Shown: positions 1 to 42,117, numbered from the stretch's first letter. The stretch: 42,117 bases of DNA from a virus (IMGVR_UViG_3300009082_000036:1-42117); one strand, 5' to 3'. The notes: generated by a model from the letters alone, not told the origin. A program made the numbers and translations.

Positions 1-123
1 GTGGATTTTTAAATGATAATACTATCTTTAATCTTACTCAATGTTTTATTGTATTATCGTTCAACGAAGTTTGAAGGCATATGTGATGATATCCCTGTTT
101 TTAATCAGGCAGTAGAGATACCA
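1..123. repeat. Left copy of the 123-bp terminal repeat
   Basis: These 123 bases recur exactly as the last 123 bases of the window. The repeat covers the end of the methyltransferase gene and the start of the TPR/GT-C gene, so it lies in coding sequence. A circular molecule, or a circularly permuted phage genome assembled with an overlap, explains this best. A physical direct terminal repeat is possible but would be unusual inside two overlapping genes. Confidence 0.95.
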
Positions 124-1389
124 AAGTGGAAGTATATTCCGAAGTGGTGGTCATTTTTCTGGTATCATTTGCATGGAAGAAAATATATAAGCTGGAAGTT
201 AGCCCATTGGCAGGTGATAGGGATACATACACTTAACTGCATTCTTATTTATTTAGCATTTGGACAAAATGATATATCAACTGTCGCGGCATTACTGTTT
301 GCGGTTAATCCAGTAAACAACCAATGTTCAATTTGGATTTCAGGCAAAGGTTATGCGATGAACACTACTTGCGCTTTACTGATGTGGATGTTTCCTGCAT
401 TCAGTGTAATACCATATCTGTTTGGAACTTATTTCTGCGGAGCAAGTTTAGTATTGTTTCCCCTGATATTTTTATTTACTAAATATTGGTGGTTATCGTT
501 ATTAGTCTTATTAGGTTTATACAGGGAGAAAGACAGGATATTCAACAAGACAGACCCTCGTAGTAAATTCAATACCGAAAGTAATGAGGAATTAAAATCC
601 ATTAAACCAATTAAACTGATTTTATTCTTTAAAACATACGCATATCATTTTATAAACGCGCTATCCGCGAGGATTTTAGGATTATACCATCAGTATTTAT
701 TCTTAATGGGCGTTAGTCCTGATGAGAATAAGAAGTGCTACAAGATAGACGGATATTTTTTCTTTGGCATTATATTGGCGATCGCAACTTTTTATACAAG
801 GCATATAGGGTTGCTATGGTTTTTATTAGCTATAGCTCAATTTTGTAACATAATATCTTTCAATCAAACTATTGCAAGTAGATATGTTTATTTGGCTAAT
901 GTGGGGCTTGTGTATTTATTGGCTGGTTTTATAATCAATTATCCTGTTATCATAATAGCATTTCTTGTTTACTATATTACTAAATTAGTATTCTTTATGA
1001 AAGCGTATAACAATGAATATTGGTCTATTGAGTATGCCTGTTGGGAACAACCAAACTTCTTTTATTCTTGGCAGAACAGGGCGGCGCATTGTTTTCTTAA
1101 TCGTAATTATCACGGTGCGTTGGGTAATACATTAAAAGCTATGGAGTTACGTAAAGATGACTGGAAACTCACATATAATCTAGTGCAGATATATTTGATA
1201 CTTGGCCATCTGCCGTTGGCTAAAAAAACTTTTGAAGATGCAAATAAATTAGGAATTGCCGGCAGAGAGGAGCAGATAGGCAATCTTATGAGAAGATTAG
1301 GGAAATGGATAGATGAAATTGAGAAACAAGCGAAAACTGAAGGCAACAGAGTTGATATTGATTTACTTAAGTTTGATATTCAGAGATGA
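13..1389 (+). CDS. TMTC-like GT-C membrane glycosyltransferase with TPR tail
   Basis: A 458-residue membrane protein with many hydrophobic segments in its first ~340 residues and a TPR-like helical region at about 355-420. An acidic pair (D25, D26) follows the first membrane segment. The stretch FAVNPVNNQCSIWISGK (about 96-112) resembles the FALHPVHTEAVAWISGR segment of TMTC/DUF1736 O-mannosyltransferase-like proteins, and ASRYVYLANVGLVYLLA resembles their AERYLYLPSVGL motif. Such GT-C enzymes move sugars from polyprenyl phosphate carriers on the outer face of the inner membrane. The start overlaps the methyltransferase stop across the circular join (ATGA), so this is the penultimate gene of the glycan operon. 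The donor and acceptor cannot be read from sequence. Confidence 0.7.
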   Translation: MIILSLILLNVLLYYRSTKFEGICDDIPVFNQAVEIPKWKYIPKWWSFFWYHLHGRKYISWKLAHWQVIGIHTLNCILIYLAFGQNDISTVAALLFAVNPVNNQCSIWISGKGYAMNTTCALLMWMFPAFSVIPYLFGTYFCGASLVLFPLIFLFTKYWWLSLLVLLGLYREKDRIFNKTDPRSKFNTESNEELKSIKPIKLILFFKTYAYHFINALSARILGLYHQYLFLMGVSPDENKKCYKIDGYFFFGIILAIATFYTRHIGLLWFLLAIAQFCNIISFNQTIASRYVYLANVGLVYLLAGFIINYPVIIIAFLVYYITKLVFFMKAYNNEYWSIEYACWEQPNFFYSWQNRAAHCFLNRNYHGALGNTLKAMELRKDDWKLTYNLVQIYLILGHLPLAKKTFEDANKLGIAGREEQIGNLMRRLGKWIDEIEKQAKTEGNRVDIDLLKFDIQR

Positions 1390-1571
1390 TGGTAGTAAAA
1401 CGTTTAGATATCGAAATTGATTGTGTTCAACTTTGTCCCTATTGCAGGGAGAAAATAATATTAAAAAAGACCTGTGGTGATCTTGAGTGCCAATATAAAC
1501 ATCATATAGTAAAAATGCGATTAAAACGTAAGACCCGCCAAAAACGTTCCACAAGAACAAATATAATATAA
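1386..1571 (+). CDS. Small zinc-finger-like basic protein
   Basis: A 61-residue protein with one CPYC knuckle and a second Cys/His group (CGDLECQYKHH), followed by a strongly basic tail (KMRLKRKTRQKR). The pattern suggests one zinc site and nucleic-acid or ribosome contact. Its ATG overlaps the preceding stop (ATGA), making it the last gene of the glycan operon. An inverted repeat begins at its stop codon. Function unknown. Confidence 0.6.
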   Translation: MMVVKRLDIEIDCVQLCPYCREKIILKKTCGDLECQYKHHIVKMRLKRKTRQKRSTRTNII

Positions 1572-1607
1572 TATATTGTTTCTTTCTCTTGCTTTATACA
1601 ATATATT
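1570..1607. other. AT-rich perfect inverted repeat after the glycan operon
   Basis: Arms AATATATTGT (1570-1579) and ACAATATATT (1598-1607) are exact reverse complements of 10 bp around an 18-base loop rich in T and C. The repeat lies at the end of the glycan operon, before the packaging genes. It could be a weak bidirectional terminator, an operator, or part of a packaging-recognition region. There is no GC-rich stem or U-run to make it a standard intrinsic terminator. Confidence 0.5.
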
Positions 1608-1626
1608 GTGGTTATTATAATTATAA

Positions 1627-1693
1627 GGGAGCACGTCCCAGAATCAACAAATTATAATATTAAATACACAAGGATTTCTTGGCGAGTGCTCCT
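1627..1693. other. Long-range stem in the 174-bp gap before the terminase genes
   Basis: GGGAGCAC (1627-1634) pairs with GTGCTCCT (1686-1693) over 8 positions, the last a G-U pair, enclosing about 51 AT-rich bases. With the repeat at 1570-1607 it fills most of the only gap between the glycan operon and the packaging genes. Gaps beside the small terminase gene are common places for pac or cos sites, but that role is only inferred. No convincing -35/-10 pair was found here. Confidence 0.35.
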
Positions 1694-1745
1694 CTTAAAA
1701 ATAAAAAGTAAGTTTTTATAATTCAACAACTTAAGTTATTTTAAA

Positions 1746-2039
1746 ATGGCTGGAAATTCAAATTCAGGAAGAAAGCCGCAATTAAGCGAAATGACATTGG
1801 ATGAAATATTGCATGTCAGTTCAACTATTTTATTAAGATGGCTTTCTAATCCTGAGGTTCCTGATTCAGTTAAGATACCCGTTGTTTCACAATTAATTTC
1901 AAAGCGCATTCCAACTAAAACTATTTTAGAGGGTGATAATTTAGGTCAGCGCAATATCACTAATGTAATTTATCCTGAAGGCTGGCGGCCAAAAGAGGAA
2001 CGCATCGTTGGATCTGAAACTCAAAGTATATCAGGCTGA
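1746..2039 (+). CDS. Candidate terminase small subunit
   Basis: A 97-residue protein directly upstream of, and overlapping, the large terminase gene by 32 bp. The N-terminus (MAGNSNSGRKP) resembles that of many small terminase and phage DNA-binding proteins, and a helical stretch rich in Leu/Ile follows (about 15-60). Position and size fit a small terminase, which recognises phage DNA and starts packaging, but I do not recognise a definite helix-turn-helix. No good Shine-Dalgarno sequence precedes the ATG. Confidence 0.5.
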   Translation: MAGNSNSGRKPQLSEMTLDEILHVSSTILLRWLSNPEVPDSVKIPVVSQLISKRIPTKTILEGDNLGQRNITNVIYPEGWRPKEERIVGSETQSISG

Positions 2040-3285
2040 TTTTTATTATAGTCAAAAGAGATACCCCTGTTTAGTATCTGGCATTGGGACAGGCAAGACA
2101 ATGATGCTCTTATACAAGATACGGGATTTCTGCCTTAAGTATCCCAATACCCTCGCATTAATAGTCCGCAAAGAATTTACCGATTTAAGAGATTCCACGA
2201 TGAAAGATTTTGAACGCTACTTTAACGAGAAGCCATCATCGGAGAAGGATTATAAATACCCCAATGGTTCATGTATAATGTTTAGGCATGCCAGCGAAAT
2301 AGCAGTATTAAAGAATATAAACTTAAGTATATTTGGTATTGAGCAGGCCGAGGAATTTGAAGATGAGAATACATTTACTTTCCTACGGGATAGGTTAAGA
2401 AGGGATAACGCACCATTACGTCAAGGGTGTATTATTGCTAATGCCAACGGACATAATTGGATTTATAGAATGTGGATTAATAACCCCGCATCAGTTGATT
2501 TTGATGTATCAACAGCAAGCACGTTTGATAATGAAGACAATCTCCCGGCTGATTTTATAGCAGACTTAAAGCGTATGGAGATAGAAGCACCGAATCATTA
2601 TAAACAATTTGTGCTTAATTCACACGAAGAGCTGGGTAAAGATGATTTGTTGTTAAATGGCAGGGAAGTATATGACTCACCTAAAATAGTATTCTATGAG
2701 GAAGGCACACAGAAGCGCATATTGGCAGTTGATGTGGCCCGCTTTGGGGAAGATGAAACCGTGTTTACTATTATCCAATCAGAGAATATTCGTCAATGGT
2801 CGCAAATATATCAACACGCTTGGCGAGATAAACCATTAACTGAGGTAGTTGGTAAGACACTTGATTTATGCAGAGAGTTCACTCCGGATATAGTAGCTAT
2901 TGATGATTGCGGAATGGGTGGCGGGGTAACTGACAGGTTAAGCGAACAGCGTCAGATACCCGAAGCATTTATAGGCAATGAGAAACCATCAAACATACAA
3001 TATCAGAATAAGCGCTCAGAGGGATTCTTTAGGATGAAGGAGTTCTTCAACAAGGGTGATATTCGTATTATCAATGATCCGGTGCTTACTGAACAGTTAT
3101 TGTCTATCCGCTATAAATACAATTCAAGCAATATCAAATCAATAGTAACCAAAGATGAAATGCGTAAAGATGGACTTAAATCGCCGGATAGGGCTGATGC
3201 TCTTATGATGGCATTATATTATACAGACAGAGTATTCTCGGAGAGGATAAGGGCTAATTATCCTCGTGAGGCAGTTTTAACATAA
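2008..3285 (+). CDS. terL: Terminase large subunit
   Basis: A 425-residue packaging motor ATPase/nuclease. The Walker A motif GIGTGKT is at 25-31, a Walker B-type strand with acidic residues (SIFGIEQAEEF) at 107-117, and an ANANGHNW coupling-motif-like segment near 144-151. The RNase H-fold nuclease half shows acidic residues at D242 (AVDVARFGED), D299/D300 (AIDDCGMG) and D394/D397 (SPDRADAL), as expected for headful or cohesive-end cutting of concatemers. The start is TTG at 2008 with an AAGAGGA ribosome site at 1993-1999; the reading frame overlaps the small subunit gene. Length is typical of podovirus TerL. Confidence 0.93.
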   Translation: MDLKLKVYQADFYYSQKRYPCLVSGIGTGKTMMLLYKIRDFCLKYPNTLALIVRKEFTDLRDSTMKDFERYFNEKPSSEKDYKYPNGSCIMFRHASEIAVLKNINLSIFGIEQAEEFEDENTFTFLRDRLRRDNAPLRQGCIIANANGHNWIYRMWINNPASVDFDVSTASTFDNEDNLPADFIADLKRMEIEAPNHYKQFVLNSHEELGKDDLLLNGREVYDSPKIVFYEEGTQKRILAVDVARFGEDETVFTIIQSENIRQWSQIYQHAWRDKPLTEVVGKTLDLCREFTPDIVAIDDCGMGGGVTDRLSEQRQIPEAFIGNEKPSNIQYQNKRSEGFFRMKEFFNKGDIRIINDPVLTEQLLSIRYKYNSSNIKSIVTKDEMRKDGLKSPDRADALMMALYYTDRVFSERIRANYPREAVLT

Positions 3286-3294
3286 GGAGATATT

Positions 3295-3702
3295 ATGCCA
3301 GTATTTACAGCAATAGGGACAGCATTGGGTTTTGCAGGAACAGCGGCTACAGGCATGACTGCGTTTGGTGCCGGTGTGGCAGCCACAGCAGCTGCTGCTG
3401 GTGCAGCAGGAGCAATGTCATCAAGCGCCCGACAAGCTGAGAAGCAACAAGAGAATTTAGTCCGAGATGCTCAGTATGCTCAGGGTATAGAGCAAGAAAA
3501 GACTAAACAACAGATAGCAGATATAGAAGCTAAGTCATTAGCAGATAAGAAATCAATGCAGGAAGCATCTGGTATAGCTGCTGAAACAGCGCGTCAAGAA
3601 GAGGTTAAGCGTAGAGTTAAGACTGCCAAGACATTACTTACTACTCCGCAGGGTGTGTTAGGTGAAGCGAACACAAATAAGAAAGTGTTATTAGGCGGGT
3701 AA
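3295..3702 (+). CDS. Small head-region virion protein, Ala/Gly-rich
   Basis: A 135-residue protein. Residues 1-40 are almost all Ala, Gly, Thr and hydrophobic residues and could insert in a membrane. The middle (about 45-105) is a charged helix with coiled-coil character, and the tail contains LLTTPQGVLGEA. Proteins with this layout and a TPQGV-type tail occur beside connector genes in podovirus-like phages and are thought to be minor virion or injection proteins. The ribosome site is AAGGAG, just after terL. The role is inferred from position. Confidence 0.55.
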   Translation: MPVFTAIGTALGFAGTAATGMTAFGAGVAATAAAAGAAGAMSSSARQAEKQQENLVRDAQYAQGIEQEKTKQQIADIEAKSLADKKSMQEASGIAAETARQEEVKRRVKTAKTLLTTPQGVLGEANTNKKVLLGG

Positions 3703-3703
3703 C

Positions 3704-4159
3704 ATGATTAGATTTGCAACTCAAGAAGATATACCTAAAGTTTTAGAACTCTTGAAAGAGTTTCACGCTGAGAGTTTGGATGCGTATAAGCTCTATCTTA
3801 ATGAGCAGGTAACAACATTATTGATGGAGAAGTTTTATGCTACTTCATTAGTCTTGGATATACAGGGTAAGATTGTTGGGGTGCTTGGCGGCATGGTGAC
3901 TACCTATCCTTTAAACCAAGAACTCATCTATCAGGAATTAGTATGGTTTGTCAGCAAGCGTTATCGTATGTACGGTATTAGTTTATTTAATTCCCTAGAA
4001 GACTATTGCAGGAAGAATAATATAAAAAAGATTGGCGTAGCTTTGATGGCAAATAGTAAAGCGGATAAACTGGAGCGTTTCTATCAATTAATGGGATATG
4101 AGTATTTAGAGAAACATTTTATTAAAAACTTGGCGGGAGGATTAAATGCAGAAAGCTGA
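3704..4159 (+). CDS. GNAT-family N-acetyltransferase
   Basis: A 151-residue single-domain protein with the GNAT layout: an N-terminal MIRFATQEDIPKVLELLKEF segment, a central strand leading to the acetyl-CoA loop (SKRYRMYGISLFNSLE, about 86-101), and a C-terminal FYQLMGYE segment. GNAT enzymes transfer acetyl from acetyl-CoA to an amine. Related genes often sit between terL and the connector gene in this phage group; their substrate is not known. It overlaps the next gene by 14 bp. Confidence 0.8.
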   Translation: MIRFATQEDIPKVLELLKEFHAESLDAYKLYLNEQVTTLLMEKFYATSLVLDIQGKIVGVLGGMVTTYPLNQELIYQELVWFVSKRYRMYGISLFNSLEDYCRKNNIKKIGVALMANSKADKLERFYQLMGYEYLEKHFIKNLAGGLNAES

Positions 4160-4385
4160 AACGGGAGTTCTTGAGCAACCGAAAGAAGAGCATAAGCTTA
4201 CTAAGCTGGCAGATGTTTCTATAGACAAGGATAATAAGATTTATGTTAATTGGCCGATAGATAAGAAAGAGACAGTGATTGTGGCGCTTGCTGAAGCAAT
4301 CAAGCTGGTTGAGACCTATAAGACATCTGAGTTAATCACTCCTAAACCAAGCATTCTTGATTTCATTAAAGGAGTTAAACGATGA
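4146..4385 (+). CDS. Unknown small phage protein between GNAT and connector
   Basis: A 79-residue, soluble, charged protein with no motif I recognise. It overlaps both neighbours (GNAT gene by 14 bp, connector gene by 4 bp in an ATGA), so it is translated as part of the head operon. The ribosome site is GGGAGG, inside the end of the GNAT gene. It may be a head assembly or virion component, judged by position only. Confidence 0.6.
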   Translation: MQKAETGVLEQPKEEHKLTKLADVSIDKDNKIYVNWPIDKKETVIVALAEAIKLVETYKTSELITPKPSILDFIKGVKR

Positions 4386-6013
4386 AGTTCACCCCTGAAG
4401 AGATAATCAAACGAGTTGACAGATTAGACGCTGATCGTGCTAATTATTCCACATTCTGGCAGGATGTGGCTAAGTATATAGTTCCTCGAAAAGCATACAT
4501 TACACGAAGCAGGACACCCGGTGAGAAGTATGCTTATGATGTCTATGATTCAACGGCAATACAGGCTAATCTCGTGTTAGCAGCAGGGCTTCATTCATAT
4601 CTTACTAATCCTAACTCTCGTTGGTTCAGCTTACGTGTGCAGGACGAAGAGTTAAACAAATCGGCTGAGGTTAAGGAATGGTTATCAGATACAGAAGATA
4701 GGTTGTTTAACGTATTGAATGCATCTAACTTTAATCAACAGATACATGAGCTTTATTTGGACATGGGTGCTTTCGGCACAGCATGTATGTATGAAGAAGA
4801 AGACCCGAATGATGGAGTGCGCTTTTACACACGTGATATAGCTGAAATATATTTATGTGAGAATGAAAAGGAGAAAGTTGATACGGTTTATCGTAAGTTT
4901 ACCTTGACGGCCAGACAGGCGCATGAGAAGTGGGGTGAGAAGGCAGGGGAAGTGGTCAAGCTCTTTATGGATAAGAAACAATATGATAAGACAGTTACCT
5001 TTATCCATTGTGTTACTCCACGCTATGAACGTGATATATCAAAAGAATCTTCTGCTAACATGCCATTTGAATCTACATACATTGAGGTTTCTAAGAAACA
5101 TACTGTATCGGAGAGTGGATATTTGGAATTTCCTTACTTCACTCCACGATTTAACAAAAACTCTAACGATGTATGGGGTTCATCGCCCGGTATGGTGAGT
5201 TATGCGGATATTAAAATGCTCAATGAAATAGTTAAAGTAGTTATCAGGGCGGCTCAAAAGGTAGTAGACCCACCTATTGTATTGCCTCATGATGGGTTCT
5301 TATTGCCTATTAAGTATGGGCCGGGAGCGCTTAACTTTAGATTGAAGGGTAATCCAACTGATAAGATTGAACCGCTTATGAGCGGTCAACGAATTGATAT
5401 TGGTTTGGAGATAATTAGTGACTACAGGAATTTGATAAAAAAGAATTACTTTGTTGATTTATTTTTATTGTTAGCTGACCCGGCACGTAAAGATATGACG
5501 GCTACTGAGGTAATGCAGAGAGTTGAAGAGAAGATGTTAATATTAGCCCCTGTGCTTGGCAGATTGATGAATGAGTTTTTAGATCCCTTAATACAGAGAA
5601 CATTCAATATCCTATGGCGGCAAGGCAGGCTAATGCAACCACCTGCCCAGTTGCAGGATGTTCCCTATCAGATTGAATATATATCTCCATTAGCGCGCTC
5701 ACAGAAGCTTGACCAAATGAAGTCTATAAACAACTTCTTAGTGTTGATACAGAACATAGCACAAGTCAAACCCGATGTCTTAGATAATGTCAATGAGGAT
5801 GAAGTTGTTATAGAGATACAAGACCTCTACGGTATTAATCCTAAGTTTGTTAGGGATAGGGTAGAAGTAGAACAGATAAGAGCGGCAAGGGCGCAAGCGA
5901 TAGAAAAACAAAATCAATTGGCTATGATACAACAAGGAGCCGACGCCCTTAAAACAGGGGCAGAGGCGGACGCAACTATGGCAGCCAGCAAGAAAGGGGG
6001 AACTAATGGCTGA
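4382..6013 (+). CDS. Portal (T7-type head-to-tail connector) protein
   Basis: A 543-residue protein matching the podovirus head-tail connector family (PF12236 type): an N-terminal region on DRANYSTFWQDVAKYIVPRK, then TPGEKYAYDVYDSTAIQA and LAAGLHSYLTNPNSRWFSL, and a long helical C-terminus rich in Gln and Ala (about 470-535). Twelve copies form the ring through which DNA enters and leaves the head and onto which the tail assembles. Length fits the family (about 500-550). It overlaps the next gene by 8 bp. Confidence 0.92.
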   Translation: MKFTPEEIIKRVDRLDADRANYSTFWQDVAKYIVPRKAYITRSRTPGEKYAYDVYDSTAIQANLVLAAGLHSYLTNPNSRWFSLRVQDEELNKSAEVKEWLSDTEDRLFNVLNASNFNQQIHELYLDMGAFGTACMYEEEDPNDGVRFYTRDIAEIYLCENEKEKVDTVYRKFTLTARQAHEKWGEKAGEVVKLFMDKKQYDKTVTFIHCVTPRYERDISKESSANMPFESTYIEVSKKHTVSESGYLEFPYFTPRFNKNSNDVWGSSPGMVSYADIKMLNEIVKVVIRAAQKVVDPPIVLPHDGFLLPIKYGPGALNFRLKGNPTDKIEPLMSGQRIDIGLEIISDYRNLIKKNYFVDLFLLLADPARKDMTATEVMQRVEEKMLILAPVLGRLMNEFLDPLIQRTFNILWRQGRLMQPPAQLQDVPYQIEYISPLARSQKLDQMKSINNFLVLIQNIAQVKPDVLDNVNEDEVVIEIQDLYGINPKFVRDRVEVEQIRAARAQAIEKQNQLAMIQQGADALKTGAEADATMAASKKGGTNG

Positions 6014-6263
6014 GGATAATTTAGCAAAACTCAAAGGATTGCGTGAGGATTATAAGAAAGTATTTGATAGCCCTGAGGGGAAACGGGTAATGTCTGATTT
6101 AGAAAAGACAGGGTTCTACAGAACGACAACATTTGTGCCTAATGACGCTATGGCTACTGTATTCAATGAGGGATTGCGGGCGTTTGTGTTGCATATCAAA
6201 ACTATTATAAATATGGATATTGAGGAATTAAATAAAATAGCAAATGCAGTTCAAAAATATTAA
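6006..6263 (+). CDS. Bbp19-like small protein
   Basis: An 85-residue protein with the pattern DYKKVFDSPEGKRVMSDLEK then a GFYRTTTF segment and FNEGLRAFVLHIKTII. This fits the Bbp19-like phage family, named from a Bordetella phage BPP-1 gene located between connector and scaffold genes; the position here is the same. The molecular role is not established. It starts inside the end of the connector gene. Confidence 0.75.
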   Translation: MAEDNLAKLKGLREDYKKVFDSPEGKRVMSDLEKTGFYRTTTFVPNDAMATVFNEGLRAFVLHIKTIINMDIEELNKIANAVQKY

Positions 6264-6273
6264 GGAGGATTAA

Positions 6274-7104
6274 ATGGCTGACAACTTGAATCTTGACACA
6301 GATCAAGACAATTCAAATCAGGAAGGACAAGAGATAATTGATTGGAGAAGTAAATTAGATCCATCAATCAAGGAACATCCGAGTTTAAAGAATTTTAAGA
6401 ATGAAGCTGATTTGGCAAAGTCTTGGGTTGAAGCTCAAAAATTAATAGGCAGAGATAAGATACCTGTTCCCGGAGAGAAAGCAACCAAAGAGGATTGGGA
6501 TATGGTATTTGACAGGCTTGGCAGGCCTAAGACAGCAGATGGCTATAAGATACCAGATGTCAAATATCCTGATGGTTATCCGGCACCTACTAAAGAGTTC
6601 AATGAATCATTGAAAGTTAAAGCGCATGAACTTGGCTTGCTTCCTGCTCAGGTCAATGAGTTATATAATTGGTTTATGAGCAATGAAATTGATAAATATA
6701 AGCAATTCTCTCAGAGTAGAGATAATATGAGGATTACAGGAGAAAATGCTTTGCGTAAGGCTTGGGGCGCTGCGTTTGAGCAGAATTACCAGATAGCAGA
6801 ACAAGCTGTTCAGAAGTATGGCACAGAGGGTTTTGTGGAGAAATTGAAAGCATCTGGATTAAGCAATGATCCTGATATGATAAAGTTTATTGCCGATATG
6901 GCTAAAAACTTTTCTGAGGATAGTATTACGGGAAAACCGGTGGGGCTTACTTTATCACCAGAAGAAGCTAAATCTGAAATAGCTAAAATACAGGCAGAGG
7001 CGATGAAAGACAAGAACCATCCAATGAATAGTAAACATCATCCTGAGTATCAGTTTTTCTTGAAAAAGTGGAAAGACTTACATGAGATGGCTTATAATGG
7101 ATAA
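6274..7104 (+). CDS. Capsid scaffolding / assembly protein
   Basis: A 276-residue protein just upstream of the capsid gene. It has an acidic, Asn/Gln-rich N-terminus (about 1-25), a globular part containing WVEAQKLIGRDKIPVPGEKA (about 51-70), and a helical charged C-terminus. Scaffolding proteins guide procapsid assembly and are then lost or degraded. The segment VPGEKATKEDWDMVFDRLGR is common in scaffolds of T7-like and related podoviruses. The ribosome site is AAGGAGG. Confidence 0.82.
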   Translation: MADNLNLDTDQDNSNQEGQEIIDWRSKLDPSIKEHPSLKNFKNEADLAKSWVEAQKLIGRDKIPVPGEKATKEDWDMVFDRLGRPKTADGYKIPDVKYPDGYPAPTKEFNESLKVKAHELGLLPAQVNELYNWFMSNEIDKYKQFSQSRDNMRITGENALRKAWGAAFEQNYQIAEQAVQKYGTEGFVEKLKASGLSNDPDMIKFIADMAKNFSEDSITGKPVGLTLSPEEAKSEIAKIQAEAMKDKNHPMNSKHHPEYQFFLKKWKDLHEMAYNG

Positions 7105-7248
7105 GCTTTAAAAGCCCATAGTAGCCTAATGTAAGTTAAGGATAATCTCGTAAGAGACCCATTGTAGTAAGGTAGTAAAGACCCTTCTTAATCGCGAAAA
7201 GGACAATCTTAAAGCGATATTTAACAACTCAATTAAGGAGGATTTACA
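7105..7248 (+). other. Leader of the major capsid gene
   Basis: A 144-base gap between scaffold and capsid genes, the largest in the head operon. It holds a short TCTC-GTAA-GAGA hairpin (about 7146-7157), two GACCC-containing segments (7155-7160 and 7179-7184), and an AAGGAGG ribosome site before the capsid ATG. A private promoter or an RNA leader boosting capsid expression would make sense, but I find no near-consensus promoter. Confidence 0.35.
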
Positions 7249-8112
7249 ATGGCTACTAATGATATTACTACTGCGTTTGTAAAACAATTTGGGTCTAATC
7301 TGGATTTTTTAGTCCAGCAAAGAGGATCTCTGTTGCGCAGCGCAGTCAGAACGGAAACAGTAACAGGTGAAGAGGCGTATTTCGACCAATTAGCTTCTAC
7401 CGCAGCAATAAAGAAAACAGTCCGCAATTCAGACACGCCTCTAATTAAATCAGAACATAAAAGACGTAGAGTCAGTATGTATGATTACGAATGGGCTGAT
7501 TTGATTGATAAGGAAGATAAGTTAAAAATGCTTATTGACCCTCAGTCGGATTATGCTATGAACGCATCATGGGCGTTAGGGCGTTCCATTGATGATGCTA
7601 TCATAGAGTGTTTTGCCAATACAGCGTATTCGGGGAAGGCAGGAGGAACGGCTACACCTTTTACAGCAGCTAATATTGTGTCGGCTGGCGCAACAAGGTT
7701 GACGTTACAGAAACTATTAGACGCAAAGTTAATCTTAGATGGCGCTGATGTTGATCCGAATGAAGAAAGATATGTGGCTATTGAAGCAACCCAACTTTCA
7801 GATTTGTTAAATATTTCTGAAATTAAGGATGCTGATTTCAACACTGTAAGAGCGTTGGTTCGTGGTGAAGTAGATACATTCTTAGGGTTCAAGTTTATTG
7901 TATGTAACAGATTGGCTACAAATGGCAGCGGTTATCGTATTTGCCCGATGTGGGTAAAGTCCGGTGTATTGCTTGCTATGGGTAAAGATATCATGACGAG
8001 AATTGACCAAAGGGCTGATAAATCTTATGCCACACAGGTATATGCTGCTATGTCTATTGGTGCTACTCGTATGGAAGAAGAAAAATGTGTCCAGATTCTT
8101 TGTACAGAATAA
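7249..8112 (+). CDS. Major capsid protein
   Basis: A 287-residue protein following the scaffold, with a strong AAGGAGG ribosome site. It contains RSAVRTETVTGEEAYFDQLA, TPLIKSEHKRRRVSMYDYEW, ADLIDKEDKLKMLIDPQSDY and the helix MNASWALGRSIDDAIIECF, a pattern I associate with HK97-fold capsid proteins of podovirus-like phages (Phage_capsid_2 type). It forms the icosahedral shell. The short length suggests no inserted or accessory domain, which fits a separate decoration protein in the next gene. Confidence 0.85.
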   Translation: MATNDITTAFVKQFGSNLDFLVQQRGSLLRSAVRTETVTGEEAYFDQLASTAAIKKTVRNSDTPLIKSEHKRRRVSMYDYEWADLIDKEDKLKMLIDPQSDYAMNASWALGRSIDDAIIECFANTAYSGKAGGTATPFTAANIVSAGATRLTLQKLLDAKLILDGADVDPNEERYVAIEATQLSDLLNISEIKDADFNTVRALVRGEVDTFLGFKFIVCNRLATNGSGYRICPMWVKSGVLLAMGKDIMTRIDQRADKSYATQVYAAMSIGATRMEEEKCVQILCTE

Positions 8113-8130
8113 TAACTAAGGAGGAATAGT

Positions 8131-8589
8131 ATGGCAAAATATGGTGAAGGAATTAATTATGCAAAACAAAGTGATCCTGTTGCGGCAAGTAATATTATTG
8201 ATCCCGGGTTGCTTGGTGGAAAGTTAAGGGTAATGCAAGATACGTTTTCTATATCAGTATCTTCCAATCTCAATTCTACTGATTATATTTTAGTCGGTGG
8301 AAAATTACCTACGGGGTCGCAGGTTGTTAAGATTATCCTAGGCCACCCTGCTACTGCTTTAGGAACTCAAGCAGCTATTGATGTTGGTGACCAAGGTGAT
8401 CAAGACAGATACATCTCTAACATTCAGGTTTCTGCAGCTGGTGTTCAGGTAGGCCCGAATGTTGTCGGTGGTATGTATTATACGGTAACAGGAACTACGG
8501 ATAACTATATCAGGATAACTGGAACTGCAGCTGGAACTAGAGTAAGCTCTGGAACCATGAAGATTTCAGTATTCTATGTAGTAGAGTAG
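8131..8589 (+). CDS. Candidate head decoration protein
   Basis: A 152-residue, glycine- and beta-rich protein directly after the capsid gene and before the operon's terminator. There are no catalytic motifs; alternating Val/Thr/Ser stretches such as YYTVTGTTDNYIRITGT suggest a beta-sandwich. Position and composition fit a capsid cement or decoration protein that stabilises the expanded shell. Sharing the capsid transcript would give similarly high output. Confidence 0.6.
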   Translation: MAKYGEGINYAKQSDPVAASNIIDPGLLGGKLRVMQDTFSISVSSNLNSTDYILVGGKLPTGSQVVKIILGHPATALGTQAAIDVGDQGDQDRYISNIQVSAAGVQVGPNVVGGMYYTVTGTTDNYIRITGTAAGTRVSSGTMKISVFYVVE

Positions 8590-8595
8590 GCAATT

Positions 8596-8624
8596 AAGGG
8601 GCGGGGAAACTCGCCCCTTTTTTT
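8596..8624 (+). terminator. Intrinsic terminator after the head genes
   Basis: AAGGGGCG (8596-8603) pairs perfectly with CGCCCCTT (8612-8619) around the loop GGGAAACT, and a run of seven T begins within the 3' arm (8618-8624). This is a textbook rho-independent terminator. It separates capsid genes from tail genes, and the next ribosome site (AAGGAGG) follows at once, so it probably acts as a partial terminator that lowers tail expression relative to capsid. Confidence 0.9.
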
Positions 8625-8636
8625 AAGGAGGATCTT

Positions 8637-9209
8637 ATGTCAACGAGAGTTTCTATTTCTAATTTGGCTTTAACAATATTAGGCGCTGACAGAATAACAT
8701 CTATTGAAGACAATAACGAGAATGCAAGGCGATTGGCTGCTATTTATGACTCTTGTTTAGACGATGTTTTAAGAGCGCACCCATGGAATTTTGCAATAAA
8801 ACGTCAACTATTGGCACGGCTTACTTCTACCCCTGTTTTTGGGTATGATTACGAATACCAGCTTCCAAGTGATTGTATCAGGGTTTTAGAAGTAAATGAT
8901 GGTTCGAACTTGATTAGTAATTATGTCATAGAGGGAAGAAAATTATTGGTTGATGAAGATTCCGTTTATATTAAATTTATAGAAAGAATAACTGATCCTA
9001 ATTATTATACGCCGCAGTTTATAATGGTATTATCTTCTCGTTTAGCTGCTGAATTGGCATATGCAATAACGAATAACAAATCTAATGCTGAACTTATTAT
9101 GCAGCTTTATTTAGATAGATTGCAGAAGGCAAAAGAAACAGATACCCAAGAGTCTGACGCATCTATTGTTGTTGATGATGATTTATGGACTATTGAAAAG
9201 AGAGTTTAA
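8637..9209 (+). CDS. Tail tubular protein A (gp11-like)
   Basis: A 190-residue protein with the family pattern ISNLALTILGADRITSIEDN, ARRLAAIYDSCLDDVLRAHPW, FAIKRQLLARL, and a C-terminal helix containing SRLAAELAYAITNNKS. Gp11-like proteins form the adaptor ring between connector and tail nozzle in T7-like phages. Length is close to gp11 of T7 (about 196). The gene directly precedes the tail tubular B gene, as expected. Confidence 0.9.
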   Translation: MSTRVSISNLALTILGADRITSIEDNNENARRLAAIYDSCLDDVLRAHPWNFAIKRQLLARLTSTPVFGYDYEYQLPSDCIRVLEVNDGSNLISNYVIEGRKLLVDEDSVYIKFIERITDPNYYTPQFIMVLSSRLAAELAYAITNNKSNAELIMQLYLDRLQKAKETDTQESDASIVVDDDLWTIEKRV

Positions 9210-11192
9210 ATGTCTAACATAAATTATATTAGCACAAACTTCACAAGTGGAGAGTTATCTCCGCAGATAGAAGGTAGGGTAGATTTAGCGAAGTATCAGA
9301 ATGGAGCAGCTACCCTTAATAATGTATTCGTTAAGGTTTATGGCGGTGCTTATCGCAGGCCCGGAACGTATATGGCAAGCGTCACTAAGCTGTCAAGTTC
9401 TGCCGTAAGAGTTATGCCTTTTGAGTTTTCAACAACACAGGCATATATCATAGAAGCAGGTCATCAATATTTTAGATTTTATAAAGACTCAGGAATACTT
9501 ATGTCAACTAACCCTGTAGAGATAGCTACGGCATATTCATCGAGTTCTATCTTTAATTTACAATACGCGCAGGATGCTGACACTATGTATATTACTCATT
9601 CAGCACATCCTGTAATGAAACTTACAAGGTCAAGCCATTATCTCTGGAGTTTGGCACAGGTAGACTTTACGGGCGGCCCTTGGATGCCCTCAAATTTAGA
9701 TTCAAGCGCTTATGTTAAATCTTCAAGTTTTTCAGTTGGCGCTACACTTATTACGACATCAGGGAACACGACATTTTTATCGGGGCATTCAGGGGCTTTT
9801 TTACGAGTAGGCACAAGTAACGGATATGTAAGACTTAATGCGGTAAGTTCTCTTTCAGCGCAGGCAACTGTTGTTAACGCATTACAGAGCGCCTCAGCTA
9901 CAGGTTGGACTAATGATTGGTCGCATGGCGCTTGGAGCGTAAATAACGGATTTCCTATTACTGTATCATTTTTTGAGCAAAGATTATTCTTCGCGGGAAC
10001 AGCGGCAGAACCGCAGACATTATGGGGAAGCTCTGTATTGTCATATGAGGATTTTACTCCCGGTTCTAATGACGATGATTCTGTATCGTTTACTATAGCA
10101 GATAATCAAGTCAATACTATTAGATGGTTAGCGGCAGGGCAGTATTTAGCAGTTGGCACTGCAGGGGGGAACTTTATATTAAATACTGATACTTCTTCAG
10201 GTCCGGTGACTCCAACAAATATTAATATCAAGAAACAAACTACATATGGCGCTGCTTTAATGTTGCCTAAAAGGATAGGTAATGCGTTTCTTTATCTGCA
10301 AAGGAATAATCTTACAATACGAGAACTGAAATATAATTTTGAAGAGGATGCTATTTTAGCGGATGATGCTACAATACTTTCTGAACATATAACTGAGTCG
10401 GGTATCAAAGACATGGAATATCAGGAATCTCCTGATGGTATTTTATGGTGTGTGCGTAATGATGGTAGACTCTGCACAATGACACGATTAGCTACTCAAG
10501 ATGTATTGGCTTGGACACGTCATGATACACAGGGTTCATTCCAATCAGTAGCGATAATCCCTAATGGTAATGAGGATCAGGTTTGGGTTGTAGCTCAACG
10601 TTCAAATGCTTCTGTTAATGCTAAATATATAGAGTATTTTTATCCTTTTACGCAACCAGATGCACAAAGTTCATCGTTTTATGTTGATTGTGGATTAAGT
10701 TATAACAGCTTAACATCGGCGGCTACAGTAAGTGGATTAGACCATCTTAAAGGATTGACTGTATCTATCTTGGGTGATGGGGCGGTATTCCCCAACCAAG
10801 TAGTTACTACCGCAGGGACAATAACAATAACCAAATCATGCCATGCTATCCATGTGGGATTACCGTATACCAGCACTATAAAAACATGTCGGTTAGAGTC
10901 GGGAGACGTAACTAATTCTACGCAAGGTATCATTAAAAGGATTTATAAGTCAATCATTAGGTTATGGCGTTCATTGGGTTGTTATGTCGGGACAGAAACT
11001 ACCAACGATGTCGTAATGTTTAGGAACAGCTCTATGTCTATGGATTCCGCGCCTACATTATTTACCGGCGATAAAGAACTTAGTTTTCCTGTGGGATGGA
11101 ATAAGAATGCACAAGTTTATGTAACACAATCACAGCCGTTACCTTTGAATGTATTGGCAATAATTTCAAAAATAGAAGTATCAACTGATTAG
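9210..11192 (+). CDS. Tail tubular protein B / tail nozzle
   Basis: A 660-residue beta-rich protein starting with TNFTSGELSPQIEGRVDLAK and YGGAYRRPGTYMASV, the classic N-terminus of the large tail tubular or nozzle family (FTSGELSPxxxGRVDxxxY ... GGxxRRPGT). WWS-like repeats such as NGFPITVSFFEQRLFFAGT and ETLWGS-type blades suggest a propeller. It forms the distal tube of the short tail. The start follows the previous stop directly, suggesting translational coupling. Confidence 0.88.
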   Translation: MSNINYISTNFTSGELSPQIEGRVDLAKYQNGAATLNNVFVKVYGGAYRRPGTYMASVTKLSSSAVRVMPFEFSTTQAYIIEAGHQYFRFYKDSGILMSTNPVEIATAYSSSSIFNLQYAQDADTMYITHSAHPVMKLTRSSHYLWSLAQVDFTGGPWMPSNLDSSAYVKSSSFSVGATLITTSGNTTFLSGHSGAFLRVGTSNGYVRLNAVSSLSAQATVVNALQSASATGWTNDWSHGAWSVNNGFPITVSFFEQRLFFAGTAAEPQTLWGSSVLSYEDFTPGSNDDDSVSFTIADNQVNTIRWLAAGQYLAVGTAGGNFILNTDTSSGPVTPTNINIKKQTTYGAALMLPKRIGNAFLYLQRNNLTIRELKYNFEEDAILADDATILSEHITESGIKDMEYQESPDGILWCVRNDGRLCTMTRLATQDVLAWTRHDTQGSFQSVAIIPNGNEDQVWVVAQRSNASVNAKYIEYFYPFTQPDAQSSSFYVDCGLSYNSLTSAATVSGLDHLKGLTVSILGDGAVFPNQVVTTAGTITITKSCHAIHVGLPYTSTIKTCRLESGDVTNSTQGIIKRIYKSIIRLWRSLGCYVGTETTNDVVMFRNSSMSMDSAPTLFTGDKELSFPVGWNKNAQVYVTQSQPLPLNVLAIISKIEVSTD

Positions 11193-11200
11193 GAGATACG

Positions 11201-11767
11201 ATGGGAGCGCTTACAACAGGGCTATTAGTAGCAGGGTCAGCGATAGGTCAGATTCAGCAAGGTCAAGCTGCTGCAAGTGCTTCGAAAGCTAATGCCAGCT
11301 TGACAGAGTTACAGGGCAGGGAAGCCAACATAACAGCAGAGTATAATGCGGCAGTATCTCGTGCTAATGCCGAAGCCATACGTACAAGTGCTGATTTAGA
11401 TATAGAAAGACAGAAGAAGGCTAAAGAAACATTACGTGGTTCTCAAGTAACGCGTTATGCTAAGGGTGGTGTCAAGTTAGAAGGAAGCCCGTTGGAAGTC
11501 TTGATAGATTCTGCCGCTCAGGCTGAACTAGATATGTTAATTACAGATTTTAATGCTAAAACTGCTATGTCACAACAGGAGTTTGCGGCGCATCAATCTT
11601 TAAGGGAAGGTCGTTCAGCAGTTCTCTTGGCTAATCAACAAGCATCTCAACAGAGATCTCAGGCTTCATACTATCAACGTGCAGGATATATAGGCGCAGC
11701 AAGTACAGTATTCCAAACAGCAGCTGATTTTTATAAACCAAGCAAGAAAGTGACTAAGGATAAATAA
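11201..11767 (+). CDS. Small internal virion / DNA transfer protein
   Basis: A 188-residue protein with a short hydrophobic N-terminus (GALTTGLLVAGSAIG) followed by a long Ala/Gln-rich helix and the conserved-looking segment GSQVTRYAKGGVKLEGSPLEV (residues about 85-105). This resembles gp14-like inner core proteins ejected ahead of DNA in podoviruses; they help form a channel through the cell envelope. It is the first of three consecutive ejection-type genes. It overlaps the next start by one base (TAATG). Confidence 0.72.
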   Translation: MGALTTGLLVAGSAIGQIQQGQAAASASKANASLTELQGREANITAEYNAAVSRANAEAIRTSADLDIERQKKAKETLRGSQVTRYAKGGVKLEGSPLEVLIDSAAQAELDMLITDFNAKTAMSQQEFAAHQSLREGRSAVLLANQQASQQRSQASYYQRAGYIGAASTVFQTAADFYKPSKKVTKDK

Positions 11768-13107
11768 TGGCACAAATTCCTAGATATATAAGCAAAGAAT
11801 CCCTCACTAAAGAATCAGGCTCAGGGTATATGCAACCCGAGAAGTATGGAGTTGAACAGGATCCATCAACAGCAGCTAAAACAAGTGTGGGCGCTGCCAT
11901 GCAGGATATTAGCAATACTATTCTTGCTGTTAATGAGAAAATTAAGAAGGTCCAGAATGCTAATGCTGAGAGCCAAGCTAAAATTATAACAACTACTGAC
12001 TTTACTGTTTACGAAGATGAATTTAACAATAATTCTGATTTGAATCATGCTTTAGATGATATTGATAGTAAGATAGCTAAGACTAAAGAGAAAACAACAA
12101 AGTTATTTGAAGACCCTCAAGCCAGAGAAGAATATCTTAGGAATTATGAATTGCAATCGCTTATCTTTAAACAAGATTTAAAAATTGCTTTAGCTAAGCG
12201 TCAAGTTGATTTGGGCAAAGTTAACACTTTGCGTGAGATTGATATGGAAGCAAGTAACTATATTAACGCTGCTACCGACGAGGATAAGATAAACAGCAGG
12301 GCGCAAATGGAAACTATTATGGATAAAGCTATCGGCAACCAATTATTCAGCCAAGAGCAAGGGTATGATGAATTAAATAAGATAATCAGTTCTGCTGACC
12401 AAGCTTCTAAAGACGTTCAGGCATTAAAAAAGCGCAGAGAGAAAGAGTTAGCGCTTCTCCAGAAACAAGCTATAAGTGCCAGAGAGAATGAGTTAGTTAA
12501 GATGAGGATTAACCGCGAAGCCCCTCTGGAAGAACTTATTAAGATGGCGAATAGGGATATGAATGAAGAACGCATAGATGCTAAATTCGCTGAGGCATAT
12601 ATTAATGCTTGTAAAAGCCCTAAGGCAATAGGAGCCAAAACAAAGAGTGCTAAATTTGTAGGTTTTGTTAACGATATGCTATACCTCAAGACGAAACCTA
12701 AAGATATCGAGATAGCTCTTATGGAAGCTAATACAGTAGGATCCATCACTGATGAAGATTTTGATTTATTATATACTTTTAATCAACAAGTTAACCAAAG
12801 TCAAAAGTTAGAACAAGCATTGCCTAATGTAAGTTTTGCTAAAGGATTGCAATATTGGGGAGATGAGAATGCGGGTGCTAGGGATGAAAGTAAGCAGAGG
12901 ATGTTTAGAGGTTATATGAATAGAATTAAACAAGGTGTCCAACCTGAAACTGCTGCTGATGAAGCCATCAAAGAAGAAGTTTTAACAATATTTCCTCAGG
13001 TTAAAAATGCTCCCAAAGAAGGAATAGATATTATAGATTTAAACGGAGTAATTAAACATATTACTCCTGATGGTGAATTAACAATAAAAGAAAAAGGAAG
13101 CAAATAA
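11767..13107 (+). CDS. Internal virion protein, helical (gp15-like position)
   Basis: A 446-residue protein, almost entirely charged alpha-helix with coiled-coil character at about 35-110 and 215-260. The position between a gp14-like and a gp16-like gene, and the size, suggest an inner core or ejection protein. I see no sequence motif that proves it. The start overlaps the previous stop by one base, and its stop overlaps the next start the same way. Confidence 0.6.
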   Translation: MAQIPRYISKESLTKESGSGYMQPEKYGVEQDPSTAAKTSVGAAMQDISNTILAVNEKIKKVQNANAESQAKIITTTDFTVYEDEFNNNSDLNHALDDIDSKIAKTKEKTTKLFEDPQAREEYLRNYELQSLIFKQDLKIALAKRQVDLGKVNTLREIDMEASNYINAATDEDKINSRAQMETIMDKAIGNQLFSQEQGYDELNKIISSADQASKDVQALKKRREKELALLQKQAISARENELVKMRINREAPLEELIKMANRDMNEERIDAKFAEAYINACKSPKAIGAKTKSAKFVGFVNDMLYLKTKPKDIEIALMEANTVGSITDEDFDLLYTFNQQVNQSQKLEQALPNVSFAKGLQYWGDENAGARDESKQRMFRGYMNRIKQGVQPETAADEAIKEEVLTIFPQVKNAPKEGIDIIDLNGVIKHITPDGELTIKEKGSK

Positions 13108-16100
13108 TGCCTTTTGATTTGTCAACAGCAATCTCGGTGAGGGAACGAGAAGACGGGCTTCTTGAGAAAGACACCTTTGATTTAACCTCAGCACGCCCGG
13201 TTGAAGAAGTGTTAAGTGCTGTTCCTCCTGAAGAACAAAAATACAGGCCGCCTCTTACTGAAAGAGAAAAAGCTCAGGCGGTTGTAGAACTATCATATCA
13301 GGAGTCTGGTAAGAAAGTTCCTGCTATGACAAAACTTGATTGGATGCTTTCCAGCCAACAAACACAGGCAACTATGGATTTGGCAGCAACAACTTCGATT
13401 ACTGGAGGATTAAATTTAGCTGTTCAAACAGTAAGGGGATTAGCAAATACTAAAGACCCAAGCAGTATGATGGAAAAATTATTTAAAAGTATCGTCTATC
13501 CTGAATCTACTCCAAGATTATATAAGAAACTTCCCGGGACAAAAGAATTACCAAGATGGGCCGAGATTACTGCAAGCATAGCAGATGATATTGCATCATA
13601 TGGTATCGCTGCTTTAACTAAAGGAACATTGAGAGCAACATTGCTTGCTAAGGACATTGAACGCAAGATAGATAAGGCTGCTACCGCTTTTGCAAAAGAA
13701 CAAAGCAAAAGTATGCTTCCCACTGGTTCGGTTACAAAAGAAGAAACTATCAATAGACTTAAAGCGGGGTATAGAGAAGCTGCTCTTGAAAAACTTACCG
13801 CCACAGAAGCAGAACTCGTGGCATCAGAAACTGCTATTGGCGCAGGGCAACCCGCAGGGCCTTCTCAACTTCAGACATACGCAAATAAAAGAAGTTTGCT
13901 TGGATTGATTATAGAGGATTTAAAACATACTGGTCAATCAGGACAACTTAGATTACCCAAAGTAGGCCAGAGTGTAGGGTTTAAGAGTGCGGAAGGTGTG
14001 CTTATGGGCAAGATACTTAAAGTTACTGGAAAGGTAGCGGAGATAGAATTAACTGCTCAACCCGGTAGAATAATAGTCGCCACCCTCTCCCAACTAAGCC
14101 TGCCAGAGGTTGACCCAGAAATAAAAAGAGTTGGGGAAAATTTATTAAAGAATAATCCGGGGATAACACAAAAAGATGCTGAAGCGATGGCAAAGGATGT
14201 AATAGAAAATAGAAAATTTACCCAACCCACAGGTGAGGGGAAGGTAGACAAATGGTCTTATGGTGCTGAACCTGCCGCCGCTATTCCGGGCGAACCAATT
14301 GCTTTTTATGATGTTAAAGGTAATAACTTTGATATGGCTAAAGCACAGATTATTTATGATGAAGCTAGTAACAATGAACCATTGGGGTATAAGGTTGTAT
14401 TACAGAATGGGCAAGAATTGGCAAATCCTAAATCAGATAAAATAGGTGGAAGTCCGTATTTTGAAACAATGGAAGAAGCACAGAAGTTTGCTGAACAAAA
14501 GCTCTCCACCCCCACAGGACAGAAACCACCACAAGAATCTCCGAATCTACGCATGAGTATGACAGAGAACGGACTTTATGGAGTTTATAATAATGAAACA
14601 GGAAAATTGATACAAGAGTTTTCTGATGAAAAAAGAGCATGGGATTTAATAGATAGCATGAAGCCGAAGTTGACAGAAGAACAGATAAAGATACAAGAAG
14701 AAAAACTTGTTGAATCTGCTAATAATGTTATGTCAGCAAGGGATGTGGAAAGAATGTTAAAGAAGTTATATCCTTTAGCTAAAGAACTTCATCCTGATAA
14801 TGCTTCCTTAGATGAGAGTTTTTCTGATTTTGTAAAACGCTCACCAGAATATTTGGCTATGGCAGCAGAAAATGAATCAATGATTTATCATGAATTTCTT
14901 AGTGATATTGATTTTGATAATACTGACGCTTCATTAGAAGATGTAATAAAAGTCTATCAGGAAGGTAAACTGGGCAATAAGTCTTTAAGAGAACCTTTAA
15001 GAATATCTAAAGTTCCATTAAAAGGTGAAAGTATTTTTTCAGGAGCTATTGGAGAACCTAAAGAACCACTTATATTGTCTGAGAGCGAAGCTAAAGCTTT
15101 ATACGAAAAAACTAAAATAAGATCTAAAAAATCTAATGAGAAAGAACTGCTTGAAGCAAAGAAAAATTTATTCCATGCTTATAACTCGGATAAAGGATTG
15201 GCTAAAAAAATAGGAATTAAGGAATCAGAATTAACAAGTTTCCTAAGGAATAAAGTAGGGATTAAAAAATCTGCTATAGCAAAGCAAGATAGTCTTAATC
15301 AAGGAGTAGATAATGCTTACCAATGGGTTGGTTTTACTAATGTTTCATGGATAAATAAGTCATCAATTAGTGAAAAAGATTTATTAAAATATGTGAAAGA
15401 TGTCATTGTATCAAAAGATGCAAGTGCTTGGAACTCAAACAAAGAATGGTTCTCAAGGATGATTACAACACCTTTACTTGGATTTGACACAAGACTTCTC
15501 TATAAAGATTTATTATTTATACTTGGTAAATGTAAATCAAAAACTGCATTAGGTGAATATAGTCCACAAAATAATGCAATAACTATATCAGACTTATCTC
15601 TTCATACAGTAGCGCATGAGACTCTTCATTATTTAGACCATAAGTTTGCAAGAGAGTTAGGTGTTGATACAGCTTTATCTGAGGGGAGTATAAATTTTGA
15701 ATATTTACAAAAACTTCATAAATTATCTAACCAACATATTGAATGGGCAAAGAAATATTTAGAATTTGTTAAAGACTTGCTAAAAGGTTCTGAAGTGGGG
15801 TATTCTCGTGAAAGAGCAGAATATGTTCAATCTCCAAAAGAAGTTCTTGCGAGGTTTGGTGCAAAATTTATTGAATGGGTTGAAAAAGAAGCAGGTGGAT
15901 ATTCAGTAACAAATGGTTCTTATTACTCCGATACATTTTCTGAAAGACAGTTTAATAACTTTGTTCATTTATTGCAGGAAAAAGCATACATAGATGCAAA
16001 GTTTGGGGTAAAAGATTTAGTCAAAAGTAAAGGTGAAAGTATAGCTGTTCCTGAATTACCAGTAGAACCACCACTACCACCTAAGGAACAATCTTTGGAA

Positions 16101-17804
16101 ACAAAACCGCCAGAACCACCCATAGAAACGCCCCCACAAACGCCCATTCCACCAAAAACGCCAATAGTTCCACCTGAACCACCTCCTGAACCAAGCATAC
16201 CATTTGAAGGTGATTCTGTCAAGAGGGTGATCCAAGCAATTAAAGAAGCCAAGCCTATCCGTGCTGAACAAGAAGCCTTAATGAGAATAGAGCGTGGCAA
16301 GAGAATTGCTAAGGCAAAAGCGATTGGTGAAAAAATCGGGGGAGAAGCTGGGTATTATGCTCGCTTAGGCTCTCTAAAAGGTGAAATGCCAAAAGCGCAG
16401 TTTGAAACGCTTAAAGGAAAAATAACCCAGTCTGATATAAATAATTTATTTGATATGATAAGTAAATCGGACTTGAATGAGTGGGATAAACTTCCCGCTA
16501 TGAGCGGTTTAGCCAAATTATTTGGTGAGTTTGGCGGAACAGTTCCTACCGAAGGAGAATTGCAGGTTTTAAATAAAGTGTTTGGTAAGGAATTTACGGA
16601 TGCTTTATTGGAAAATAGAACGTTAATGCAAAAATTTATGGAAGCTAGTGAACAATTATTAAATATACCTCGCTCTGTTATGTCATCGTTTGACTTATCA
16701 GCTCCACTTAGACAAGGGGCTTTCTTTATAGCACGGCCTGAGTTTGGCCCGGCCTTCAAAGAAATGTTTAAGTTCTTTGGTAGTGATAAGGCCCTTAATA
16801 GTTTAATGCAAGATATTCAAACTCGCCCTACGTATGAATTAATGAGAGAATACAATCTTGCCTTAACTGATTTAGATACTGGCTTATCTAACCGCGAAGA
16901 AAAATTTATGTCTAATTGGGCCGAGAAAATACCTTTAGCAGGTATAGGTATTAGGGCATCTAGCAGGGCTTATGTAGGATTTTTGAACAAGTTGAGAGCG
17001 GATGTCTTTGATAATCTTGTTAATAAAGCTAAAGGGCTGGGGATAGAAACAACAGATAAATTTTATTCTGATTTAGTAGAATTTATAAATGCTGCTACGG
17101 GAAGAGGCAAGCTCACTCCAAAGCTAGAGAAAGCAGCAGTAGCGTTAAACTCAATTTTCTTTTCACCTCGCTTGATGGCATCAAGAATACAATTACTTAA
17201 TCCAGTATTCTATATTACTAAAGATCCATTTGTAAGGAAAGAGGCATTAAAATCTTTGTTTTCTTCTTCTGGTATATGGATGTCTCTTCTAGGTTTAGCA
17301 GCACTAGGGGGTTTAATAGTAGGAACAGATTGGAGAAGTTCAGATTTTGCTAAAATAAAAATAGGGAATACTCGGATAGATTTTGGAGCTGGTTTTCAAC
17401 AATACTTAAGAATGGCAGGACAACTTATTACGGGCGAGTATGTAAGTAGCGTAACAGGGAAAGTCCTTACCTTGGGGGAAGGATATAAACCGCTTACTAG
17501 ATTTGATATTATATTGCGTCAACTTGAAAATAAAGAATCTCCGGTTGCTTCATTTATAACATCTTTATTACGACAAAAAACTTTTATGGGCGAAGACGTT
17601 AATGTCTTAAATGAAATTGGACAAAGATTTACCCCTATGGTTTTAGGTGACTTAATTGATTTAGCTAAGACTAACCCCCAATTGTTACCCTTAGGAGTTT
17701 TGGGATTATTTGGTGTGGGGTTACAAACATATGAAGATAAACAAAGAAGTTCTTCGGTTAGAGGCAGTAGCACAACTAAAAAGAGGACATCTTCAACGAA
17801 ATAA
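13107..17804 (+). CDS. Giant internal virion / ejection protein with HEXXH metallopeptidase motif
   Basis: A 1565-residue protein, the largest here, in the place of T7 gp16. The N-terminal third is charged and helical. A zinc-metallopeptidase motif H837-E-T-L-H841 follows a hydrophobic strand (SLHTVAHETLHYLDH). A proline-rich hinge lies at about 980-1035 with many PP and PEPP groups. The C-terminus (about 1160-1550), with hydrophobic segments at about 1389-1408 and 1525-1538 and the text RLMASRIQLLNPVFY, resembles the LPD38-type polyvalent-protein domain of phage ejection proteins. It is likely injected with DNA; the peptidase may open a path through the envelope or act on a host protein. No lysozyme motif was seen. 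Confidence 0.78.
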   Translation: MPFDLSTAISVREREDGLLEKDTFDLTSARPVEEVLSAVPPEEQKYRPPLTEREKAQAVVELSYQESGKKVPAMTKLDWMLSSQQTQATMDLAATTSITGGLNLAVQTVRGLANTKDPSSMMEKLFKSIVYPESTPRLYKKLPGTKELPRWAEITASIADDIASYGIAALTKGTLRATLLAKDIERKIDKAATAFAKEQSKSMLPTGSVTKEETINRLKAGYREAALEKLTATEAELVASETAIGAGQPAGPSQLQTYANKRSLLGLIIEDLKHTGQSGQLRLPKVGQSVGFKSAEGVLMGKILKVTGKVAEIELTAQPGRIIVATLSQLSLPEVDPEIKRVGENLLKNNPGITQKDAEAMAKDVIENRKFTQPTGEGKVDKWSYGAEPAAAIPGEPIAFYDVKGNNFDMAKAQIIYDEASNNEPLGYKVVLQNGQELANPKSDKIGGSPYFETMEEAQKFAEQKLSTPTGQKPPQESPNLRMSMTENGLYGVYNNETGKLIQEFSDEKRAWDLIDSMKPKLTEEQIKIQEEKLVESANNVMSARDVERMLKKLYPLAKELHPDNASLDESFSDFVKRSPEYLAMAAENESMIYHEFLSDIDFDNTDASLEDVIKVYQEGKLGNKSLREPLRISKVPLKGESIFSGAIGEPKEPLILSESEAKALYEKTKIRSKKSNEKELLEAKKNLFHAYNSDKGLAKKIGIKESELTSFLRNKVGIKKSAIAKQDSLNQGVDNAYQWVGFTNVSWINKSSISEKDLLKYVKDVIVSKDASAWNSNKEWFSRMITTPLLGFDTRLLYKDLLFILGKCKSKTALGEYSPQNNAITISDLSLHTVAHETLHYLDHKFARELGVDTALSEGSINFEYLQKLHKLSNQHIEWAKKYLEFVKDLLKGSEVGYSRERAEYVQSPKEVLARFGAKFIEWVEKEAGGYSVTNGSYYSDTFSERQFNNFVHLLQEKAYIDAKFGVKDLVKSKGESIAVPELPVEPPLPPKEQSLETKPPEPPIETPPQTPIPPKTPIVPPEPPPEPSIPFEGDSVKRVIQAIKEAKPIRAEQEALMRIERGKRIAKAKAIGEKIGGEAGYYARLGSLKGEMPKAQFETLKGKITQSDINNLFDMISKSDLNEWDKLPAMSGLAKLFGEFGGTVPTEGELQVLNKVFGKEFTDALLENRTLMQKFMEASEQLLNIPRSVMSSFDLSAPLRQGAFFIARPEFGPAFKEMFKFFGSDKALNSLMQDIQTRPTYELMREYNLALTDLDTGLSNREEKFMSNWAEKIPLAGIGIRASSRAYVGFLNKLRADVFDNLVNKAKGLGIETTDKFYSDLVEFINAATGRGKLTPKLEKAAVALNSIFFSPRLMASRIQLLNPVFYITKDPFVRKEALKSLFSSSGIWMSLLGLAALGGLIVGTDWRSSDFAKIKIGNTRIDFGAGFQQYLRMAGQLITGEYVSSVTGKVLTLGEGYKPLTRFDIILRQLENKESPVASFITSLLRQKTFMGEDVNVLNEIGQRFTPMVLGDLIDLAKTNPQLLPLGVLGLFGVGLQTYEDKQRSSSVRGSSTTKKRTSSTK

Positions 17805-17816
17805 GGAGGCAATGCA

Positions 17817-18731
17817 ATGTCTATCAGTTCAGTAACTTCAAAAGTAATCTATGTCGGTGACGGTGCTACAGCGACTCTAGCGTATCCATTTAGGATATTA
17901 GCTGAGGGAGATTTAACAGTTAGCCGTTATATAACTTTAACCAGCGCTTCGTCATTATTAGCAATAAATACTGATTATGTTGTCACCGGAGTAGGGGTAG
18001 ACACAGGTGGTAATGTTTTATTAACTGGCAGTTATGCTGGAGGTATGCCTACGGGTTCCAATACTATTATCCAGCGGGTAGTTGATTTAACGCAAGAAGT
18101 TGATTATGTAGAAAATGACCCATTCCCTGCAGAAACCCACGAGAGGGCATTAGATAAACTCTGTATGGCAGACCAACAGTTACAGGAACAGATTGACCGT
18201 GCTATCTTAGGAGATATTAATCAGGAATCGAGCAATGTTACTTTTACCGCTTTTGCCAATCAGGCAGCTATAGCTACTTCTTCCGCAACAGTGGCAGTAG
18301 CACAGGCTTCGTCATCTGTTGTATATTCTACTGCTGCGAGTTCTTCAGCTACGGTTGCTTTGAATGCGGCAAATCAAAGTAGATATTTCAGGGTGACTCT
18401 TATTGATCCTGCGGATGTTTATTCTATATCTCCTGCGGTATGTATTCTACAAAGTTTAAACTCTGCCATAACAGTAGAGAGTATTCAGATAACTTGTGAT
18501 GCTAACCCTTCTATCCAAATATCTGGTAATTTGCTATATGCTAATGCGTTTATAGGGACAGCAAGCCCTGTGGCGATTGATAAGATAAATACTACGTCTG
18601 GCGTGTTATATGATGCTTCAATATCTAATGCGGCAGTAGCAGCCGGGAAGTGTGTCTATTTAAATTTTGACGCACAGCCAACGGCATCAATAACACAACT
18701 TAATATTAATGTTAAGTATAGTTATAATTAA
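17817..18731 (+). CDS. Tail fibre, T7-type N-terminal anchor
   Basis: A 304-residue protein whose first ~135 residues match the T7 fibre N-terminal domain (PF03906 type): YVGDGATATLAYPFRILAEG, DYVVTGVGVDTGGNVLLTG, IIQRVVDLTQEVDYVENDPF, AETHERALDKLCMADQQLQEQ. That domain attaches the fibre to the tail tube. A short Ala/Ser coiled stretch (about 150-190) and a small beta domain follow. It is shorter than full fibres (about 550 in T7), so the receptor-binding parts probably come from the following genes. Confidence 0.88.
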   Translation: MSISSVTSKVIYVGDGATATLAYPFRILAEGDLTVSRYITLTSASSLLAINTDYVVTGVGVDTGGNVLLTGSYAGGMPTGSNTIIQRVVDLTQEVDYVENDPFPAETHERALDKLCMADQQLQEQIDRAILGDINQESSNVTFTAFANQAAIATSSATVAVAQASSSVVYSTAASSSATVALNAANQSRYFRVTLIDPADVYSISPAVCILQSLNSAITVESIQITCDANPSIQISGNLLYANAFIGTASPVAIDKINTTSGVLYDASISNAAVAAGKCVYLNFDAQPTASITQLNINVKYSYN

Positions 18732-18739
18732 GGAGCTTT

Positions 18740-19447
18740 ATGACTACATTTGATACTTATACTAAATTAGCTTCCCACTTCGACGGTGCTGATGAAGCCA
18801 CCGCCTACACCGACCCCATTGCAGGGGCTTATACTTTTGTCAACTCCGCTCAATTAGACACAGCAGACAAGAAATTCGGTTCAGCGTCTTTACTGCTTGA
18901 AAGAGATAGCAATGATTATGTGACCTTACCCGACTCTGCTGACTGGAACTTCGGTGCTGGAAACTTTACTATTGACTGGTTGATGAAACTAAATTCATAT
19001 AGTTTAGCTGGTGGTTTTATGGGGCAATATGAAGATGCTAATAATGAATGGGTTATCTATGAAAACGGGACTGGGAAGATAACTGTGTATTTTAAATCTG
19101 GCGGAACTGTTAAGGCAGAATATATTACTACAAGCGTGGTGAACGACACTGGTGTTTGGCATCATTGGGCGGTAGTAAGAAACGGGACTACTTGTCTTTT
19201 ATTCAAAGACGGTGTTTCCCAAGCCCTGACCGAGATAACCGCTTTCGGGACTAATGATGTCGGGGATATAGCGGGTTTATTAACAGTAGGAGCACAATTA
19301 AACGGTGTATCGTGGTCTGGTTCGACTGACGGTTGGCTTGATGAAGTCCGCATCTCCAAAGGCATAGCAAGGTGGACGAGTAATTTTACACCTTTTACAA
19401 GAGCTTATCCAATCAGAGGGAAAGTTGTATTTACAAGTGACTCATGA
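18740..19447 (+). CDS. LamG/concanavalin-like adhesin protein A
   Basis: A 235-residue protein with the LamG (Laminin_G_3) pattern: KLASHFDGADE, GSASLLLERDSNDYVTLPDS, WNFGAGNFTIDWLMKL, GVWHHWAVVRNGTTCLLFKD, and GWLDEVRISKGIARWTSNF. This jelly-roll fold often binds glycans and occurs in phage fibres and adhesins. It lies directly downstream of the fibre anchor, so host glycan binding is likely. A similar but distinct LamG-like protein is at 21512-22273. Confidence 0.85.
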   Translation: MTTFDTYTKLASHFDGADEATAYTDPIAGAYTFVNSAQLDTADKKFGSASLLLERDSNDYVTLPDSADWNFGAGNFTIDWLMKLNSYSLAGGFMGQYEDANNEWVIYENGTGKITVYFKSGGTVKAEYITTSVVNDTGVWHHWAVVRNGTTCLLFKDGVSQALTEITAFGTNDVGDIAGLLTVGAQLNGVSWSGSTDGWLDEVRISKGIARWTSNFTPFTRAYPIRGKVVFTSDS

Positions 19448-19647
19448 CATCCGACGAAAAAATATTAAATGAAATAAAGGAAAGTATCAAGGAACTCTTT
19501 GCTAAAATAGCTGAGTTAAAAGTAACTGAAGATGAGCGTAGAGCATGGATAAAAGAGAAGTCAGAGTTCCAGTCAAGGATAGATGATTATAAGCGGCATA
19601 AAGCAGCATTAGAACTGAGGGAGAAGAGATTAAATGGGCAAAATTGA
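19444..19647 (+). CDS. Small coiled-coil protein of the adhesion module
   Basis: A 67-residue protein, nearly all charged helix with heptad spacing (LNEIKESIKELFAKIAELKV and later RIDDYKRHKAALELREKRL). It starts within the stop of the LamG gene (ATGA) and overlaps the next gene by 14 bp. A coiled-coil linker or chaperone for fibre trimerisation is plausible. No family recognised. Confidence 0.6.
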   Translation: MTSDEKILNEIKESIKELFAKIAELKVTEDERRAWIKEKSEFQSRIDDYKRHKAALELREKRLNGQN

Positions 19648-20032
19648 ATTTCAAGCACCCATTCCACATAGTATAGCCGGTAATTTAGCGGTAGCTAACA
19701 GTGCTACGGTTTATACATCAAGCTGGGTTCTTGTGCGTAAGAATTTTTTTGGTGTAGAAGTTAAGTTTTCATCTGACACTGATGTCAATGTGCAGGTTAA
19801 CTTAGAGCAATCTAATTATAAAGAAGCTTCTGCAGGGGCGGCAGACTCAAACTTTGTTGTAGCTATAGACCCGCTGGCTACTATTACCGACGAGAATGTG
19901 CATTTACTTCCTGTTGCTCCTATTGTAGCTGTATATGCACGATTGAAGTTAGTCGGCTTGAATACAGGCCTAGCAAGTAATAGCGCTACCACAGTTTTAG
20001 ACAGGGCTAATTGGGTTGAGGTCGAAGCGTAG
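19634..20032 (+). CDS. Beta-rich structural protein of the fibre region
   Basis: A 132-residue soluble protein, rich in Val, Ala, Thr and Asn with alternating strands (FFGVEVKFSSDTDVNVQVNL; IVAVYARLKLVGLN). No catalytic motif. By position it is a minor tail or fibre component. It starts inside the coiled-coil gene and stops right before the next ATG. Confidence 0.55.
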   Translation: MGKIEFQAPIPHSIAGNLAVANSATVYTSSWVLVRKNFFGVEVKFSSDTDVNVQVNLEQSNYKEASAGAADSNFVVAIDPLATITDENVHLLPVAPIVAVYARLKLVGLNTGLASNSATTVLDRANWVEVEA

Positions 20033-20230
20033 ATGGGCGAAGCGTTTAAATATCAAAGCAGTTGGAAAACAGAAGAGATACTGACAAGCACTAATGTCTT
20101 GAATCTCGGCTCTGGTTCATTTTTAAAATTAGACCAGACTACTCCGCAAACAGTAGAAAACGGTTCTCCGTCATTTAACGGCGGAATTATAATAAAAGCA
20201 GGGCAAAAGTTAATCTTAGACGGAGGATAA
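20033..20230 (+). CDS. Short fibre-segment protein
   Basis: A 65-residue protein with the segment GSFLKLDQTTPQTVENGSPS, a wording typical of repeated beta-structural parts of phage fibres (LKLDQTTPQT). The same kind of segment (STGFLKLDCSNDPL) occurs near the N-terminus of the 655-residue fibre at 22504. The start follows the previous stop with no gap. It may be a fibre subunit or a leftover of a rearranged fibre gene. Confidence 0.5.
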   Translation: MGEAFKYQSSWKTEEILTSTNVLNLGSGSFLKLDQTTPQTVENGSPSFNGGIIIKAGQKLILDGG

Positions 20231-20232
20231 TT

Positions 20233-21141
20233 ATGAGCGACAATGTAACCTTAAACACTATGAATGGCGGCTCTGTAGTCGCAACAGATCAGGATGCGTC
20301 AAGCAGTTCGCATTATCAGCGAGTTAAACTTGTTGATGGAACGCTGGATTCTTTTGAGCCTACAGGAATATTGACTAGTCCTCTGTATGTAAATGTAGTG
20401 AACTCTAGCGCTACAATATCTGTCTTAAACACTAGCGCTACTATCTCCATATTAAACACTAGCGCAACAATCTCCGTCCTTAATACTAGCGCTACAATAT
20501 CAGTCTTGAATACTGGCGGTAGCGTGAATGTGCTTAATACAATAAACACAGTATCTGTATTGAACACCGGAGGCACAATTTCTGTATTAAATACAGGCGG
20601 TTCTATCAATGTGCTTAATACAGCAACTACTATCTCAGTATTGAATACAGGAGGAACTATATCAGTTTTAAACACAAGTGCTACAATATCGGTCTTGAAC
20701 ACAGGCGGAACGATATCAGTCTTGAATACTGGCGGTTCTATAAATGTTCTAAATACAAGGACTAGCGTATCTGTATCTGGCGGAGTAACTCTACTATCGT
20801 CTATCCCTTTAGTAGTTAAAAAAGATAGTCCAAACTATTCTCCTACTTGGATATATTCAGCTCTTTCCAGCGCTGTGAATGTAGCAGTGTGGACACCTGC
20901 AAGCGGTAAGAAATTTAATATGACTGACATAACACTGAATGTAAAAACAGCAGGTAAGGTGACTGTTAGCGAAGGAGTGACAGGATCAACTATTATGATT
21001 GTTGAATTAGCAGCCAATGGTGGTTGGAGTTCCAACTTACAAACTCCTTATGTAGCTACAGCAACAAATACTCCTTTAGCTGTAGTATCTACAGCGGCAG
21101 GCACTGTCAGTTATGTATGTATATCCGGATACGAGGTTTAA
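20233..21141 (+). CDS. Fibre-like protein with 13 nonapeptide repeats
   Basis: A 302-residue protein. Residues 59-175 are thirteen tandem nine-residue units, mostly (S/G)(A/G)T-ISVLNT or GGSINVLNT. Regular Val/Leu/Ile spacing with Asn-Thr turns suggests a beta-solenoid or an intertwined trimeric beta shaft. A C-terminal ~115-residue beta domain (from about SSIPLVVKKDSPNYSPTWIY) could be the tip. Expected role: a rod or spacer in the tail adhesion device. The ribosome site is GGAGG. Confidence 0.75.
   Translation: MSDNVTLNTMNGGSVVATDQDASSSSHYQRVKLVDGTLDSFEPTGILTSPLYVNVVNSSATISVLNTSATISILNTSATISVLNTSATISVLNTGGSVNVLNTINTVSVLNTGGTISVLNTGGSINVLNTATTISVLNTGGTISVLNTSATISVLNTGGTISVLNTGGSINVLNTRTSVSVSGGVTLLSSIPLVVKKDSPNYSPTWIYSALSSAVNVAVWTPASGKKFNMTDITLNVKTAGKVTVSEGVTGSTIMIVELAANGGWSSNLQTPYVATATNTPLAVVSTAAGTVSYVCISGYEV
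20407..20757 (+). repeat. Tandem 27-bp repeat array (13 units) coding nonapeptides
   Basis: Thirteen in-frame 27-base units encode nonapeptides ending in (V/I)LNT. Units 1-4 and 11 are SAT(I)S-type, others GGT- or GGS-type, giving a higher-order mixture. Synonymous codons vary among units, so the array is not a very recent expansion, but the peptide period is strictly kept. Confidence 0.95.
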
Positions 21142-21173
21142 TAAGTATATTTATCAATTTAATTGGAGGTTTT

Positions 21174-21515
21174 ATGATTAGCGGAAAGATAGTAAGCAAG
21201 GAAATAGACCAGAACGGAAATATTAAAGTAGGGGTTGAATATACTTTGACTGATAGCTCAAAGAAAATTGGTTACACTCGGTATAATTGCTTTAATTACA
21301 GTGAAGCGGAGATACTCAGAGATATTAAGTCACATTGTGAAACTCTGATGCGAAAAACTTATAATCTCAAGCAAAACCAAAATATCGTAGCACAAGCTCT
21401 GCCGGCTATTGAATACATATGTGAAAGTGTTGAAGTTGTATCCAAACCAGCGGTATTAGATGAAACTGGAAATATCATAACACCAGAAGAGAAGATAACC
21501 ATAGACGATAAATGA
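21174..21515 (+). CDS. Unknown 113-residue protein of the adhesion module
   Basis: The start at 21174 is chosen because GGAGG lies 6-10 bases upstream and the codons before it overlap the previous gene. The 113-residue product is soluble: a beta N-terminus (SGKIVSKEIDQNGNIKVGVEY) then a helical middle (SEAEILRDIKSHCETLMRKTY). The arrangement resembles small phage proteins near fibre genes; no role can be assigned. It overlaps the next gene by ATGA. Confidence 0.55.
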   Translation: MISGKIVSKEIDQNGNIKVGVEYTLTDSSKKIGYTRYNCFNYSEAEILRDIKSHCETLMRKTYNLKQNQNIVAQALPAIEYICESVEVVSKPAVLDETGNIITPEEKITIDDK

Positions 21516-22273
21516 GAACGATTGAGTTAGTAGAAAAGTATAGGCATATATTTGGGACTGATTACACCGCAACCGCTACATACGCTTATACAGTAGAGGA
21601 TGGCTCTGGGGCAACGCTGAATGATGCCACCGCTAATAATTATGATGCCACTTTAGACGATACTTATAGCTGGGAAACATCCTCACCGCCAGCCGCATAT
21701 TCTACTTATTATTTAGATTTTGACGGAACAGGGTTCATAGATTTGCCTGCGTTGAGTGATGATATTAGTGACCCAATGAGTATGGTAATATGGATTAGTC
21801 AAGATAGCTGGCCCAATAACGACGCTATCTGGTATTCAAACCCTCATTATTTATATACCTATGAAACAACTTCTCGTTCTATAAAGTTCTTTTTTGATTA
21901 TAATACTGTTGATTGTGTATTTAATACTAATGCCAATGCTATCCCAACTGCTGGAACGTGGTTCCATTTATATTGGGAATTAAACAACGGGAATATTGTT
22001 TGTTATATTGATGGCGTTGATATTGCAGGCGGAGTGGGATGGGCGGCAAATCAACAGGGAACAGGCGGATTGAGGTATGATAACACAGCAGATATATTCG
22101 GACAAGGTGATACAAGGCAGATTGATGGAAGATGTGATGAGATTGCTTTCTGGAATGGCGATACTTTAGACTCAACCGAAATCAACGAAATAATGGACAA
22201 CGGGCTTGTCGGCGGCGGCACGCCAGCAGCAGCAACAGGTTTTATGACAACTAATAAAGGATTCTGGGGATAA
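21512..22273 (+). CDS. LamG/concanavalin-like adhesin protein B
   Basis: A 253-residue protein with LamG-like segments: YSTYYLDFDGTGFIDLPAL, PMSMVIWISQDSW, AGTWFHLYWELNNGNIVCYI and GRCDEIAFWNGDTLDSTEIN. The last resembles the IDEVRIYNRALSxxEI ending of Laminin_G_3 domains. It probably binds host-surface glycans. Its sequence has diverged strongly from the LamG protein at 18740, so the two may have different ligands. Confidence 0.8.
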   Translation: MRTIELVEKYRHIFGTDYTATATYAYTVEDGSGATLNDATANNYDATLDDTYSWETSSPPAAYSTYYLDFDGTGFIDLPALSDDISDPMSMVIWISQDSWPNNDAIWYSNPHYLYTYETTSRSIKFFFDYNTVDCVFNTNANAIPTAGTWFHLYWELNNGNIVCYIDGVDIAGGVGWAANQQGTGGLRYDNTADIFGQGDTRQIDGRCDEIAFWNGDTLDSTEINEIMDNGLVGGGTPAAATGFMTTNKGFWG

Positions 22274-22274
22274 T

Positions 22275-22421
22275 ATGTTATTACTATTGTTTACAGGTGA
22301 AGGAACTTATATACCCCCAGAGATTGCGAATAACACTTATATTTATTGCTCTTCAACCACTCCGGATATTGTAGATTTCTATGTAGATGGCGAGATAGTC
22401 GGAAGGTTATCGGTAGTTTGA
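22275..22421 (+). CDS. Tiny adhesion-module protein (48 aa)
   Basis: Encodes MLLLLFTGEGTYIPPE... ending DFYVDGEIVGRLSVV. It fills the gap after the LamG gene; its TGA overlaps the next ATG by one base (TGATG). Short beta-like protein with no known family. The coupled arrangement with both neighbours supports real translation. Confidence 0.5.
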   Translation: MLLLLFTGEGTYIPPEIANNTYIYCSSTTPDIVDFYVDGEIVGRLSVV

Positions 22422-22507
22422 TGGCAGATACCTATATTAAATATAATAATAGTTCTATACAGATTTACATTGATGATGAATTAGTCTTGGAGATCAACGA
22501 AGAATGA
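22421..22507 (+). CDS. Tiny adhesion-module protein (28 aa)
   Basis: Encodes MADTYIKYNNSSIQIYIDDE and a short acidic end. The start overlaps the previous stop and its own stop overlaps the next ATG (ATGA). The pattern IQIYIDDELVLEI echoes VDFYVDGEIVGRL in the preceding tiny protein, hinting at a duplicated beta-hairpin. Because it is so short, it could be a translational-coupling device rather than a functional protein. Confidence 0.4.
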   Translation: MADTYIKYNNSSIQIYIDDELVLEINEE

Positions 22508-24471
22508 GCTGGACACTATATAAAGACTTATTACCTAATGCCGACTCTACGTTGGATATAGGGTCTACGGCTCTACACTTTGCCAATGGTTATTTTGATA
22601 ACCTTTATTCTGGTTCTACGGGTTTTCTCAAACTTGACTGCTCCAATGACCCGTTGACAGGAGGGCTTGGTATTGAAACTTCCGACATTATCGCTCTTAG
22701 TGTCGGCAGCAGTGCAACTGATTATTTCAAAGTAAATAAGCAATCATATTCGTATATCTTATCCGACTCGGTATATTCTTACGACGGCACAGATTATATT
22801 GGAAGTGCTGATTTGGGCGGTGAATACGCCTTTTGGTGGGATGGAACTACGGTTACGGTAGTAACAGACCCAACAGTTGATTTTACTCCTATTGACGGAA
22901 TGACTGGAATTGACTGCGGGCTTTATGTATTGGCAGGCACATACAATCTTTCAGTCTGGTATATGCACGGTGAGAAAACAGATTTTGAAACTTGGCTCAC
23001 ATCTCAAATAGCTTGGACAGGTGGTAGTGGAGTATATCTAGGAGAAAATCTTTTAGTTCCTACTGACGGAATATATGCCTATGCAGGCGACCCGACAGGA
23101 TGGGATATTGTAGCAACATATACCGACCCGCCAGATGCAGCGGAAACAATCGTAGCAGGTGCAGCCATAGACGCATTTGGCAGATTTAGGGTAACAAGCA
23201 CAAGCCAATTCTTAGATGATATAGCTTTGACTGGTGATTTGAATATTGCAGGACAGATAAATATAGGTGGAACAGGAATACCTATAAATGATTGGGCGAT
23301 ACAGGGAATTAAGCATGTTACTTTGACTTCAGGCACAGCCGCTGCCTTAAACTTCTTATTACAAAGTTCTACTGCAGGTGGAGTATCAGCTAATCTTTAT
23401 GCTCTTACCCCATATCTCGCCTTATATGGCGACAGTAATTACACAGGAGGATTAAAGTTATTAGGCGGGCAATACCGCCTTGATATAAATAATAATACTT
23501 GTTCTGTTTTATATGGCGGAAATATCAATGTTACAGCGACAGCAGGTGCTGGTTACGATAGTGGCAACAGCAATTTTACCAGTTTTTATGGCTGGACTTA
23601 TGATTTTACACAAGAAGGTTCGGCTACTTTAACAGGCACTAATGTCTATGGCTTCAAGACTCCCATCAATCTTGGTAGCGCTACGATAGGCACTCACTAT
23701 GGATTCTTTGCTTCTGATTTATCTTCCTATGCCACAACCTCGTGGGGTATTTATAATGAGGACAGGACATATTTAGGGAATACTGTTATTTTACCAGCAA
23801 ATGTAAAGATACAATTTGATTCTACTGACACAAATATCTACGCTAATACCGACGACCCCGAAGATTTAATTATTGCCGCTGACCAAGATATTTTATTGCA
23901 AGCTGACAACCAAGTAGTTACTGATACAGTTATCAGGGGAGCGACTTCTTTATACCGCAGATATTATCATTTGCCTATATCAGGATTTGACCCCGGTGCT
24001 TCGGGAGCGACTTGGACAGCACCGACAGCTAATCATACAGGTGGTTTTCAATTAAACGCTGTAGGAGAGGTTTTATACTTTGATACTGATGTCCACACTG
24101 ACTGGGATGGGGCAAGTGATTTAAATGTGGAGGTTTATTTTGCCGTTAATGTTGATAATACAGGCGGTGGGGCGGGCGATACGGTAGATTTAAAATTGGT
24201 ATGTTATTATAACACCGTCGGTGATACCGCTACTAAAACCCAGACACAAGAAGTAGCTACCGTAGTCGGGGCTTCGGCTCAATATAAAGTATTCAAATCC
24301 GTTCATACCATAAACTTTGATGAAACGGATAATGTTGTAGAGGCTGGAGATATTATGGGTTTTGCCTTAAACCTTGAAACTGATACTTCTGAAGTAGATG
24401 ATATTATAGTTTTACACGGTGCATTTTATTATAATAGCTCACACGTTGGTATAGAAAGCGGGGATGTATAA
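22504..24471 (+). CDS. Large tail fibre / appendage protein
   Basis: A 655-residue, Gly/Thr/Asp-rich, beta-predicted protein. The N-terminus (LLPNADSTLDIGSTALHFAN) and the middle (AIDAFGRFRVTSTSQFLDDI, LNIAGQINIGGTGIP) have the 'state the index, then repeat' style of phage fibre and appendage proteins. The C-terminus, from about 500, is a beta-domain with HTGGFQLNAVGEVLYFDTDV that may form the receptor-binding tip. No endosialidase or lyase motif is evident. Confidence 0.7.
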   Translation: MSWTLYKDLLPNADSTLDIGSTALHFANGYFDNLYSGSTGFLKLDCSNDPLTGGLGIETSDIIALSVGSSATDYFKVNKQSYSYILSDSVYSYDGTDYIGSADLGGEYAFWWDGTTVTVVTDPTVDFTPIDGMTGIDCGLYVLAGTYNLSVWYMHGEKTDFETWLTSQIAWTGGSGVYLGENLLVPTDGIYAYAGDPTGWDIVATYTDPPDAAETIVAGAAIDAFGRFRVTSTSQFLDDIALTGDLNIAGQINIGGTGIPINDWAIQGIKHVTLTSGTAAALNFLLQSSTAGGVSANLYALTPYLALYGDSNYTGGLKLLGGQYRLDINNNTCSVLYGGNINVTATAGAGYDSGNSNFTSFYGWTYDFTQEGSATLTGTNVYGFKTPINLGSATIGTHYGFFASDLSSYATTSWGIYNEDRTYLGNTVILPANVKIQFDSTDTNIYANTDDPEDLIIAADQDILLQADNQVVTDTVIRGATSLYRRYYHLPISGFDPGASGATWTAPTANHTGGFQLNAVGEVLYFDTDVHTDWDGASDLNVEVYFAVNVDNTGGGAGDTVDLKLVCYYNTVGDTATKTQTQEVATVVGASAQYKVFKSVHTINFDETDNVVEAGDIMGFALNLETDTSEVDDIIVLHGAFYYNSSHVGIESGDV

Positions 24472-24737
24472 TGGGAATATTTGATAATGTAGTAACGAAT
24501 ACCGAGTATGTTGACAACGGCGATGGCACATTCACTAAGTGGACAAAGCAGGGAGTTGTTGACACAAAGAAATTAAAAGATGAAAAGGCACTCCTTGAAA
24601 GTTTGCAATCATTCACTTCTGCACAAATTAGTAAAATATTGAACTATAGTCTGTATTCCGACAACAAAACAATCCAGCAAAAAGTATCAGAAAGAATAAC
24701 AGCCATAAACGCAGAATTAGCGAAGGTGGAAAAATGA
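24471..24737 (+). CDS. Small helical protein after the fibre gene
   Basis: An 88-residue protein: a short beta start (EYVDNGDGTFTKWTKQGVV) then two charged helices. The start shares one base with the fibre stop, and its stop overlaps the next ATG. Position suggests a fibre assembly factor or a minor fibre component. No family recognised. Confidence 0.55.
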   Translation: MGIFDNVVTNTEYVDNGDGTFTKWTKQGVVDTKKLKDEKALLESLQSFTSAQISKILNYSLYSDNKTIQQKVSERITAINAELAKVEK

Positions 24738-24910
24738 GACAGTTAGCAGAGTATGAAAAGGAGTATCAACAGGTTATAGCACAACTTCAGCAGTTAGAGC
24801 AGCGTAAGCAACAGTTAACGACTCGTGGAGTAGAGTTACAGGGAATATGCAAAGAACTTAAGACGCCTGAAGTTACGCCAATCAAAAAAGAAGAGGAGGT
24901 GCAGAAATGA
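24734..24910 (+). CDS. 58-residue coiled-coil protein
   Basis: Product begins MRQLAEYEKEYQQVIAQLQQ and continues as a Gln/Glu/Lys-rich heptad helix. ATG overlaps the preceding TGA, and its TGA overlaps the next ATG, so it is in a coupled string. An AGAGGAGGTG ribosome site for the next gene lies in its last codons. Possible lysis-cassette or fibre-assembly accessory; unknown. Confidence 0.5.
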   Translation: MRQLAEYEKEYQQVIAQLQQLEQRKQQLTTRGVELQGICKELKTPEVTPIKKEEEVQK

Positions 24911-25035
24911 ATTTACCAAAATGGTTTTGGTGGATAATCGCAGTAGTAATTGTGATTATCATCTTTGTTGTTTTGAAGATTAATGTCAATATCGGTTCAA
25001 ATGGAGCAAGTATAACTCAAGGGCTTATTAACTAA
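24907..25035 (+). CDS. 42-residue single-span membrane protein
   Basis: MNLPKWFWWIIAVVIVIIIF and onward gives a clear transmembrane helix at about 6-24, followed by a polar tail of about 18 residues. It starts the group of small membrane proteins between the fibre genes and the cell-wall hydrolase. A holin, antiholin or spanin-like role is possible, but size and topology alone cannot decide. Confidence 0.5.
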   Translation: MNLPKWFWWIIAVVIVIIIFVVLKINVNIGSNGASITQGLIN

Positions 25036-25046
25036 GGAGGTATCAA

Positions 25047-25223
25047 ATGGGAAAGAATCTGCACATGAAAATAACGGTTGAGGTATTCGGTGACGAATAT
25101 GTAAGGAATGAAAGATTGTATGCCAACTCAGAGATGTCTACAATATTGGCTTTAGAAGAGAAATTAATTGCCCTTGACGTTGCATTAACTACAGAACAAA
25201 AGAAGAAACTTGGTATTCGGTAA
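25047..25223 (+). CDS. 58-residue unknown protein
   Basis: Preceded by a strong AAGGAGG site. The product MGKNLHMKITVEVFGDEY... is soluble and charged with a C-terminal helix (EEKLIALDVALTTEQKKKLG). No family recognised. The good ribosome site supports expression. Confidence 0.55.
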   Translation: MGKNLHMKITVEVFGDEYVRNERLYANSEMSTILALEEKLIALDVALTTEQKKKLGIR

Positions 25224-25247
25224 CGAAATGTTGAGGTCAACAAAACG

Positions 25248-25340
25248 ATGAATTATCAAACCATAGCAATCGTAATGCTTATATCAGCAATACTCATATT
25301 GTTTATTGTTGAGTTGATAAAAAATTCGTCATGCTCGTAA
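25248..25340 (+). CDS. 30-residue membrane peptide
   Basis: MNYQTIAIVMLISAILILFI followed by VELIKNSSCS: one transmembrane helix with a cysteine-containing tail. The ribosome site is weak, and it overlaps the next start by 10 bp. A minimal holin-like or regulatory peptide is possible. Confidence 0.35.
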   Translation: MNYQTIAIVMLISAILILFIVELIKNSSCS

Positions 25341-25513
25341 TTATGCGCTGGATAGCGCAAACGGAAATGTGGCATATGTTAGACAGGCGGGGAAAATTCA
25401 TTGAACAATTCCACGACTGCAATAACTTTAACTGCTTGTTTGAAGAGTTAGACAAGAATATAGATAACGTATATGTTATATCAGCAGAAAGGCAAACTGA
25501 TGCCAGAAGATAG
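25331..25513 (+). CDS. 60-residue unknown protein
   Basis: Product begins MLVIMRWIAQTEMWHMLDRR and is soluble and acidic toward the middle (FEELDKNIDNVYVISAER). It overlaps both neighbours. No family recognised, and the ribosome site is poor; support comes from the packed gene order. Confidence 0.35.
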   Translation: MLVIMRWIAQTEMWHMLDRRGKFIEQFHDCNNFNCLFEELDKNIDNVYVISAERQTDARR

Positions 25514-25757
25514 ATTGGACAGCCTTGACAGAGAAGTGGCGGAGTTTATCGCCAAGATAAATCAGTGGATGGAAACAACAAACGAATACCGACGTAATCT
25601 TTGCAGTAAAATAGACAACATAAACGATAAATTTGCTGACCTACCCTGTAAAGAACGAGGCGGCTGGTATCAGGCGATAAACAAACAGATATCAATGCTT
25701 TGGGTATTTGTAACAGCGATAGTCTTAACGATGGTAGGGATGTGGTTCAAGAAATGA
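25500..25757 (+). CDS. Membrane-anchored coiled-coil protein, holin/XhlA-like layout
   Basis: The start at 25500 is favoured over an upstream in-frame ATG because AAAGG lies just before it. The 85-residue product has an N-terminal coiled coil (LDREVAEFIAKINQWMETTN) and a C-terminal membrane helix (about 66-83, LWVFVTAIVLTMVGMWF) ending in KK. This topology resembles XhlA-type haemolysin/holin accessory proteins, so a lysis role is the leading guess. Confidence 0.5.
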   Translation: MPEDRLDSLDREVAEFIAKINQWMETTNEYRRNLCSKIDNINDKFADLPCKERGGWYQAINKQISMLWVFVTAIVLTMVGMWFKK

Positions 25758-25763
25758 GAAAAG

Positions 25764-25940
25764 ATGAGTATCATAGATAAATACGAGTTTATTACTCAAT
25801 TTATGGTAGCTTTTAATAAAACAATGACTCAGGAGTTAAAAGAAAACCTGCCCGATGGCAAATCTTTTCTCTATGAGCTTCAGGATAAGGCGTGGGAGAT
25901 AATAATAACCAAAGGAAAGCATATACAAGGAGGTAAGTAA
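25764..25940 (+). CDS. 58-residue soluble protein in the lysis region
   Basis: Product begins MSIIDKYEFITQFMVAFNKT and is helical and charged. Its last codons contain the AAGGAGG site for the next gene, and its TAA overlaps the next ATG. No family recognised. Confidence 0.45.
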   Translation: MSIIDKYEFITQFMVAFNKTMTQELKENLPDGKSFLYELQDKAWEIIITKGKHIQGGK

Positions 25941-26020
25941 TGGCGTATTTAATCGGTGCTTTGGTTGGTGCGGCAATCGTATTAGGAACACAGTATTTAA
26001 TTAAAAAAGTGTTTAAATAG
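25940..26020 (+). CDS. 26-residue membrane peptide
   Basis: MAYLIGALVGAAIVLGTQYL then IKKVFK: one Gly/Ala-rich membrane helix and a basic tail. It has a perfect AAGGAGG site 4-10 bases upstream and shares one base with the previous stop, so it is very likely translated. A holin or pore-modulating peptide is possible. Confidence 0.5.
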   Translation: MAYLIGALVGAAIVLGTQYLIKKVFK

Positions 26021-26029
26021 GAGATTCTT

Positions 26030-26353
26030 ATGGCTGAGCCCTTATCAGTAGTTAAGTTATTAGATGTCAGCCCTACAGCTTTAATAAAAACGACCTCTGC
26101 TACTGTTAAGGGCTTGCTTGTTATTGGAATAATATGTTTAATTGGCTGGATGAGCTGGGTTACGCTCATTCAACCTCATACTAAATGGGCAGTGCAGGTT
26201 CAGACTACTCAACAAAAAGCCGACAGTATTACTAATTATAACGGCTTATCAGCAAAGGAAGTTTCAGAGTTGATTGATTCAAAGTTTGCGGCTCATGATA
26301 AGCTATTCACTTGGGGAATCAAAGTGGGTTGGTTTAAAATAGGGAAATGGTGA
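26030..26353 (+). CDS. Single-span membrane protein (107 aa)
   Basis: One membrane helix at about 28-50 (GLLVIGIICLIGWMSWVTLI) is followed by a soluble part that could lie in the periplasm. There is no lipobox. Candidate spanin-type or holin-accessory protein of the lysis region. The ribosome site is GGAG before ATG 26030. Confidence 0.5.
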   Translation: MAEPLSVVKLLDVSPTALIKTTSATVKGLLVIGIICLIGWMSWVTLIQPHTKWAVQVQTTQQKADSITNYNGLSAKEVSELIDSKFAAHDKLFTWGIKVGWFKIGKW

Positions 26354-26356
26354 AAA

Positions 26357-26797
26357 ATGATTAAAATCTTAATTTGGATCTTAGCTACAGTTATTTCAGC
26401 GATACTCTATAGGTGTGGAGGTGTTGGCAAACCTTATAATACAAAGTTTAGGGATTTGGGATGTCCCGCGATATCTTTGTTAGCGTTATTTCTTACCTCT
26501 AATATACATATAGCTTGGTGGGTTTACTTTATCACTTTTGGCCTTATGTTTGCTTCTATGATAAGTTATTATGATACCAAGAATAATGAGCCAAGATGGT
26601 GGTTAGTGGGGCTAATTTGGGGCTTAACGGCATTGCCTTACGTCTTTTATACACATATCTGGGTTGGGGCATTGCTTAGAACGGTTCTGCTTACCTTGGG
26701 TGTTTCTATGTGGAGTAATAAGATTGATAGTGTAGTTTGGGAAGAAGGCGGCAGGGGAGCGTTGTTTGCCGGAACATTGCCACTTTTATTTATTTAA
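26357..26797 (+). CDS. Multi-span membrane protein, phage family of unknown role
   Basis: A 146-residue protein with four or so membrane helices. The segment YRCGGVGKPYNTKFRDLGCP near the N-terminus (about 18-37) matches a motif I know from small phage membrane proteins of unknown function (YRxGGxGKxxxTKxRDxGxP). It could be a holin or a superinfection-exclusion protein. It is the last gene before the promoter at 26805. Confidence 0.6.
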   Translation: MIKILIWILATVISAILYRCGGVGKPYNTKFRDLGCPAISLLALFLTSNIHIAWWVYFITFGLMFASMISYYDTKNNEPRWWLVGLIWGLTALPYVFYTHIWVGALLRTVLLTLGVSMWSNKIDSVVWEEGGRGALFAGTLPLLFI

Positions 26798-26804
26798 AAA
26801 ATAC

Positions 26805-26833
26805 TTGACAAAGAATAGCCTTTGTGTTATCAT
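26805..26833 (+). promoter_or_regulatory. Sigma70-type promoter before the RHH-like regulator
   Basis: TTGACA (26805-26810), a 17-base spacer, and TATCAT (26828-26833). The -35 is perfect and the -10 matches 5 of 6. A start near 26840 would give a leader of about 13 bases holding GGAG (26841-26844). This is the best promoter in the window and probably an early or constitutive one. Confidence 0.8.
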
Positions 26834-26864
26834 TGTTACAGGAGTGGAAAAGATGACACAAAGG
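26819..26864. promoter_or_regulatory. 9-bp inverted repeat flanking promoter -10 and start codon
   Basis: CCTTTGTGT (26819-26827) is the exact reverse complement of ACACAAAGG (26856-26864). The left arm lies in the promoter spacer, the right arm in the first codons of the regulator gene. Because the transcript would start between the arms, they cannot form an RNA hairpin, so a protein operator (autoregulation by the encoded regulator) is the likelier reading. Confidence 0.45.
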
Positions 26865-27023
26865 ACTAAATCAATCAGGATTCTCGTCGAAGATTACAAA
26901 TTAATTGAAGCAATATCGAACAAAGAAGATGGCCGGAGATATTATAGGATTTTATCTCAAGCAATCAGAAATTTAGCAAAAGCAAAAAAAATCTTGACAC
27001 CGAATCAAGAAATGGTAATATAA
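26853..27023 (+). CDS. Small ribbon-helix-helix-like regulator
   Basis: A 56-residue protein, MTQRTKSIRILVEDYKLIEA and a helical remainder (RRYYRILSQAIRNLAKAKKI). The short basic strand followed by two helices fits the MetJ/Arc (RHH) DNA-binding fold, which works as a dimer. The start at 26853 is chosen because of GGAG at 26841-26844 and the promoter just upstream; a longer in-frame reading would begin inside the previous gene. It probably controls its own promoter and perhaps the hydrolase promoter that lies in its 3' end. Confidence 0.6.
   Translation: MTQRTKSIRILVEDYKLIEAISNKEDGRRYYRILSQAIRNLAKAKKILTPNQEMVI
26994..27021 (+). promoter_or_regulatory. Second promoter, for the cell-wall hydrolase
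   Basis: TTGACA (26994-26999), a 16-base spacer, and TAATAT (27016-27021). It lies in the last codons of the regulator gene. A start near 27028 would fall at the edge of a perfect 14-bp palindrome, followed by an AGAGG ribosome site and the hydrolase ATG. Confidence 0.6.
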
Positions 27024-27028
27024 GAATA

Positions 27029-27042
27029 ATTGAAATTTCAAT
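27029..27042. promoter_or_regulatory. 14-bp perfect palindrome at the hydrolase promoter (operator candidate)
   Basis: ATTGAAATTTCAAT reads the same on both strands. It sits 7 bases past the -10 box, where a bound repressor would block transcription start. The upstream RHH-like protein or a host factor is a candidate ligand. It is AT-rich, so chance is possible, but its position is apt. Confidence 0.5.
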
Positions 27043-27062
27043 GAACAAAGAGGATTAAATAT

Positions 27063-27605
27063 ATGAGAATAATCGGCGAGCCAAATAGCACAGTTTTTTT
27101 ATTGTCTAACAAAATTAAAATCCCTCATCTATCAATGCCGAAAACATTAACTGTGCGATCGGCTGAGGCTCGCCAAGTCAAAAAGATAGGTGGGGGATTA
27201 TTTTTACTATTGGAGGCGAGCCTATGCATATTCCTTTTAGTTAGTTCTGTTTTTGCTTCTGAAATCCCTATCGAAACAATCGCACGTGAGGCTTCCGGCG
27301 AATCTTTTGAAGCCCAAGTTTGGGTTGCGAGTGTAATAAAAACCCGGATGTCAGAGCGTAAACAAACAGCCGAACAAGTTTGCTTGGCTAAATGGCAATT
27401 TTCTTGCTGGAATGAAGGCGCGCGGCAGAAAGCCCGGACAGCGGAAGAATTGCAGGTTGCCGGAATGGCATGGGCCCAAGCGCAGGCAAATGGCGCAAAT
27501 CTTTACCACGATTGTAGTGTAATGCCGAAATGGGCTAAATCGCCAAAAGTAAAATTCATTAGGAAAATAGGCAGATTGCTTTTTTACAAAGAAGCGAGGG
27601 GGTAA
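27063..27605 (+). CDS. SleB-type cell-wall hydrolase (endolysin candidate)
   Basis: A 180-residue protein. Residues 70-175 match the Hydrolase_2/SleB family: ETIAREASGES with E76/E80 (catalytic and structural acids), VWVASVIKTRM, and the QFSCWN segment near 112-117. These enzymes cleave peptidoglycan glycan strands. A hydrophobic segment at about 46-65 ending SSVFA-SE looks like a signal peptide with a long N-region. The ATG at 27063 is favoured by AGAGG 9 bases upstream and the promoter; ATG 27135 or TTG 27210 (giving MEASLCIFLLVSSVFA) are alternatives. The 5' coding part contains a strong RNA structure (27075-27222). Confidence 0.8.
   Translation: MRIIGEPNSTVFLLSNKIKIPHLSMPKTLTVRSAEARQVKKIGGGLFLLLEASLCIFLLVSSVFASEIPIETIAREASGESFEAQVWVASVIKTRMSERKQTAEQVCLAKWQFSCWNEGARQKARTAEELQVAGMAWAQAQANGANLYHDCSVMPKWAKSPKVKFIRKIGRLLFYKEARG
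27075..27222 (+). other. Nested inverted repeats with pseudoknot potential in the hydrolase 5' region
   Basis: GGCGAGCC (27075-27082) and GCACAGTT (27088-27095) pair with AACTGTGC (27149-27156) and GGCTCGCC (27167-27174). Within their loop, AATCCCTCATCTATC (27119-27133) pairs over 15 positions (two G-U) with GATAGGTGGGGGATT (27185-27199) outside it, giving an H-type pseudoknot. A second GGCGAGCC copy (27215-27222) competes for 27167-27174. It may be a translational switch, or a small palindromic insertion element now read as coding sequence. Confidence 0.6.
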
Positions 27606-27606
27606 A

Positions 27607-27861
27607 ATGCCAATCAATATATCTGAGAAACGAGCAAATAGGTCAATCGTAATGAGCTATCTAAAATCGGTCAGGAAAGAAGTTTTGCAACACATGATAC
27701 AACGCCAAGAGGTAGAAAACATAGAAAAAGGTTATCAAGATCGCTCGAATTACTACGAACTCAATATGCAAAATGCCTCAAAGGATAAACTTATAGCGTA
27801 TTATATGTTGATAAAATCAAGGCGATGTGTAACGGATAAAGAAAGACACAGGTGCGAATAA
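27607..27861 (+). CDS. Unknown 84-residue protein
   Basis: A soluble, basic, helical protein, MPINISEKRANRSIVMSYLK onward, with Cys near the C-terminus. It follows the hydrolase by one base and its stop overlaps the next ATG. No family recognised; probably an early accessory protein. Confidence 0.55.
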   Translation: MPINISEKRANRSIVMSYLKSVRKEVLQHMIQRQEVENIEKGYQDRSNYYELNMQNASKDKLIAYYMLIKSRRCVTDKERHRCE

Positions 27862-27983
27862 TGAACGAATTAACAAAACTTTTAGAAGAATTAAAGAATT
27901 TTGATGAGAAAGAAGTTTTTGACAAAATTGGTTTCAAAATAAAGGAAGGTGATTTAAATGAAAATAGAGATACGAAAAGTTGA
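27861..27983 (+). CDS. Unknown 40-residue acidic protein
   Basis: Product MNELTKLLEELKNFDEKEVF onward is a short acidic helix with a charged tail. It shares a base with the previous stop and overlaps the nuclease start by 26 bp. An AAGGAAGG ribosome site for the nuclease lies within it, so it may mainly couple translation. Confidence 0.4.
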   Translation: MNELTKLLEELKNFDEKEVFDKIGFKIKEGDLNENRDTKS

Positions 27984-28683
27984 CGAAAAAAGAGGAATAA
28001 TCCAGATTACTACAAGCGATGAGCGCTGGTATATCAAGCAAGACGAACAATTAAACAATATATTCGTTCCTTCGGTAACATGGATTTGTGAACATTACCC
28101 AAAGGGTATCGGATTTTACAAGTGGTTATCTCAGCGTTCTTGGGATGAATCAGAAGCATTGAAGGAAGCAGCTGGCGAGAAAGGAAGCCGAGTCCATAGG
28201 GCTATTGATGATTTAATTTGCGGTAAGACGATACTCATTGATTCTAAATATGCCGCTAATGATGAAGAAGCAAAAGAACTCACCGTCGCGGAATATGAAG
28301 CCGTAATGTCTTTCGTGGAATGGTGCAAAGACAAGAAACCAAAATTCCTTCAACACGACTTTGTGGTGTGGGGCGATGGATATGCCGGGACAGTTGACGC
28401 TTTATGTGAAATAGAGGATAAAAAATACATCATTGATTTTAAGACTTCGCAAAGTATCTGGCCGAGCCACGAACTGCAACTTTCAGCTTATAAACACGCC
28501 TTTGACGAGGTTAACCTTGCAATTCTTCAATTAGGGTATCGCTTGAATAAAAAGAAATATAAGTTTACCGAAATTGAGGACAAGTTTGATTTATTTTTGG
28601 CAGCAAAGCAAATATGGGCGAATGAAACTGAAGGAGTTATCCCATTACAAAAAGATTACCCAATGGAGTTGCGGCTTGAATAA
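27958..28683 (+). CDS. PD-(D/E)XK nuclease, RecB/Cas4-like
   Basis: A 241-residue protein with the RecB-nuclease order: GSRVHRAIDDLI (H80), GYAGTVDALCEI (D147), YIIDFKTSQS (D160, K162) and ELQLSAYKHA (Q174, Y178). These residues bind Mg and cut DNA. Upstream, the segment VPSVTWICEHYPKGIGFYKW is typical of phage members. It probably serves recombination or DNA end-processing during replication. No Fe-S cysteines are seen, so it is closer to stand-alone phage exonucleases than to Cas4. Confidence 0.87.
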   Translation: MKIEIRKVDEKRGIIQITTSDERWYIKQDEQLNNIFVPSVTWICEHYPKGIGFYKWLSQRSWDESEALKEAAGEKGSRVHRAIDDLICGKTILIDSKYAANDEEAKELTVAEYEAVMSFVEWCKDKKPKFLQHDFVVWGDGYAGTVDALCEIEDKKYIIDFKTSQSIWPSHELQLSAYKHAFDEVNLAILQLGYRLNKKKYKFTEIEDKFDLFLAAKQIWANETEGVIPLQKDYPMELRLE

Positions 28684-29140
28684 TTTTATTTGCTGGTTGT
28701 GTTTTAAATATTTTGAATATGAAGGCGAAAAATATAAAGACATTGTTTGCCCTCATTGTGGAGTATTAAATTCTATCTATAATCCCGCAGATTTTCAACC
28801 GATAGAAAACGAGGAGGAAAAAATGAAAATTAAATTAAGCGATTACATCAAAGCAGATGTGGATGTAAAACAGGGAGATATAATTAAAATTCTCGATGAA
28901 GGTATCGAAACAGAAAATGAGAATTTTACTAACGATGACGGAACGCCCAAGATTGATCATATTTTCAAAATATCTCTTGTTGATGGCGAGGAAAGAAAAA
29001 TCTCAATGAATAAAACCTCATTAAAAAAATTCGTTGAAAAGTATGGTAACGAATCTACCATGTGGGTGGGGAAAACCGCCGTAGTTAATGTAGTAATGAA
29101 TACCAATGGTAAAAAAGGGATAGTTTTGGATCCTCAATGA
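28676..29140 (+). CDS. Zinc-ribbon plus OB-like protein (ssDNA-binding candidate)
   Basis: Start TTG 28676 has GGAG 7 bases upstream and overlaps the nuclease end; it yields a 154-residue protein with a zinc ribbon (CWLC ... CPHC, residues 6-9 and 26-29) followed by a beta-domain starting MKIKLSDYIKADVDVKQGD. A very strong GAGGAGG site stands before ATG 28823, so a 105-residue form without the ribbon may also be made. The beta-domain (GDIIKILDEGIE, MNKTSLKKFVEKYG, WVGKTAVVNVV) recalls OB-like phage proteins near replication genes. ssDNA binding is inferred. Confidence 0.6.
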   Translation: MNNFICWLCFKYFEYEGEKYKDIVCPHCGVLNSIYNPADFQPIENEEEKMKIKLSDYIKADVDVKQGDIIKILDEGIETENENFTNDDGTPKIDHIFKISLVDGEERKISMNKTSLKKFVEKYGNESTMWVGKTAVVNVVMNTNGKKGIVLDPQ

Positions 29141-29523
29141 GAAAATCTAAGTGGTGTAAAGATTTTGTCATCAATCCTAATAAGCCAAGAGCAAGGGGGT
29201 ATTATATGCGAGAAACTGATATAGAAATAAGTGTAAGAAACAAAAATCTAAAAGAAGAACAAAGGATAAACTTTGCAGCATTGCAGACGAAGTGTAAGCG
29301 GGTTTCAGGTAAGGATAAACTCAAAGAGTTGTTTCTATCACGCCCTAACCAGTGGATTATCCTTCCAGAAATACTTAATCTCAGGGTAGCCCAGTATAAT
29401 TCACGCATTTTGGATTTGAGAGCCGAAGGAATGAATATCATCAACGATTGGCAAATGGTTGATGGCGTTAAACATAGTGCGTATATGCTGGTTGAAGAAA
29501 ATCAGACGGCGAGTTTATTTTAA
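29137..29523 (+). CDS. Winged-helix DNA-binding protein
   Basis: A 128-residue protein whose C-terminal half (KLKELFLSRPNQWIILPEIL, then NLRVAQYNSRILDLRAEGMN) fits a phage winged-helix domain in which the AQYNSRILDLR part is the recognition helix. HSAYMLVE closes the wing. It lies between the OB-like gene and the initiator-like gene, so it may help origin recognition or act as a regulator. ATG overlaps the preceding TGA. Confidence 0.65.
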   Translation: MRKSKWCKDFVINPNKPRARGYYMRETDIEISVRNKNLKEEQRINFAALQTKCKRVSGKDKLKELFLSRPNQWIILPEILNLRVAQYNSRILDLRAEGMNIINDWQMVDGVKHSAYMLVEENQTASLF

Positions 29524-29541
29524 CCTTTATTTTACTTTGTA

Positions 29542-29550
29542 GGGGGGGGG
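29542..29550 (+). promoter_or_regulatory. Nine-G tract acting as ribosome binding site
   Basis: A run of nine G lies 1-2 bases before ATG 29552 and is the only Shine-Dalgarno-like sequence for the initiator-like gene. Runs of this length slip during replication, so the spacing and strength of this site could vary among phage copies. Confidence 0.6.
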
Positions 29551-29551
29551 A

Positions 29552-30280
29552 ATGGCAAGAATACGTTATTTAAAACCTGATTTCTTTTTTGATGAAGATT
29601 TAACCGAATTACCCTATGAACATAGACTGGCATTTTCTGGTCTTTGGTGCTATGCGGATCGTAAGGGCAGATTGGAAGATAGCCCGAAAAAGCTAAAGGC
29701 GGTCATTTTTCCCTATGGTAAAGAAAATATGGATAAAATTTTAGATGATTTAACCAAAAAACCCTTTATTGTCCGGTATCAGGCGAATGGTAAGAAATAT
29801 CTACAAATCGTTAATTTTGAAGAGCATCAGAAGCCCCATCATACCGAAAAAGAAAGCACCATTCCACCACCAGAACAGACATTAACCGTTAAAGATACGT
29901 TAAAAGACGGTGAGAAAAAGGAAGGAATGGAAAAGGGAATGGGGATGGGTAATGGGGATGGAAAAGGAAACACGGCTTCGCCAGTTTTACAAACTGCTTT
30001 AAATAAAGTTTATAAAGAGGGCCTGAATATTTACGCCTTATTAAACAAACTAAAAAAAGAAAGCAAGGTTGGGGCGCGTCTCCCGGAAGAAGTTATTTTA
30101 AGGGTTTGCAATAACTATACTCAAAACAAGGTGAAGGTGGAAAATCAATGGGCTTGGTTTACTAAGGCGATCATTGGCGCTTGGGAGCAATGGAATGTTG
30201 AACAAAATATAAAAGATAGCGATAAATTCAAACATAGCGCGGTAAGTATCAAAGATATTCTAACCCTATGCCAAAAGTAA
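29552..30280 (+). CDS. Phage replication initiator-like protein
   Basis: A 242-residue protein. The N-terminal ~100 residues (MARIRYLKPDFFFDEDLTEL, HRLAFSGLWCYADRKGRLED, IVRYQANGKKYLQIVNFEEH) form the winged-helix domain of phage replisome-organiser or initiator proteins. A Lys/Gly-rich linker with GMGMGNGDGKG follows, then a helical C-terminus (about 145-240) that may recruit a host helicase, by analogy with DnaD/DnaT-type proteins. With no phage polymerase present, this is the likely link to host replication machinery. Confidence 0.72.
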   Translation: MARIRYLKPDFFFDEDLTELPYEHRLAFSGLWCYADRKGRLEDSPKKLKAVIFPYGKENMDKILDDLTKKPFIVRYQANGKKYLQIVNFEEHQKPHHTEKESTIPPPEQTLTVKDTLKDGEKKEGMEKGMGMGNGDGKGNTASPVLQTALNKVYKEGLNIYALLNKLKKESKVGARLPEEVILRVCNNYTQNKVKVENQWAWFTKAIIGAWEQWNVEQNIKDSDKFKHSAVSIKDILTLCQK

Positions 30281-30308
30281 CCACACAGAAAATGGGGAAA
30301 TTATAAAT

Positions 30309-30431
30309 GGCTGGATTGGTAAGGAAAGAAAAAGGAGAATGGGCAGTTACGGCACTTCGTGGGTAGCTAATTCCCCTGTGCCTAATGGATACCTCACCTG
30401 CCAATAGTCCAGCCAATAGTTAAAGGAGAGG
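30309..30431 (+). ncRNA. Structured leader RNA element A (before gene 30436)
   Basis: GGCTGGA (30309-30315) pairs with TCCAGCC (30408-30414) and TTGG (30316-30319) with CCAA (30401-30404), with a 3-base bulge. Inside, GGCAC/GTGCC and GGCAG/CTGCC can form more hairpins. The 3' side, CCTGCCAAT and then GCCAATAGTTAAAGGAGAGG (30412-30431), recurs in element C, and TGCCAAT...GCCAA also in element B. The last 20 nt hold the ribosome site of the next gene, so folding may control its translation. Confidence 0.65.
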
Positions 30432-30435
30432 AAAA

Positions 30436-30678
30436 ATGAAAGAAAAAGTTTATAGTTTTACTATTGAAGAATGGGATAAAGCATTAAAACGAGCTGATGA
30501 AATTATGAAACAGACTAATGGACACGAATATATACGCATCCTAAAAACTCGTTGCCAATTATGCGGTCGTAGCCCTCGCCAAAAAGGAATATGCAAGCAT
30601 TGGCAAATATCACTTATAAATAGATTATTGTTTGTATTAATGAACAAAGAAACTGAGTTAACCATCAAAGAGGCCTAA
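30436..30678 (+). CDS. 80-residue Cys-containing protein
   Basis: Product begins MKEKVYSFTIEEWDKALKRA and includes CQLCGRSPRQKGICKH (about 38-54), a possible zinc site of three Cys and one His. The gene is headed by RNA element A and its AAAGGAGAGG ribosome site. No family recognised; the zinc site suggests nucleic-acid or protein binding. Confidence 0.6.
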   Translation: MKEKVYSFTIEEWDKALKRADEIMKQTNGHEYIRILKTRCQLCGRSPRQKGICKHWQISLINRLLFVLMNKETELTIKEA

Positions 30679-30679
30679 A

Positions 30680-30742
30680 ATGCCTAACTCATCAGAAGGA
30701 CAACTTTCCCAATTCAAATCAATTATAGTGCGTAAGGAATGA
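30680..30742 (+). CDS. Possible 20-residue peptide
   Basis: MPNSSEGQLSQFKSIIVRKE has AAAGAGG upstream and its stop overlaps the next ATG. It may be a real tiny protein or only a coupling peptide for the Cys-rich gene. Confidence 0.3.
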   Translation: MPNSSEGQLSQFKSIIVRKE

Positions 30743-30918
30743 AAAAACATAAGAAAAATATGTCGCCTTGTATTACTTGTAAAGACGTTTGTTATATGAC
30801 TAATTGCACTTGCGATAAATATGTAAAATGGCGATGGGGAAATAGACTACAAAAAGATAAAAATAACTTGCCGAGAGGAGTGAGAAGATGGAAACTGAAG
30901 ATACAAGAGAGTTTATAA
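30739..30918 (+). CDS. Small Cys-rich zinc-binding protein
   Basis: A 59-residue basic protein with five cysteines, SPCITCKDVCYMTNCTCDKY at residues 9-28, followed by WRWGNR. Proteins with this pattern (CxxCxxxCxxxxCxC then YxxWR) are found in many phages of low-GC hosts; the role is unknown, and zinc binding is likely. Its 3' end overlaps the next gene by 31 bp. Confidence 0.6.
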   Translation: MKKHKKNMSPCITCKDVCYMTNCTCDKYVKWRWGNRLQKDKNNLPRGVRRWKLKIQESL

Positions 30919-31067
30919 TTATAATATTGTTGTTAGTAAGCTTTGCAATATTTATAACTTGGTTTAGGGCATCTCAAGAAGCAAATGTATTCAATAGGTT
31001 TTCAGATAAAAAGATTACGACTTGGGAAGCAATATGGGCAGATTTTAGGATATTACCAAATAACTAA
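30888..31067 (+). CDS. Small single-span membrane protein
   Basis: A 59-residue protein with one membrane helix (about 9-26, FIIIILLLVSFAIFITWF) and a soluble tail, NRFSDKKITTWEAIWADFRI. The tail matches a wording seen in many small phage membrane proteins (YNRxTGxxxTWWDAxWxxLRV), for which superinfection or early-infection roles have been proposed. The ribosome site is GAGAGGAG. Confidence 0.65.
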   Translation: METEDTREFIIIILLLVSFAIFITWFRASQEANVFNRFSDKKITTWEAIWADFRILPNN

Positions 31068-31069
31068 TC

Positions 31070-31122
31070 GGCTCTGGCTGTGATAATTTTCTGCGCATCT
31101 TTTGCCAATCACAGTCTTAGCC
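31070..31122 (+). ncRNA. Structured RNA element B
   Basis: GGCTGTGAT (31076-31084) pairs with ATCACAGTC (31108-31116), one G-U, and GGCT (31070-31073) with AGCC (31119-31122), giving a two-part hairpin with a 23-nt loop. The 3' side has the pattern TGCCAAT-n-GCCAA shared with elements A and C. It starts three bases after the membrane protein's stop and runs directly into element C. No T-run follows, so it is not a plain terminator. Confidence 0.6.
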
Positions 31123-31125
31123 AAA

Positions 31126-31253
31126 GGTTACTGGGGGTTGTGGTGGAAAAAGACACTATGGCGGCGTCCCAGAGTTATCGCAAAACGTCTGTAGATAATG
31201 TGTAGGGCTGAAATTCCCTGCCAATCCCCAGTAGCCAATAGTTAAAGGAGAGG
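31126..31253 (+). ncRNA. Structured leader RNA element C (before gene 31263)
   Basis: A 15-bp stem joins 31126-31140 (GGTTACTGGGGGTTG) and 31222-31236 (CAATCCCCAGTAGCC) with two G-U pairs. Inside, GTTATC/GATAAT and TCCC/GGG can form a second hairpin. The interior is 80-odd bases, nearly the length of element A's interior, and both contain GGAAA...ATGG. The last 20 nt (31234-31253) are identical to the last 20 nt of element A and hold the ribosome site for the next gene. Stem sequences differ from A and B while pairing is kept. Confidence 0.7.
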
Positions 31254-31262
31254 GGGTGACCA

Positions 31263-31457
31263 ATGAACAAAGTAGATAGGGAGAAATTTGAAAAAGAAGA
31301 ATTTAACGCTTGGTTAGGACACGCATTAGATTACTTCTTAGAAGTTTTAAATGAAGAGAAATCAGTAGAAACTGCGAGAGAAGATTTAGCCTCGTTTAGA
31401 AATTCTGAATATTATACAGGAACAAGAGAAGAATTTAAACGAATCATTGAAGATTAG
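31263..31457 (+). CDS. 64-residue acidic protein after RNA element C
   Basis: Product begins MNKVDREKFEKEEFNAWLGH and is helical and acidic. Its first 18 bases are identical to those of the gene at 31618, so the two share MNKVDR. No family recognised. Its translation start lies 10 bases past element C. Confidence 0.55.
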   Translation: MNKVDREKFEKEEFNAWLGHALDYFLEVLNEEKSVETAREDLASFRNSEYYTGTREEFKRIIED

Positions 31458-31472
31458 AAAGGAGCGAATGAG

Positions 31473-31616
31473 ATGAGGTATATTATTGCTAAATGTGTTG
31501 GTTGTGGTAAGAAAAGAGAAATTAAAGAAAATGAAATTCCTAAAGGTGAACACCCTTGTTGCGATGATTGCGGAATGCCAATGATTGCAGAACAAGCAGA
31601 AATTAGGAGCGAATGA
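31473..31616 (+). CDS. 47-residue zinc-ribbon protein
   Basis: Two CxxC-type knuckles, CVGCGKKREIKENEIPKG and CCDDCG, define a zinc ribbon of about 25 residues. The ribosome site and start, GGAGCGAATGAGATGA, recur exactly at the next gene's start. Probably a nucleic-acid or protein-binding accessory factor. Confidence 0.6.
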   Translation: MRYIIAKCVGCGKKREIKENEIPKGEHPCCDDCGMPMIAEQAEIRSE

Positions 31617-31617
31617 G

Positions 31618-32094
31618 ATGAACAAAGTAGATAGGATAGCAAAGATAATCAGTGATAAGTTGAAACCTTATGTCATCTCATTTTTATCAGATAAGTTCTC
31701 AAATGAACTAGCACAAGAGATAATTGCTGAACTTAAGAAAGATGGCTTTTTTCTTTCCTCACAGGATTTAGTAGATTTATACACCCGTAAGAAAGCACCG
31801 CACGAATTTGGGTTAGAGAAAAAACCCGTAACCTCTGACGATATGTTAAAAGACGCAGAGAAACACGGAGTGGTAGGGAAAGATTATTGCACAGGGCATA
31901 TGAAAACATTCAGAGTAGATGACGAGTTATGCCAAGAATGTGGGAAGAAAACAAAGCCTGAAAAAGTTGCAGTGCCTGAAAAAATAACTTCTGAAGCACT
32001 GTGTTATGGGTCTTATAATAGCTTAGTCAAAATATTGGGAGAGCGAATCAACCAACTTATTGACTGGGCAAAATCGGTAGAGGAGAGGATATGA
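31618..32094 (+). CDS. 158-residue protein with a Cys cluster
   Basis: The start at 31618 is chosen because of AGGAGCG upstream and the shared MNKVDR beginning with the 31263 gene. A helical N-terminus (ISDKLKPYVISFLSDKFSNE) is followed by a possible zinc site (CTGHMKTFRVDDELCQECGK) and a helical end. No family recognised. Confidence 0.55.
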   Translation: MNKVDRIAKIISDKLKPYVISFLSDKFSNELAQEIIAELKKDGFFLSSQDLVDLYTRKKAPHEFGLEKKPVTSDDMLKDAEKHGVVGKDYCTGHMKTFRVDDELCQECGKKTKPEKVAVPEKITSEALCYGSYNSLVKILGERINQLIDWAKSVEERI

Positions 32095-32327
32095 AGATAA
32101 AAAGATTATCGTGTAGTGCGTGCGGAATGTTGTTCGGTGATTCAAAGGGTGAGCACGATTTAATTGGATTGAGCATTACTGTTACTACTGTTACTACTAT
32201 TTTAAAACCAGAAATAACCCCAGAAGTAAGAAGAGAATTAATAAGACAAATATTCCCCTATCATCTTGATAAGACTTATAATATTTGTTTTCCTTGTTGG
32301 TTAAAAAGTTTGGGAGTTAAACCATAA
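32091..32327 (+). CDS. 78-residue two-knuckle zinc protein
   Basis: CSACG near the N-terminus and CFPC near the C-terminus could bind one zinc, with a helical middle containing PEVRRELIRQIFPYHLDKTY. The ATG overlaps the previous stop. No family recognised; this layout is frequent among phage accessory proteins. Confidence 0.55.
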   Translation: MKIKRLSCSACGMLFGDSKGEHDLIGLSITVTTVTTILKPEITPEVRRELIRQIFPYHLDKTYNICFPCWLKSLGVKP

Positions 32328-32340
32328 GAAAGGAGGAGAA

Positions 32341-32583
32341 ATGAGGAACGTTGTCGTAATAGAGAATGAACGGATAGCTAAGCAACAGGAACTCAAGGAA
32401 GCAGAAAAGAACAACTTTCAAGTGGCGCAAGAAATATTGTTGTTGCAAAAAGATATAATTAATTTACAAGCCAAGAAAAAAGACCTTGAAATATCTGCTG
32501 GTAAGTCATCGCATATCATAAGAATATTACGTATAGAATTGAAAGCCCTTGAAAATGAGTTCTGGAATACTAAAAACATCTAA
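32341..32583 (+). CDS. 80-residue coiled-coil protein
   Basis: Long heptad helix, QQELKEAEKNNFQVAQEILL and onward, covering nearly all residues. AAGGAGGAG ribosome site. It overlaps the NinG/HNH-like gene by 29 bp. No family recognised; a dimerising structural or regulatory role is possible. Confidence 0.55.
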   Translation: MRNVVVIENERIAKQQELKEAEKNNFQVAQEILLLQKDIINLQAKKKDLEISAGKSSHIIRILRIELKALENEFWNTKNI

Positions 32584-32968
32584 GAAATATCTGAGAAAAA
32601 AAGCAGATCAAGTTTTGCAGGATTACATCCGCGCTAAACATCAAAACGATTTATGTTGGGTATGCGGAGAGAGATATATCGTTTGCGGCCACCATTTTAT
32701 TCCTTGTTCTAATTCAAATGCTACACGTTATTATTTGCCAAACATCATACCAATCTGCAAAGAATGTCATTGGAAAGTTCATACTCAACCGCATTTGGTT
32801 GAACCAATTATTTGTTTTAAATTAGGGGAATCGTGGTATAATGAATTAATGGTAGTTAAGCGCGAAGGCGTAAAAGTAAACCGGGAATGGTATCAGATTA
32901 ATCTAAATGTTTTAGAAAATCTATTAGAGGATTTGACAAGGGAGGCAACCGGTGATACGCGTTGGTGA
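32555..32968 (+). CDS. NinG/HNH-like zinc nuclease or recombination protein
   Basis: A 137-residue protein from ATG 32555 (TTG 32549 is also possible). The core CWVCGERYIVCGHHFIPCSN, then NIIPICKECHWKVHT, has two Cys pairs and an HH-F group in the order of HNH and NinG/Rap recombination proteins, which cut branched DNA or act near Holliday junctions. The C-terminus (WYNELMVVKREGVKVNREWY) is also like NinG. It ends within the first bases of the glycan operon. Confidence 0.65.
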   Translation: MSSGILKTSKKYLRKKADQVLQDYIRAKHQNDLCWVCGERYIVCGHHFIPCSNSNATRYYLPNIIPICKECHWKVHTQPHLVEPIICFKLGESWYNELMVVKREGVKVNREWYQINLNVLENLLEDLTREATGDTRW

Positions 32969-33632
32969 TTATTTAGTAACTCCAGAGGATGAACTATCTG
33001 TTCTAAATGTATTACGGTCTAATCATCTTTCCGAAGGTAAAGTTGTCAGGGAGTTTGAAGAAAAATGGGCCGACTTTTGCGGCTCTAAGTATTGCGTTCT
33101 TACTAATTCAGGCACGTCAGCTTTGATGTGCGCTCTGCAAGTTCTTAAGTATTATACTGCAACAAAATCAGTTTTAACAACCCCCTTAACTTTTATAGCT
33201 ACAATTAATGCCATTATTTTAATGGGTTTTGAACCTGTATTTGCTGATGTTAATAAAGAAACTTTTGGGATTGAGCCTTCTTTAGGCCCGGAACTATTTT
33301 TGCCAGTTCACCTTTACGGTTATCCGGTGGATATGGATAAGTTTGAATATCGTTTTATGATTGAGGATGCGTGCGAATCCCACGGCACTCTGTATAATGG
33401 CAAGAAAGCAGGTTCAGTAGGGCTTATGGGGGTTTTTTCTTTCTACATAGCGCATAATATCCAAGTTGGGGATATGGGCGCGGTTGTTACTAATAATCTG
33501 CAAATATATAAACTGCTTAAAAAGATTAAAGCTCATGGCCGTATGTGCGAGTGTCCTGTTTGCCATAGGTTAGAGGGAAATTGTCCGTATAAAGATAAGA
33601 TTTTGATCCTCGTTTTACTCATACGCACATAG
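32952..33632 (+). CDS. RfbH/E1-like sugar 3-dehydrase (DegT family), N-terminal part before a frameshift
   Basis: GTG start with GGAGG 7 bases upstream. Residues 1-216 have the DegT/DnrJ/EryC1/StrS fold: SGTSALMCAL (phosphate loop), EDACESHG (D139 contacts the cofactor ring) and SFYIAHNIQVGDMGAVVTNN, where H168 replaces the usual PLP lysine. His here is known in ColD and in CDP-4-keto-6-deoxyglucose 3-dehydrase (E1/RfbH). Cysteines C141, C199, C201 and C211 give C-X57-C-X1-C-X9-C, close to the C-X57-C-X1-C-X7-C [2Fe-2S] pattern of E1. After K216 the frame is lost; the rest follows at 33599. First gene of the glycan operon. Confidence 0.82.
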   Translation: MIRVGDYLVTPEDELSVLNVLRSNHLSEGKVVREFEEKWADFCGSKYCVLTNSGTSALMCALQVLKYYTATKSVLTTPLTFIATINAIILMGFEPVFADVNKETFGIEPSLGPELFLPVHLYGYPVDMDKFEYRFMIEDACESHGTLYNGKKAGSVGLMGVFSFYIAHNIQVGDMGAVVTNNLQIYKLLKKIKAHGRMCECPVCHRLEGNCPYKDKILILVLLIRT

Positions 33633-34069
33633 CATATAATTTTAAGACTACAGAATTACAAGCGGCTTTAGGTTTAAACCAGCTTAAACATGCCGACGAG
33701 ATTATTCGCAAGCGTCAAGAGAATGTCAAATATCTTAATGATGGCTTAGCAGGGTTAGAGCAATTACAACTGCCTATTCATGATCCTACAGTAAGTTATT
33801 TAGCTTATCCTGTTATTATTAAAGATGAGTCTATTAACCGCAATTATTTTTGCAATAAACTTTCAAATTCAGGGGTAGAGAATAGGCCACTTTTCTCATG
33901 TGTTCCCTTACAACAGCCGGCGTATTCATTTATGAAAGAGAAGTGGGCCGGAAAACTACCAAATGCAGAGTGGCTTGGGGAGCGTGGATTTCATGTGGGT
34001 TGCCATCAGTATTTGAAAAGAGAAGATTTGGATAAGATTATAGATGCTATCAAACAGGTATTAGTATGA
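33599..34069 (+). pseudogene. C-terminal part of the RfbH/E1-like gene in the -1 frame
   Basis: This frame opens right after a TAA (33596-33598) and reads DFDPRFTHTHIAYNFKTTEL, then QAALGLNQLKHADEIIRKRQ, the usual DegT/RfbH continuation. Adding one A to the AA at 33597-33598 joins both parts into a 372-residue protein, the normal family length. Its TGA overlaps the next ATG exactly (ATGA). No X-XXY-YYZ slippery heptamer precedes the break. The cause is therefore a one-base deletion, by mutation or by assembly error; the intact rest suggests it is recent. Confidence 0.85.
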
Positions 34070-34995
34070 TTTCTGTTATAGTTACTGATTATAAAAATTT
34101 AGAATTAACTAAAAGATGTCTGGAAAGTCTTTATCAAACTACCTATAAATCTAAACAAATAATTGTAATATGCAATGGGTCAGATATAACATCCAGAAGT
34201 TTTTATTTTGAGGAGCAGAGGCAGGGAAGGATATTCTTTGTTGATAATCATTACAATAAGGGTTTGGCTGGCGCTTTTAATTCTGGAGTTTTTTATTCTA
34301 AAGGGGATTATTTATTCTTTCTTAATAATGATACGCTTGTTAAGGAAGATATATTTGAAAGACTTTTGGAATCTAAAAGCGATATTACAGGTTGTAGGAT
34401 GTTTAATTATGATGGCTCGACAGAGCTTGACAGCTGGATATCAGTGGATAAGTTCGGTTGTCCAGCAGGTAAAACAGGGCCTATATTTTATCCTGATGGA
34501 GCCATATTTATGAGGCGTGAAGTGTTTGATGATATCGGCGGTTTTGATGAAAAACTTTTTCTTTATGGTGAGGACAGGGATTTATGCTGGCGTGCATGGC
34601 TAGCTAATTATAATGTTGGCGTAAAATTTGATGCCATATTTTATCATAATTCTTCCTGTGCAAAAAACGGAACGAATTATTACAGGAGAAAAATAAGTGA
34701 AAGGAATATAATTCGTTCAATGATAAAAAATTATTCATTGTGGTATCTTCCGGGCATACTTATCCAGTATAGTTTTTGGTCAATTTTAGAATTAATTTTA
34801 ATTTTATTTACTAATCCTAAGGCTTTGTGGAAGTCTTATCTTCCTGCGTATTGGTGGAATATTGTTAATTTTAAAGATACTCTATCGAAAAGAAAAGACA
34901 TAGTCCGTAGAGTACCTGATTATTGCGTTCCATTTTCAAGGGTAATAGGTAAATTATTTGTTTTAAAAACTCAAGGGAGGCCTCAATGGGTGTAA
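34066..34995 (+). CDS. GT2-family glycosyltransferase with C-terminal membrane segment
   Basis: A 309-residue GT-A enzyme: ISVIVTDYKNLELTKRCLES (nucleotide-binding start), FLNNDTLV with N88-D89 in place of the DXD metal motif, DGAIFMRREVFDDIGGFDE, and GEDRDLCWRAW (168-178) near the catalytic base. It resembles rhamnosyltransferase-like GT2 enzymes. A hydrophobic segment (about 225-255) may hold it at the inner membrane. It likely adds one sugar to a lipid-linked glycan on the cytoplasmic side. Confidence 0.88.
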   Translation: MISVIVTDYKNLELTKRCLESLYQTTYKSKQIIVICNGSDITSRSFYFEEQRQGRIFFVDNHYNKGLAGAFNSGVFYSKGDYLFFLNNDTLVKEDIFERLLESKSDITGCRMFNYDGSTELDSWISVDKFGCPAGKTGPIFYPDGAIFMRREVFDDIGGFDEKLFLYGEDRDLCWRAWLANYNVGVKFDAIFYHNSSCAKNGTNYYRRKISERNIIRSMIKNYSLWYLPGILIQYSFWSILELILILFTNPKALWKSYLPAYWWNIVNFKDTLSKRKDIVRRVPDYCVPFSRVIGKLFVLKTQGRPQWV

Positions 34996-35987
34996 TTTTA
35001 ATTACGGGCGGGTGCGGCTTCATTGGTTCTAATATGGCAGAATATTTCCTAAAGAATGACTGGGATGTTATTATTTTAGATAATTTTTCCCGTAAAGGAG
35101 TAGAAGAGAATGCTGCTATTATTGAACATCTTGGGTGTAAAGTCATCAGGGGCGACATACGATGTGTAGAGGATTTTAAAGTTATTCCTGAGGTGGATGC
35201 CATCATAAACTTGGCTGCTAATCCCGGGATACCTTGGTCAATAGAGAATCCTATTTACGATGCGCATACTAACTTGATGGGGGCATTGAATGTTTTTGAG
35301 TTTGCCAGAAAGTGTGGGGCATGTGTTATCCAAGCTTCTACAAATAAGGTTTATTCCGATGCAATAAATTCAATATCATTAGAACGATGTAGGACACGGT
35401 ATAAATTCCCGAGTATCTATGCAAAAGGAATCAGTGAGATGTTTTCTGTAGATGGTTTAGGCAGGCCTCATTCACCCTATGGATGTTCAAAATTAGCCGC
35501 CGATATTTATGCCCAAGAGTATAATACTACTTATAACGTTCCGACAATTTGTTGCAGGATGTCGGCGATTTATGGGCCACGACAGATGGGTGCTAGCGAA
35601 CAAGGGTGGGTGGTATGGTTTATGTATTGTAAGAAACATGGCATACCCTTAGAGATTTTTGGCGATGGCTTGCAAGTCAGGGATTTATTGTATATAGATG
35701 ATTTATGCAAATTGTATTATTTGTTGATTGATAAGATGGAAAAGTATCGGGGAAATGTTTTTAATGTTGGTGGCGGGGTTGATAACACACTTAGTTTACT
35801 TGAGATGATTGATTGGTTGAATAAGCAAGGCGGTGAAGTATTAGATGTTTCTTACAAGGATTGGCGCACGGCAGACCATAAGGTTTATATTTCAGATATT
35901 ACTAAAGTTAACGTAGTCACTGATTGGTTTCCTTTAGTCGGTGTAGATGAGGGGTTGCAAAAAACTTGGGAGTGGGTAAACAGGTGA
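34986..35987 (+). CDS. CDP-paratose/tyvelose 2-epimerase-like SDR
   Basis: A 333-residue extended SDR. NAD site TGGCGFIGSN (7-16); catalytic T119, Y165 and K169 (HSPYGCSK). Several segments fit the CDP-paratose 2-epimerase (TyvE/RfbE) wording I recall: LDNFSRKGVEEN, ASTNKVYSD, RTRYKFPS, PYGCSKLAAD, YGPRQMGASEQGWVVWF, GDGLQVRDLLYIDDL, FNVGGGVDNTLSLLE. This enzyme turns CDP-paratose into CDP-tyvelose. Beside an RfbH-like gene it points to 3,6-dideoxyhexose synthesis. The ribosome site is AGGGAGG; it overlaps the GT2 gene by 10 bp. Confidence 0.82.
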   Translation: MGVILITGGCGFIGSNMAEYFLKNDWDVIILDNFSRKGVEENAAIIEHLGCKVIRGDIRCVEDFKVIPEVDAIINLAANPGIPWSIENPIYDAHTNLMGALNVFEFARKCGACVIQASTNKVYSDAINSISLERCRTRYKFPSIYAKGISEMFSVDGLGRPHSPYGCSKLAADIYAQEYNTTYNVPTICCRMSAIYGPRQMGASEQGWVVWFMYCKKHGIPLEIFGDGLQVRDLLYIDDLCKLYYLLIDKMEKYRGNVFNVGGGVDNTLSLLEMIDWLNKQGGEVLDVSYKDWRTADHKVYISDITKVNVVTDWFPLVGVDEGLQKTWEWVNR

Positions 35988-37018
35988 AGAGAATTTGCGT
36001 TACAGGGGCTGGCGGTTCAGCGGGAATGAATTTTATTAAATCTTTGCGTCACGCCCCTGAAGATTTTTACATAGTAGGAACGGACTGCTCAAAGTATTAC
36101 GCTAAACTATCTCAAGCCGATAAGACGTATGTGTTGCCTTCTTGTAACGATCCTGCTTATATTGAAGAACTTAATAGGGTGATAAAGACAGAAAGTATTG
36201 AGTTTATTCATGCCCAACCAGATCCAGAAGTCGCTTTCATATCAGAACATAGGGGGGAAATTTACGCAAAAACATTACTCCCTGATGCAAGGACTATCCG
36301 CATAGCACAGAATAAATACAGGCTTAATGTCTTATTGAGAGATTATAAAGTGCCTGCCCCTCCTACCGAGAAGGTAGTAGATTCAGATAATTTAAGGCTA
36401 CTAATAAAATCTAATAATAAGAAATTGTGGCTGAGAGCTATGCGTGGGGCAGGTTCATTAGCGGCACTGCCTATTTATAATTTTGAACAGGCATATTATT
36501 GGATAGAGTATTGGGTTACAAAGGGTCTTACGTGGAAGGATTTTATTATCTCTGATTTTTTACCCGGGAAAGAATACGCTTTCCAGAGTATTTGGTATGA
36601 TGGAAATTTAATAACCTCAGCTTGCCGGCAACGATTGGAATATTTATTCCAAGCACGTATGCCTTCAGGGCAATCGTCTACTCCTACAATAGCTAAGTCA
36701 GTCCATAATAAGTTAGTTAATGGGGTATGCAGGAACGCTATCAAAGCATTGGATAACGAGGCAACGGGTATATTTTGCGTGGATTTGAAGGAGGATGAAA
36801 ATGGTATTCCTTGCGTTACAGAGATAAATACAGGAAGATTTTTCACGACAAGTAATTTTTTCACTTTAGCTGGAAGCAATATGCCTTATTATTATATATT
36901 GATGGGGTATGGGGAAAAGTTGCCAAATTTAAAACAATATGATGCTGTTCTAGATGGGCTGTTTTTTGTGAGGCAAATGGATTGCGGTTCAGTAATGTTT
37001 AATGAAGATGAAATCTAA
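35984..37018 (+). CDS. ATP-grasp enzyme, CarB-like
   Basis: The start GTG 35984 is chosen because it overlaps the previous TGA (GTGA), the rule in this operon. The 344-residue product has a Rossmann-like start (MKRICVTGAGGSAGMNFIKS), a central ATP-grasp core (LWLRAMRGAGSLA, DFIISDFLPGKEYAFQSIWY) and an acidic metal-site segment (FCVDLKEDENGIPCVTEINT). ATP-grasp enzymes form amide or ester links through acyl phosphates. In sugar operons such proteins may add amino acids to a sugar acid or make carbamoyl groups. The substrate is unknown. Confidence 0.8.
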   Translation: MKRICVTGAGGSAGMNFIKSLRHAPEDFYIVGTDCSKYYAKLSQADKTYVLPSCNDPAYIEELNRVIKTESIEFIHAQPDPEVAFISEHRGEIYAKTLLPDARTIRIAQNKYRLNVLLRDYKVPAPPTEKVVDSDNLRLLIKSNNKKLWLRAMRGAGSLAALPIYNFEQAYYWIEYWVTKGLTWKDFIISDFLPGKEYAFQSIWYDGNLITSACRQRLEYLFQARMPSGQSSTPTIAKSVHNKLVNGVCRNAIKALDNEATGIFCVDLKEDENGIPCVTEINTGRFFTTSNFFTLAGSNMPYYYILMGYGEKLPNLKQYDAVLDGLFFVRQMDCGSVMFNEDEI

Positions 37019-37802
37019 GGTTTCGATCATAGTTCCTACTTATAACTCAGAAGAGTTTTTGGATAGGGTGCTTATAAATATACAGGAGCAAACTTATCCT
37101 AATAAAGAGTTGATTGTGGTGGATAATTTCTCTACAGACCACACCCCAAAGATTGCCAAGATGTGGGCATATAAGTTTTATCAAGTAGCTCCCGAGCGGG
37201 CGGCACAGATGAATTATGGCATAGACAAAGCTAAGGGTGATATTATTTACGTAACGGGTTCTGATATGCTTAGGGATATAGATTATGTTAAAGAAGGGGT
37301 TGAATTGATAGAACAGGGTTATGATGCTATATACGCTTCGGTGTTAACAGATTTTAGGGTAGAACATTTTTGGGGTAGGGTGAAGGCTCTTGAACGTAGA
37401 TGTTATATCGGGACAAAATATGAAAGCGCAAGATTTTTCCGCAAAATAGTTTGGCAGGAGTTGGGTGGTTTTGATACGAGTCTTGTAGGGGTGGAAGAGG
37501 ATTTTCAGCATAGAATAGACGATGCGGGGTATGTAATGGGCAGGATAAAGTCAAGAGAATATCATTTACACGAAATAGATAATTTAAAGGAGGTTTTTGA
37601 AAAATATCGGTATTACGGTTCGTTTGTGCCTTACTATCTTGAAAAACATAAAAGCAGAGGGTATCGTTTTTTGAATGTGTTTAGGACTGCTTTTTTTATT
37701 AATATATTTGAGTTGATAAAGCATCCACGTTTAACAATGGGTTTGATAATTTATAAGATAGTTCAATATGTTGGAGGAGCATATGGTCTGTTTAAAAGAT
37801 AA
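37002..37802 (+). CDS. GT2-family glycosyltransferase
   Basis: A 266-residue GT-A protein with SIIVPTYNSEEFLDRVLINI, LIVVDNFSTDHT and YVTGSDML (S87-D88 at the DXD place), then QELGGFDTSLVGVEEDFQHR. It is soluble apart from a weakly hydrophobic C-terminus. It belongs to the same broad family as the gene at 34066 but is not a recent copy. Likely a second transferase of the same glycan. It overlaps the ATP-grasp gene by 17 bp. Confidence 0.87.
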   Translation: MKMKSKVSIIVPTYNSEEFLDRVLINIQEQTYPNKELIVVDNFSTDHTPKIAKMWAYKFYQVAPERAAQMNYGIDKAKGDIIYVTGSDMLRDIDYVKEGVELIEQGYDAIYASVLTDFRVEHFWGRVKALERRCYIGTKYESARFFRKIVWQELGGFDTSLVGVEEDFQHRIDDAGYVMGRIKSREYHLHEIDNLKEVFEKYRYYGSFVPYYLEKHKSRGYRFLNVFRTAFFINIFELIKHPRLTMGLIIYKIVQYVGGAYGLFKR

Positions 37803-38700
37803 AGTTATTATGGTTGCAGGGGGGTCTGGTTTCATAGCGAGCCATTTAATTAAAGCGTTGAAGAAGGAAAATCCAAAGAGAATAATTAACTATGATTTGA
37901 AGAACGGGAATACTCTTACAGAGTATAGAGAGTTAGATGTTTTCTTTGAAATAAATAAAATTGATATCGTGTTTGATTTGGCTACATTGTCTTTGCCTGA
38001 ATCTCTGTTAGTCCCATACAAAGTAGTTAACGATATTGTAAAGATGGCGCTCAATCTTTGCGAGTTACAGCGATTAGGACGTTTTGACCGCTTGATACAC
38101 ATATCAAGTTCTGAGGCTTATGGAACTGCCGGAATAATTCCAATGCCTGAAAGCCATCAATTAAAACCCCGAACTCCATACGCAGGCGCTAAAGCAAGCG
38201 CGGATTTAATCTGCTCTACATATGCTCAAACATTTGGTAATAAGATTGTTATTCCGCGTTGCTATAATGCATATGGCCCGGGGCAACCTTTGAACTGGGG
38301 AGCGGTGATACCAAAGACTATCAATAAGATTCTTAATGGCGAAAAACCTGTTATTTTTAAAGACGGAAAGCAGACAAGGGATTTTGTTTTTGTCAAAGAC
38401 TTGGTTCGTGGAATAATTGAAGTTTCCAAACTTGATATTACAAATGAGGTCATTAATATAGGCACCGGTATTGAAACCCCAATTACTGATTTAATAAATT
38501 TAATCTGTAAGCTTATGGAGTATGAGGGCGAAATAGATTACAGGGAGCAGAGAATTGCTGACGTGTCCCGGCATTGCGCTGATTCGAGTTTGTTATTAAA
38601 ATTGACCGGTTATATTCCTAAGACAAAGTTAGAAGATGGGTTGAAGGAAACCATAAATTATTATGTTAATATACATTCTGCTCAGAATATTTACGGATAA
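37783..38700 (+). CDS. NAD-dependent sugar epimerase/dehydratase (extended SDR)
   Basis: The start ATG 37783 is chosen because of GGAGGAG just upstream. A 305-residue SDR with VAGGSGFIAS (11-20, NAD site), SSSEAYG, Y133-x3-K137 (TPYAGAKASAD), RCYNAYGPGQPLNWGAVIPK and TRDFVFVKDLVRGI. It is related to UDP-glucose 4-epimerases and NDP-sugar 4,6-dehydratases, but the exact reaction cannot be read. It could supply the 4-keto or 4-epimer intermediate for the dideoxysugar route. Confidence 0.85.
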   Translation: MVCLKDKVIMVAGGSGFIASHLIKALKKENPKRIINYDLKNGNTLTEYRELDVFFEINKIDIVFDLATLSLPESLLVPYKVVNDIVKMALNLCELQRLGRFDRLIHISSSEAYGTAGIIPMPESHQLKPRTPYAGAKASADLICSTYAQTFGNKIVIPRCYNAYGPGQPLNWGAVIPKTINKILNGEKPVIFKDGKQTRDFVFVKDLVRGIIEVSKLDITNEVINIGTGIETPITDLINLICKLMEYEGEIDYREQRIADVSRHCADSSLLLKLTGYIPKTKLEDGLKETINYYVNIHSAQNIYG

Positions 38701-40051
38701 ACGTAAATACGTAGAAGGCGACGAGTTACGCCACATGGCTTGTGCTAAGAACTTTTATAAGTTATGGAACAAGTCGTTATATGATACTCATCCGCCATTG
38801 TATTCTTTCTTGATTAAGTGCCTGACATGGCTTGGATATTATCGCGCAGGAGTGATAGTTTCATTTCTTTGCAGTATAGGGCTTTATGTCGTGTGTGGCA
38901 GGCTATATGATTTTTTTGGGATTACCCCCTTTCAAAAATCTGTTGCTTTAGCCTGCCTCGCTTTCAATTATACGCTTATTTATTATTCAAATAAAGCATT
39001 TAGATATCAACTAATAGCATTGTTAGGGGTTACGATGCTTTATGCTTTATTGACACAACACCATATTATTGCTGGATTGTTATGGGGTTTGCTCGGGTTG
39101 ACGTGCACTTATGCAGGGTTGCGGGGATTTTGGATATGGTTAATATCTCCCCATTTGGCAAGTTTGGGAATATTTATATTGATTTATGGCAGTTGGCTTG
39201 GCAAAAAAATTAATGTTTATTCTCAATCCATGTATTATCCAGCAGGAATAGATGGTAAGATCGAGCCAATGAATAGTTTAAATTTTAAAAGATTAATAAG
39301 CCCTCTTTATTTTCCTTGGACTTATTCTTATTATGGCAAGAGGGAACTTGGGTATGATTTAAAAAGTTGGTTCAGGAAAATCGGCGGAATGTATGGGGTT
39401 TACCAAACAAAGCACAGAAGATTAAACATATTGCTTTATATTATAACAGGTTTGATGATACTGCTGACCATTAAGGGAATGATGTCTTCACCTTTTTCGC
39501 TTGTAATTTTGACATTAATCTTGCTATATCCTTCATTACTGAAGCGATTCTTACCCCGTAACTCCATGATGGCTATCCCTTTGATGTGTTATTTTGTGGC
39601 AAAAGGGGTTCCGCAAGCCAATTTACAAGGGTTTAATTTAGCGATTGGCGGGGGTGTGGTGCTCTTTTTATACTTTAACCGAGTATTTATGCTGTCTAAG
39701 CCAAAAATAAAGGCAAGGTTGACATCTATGTTTTTAGATAGATTGGCAAGCGACAGCGGGTTTGAACATGGCATTTTATCTGAGGGGCTGATAGCTTATC
39801 CTATTGTTTACAGATGTAGGCAGAGAATAGTAGTTATACCTCATGATCCCGATCCTATTTTAGCGGAGCAAAGAATAAAATTATCTGTGGAAGAGTTTGA
39901 TTTGAAGTATGTGGTGTTTAGTGAGTTATGGAAAACAGAAGAACACTTAGGTTATCCTGCTATACAATACATCAAAGACAATTATACTTTATTAAAAACG
40001 ATCTTGGAAGATAACGACAAATATTATATCTATGAAATATCTACTAATTAG
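38663..40051 (+). CDS. GT-C glycosyltransferase (PMT/ArnT-like)
   Basis: A 462-residue membrane protein with about nine to ten hydrophobic segments. After the first segment come D20-E21..H24 and D41-T-H-P-P45 (DTHPPLYSFLIK), the signature of GT39/GT83-type GT-C enzymes, where the acidic residue binds metal and donor. They use polyprenyl-phosphate sugars in the periplasm. The C-terminal soluble part (from about 350) may recognise the acceptor. It overlaps the SDR gene by 38 bp. Confidence 0.8.
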   Translation: MLIYILLRIFTDKRKYVEGDELRHMACAKNFYKLWNKSLYDTHPPLYSFLIKCLTWLGYYRAGVIVSFLCSIGLYVVCGRLYDFFGITPFQKSVALACLAFNYTLIYYSNKAFRYQLIALLGVTMLYALLTQHHIIAGLLWGLLGLTCTYAGLRGFWIWLISPHLASLGIFILIYGSWLGKKINVYSQSMYYPAGIDGKIEPMNSLNFKRLISPLYFPWTYSYYGKRELGYDLKSWFRKIGGMYGVYQTKHRRLNILLYIITGLMILLTIKGMMSSPFSLVILTLILLYPSLLKRFLPRNSMMAIPLMCYFVAKGVPQANLQGFNLAIGGGVVLFLYFNRVFMLSKPKIKARLTSMFLDRLASDSGFEHGILSEGLIAYPIVYRCRQRIVVIPHDPDPILAEQRIKLSVEEFDLKYVVFSELWKTEEHLGYPAIQYIKDNYTLLKTILEDNDKYYIYEISTN

Positions 40052-41411
40052 CCCACCTAAAACAGTAATAAAGATGTTCGTTGAATCCCCTCCTGTTGGT
40101 TTAGGTTATCTAGCTACGGCTATTCGCAAACTAGGACATCAAGTATATATTTTAGATTGCTTAGTGGATAACCTAGACAATAAGATGACACTTGAGAGGA
40201 TAAATGATATTAACCCTGATATTGTGGGTATCAATGTGTTCTCTACCGCTATTCAATCTGTGCAGGAATTGATAAAGGGGGTAGGTAAACAGTTGATCAT
40301 CCTTGGCGGCCCTCACATTACAGGTGATCCTGAAAGCACATTCAAATACTTCCCAGAAGCAGACTTTGGTTTTAGGGGTGAGGCTGAGATAAGTATCAAA
40401 GAGTTTGATGAGTATTTAAGAGGCGTTAGAGATATCACTAAAGTATCAGGATTAGTATATCGTGATGGTATGAACGAACCCGTTGAACCTATGGACATAG
40501 AGAGTTTGGATTATCCTGCATGGGATTTGATAGACCCAAAGAAATATTTCAAACAAGTTAATGTTGGTTATAGGTCAATTAATGTCCATTTTTCGCGTGG
40601 ATGTCCGTTCAGATGCCGGTTCTGCGTGAAGTTAGGAACTAAAGTGAGACTGCGTTCCATAGAACACATATGGGGAGAGTTAGAATATCTGAATAAAGCA
40701 TACGGGGTGCGTAGGTTTATCATAAATGATGAAGGATATACTATGCTTCCTAAGTTTGTCAAAGCATTTTGCAGATATACTATTTCCAAAGGCAATCCAT
40801 TTAGTTATTTTACTGCGACTGGTATGCGGCTTAACCGTTTGGATGATGAGATGCTCGAATTAATGAAGGAAGCAAATCATGAGTTAATGTTCGGCACGGG
40901 GATAGAAAGCGCTGTTCCGAGAGTCAGGCAGGAGTTAATGAATAAGATGTTGACGCAAGATGAACTTGAAGCAGGGTTGAAAATGCTTAACAAACATGGG
41001 TTTAAGCCCGTGGGTAATTTTATTATAGGATTTCCGGGGGAAACAAAAGAAGAACTTATCCAGACTGTCAAGTGGGCATGTAAATCTAAGTGGCTTCATG
41101 GCGCTAACTTTGTTCCATTTCTTCCTCTGCCCGGCTCTGAAGCAGCTAAGGATATGATGGCTTCGGGAGAACTACCTAAGGATTTTGACTTTTCTAAGAT
41201 TAACTTATCTCGTGTAGTCTATGCTCCGAAAGGGATGACTATCAAAGAGTTAGATGAATTAAGGGCTTGGGCTGTCTGGAAATATAACACTAAACCAAAG
41301 ATATTATGGCGGTATCTTTCTGATTGGGGAAGGTTTGTAAGAGCTATTGTAACATTTTTAAGGATTTATTTGCCTAATTGGATGTTGCCGAAAGATTGGA
41401 GAAGACGATGA
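40032..41411 (+). CDS. B12-binding radical SAM enzyme
   Basis: A 459-residue protein. The N-terminal ~130 residues are a cobalamin-binding Rossmann domain (PPVGLGYLATAIRKLGHQVY, PDIVGINVFSTAIQSVQELI, ILGGPHITGDPE) without the DXHXXG His. Then the radical SAM core with C191-x3-C195-x2-C198 (SRGCPFRCRFC) binds the [4Fe-4S] cluster; FIIGFPGETKEEL is the GxIxGLPGET-type motif. Members often methylate unreactive carbons or rearrange substrates. In this operon a sugar or lipid carrier modification is likely. Confidence 0.9.
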   Translation: MKYLLISPPKTVIKMFVESPPVGLGYLATAIRKLGHQVYILDCLVDNLDNKMTLERINDINPDIVGINVFSTAIQSVQELIKGVGKQLIILGGPHITGDPESTFKYFPEADFGFRGEAEISIKEFDEYLRGVRDITKVSGLVYRDGMNEPVEPMDIESLDYPAWDLIDPKKYFKQVNVGYRSINVHFSRGCPFRCRFCVKLGTKVRLRSIEHIWGELEYLNKAYGVRRFIINDEGYTMLPKFVKAFCRYTISKGNPFSYFTATGMRLNRLDDEMLELMKEANHELMFGTGIESAVPRVRQELMNKMLTQDELEAGLKMLNKHGFKPVGNFIIGFPGETKEELIQTVKWACKSKWLHGANFVPFLPLPGSEAAKDMMASGELPKDFDFSKINLSRVVYAPKGMTIKELDELRAWAVWKYNTKPKILWRYLSDWGRFVRAIVTFLRIYLPNWMLPKDWRRR

Positions 41412-42010
41412 GTGAGCCGGTATTATATGATGCAATGGCTTCTTTGGTATGTAGGGTGGAATGTATTGAATTAAATACACAGTATGTTAGAAGTTCATTT
41501 ATCAAAGCATGCGAACTCTGCAAAGACAGGGAAATGGTTGCGGCAGAGATAGGGGTCTATGAAGGAGTGAACGCCCGGTATATGTTATTGAGCAATCCTA
41601 ATATGAAATTAATACTCGTGGATGCTTGGGATAATCTTACTGTTTATACTGGCGGCCCTGTTCAAGCCCCCGCATTTTGTAAATTAGTCAAGGCTGCCGC
41701 GCAGTTTAACATCGCAGGTTTCCCCAATGTTTTATTCGCTAACAAAAACTCTGAAGATGCAGTTGAGGATTTTCCTGATGAGGTATTCGATTATGTATAT
41801 ATAGATGGTGACCATATGTATCAGGCGGCATTAAAAGATATGCAGTTATGGTATCCTAAGGTTAAAACAGGGGGTATCTTAGGTGGCCATGATGTTGCTA
41901 TGAAAGAGGTTTCGGGGGCGTTAGACGTTTTTGTTAAAGAGAATAATATAATTAAATGGGGTAAAGATAAACCCGCCCTTAACAAAAGCGACTGGTGGAT
42001 TTTTAAATGA
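41408..42010 (+). CDS. SAM-dependent methyltransferase (Methyltransf_24 type)
   Basis: A 200-residue class I methyltransferase: SAM loop AEIGVYEGVNARYML (about 45-59), acidic strand end LILVDAWDN, and VYIDGDHMYQAALKDMQLWY with GGILGGHD, as in the Methyltransf_24/TylF-like group that methylates sugars or antibiotics. The start ATG 41408 is chosen because of GGAG upstream and overlap with the previous TGA (ATGA). Its stop overlaps the next start across the circular join (42007 corresponds to 13). Confidence 0.88.
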   Translation: MSEPVLYDAMASLVCRVECIELNTQYVRSSFIKACELCKDREMVAAEIGVYEGVNARYMLLSNPNMKLILVDAWDNLTVYTGGPVQAPAFCKLVKAAAQFNIAGFPNVLFANKNSEDAVEDFPDEVFDYVYIDGDHMYQAALKDMQLWYPKVKTGGILGGHDVAMKEVSGALDVFVKENNIIKWGKDKPALNKSDWWIFK

Positions 42011-42117
42011 TAATACTATCTTTAATCTTACTCAATGTTTTATTGTATTATCGTTCAACGAAGTTTGAAGGCATATGTGATGATATCCCTGTTTTTAATC
42101 AGGCAGTAGAGATACCA
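41995..42117. repeat. Right copy of the 123-bp terminal repeat
   Basis: Exact repeat of 1-123. It begins inside the last codons of the methyltransferase (GTGGATTTTTAAATGA) and ends within the first ~37 codons of the TPR/GT-C gene. It shows that the two window ends are the same locus of a circular map. Confidence 0.95.

Follow-up and report, generated by a model that had tools for sequence, protein, structure and literature searches.

The window analysed here, namely the whole 42,117-bp stretch of the IMG/VR virus record IMGVR_UViG_3300009082_000036, carries a 12-gene operon which, judging from its gene content and from analogy with characterised phage modules, has a somewhat better than even chance of being a phage-resident glycan-tailoring system, altering the surface of the infected cell and thereby blocking superinfection and readsorption. 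The best reading of this locus is that of a much enlarged, new variant of phage surface conversion.

The record ends in an exact 123-bp repeat, so that the circular unit measures 41,994 bp. On this unit the operon starts at position 32952, proceeds on the + strand across the circular join and ends at 1571, covering 10.6 kb, or 25% of the unit (Table 1). All neighbouring genes inside it overlap, by 4 to 38 nt each, and across the join the methyltransferase stop and the start of the following membrane protein gene share 4 nt. The initial annotation had described one overlapped operon occupying a quarter of the genome, and this description is confirmed, the ORFs being found where it had placed them and the overlaps extending also across the join. 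Upstream, the operon overlaps the preceding NinG/HNH gene by 17 nt; downstream, the first gap, of 174 nt, lies ahead of the terminase small-subunit position. Scans for promoters and terminators returned no excess over shuffled sequences.

Table 1. Genes of the glycan operon, in order of transcription across the circular join, and neighbouring phage genes
Feature	Position	Strand	Supporting match
RfbH/E1-like sugar 3-dehydrase, N-terminal part	32952..33632	+	PF01041 1.1e-47
RfbH-like, C-terminal remainder, other frame	33602..34069	+	PF01041 2.2e-26
GT2 glycosyltransferase a, C-terminal hydrophobic segment	34066..34995	+	PF00535 6.9e-17
SDR, CDP-tyvelose/paratose 2-epimerase-like	34986..35987	+	PDB 9rl0 2.1e-68, 1orr 3.7e-63
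ATP-grasp ligase with PylC-like N-domain	35966..37018	+	PF21360, PF02655
GT2 glycosyltransferase b	37002..37802	+	PF00535 4.2e-24; GtrB-like PHROG 2.5e-10
Second SDR (dehydratase/epimerase), conserved core gene	37768..38700	+	PF01370 6.2e-43
GT-C type membrane glycosyltransferase (putative)	38663..40051	+	Fold search and Omnitrophota homologue
B12-binding radical SAM enzyme	40032..41411	+	PF02310 2.4e-17, PF04055 1.1e-21
SAM-dependent methyltransferase (Methyltransf_24)	41378..42010	+	PF13578 6.1e-16
Multi-spanning membrane protein, C-terminal TPR, possibly GT-C by resemblance	13..1389	+	TPR profile matches
61-aa Cys-rich (zinc-ribbon-like) protein, last in operon	1386..1571	+	Same place in G002, L020, L003
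NinG/HNH nuclease, ahead of operon	32549..32968	+	phrog_5034 1e-8
Terminase large subunit, fixed downstream neighbour	2008..3285	+	phrog_2 7.6e-29
Portal / head-tail connector, podovirus	4382..6013	+	phrog_332 3e-162

The podovirus group to which the window belongs comprises about 10 IMG/VR contigs with portal identities of 74–78%. In three independent contigs of this group (G002, L020 and L003) the operon is found directly upstream of the terminase, and these are all the group contigs in which that upstream stretch was covered. Recurrence in related phages, which had been put forward as the check to make, was therefore found. On the basis of this recurrence, a chimeric origin of the operon from host DNA was rejected. 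More generally, the possibility that assembly joined host DNA to a phage draws on the window being a single contig; the operon lies next to the terminase in three independent assemblies, at 50–80% identity, and its genes overlap across the join, so that we consider an artefact of this kind negligibly probable. One of the three contigs, G002, is 43.4 kb long and has both ends inside the same tail gene, and is therefore near whole.

Comparison of the operons defines a shared core and a variable set of accessory genes. Specifically, G002 and L020 share with the window the RfbH-like gene, both GT2 genes, the second SDR (62–64% identity), the putative membrane transferase, the B12 radical SAM gene and the membrane-TPR protein gene; the last of these is present in all four operons (61–63% identity in G002 and L020, 56% in L003) and is the only core gene covered by L003. 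The accessory set consists of the TyvE-like SDR, the ATP-grasp ligase and the methyltransferase in the window, of a GMD-type SDR, a hexapeptide protein and a SPASM radical SAM enzyme in G002, and of a hexapeptide protein, a SPASM-like protein and a second B12 radical SAM enzyme in L020, the TyvE-like SDR (34986) and the methyltransferase (41378) being absent from the G002 and L020 operons. Such differences in accessory genes among phages would be expected if surface structures diversify.

Identities to the window are 48–64% for the operon proteins, 74–75% for the portal and 83–84% for the capsid and the terminase, the range for the terminase large subunit being 81–84% when L003 and G002 are taken together. 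In all six core genes tested, divergence decreases from third to first to second codon positions, which indicates that the operon proteins have been kept under purifying selection. In addition, for the portal and for five of six operon genes, G002 and L020 are closer to each other than either is to the window, and this fits descent of the operon along with the phage. Relatives with portal identity of 53% or less carry none of the operon genes in the stretches examined. Separately, in L035 and in the G174 prophage, DNA-methylase-like genes (named by sequence resemblance) are located just upstream of the terminase instead.

As for the enzymes, the families claimed in the initial annotation were recovered with Pfam, which identifies a DegT/RfbH-type protein, two GT2s, two SDRs, an ATP-grasp ligase, a B12 radical SAM enzyme and a methyltransferase, with the correction that the RfbH-like gene is frame-shifted. 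In the assembly it is broken near 33600 into the two frames listed in Table 1. Both halves are 69–81% identical to the copies of relatives (69–72% for the C-terminal half in G002, L020 and L215), and over the stretch examined the frame is intact in G002, L020 and L215. A programmed frameshift is thereby ruled out, and the break would represent either a sequence error or a recent event. Unless it is a sequence error, this virus may be without the full pathway.

When the intact protein of a relative was used as query, the best PDB match was 3bcx, the E1 CDP-6-deoxy-hexulose-3-dehydrase (3.5e-39), and the NCBIfam RfbH model was matched at 1.1e-53 with 182.5 bits, under its equivalog cut-off of 423; we thus call the protein RfbH-like, not RfbH proper. 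In the window, G002, L020 and L215 it shows a DegT fold with His at the position of the PLP lysine, as well as four clustered Cys residues of the 2Fe-2S type. CDP-tyvelose 2-epimerase is the best PDB family for the first SDR, and both enzyme families of the RfbH/E1 and TyvE 3,6-dideoxyhexose pathway occur in the operon. The operon differs from that pathway in having no recognised RfbF/RfbG/reductase set, and in G002 a GDP-mannose-4,6-dehydratase-type SDR takes the place of the TyvE-like SDR. The ATP-grasp ligase has a 44% identical relative within a long glycan cluster located after a capsid-like gene, on a 175-kb viral contig.

Both GT2s match GtrB-like PHROG families, at 2.5e-10 (37002) and 1.1e-5 (34066). 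The C-terminal two-TM anchor typical of GtrB was not seen in either, a single hydrophobic segment being present in 34066. Two GT-C enzymes had also been claimed. For the protein encoded at 38663–40051, which has no direct Pfam match, the claim could be upheld indirectly. Foldseek with a weak model (AlphaFold pLDDT 54) ranked the GT-C enzymes STT3, DPY19, ALG9 and PglB at the top, and an Omnitrophota homologue (E 2.9e-56) matches PMT_2 at 4e-4, under the PMT_2 cut-off; together, these results make the GT-C label a fair but indirect assignment. For the protein encoded at 13–1389 the claim did not hold to the same extent: its model has a pLDDT of 46, the fold search returned chiefly TPR matches, and what was shown is a C-terminal TPR region, so that it is possibly a GT-C by resemblance alone. 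When compared as profiles, the two membrane proteins showed no relation to each other.

GT-C enzymes act on the periplasmic side of the membrane. This location bears on the idea that the operon serves to glycosylate virions of the phage itself, at the tail fibre or the capsid, and so aids adsorption or hides the particle. Such a role would agree with the cytoplasmic location of GT2 enzymes, where virions assemble, and with the glycan genes of phage S-CAM7, which adjoin a tail-fibre gene. Here, however, at least one transferase appears to be of the periplasmic GT-C type, the operon adjoins the terminase and not the tail genes, and the closest cellular relatives are found in a surface-glycan cluster (described below). 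Virion decoration, proposed at first as one of three roles, is thus less likely, and we regard it as improbable.

Searches among all operon ORFs gave no match to a flippase family, GtrA included, nor was an initiating phosphoglycosyl transferase, a Wzx/ABC exporter, a Wzy polymerase or a ligase recognised among them. We take this to mean that the operon edits a host glycan and builds no new coat, and the earlier statement that it coats cells with a new glycan therefore overreaches. The number of genes and the several sugar-nucleotide enzymes would suit the synthesis of an entire new polymer coating infected cells; given that the initiating, export, polymerising and ligating functions are not among the recognised genes, we hold this to be very improbable. 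Of the three proposed roles, which also included virion decoration and the support of a long carrier state, a change of the existing surface fits best, in view of the periplasmic GT-C and of the closest cellular relatives in a surface-glycan cluster.

The phage itself bears the marks of a podovirus, namely a portal (phrog_332), a tail protein (phrog_376), a terminase, a capsid and a tail-fibre N-terminus. Its closest named relatives are HTVC010P-type pelagiphages (portal identity 44%), which have the same order of portal, capsid, tail tubular B and terminase and are smaller, at about 35 kb compared with the 42 kb of the window. Its replication genes include a lambda-type replication initiator, an exonuclease and NinG/HNH; a DNA polymerase was not found in the window. 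No phage integrase (Pfam PF00589) was detected in the window, in the near-complete G002 or in the other relatives, while all 14 control genomes were positive, and no repressor or partition gene was recognised among the ORFs searched. The description of a phage with no visible lysogeny genes stands, but a distant relative from the wider virus group occurs as a prophage integrated between host genes in an Omnitrophota genome. This relative carries an integrase and an S24-type repressor, and has homologous portal, capsid and tail genes.

These observations are relevant to the hypothesis that the phage is temperate, or a plasmid or pseudolysogen, in which case the operon would be a usual lysogenic-conversion module accompanied by lysogeny genes of an unrecognised type. 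Besides the integrated relative, the S24-like repressor ORF of the relative L007 (by sequence resemblance) and the combination of lambda-type initiator and NinG with no DNA polymerase found are compatible with it. Set against the negative results for integrase, repressor and partition genes, we deem this hypothesis unlikely, although less so than virion decoration.

Next, cellular relatives were considered. A pattern-seeded scan of 84,980 species' genomes, in which distant forms may be missed, gave a best cellular match of 31% for the B12 radical SAM enzyme, and the cellular loci of this enzyme have a gene set differing from that of the operon. The GC3 of the operon (0.35, against 0.32 for the rest of the phage) is phage-like, and recent acquisition from the host is accordingly unsupported. 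In an Omnitrophota genome (G082 C2, L198/L212) other than the one with the prophage, a full-length relative of GT2a (42%) adjoins a relative of the GT-C (28%), and the same cluster contains TyvE-like SDRs (32%), an ATP-grasp protein (24%), a hexapeptide transferase, a B12 radical SAM enzyme (24%) and, as named by sequence resemblance, an RmlA-like enzyme and a flippase-like protein. This surface-glycan cluster differs from the phage operon in being chromosomal, in its RmlA-like and flippase-like genes and in having no RfbH-like match in the stretch examined; the low identities indicate that it is not a recent donor. The GT-C profile was found in 2 of 285 Omnitrophota genomes (one strong match, one marginal); in three other phyla, represented by 297, 274 and 277 genomes, it gave no match. 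Portal matches occurred in 4 of the 285 Omnitrophota genomes and in 13 of 282 from the Syntrophaceae-containing phylum; with the portal family in both phyla, host assignment by portal matches fails. The cellular relatives, together with the related prophage, point to Omnitrophota as the host, as a lead only.

Parts of the operon are shared with other phages. An RfbH-like gene of 70% identity recurs in an unrelated phage, the 31.8-kb viral contig L215, which gave no portal match; there it adjoins Methyltransf_24 enzymes and GT-like genes. Among named phages there are only distant relatives of this gene (S-CAM7, 28%) and of the B12 radical SAM gene (Streptomyces phage SF3, 27%), and none of the two membrane proteins.

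Among known systems, the GtrABC/Oac modules of P22, Sf6, BTP1 and D3 are phage transferases that modify the polysaccharide on the host surface and prevent adsorption (PMC11436027, PMC4413052), and GtrC of BTP1 reduces both superinfection and readsorption (PMC4413052). The present operon likewise has GT2s, together with a putative membrane GT. In contrast, GtrABC/Oac modules consist of one to three genes, belong to temperate phages and use a ready-made host sugar, whereas the operon has 12 genes, with its own sugar-nucleotide and radical SAM enzymes. With GtrA missing and no sign of an integrating lifestyle, the operon is not a Gtr cassette, although it resembles serotype conversion. A second likeness is to pelagimyophages and cyanomyophages (PMC7029224; S-CAM7), which are lytic and carry several sugar-nucleotide and transferase genes, including, in S-CAM7, the RfbH-like dehydrase; for the LPS genes of pelagimyophages the authors propose the same role in blocking superinfection and readsorption (PMC7029224). 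Those phages have large T4-like genomes (216 kb in S-CAM7) with many glycan genes in the host-recognition region, while in the 42-kb podovirus a quarter of the genome is one fixed operon beside the terminase.

Our working model of surface tailoring is as follows. During infection, the RfbH-like protein, SDRs, ATP-grasp ligase, B12 radical SAM enzyme and methyltransferase would channel nucleotide sugars of the host into the synthesis of one or a few modified ones, probably of the deoxy and methyl kinds. At the inner membrane, the GT2 enzymes would load these onto a lipid carrier or a lipid-linked glycan. Once flipped by host proteins, the loaded sugars would be attached by the GT-C enzyme or enzymes, in the periplasm, to a surface polysaccharide or glycoprotein that the host itself makes. 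The changed surface would escape the phage's receptor-binding protein, so that rivals are excluded and progeny do not stick to spent cells. We infer each reaction, the direction of the surface change and its benefit from gene families and analogy.

In temperate phages, surface conversion by sets of one to four genes is textbook knowledge. The conservation of a 10.6-kb set in a 42-kb phage without an integrase suggests that altering the host surface is also advantageous during a lytic or very slow infection. More tentatively, and with clearly less confidence than we place in surface tailoring as such, the phage may represent a small non-integrating podovirus lineage with its own pathway to non-host sugars, made up of the RfbH-like dehydrase and of B12 and SPASM radical SAM enzymes, remaking the surface of an uncultured, possibly Omnitrophota, host within a single lytic infection, its cargo being traded with unrelated phages of the same host as a phage-level pool of surface-editing genes. 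In conclusion, these data suggest that phages are a reservoir of unusual sugar chemistry, with radical SAM enzymes of the cobalamin and SPASM types and 3-deoxysugar dehydrases of which close cellular copies were not found, and the operon offers a defined set of genes for testing exclusion through glycan change.

Within the tail genes of the window, one ORF without a strong family match contains a tandem repeat with a 27-nt unit, corresponding to 9 residues. The sister phage G002, which shares the glycan operon, also encodes a C-5 cytosine DNA methylase, and none was seen in the window.

In the relative integrated in the Omnitrophota genome G174, a reverse transcriptase gene immediately follows the tail-fibre gene, the same placement as in a diversity-generating retroelement, to which this arrangement may correspond. 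Another Omnitrophota genome, G146, carries on its contig C3 (L202) a portal relative, together with a homologue of the window replication initiator.

Coordinates of the features described
Feature	Location	Match
ORF amid tail genes	window 20233-21141	
Tandem repeat	window 20384-20803	
C-5 cytosine DNA methylase	L022:148-1092 (G002)	1.1e-43
Reverse transcriptase, 3' of tail-fibre gene	L209:9074-12492 (G174 C33 157073-160491)	RVT_1, 7.4e-21
Replication initiator homologue	L202 18792-19556	28%, to window 29552-30280
842-aa fusion	L215:4190-6718	
Glycan cluster	L018:3189-21034	

The record ON073792.1 (L187), titled 'Aphanizomenon phage Yong-DA', looks like a plasmid: replication, ParA/ParB and polysaccharide genes are present, and no annotated virion gene was found in the stretch that was read.

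In the unrelated phage contig L215, a gene fusing methyltransferase, GT9-like and second methyltransferase domains lies upstream of the RfbH-like gene. On the 175-kb viral contig L018, about 15 glycan genes immediately follow a capsid-like gene, a further sign that phages carry large glycan cargo.
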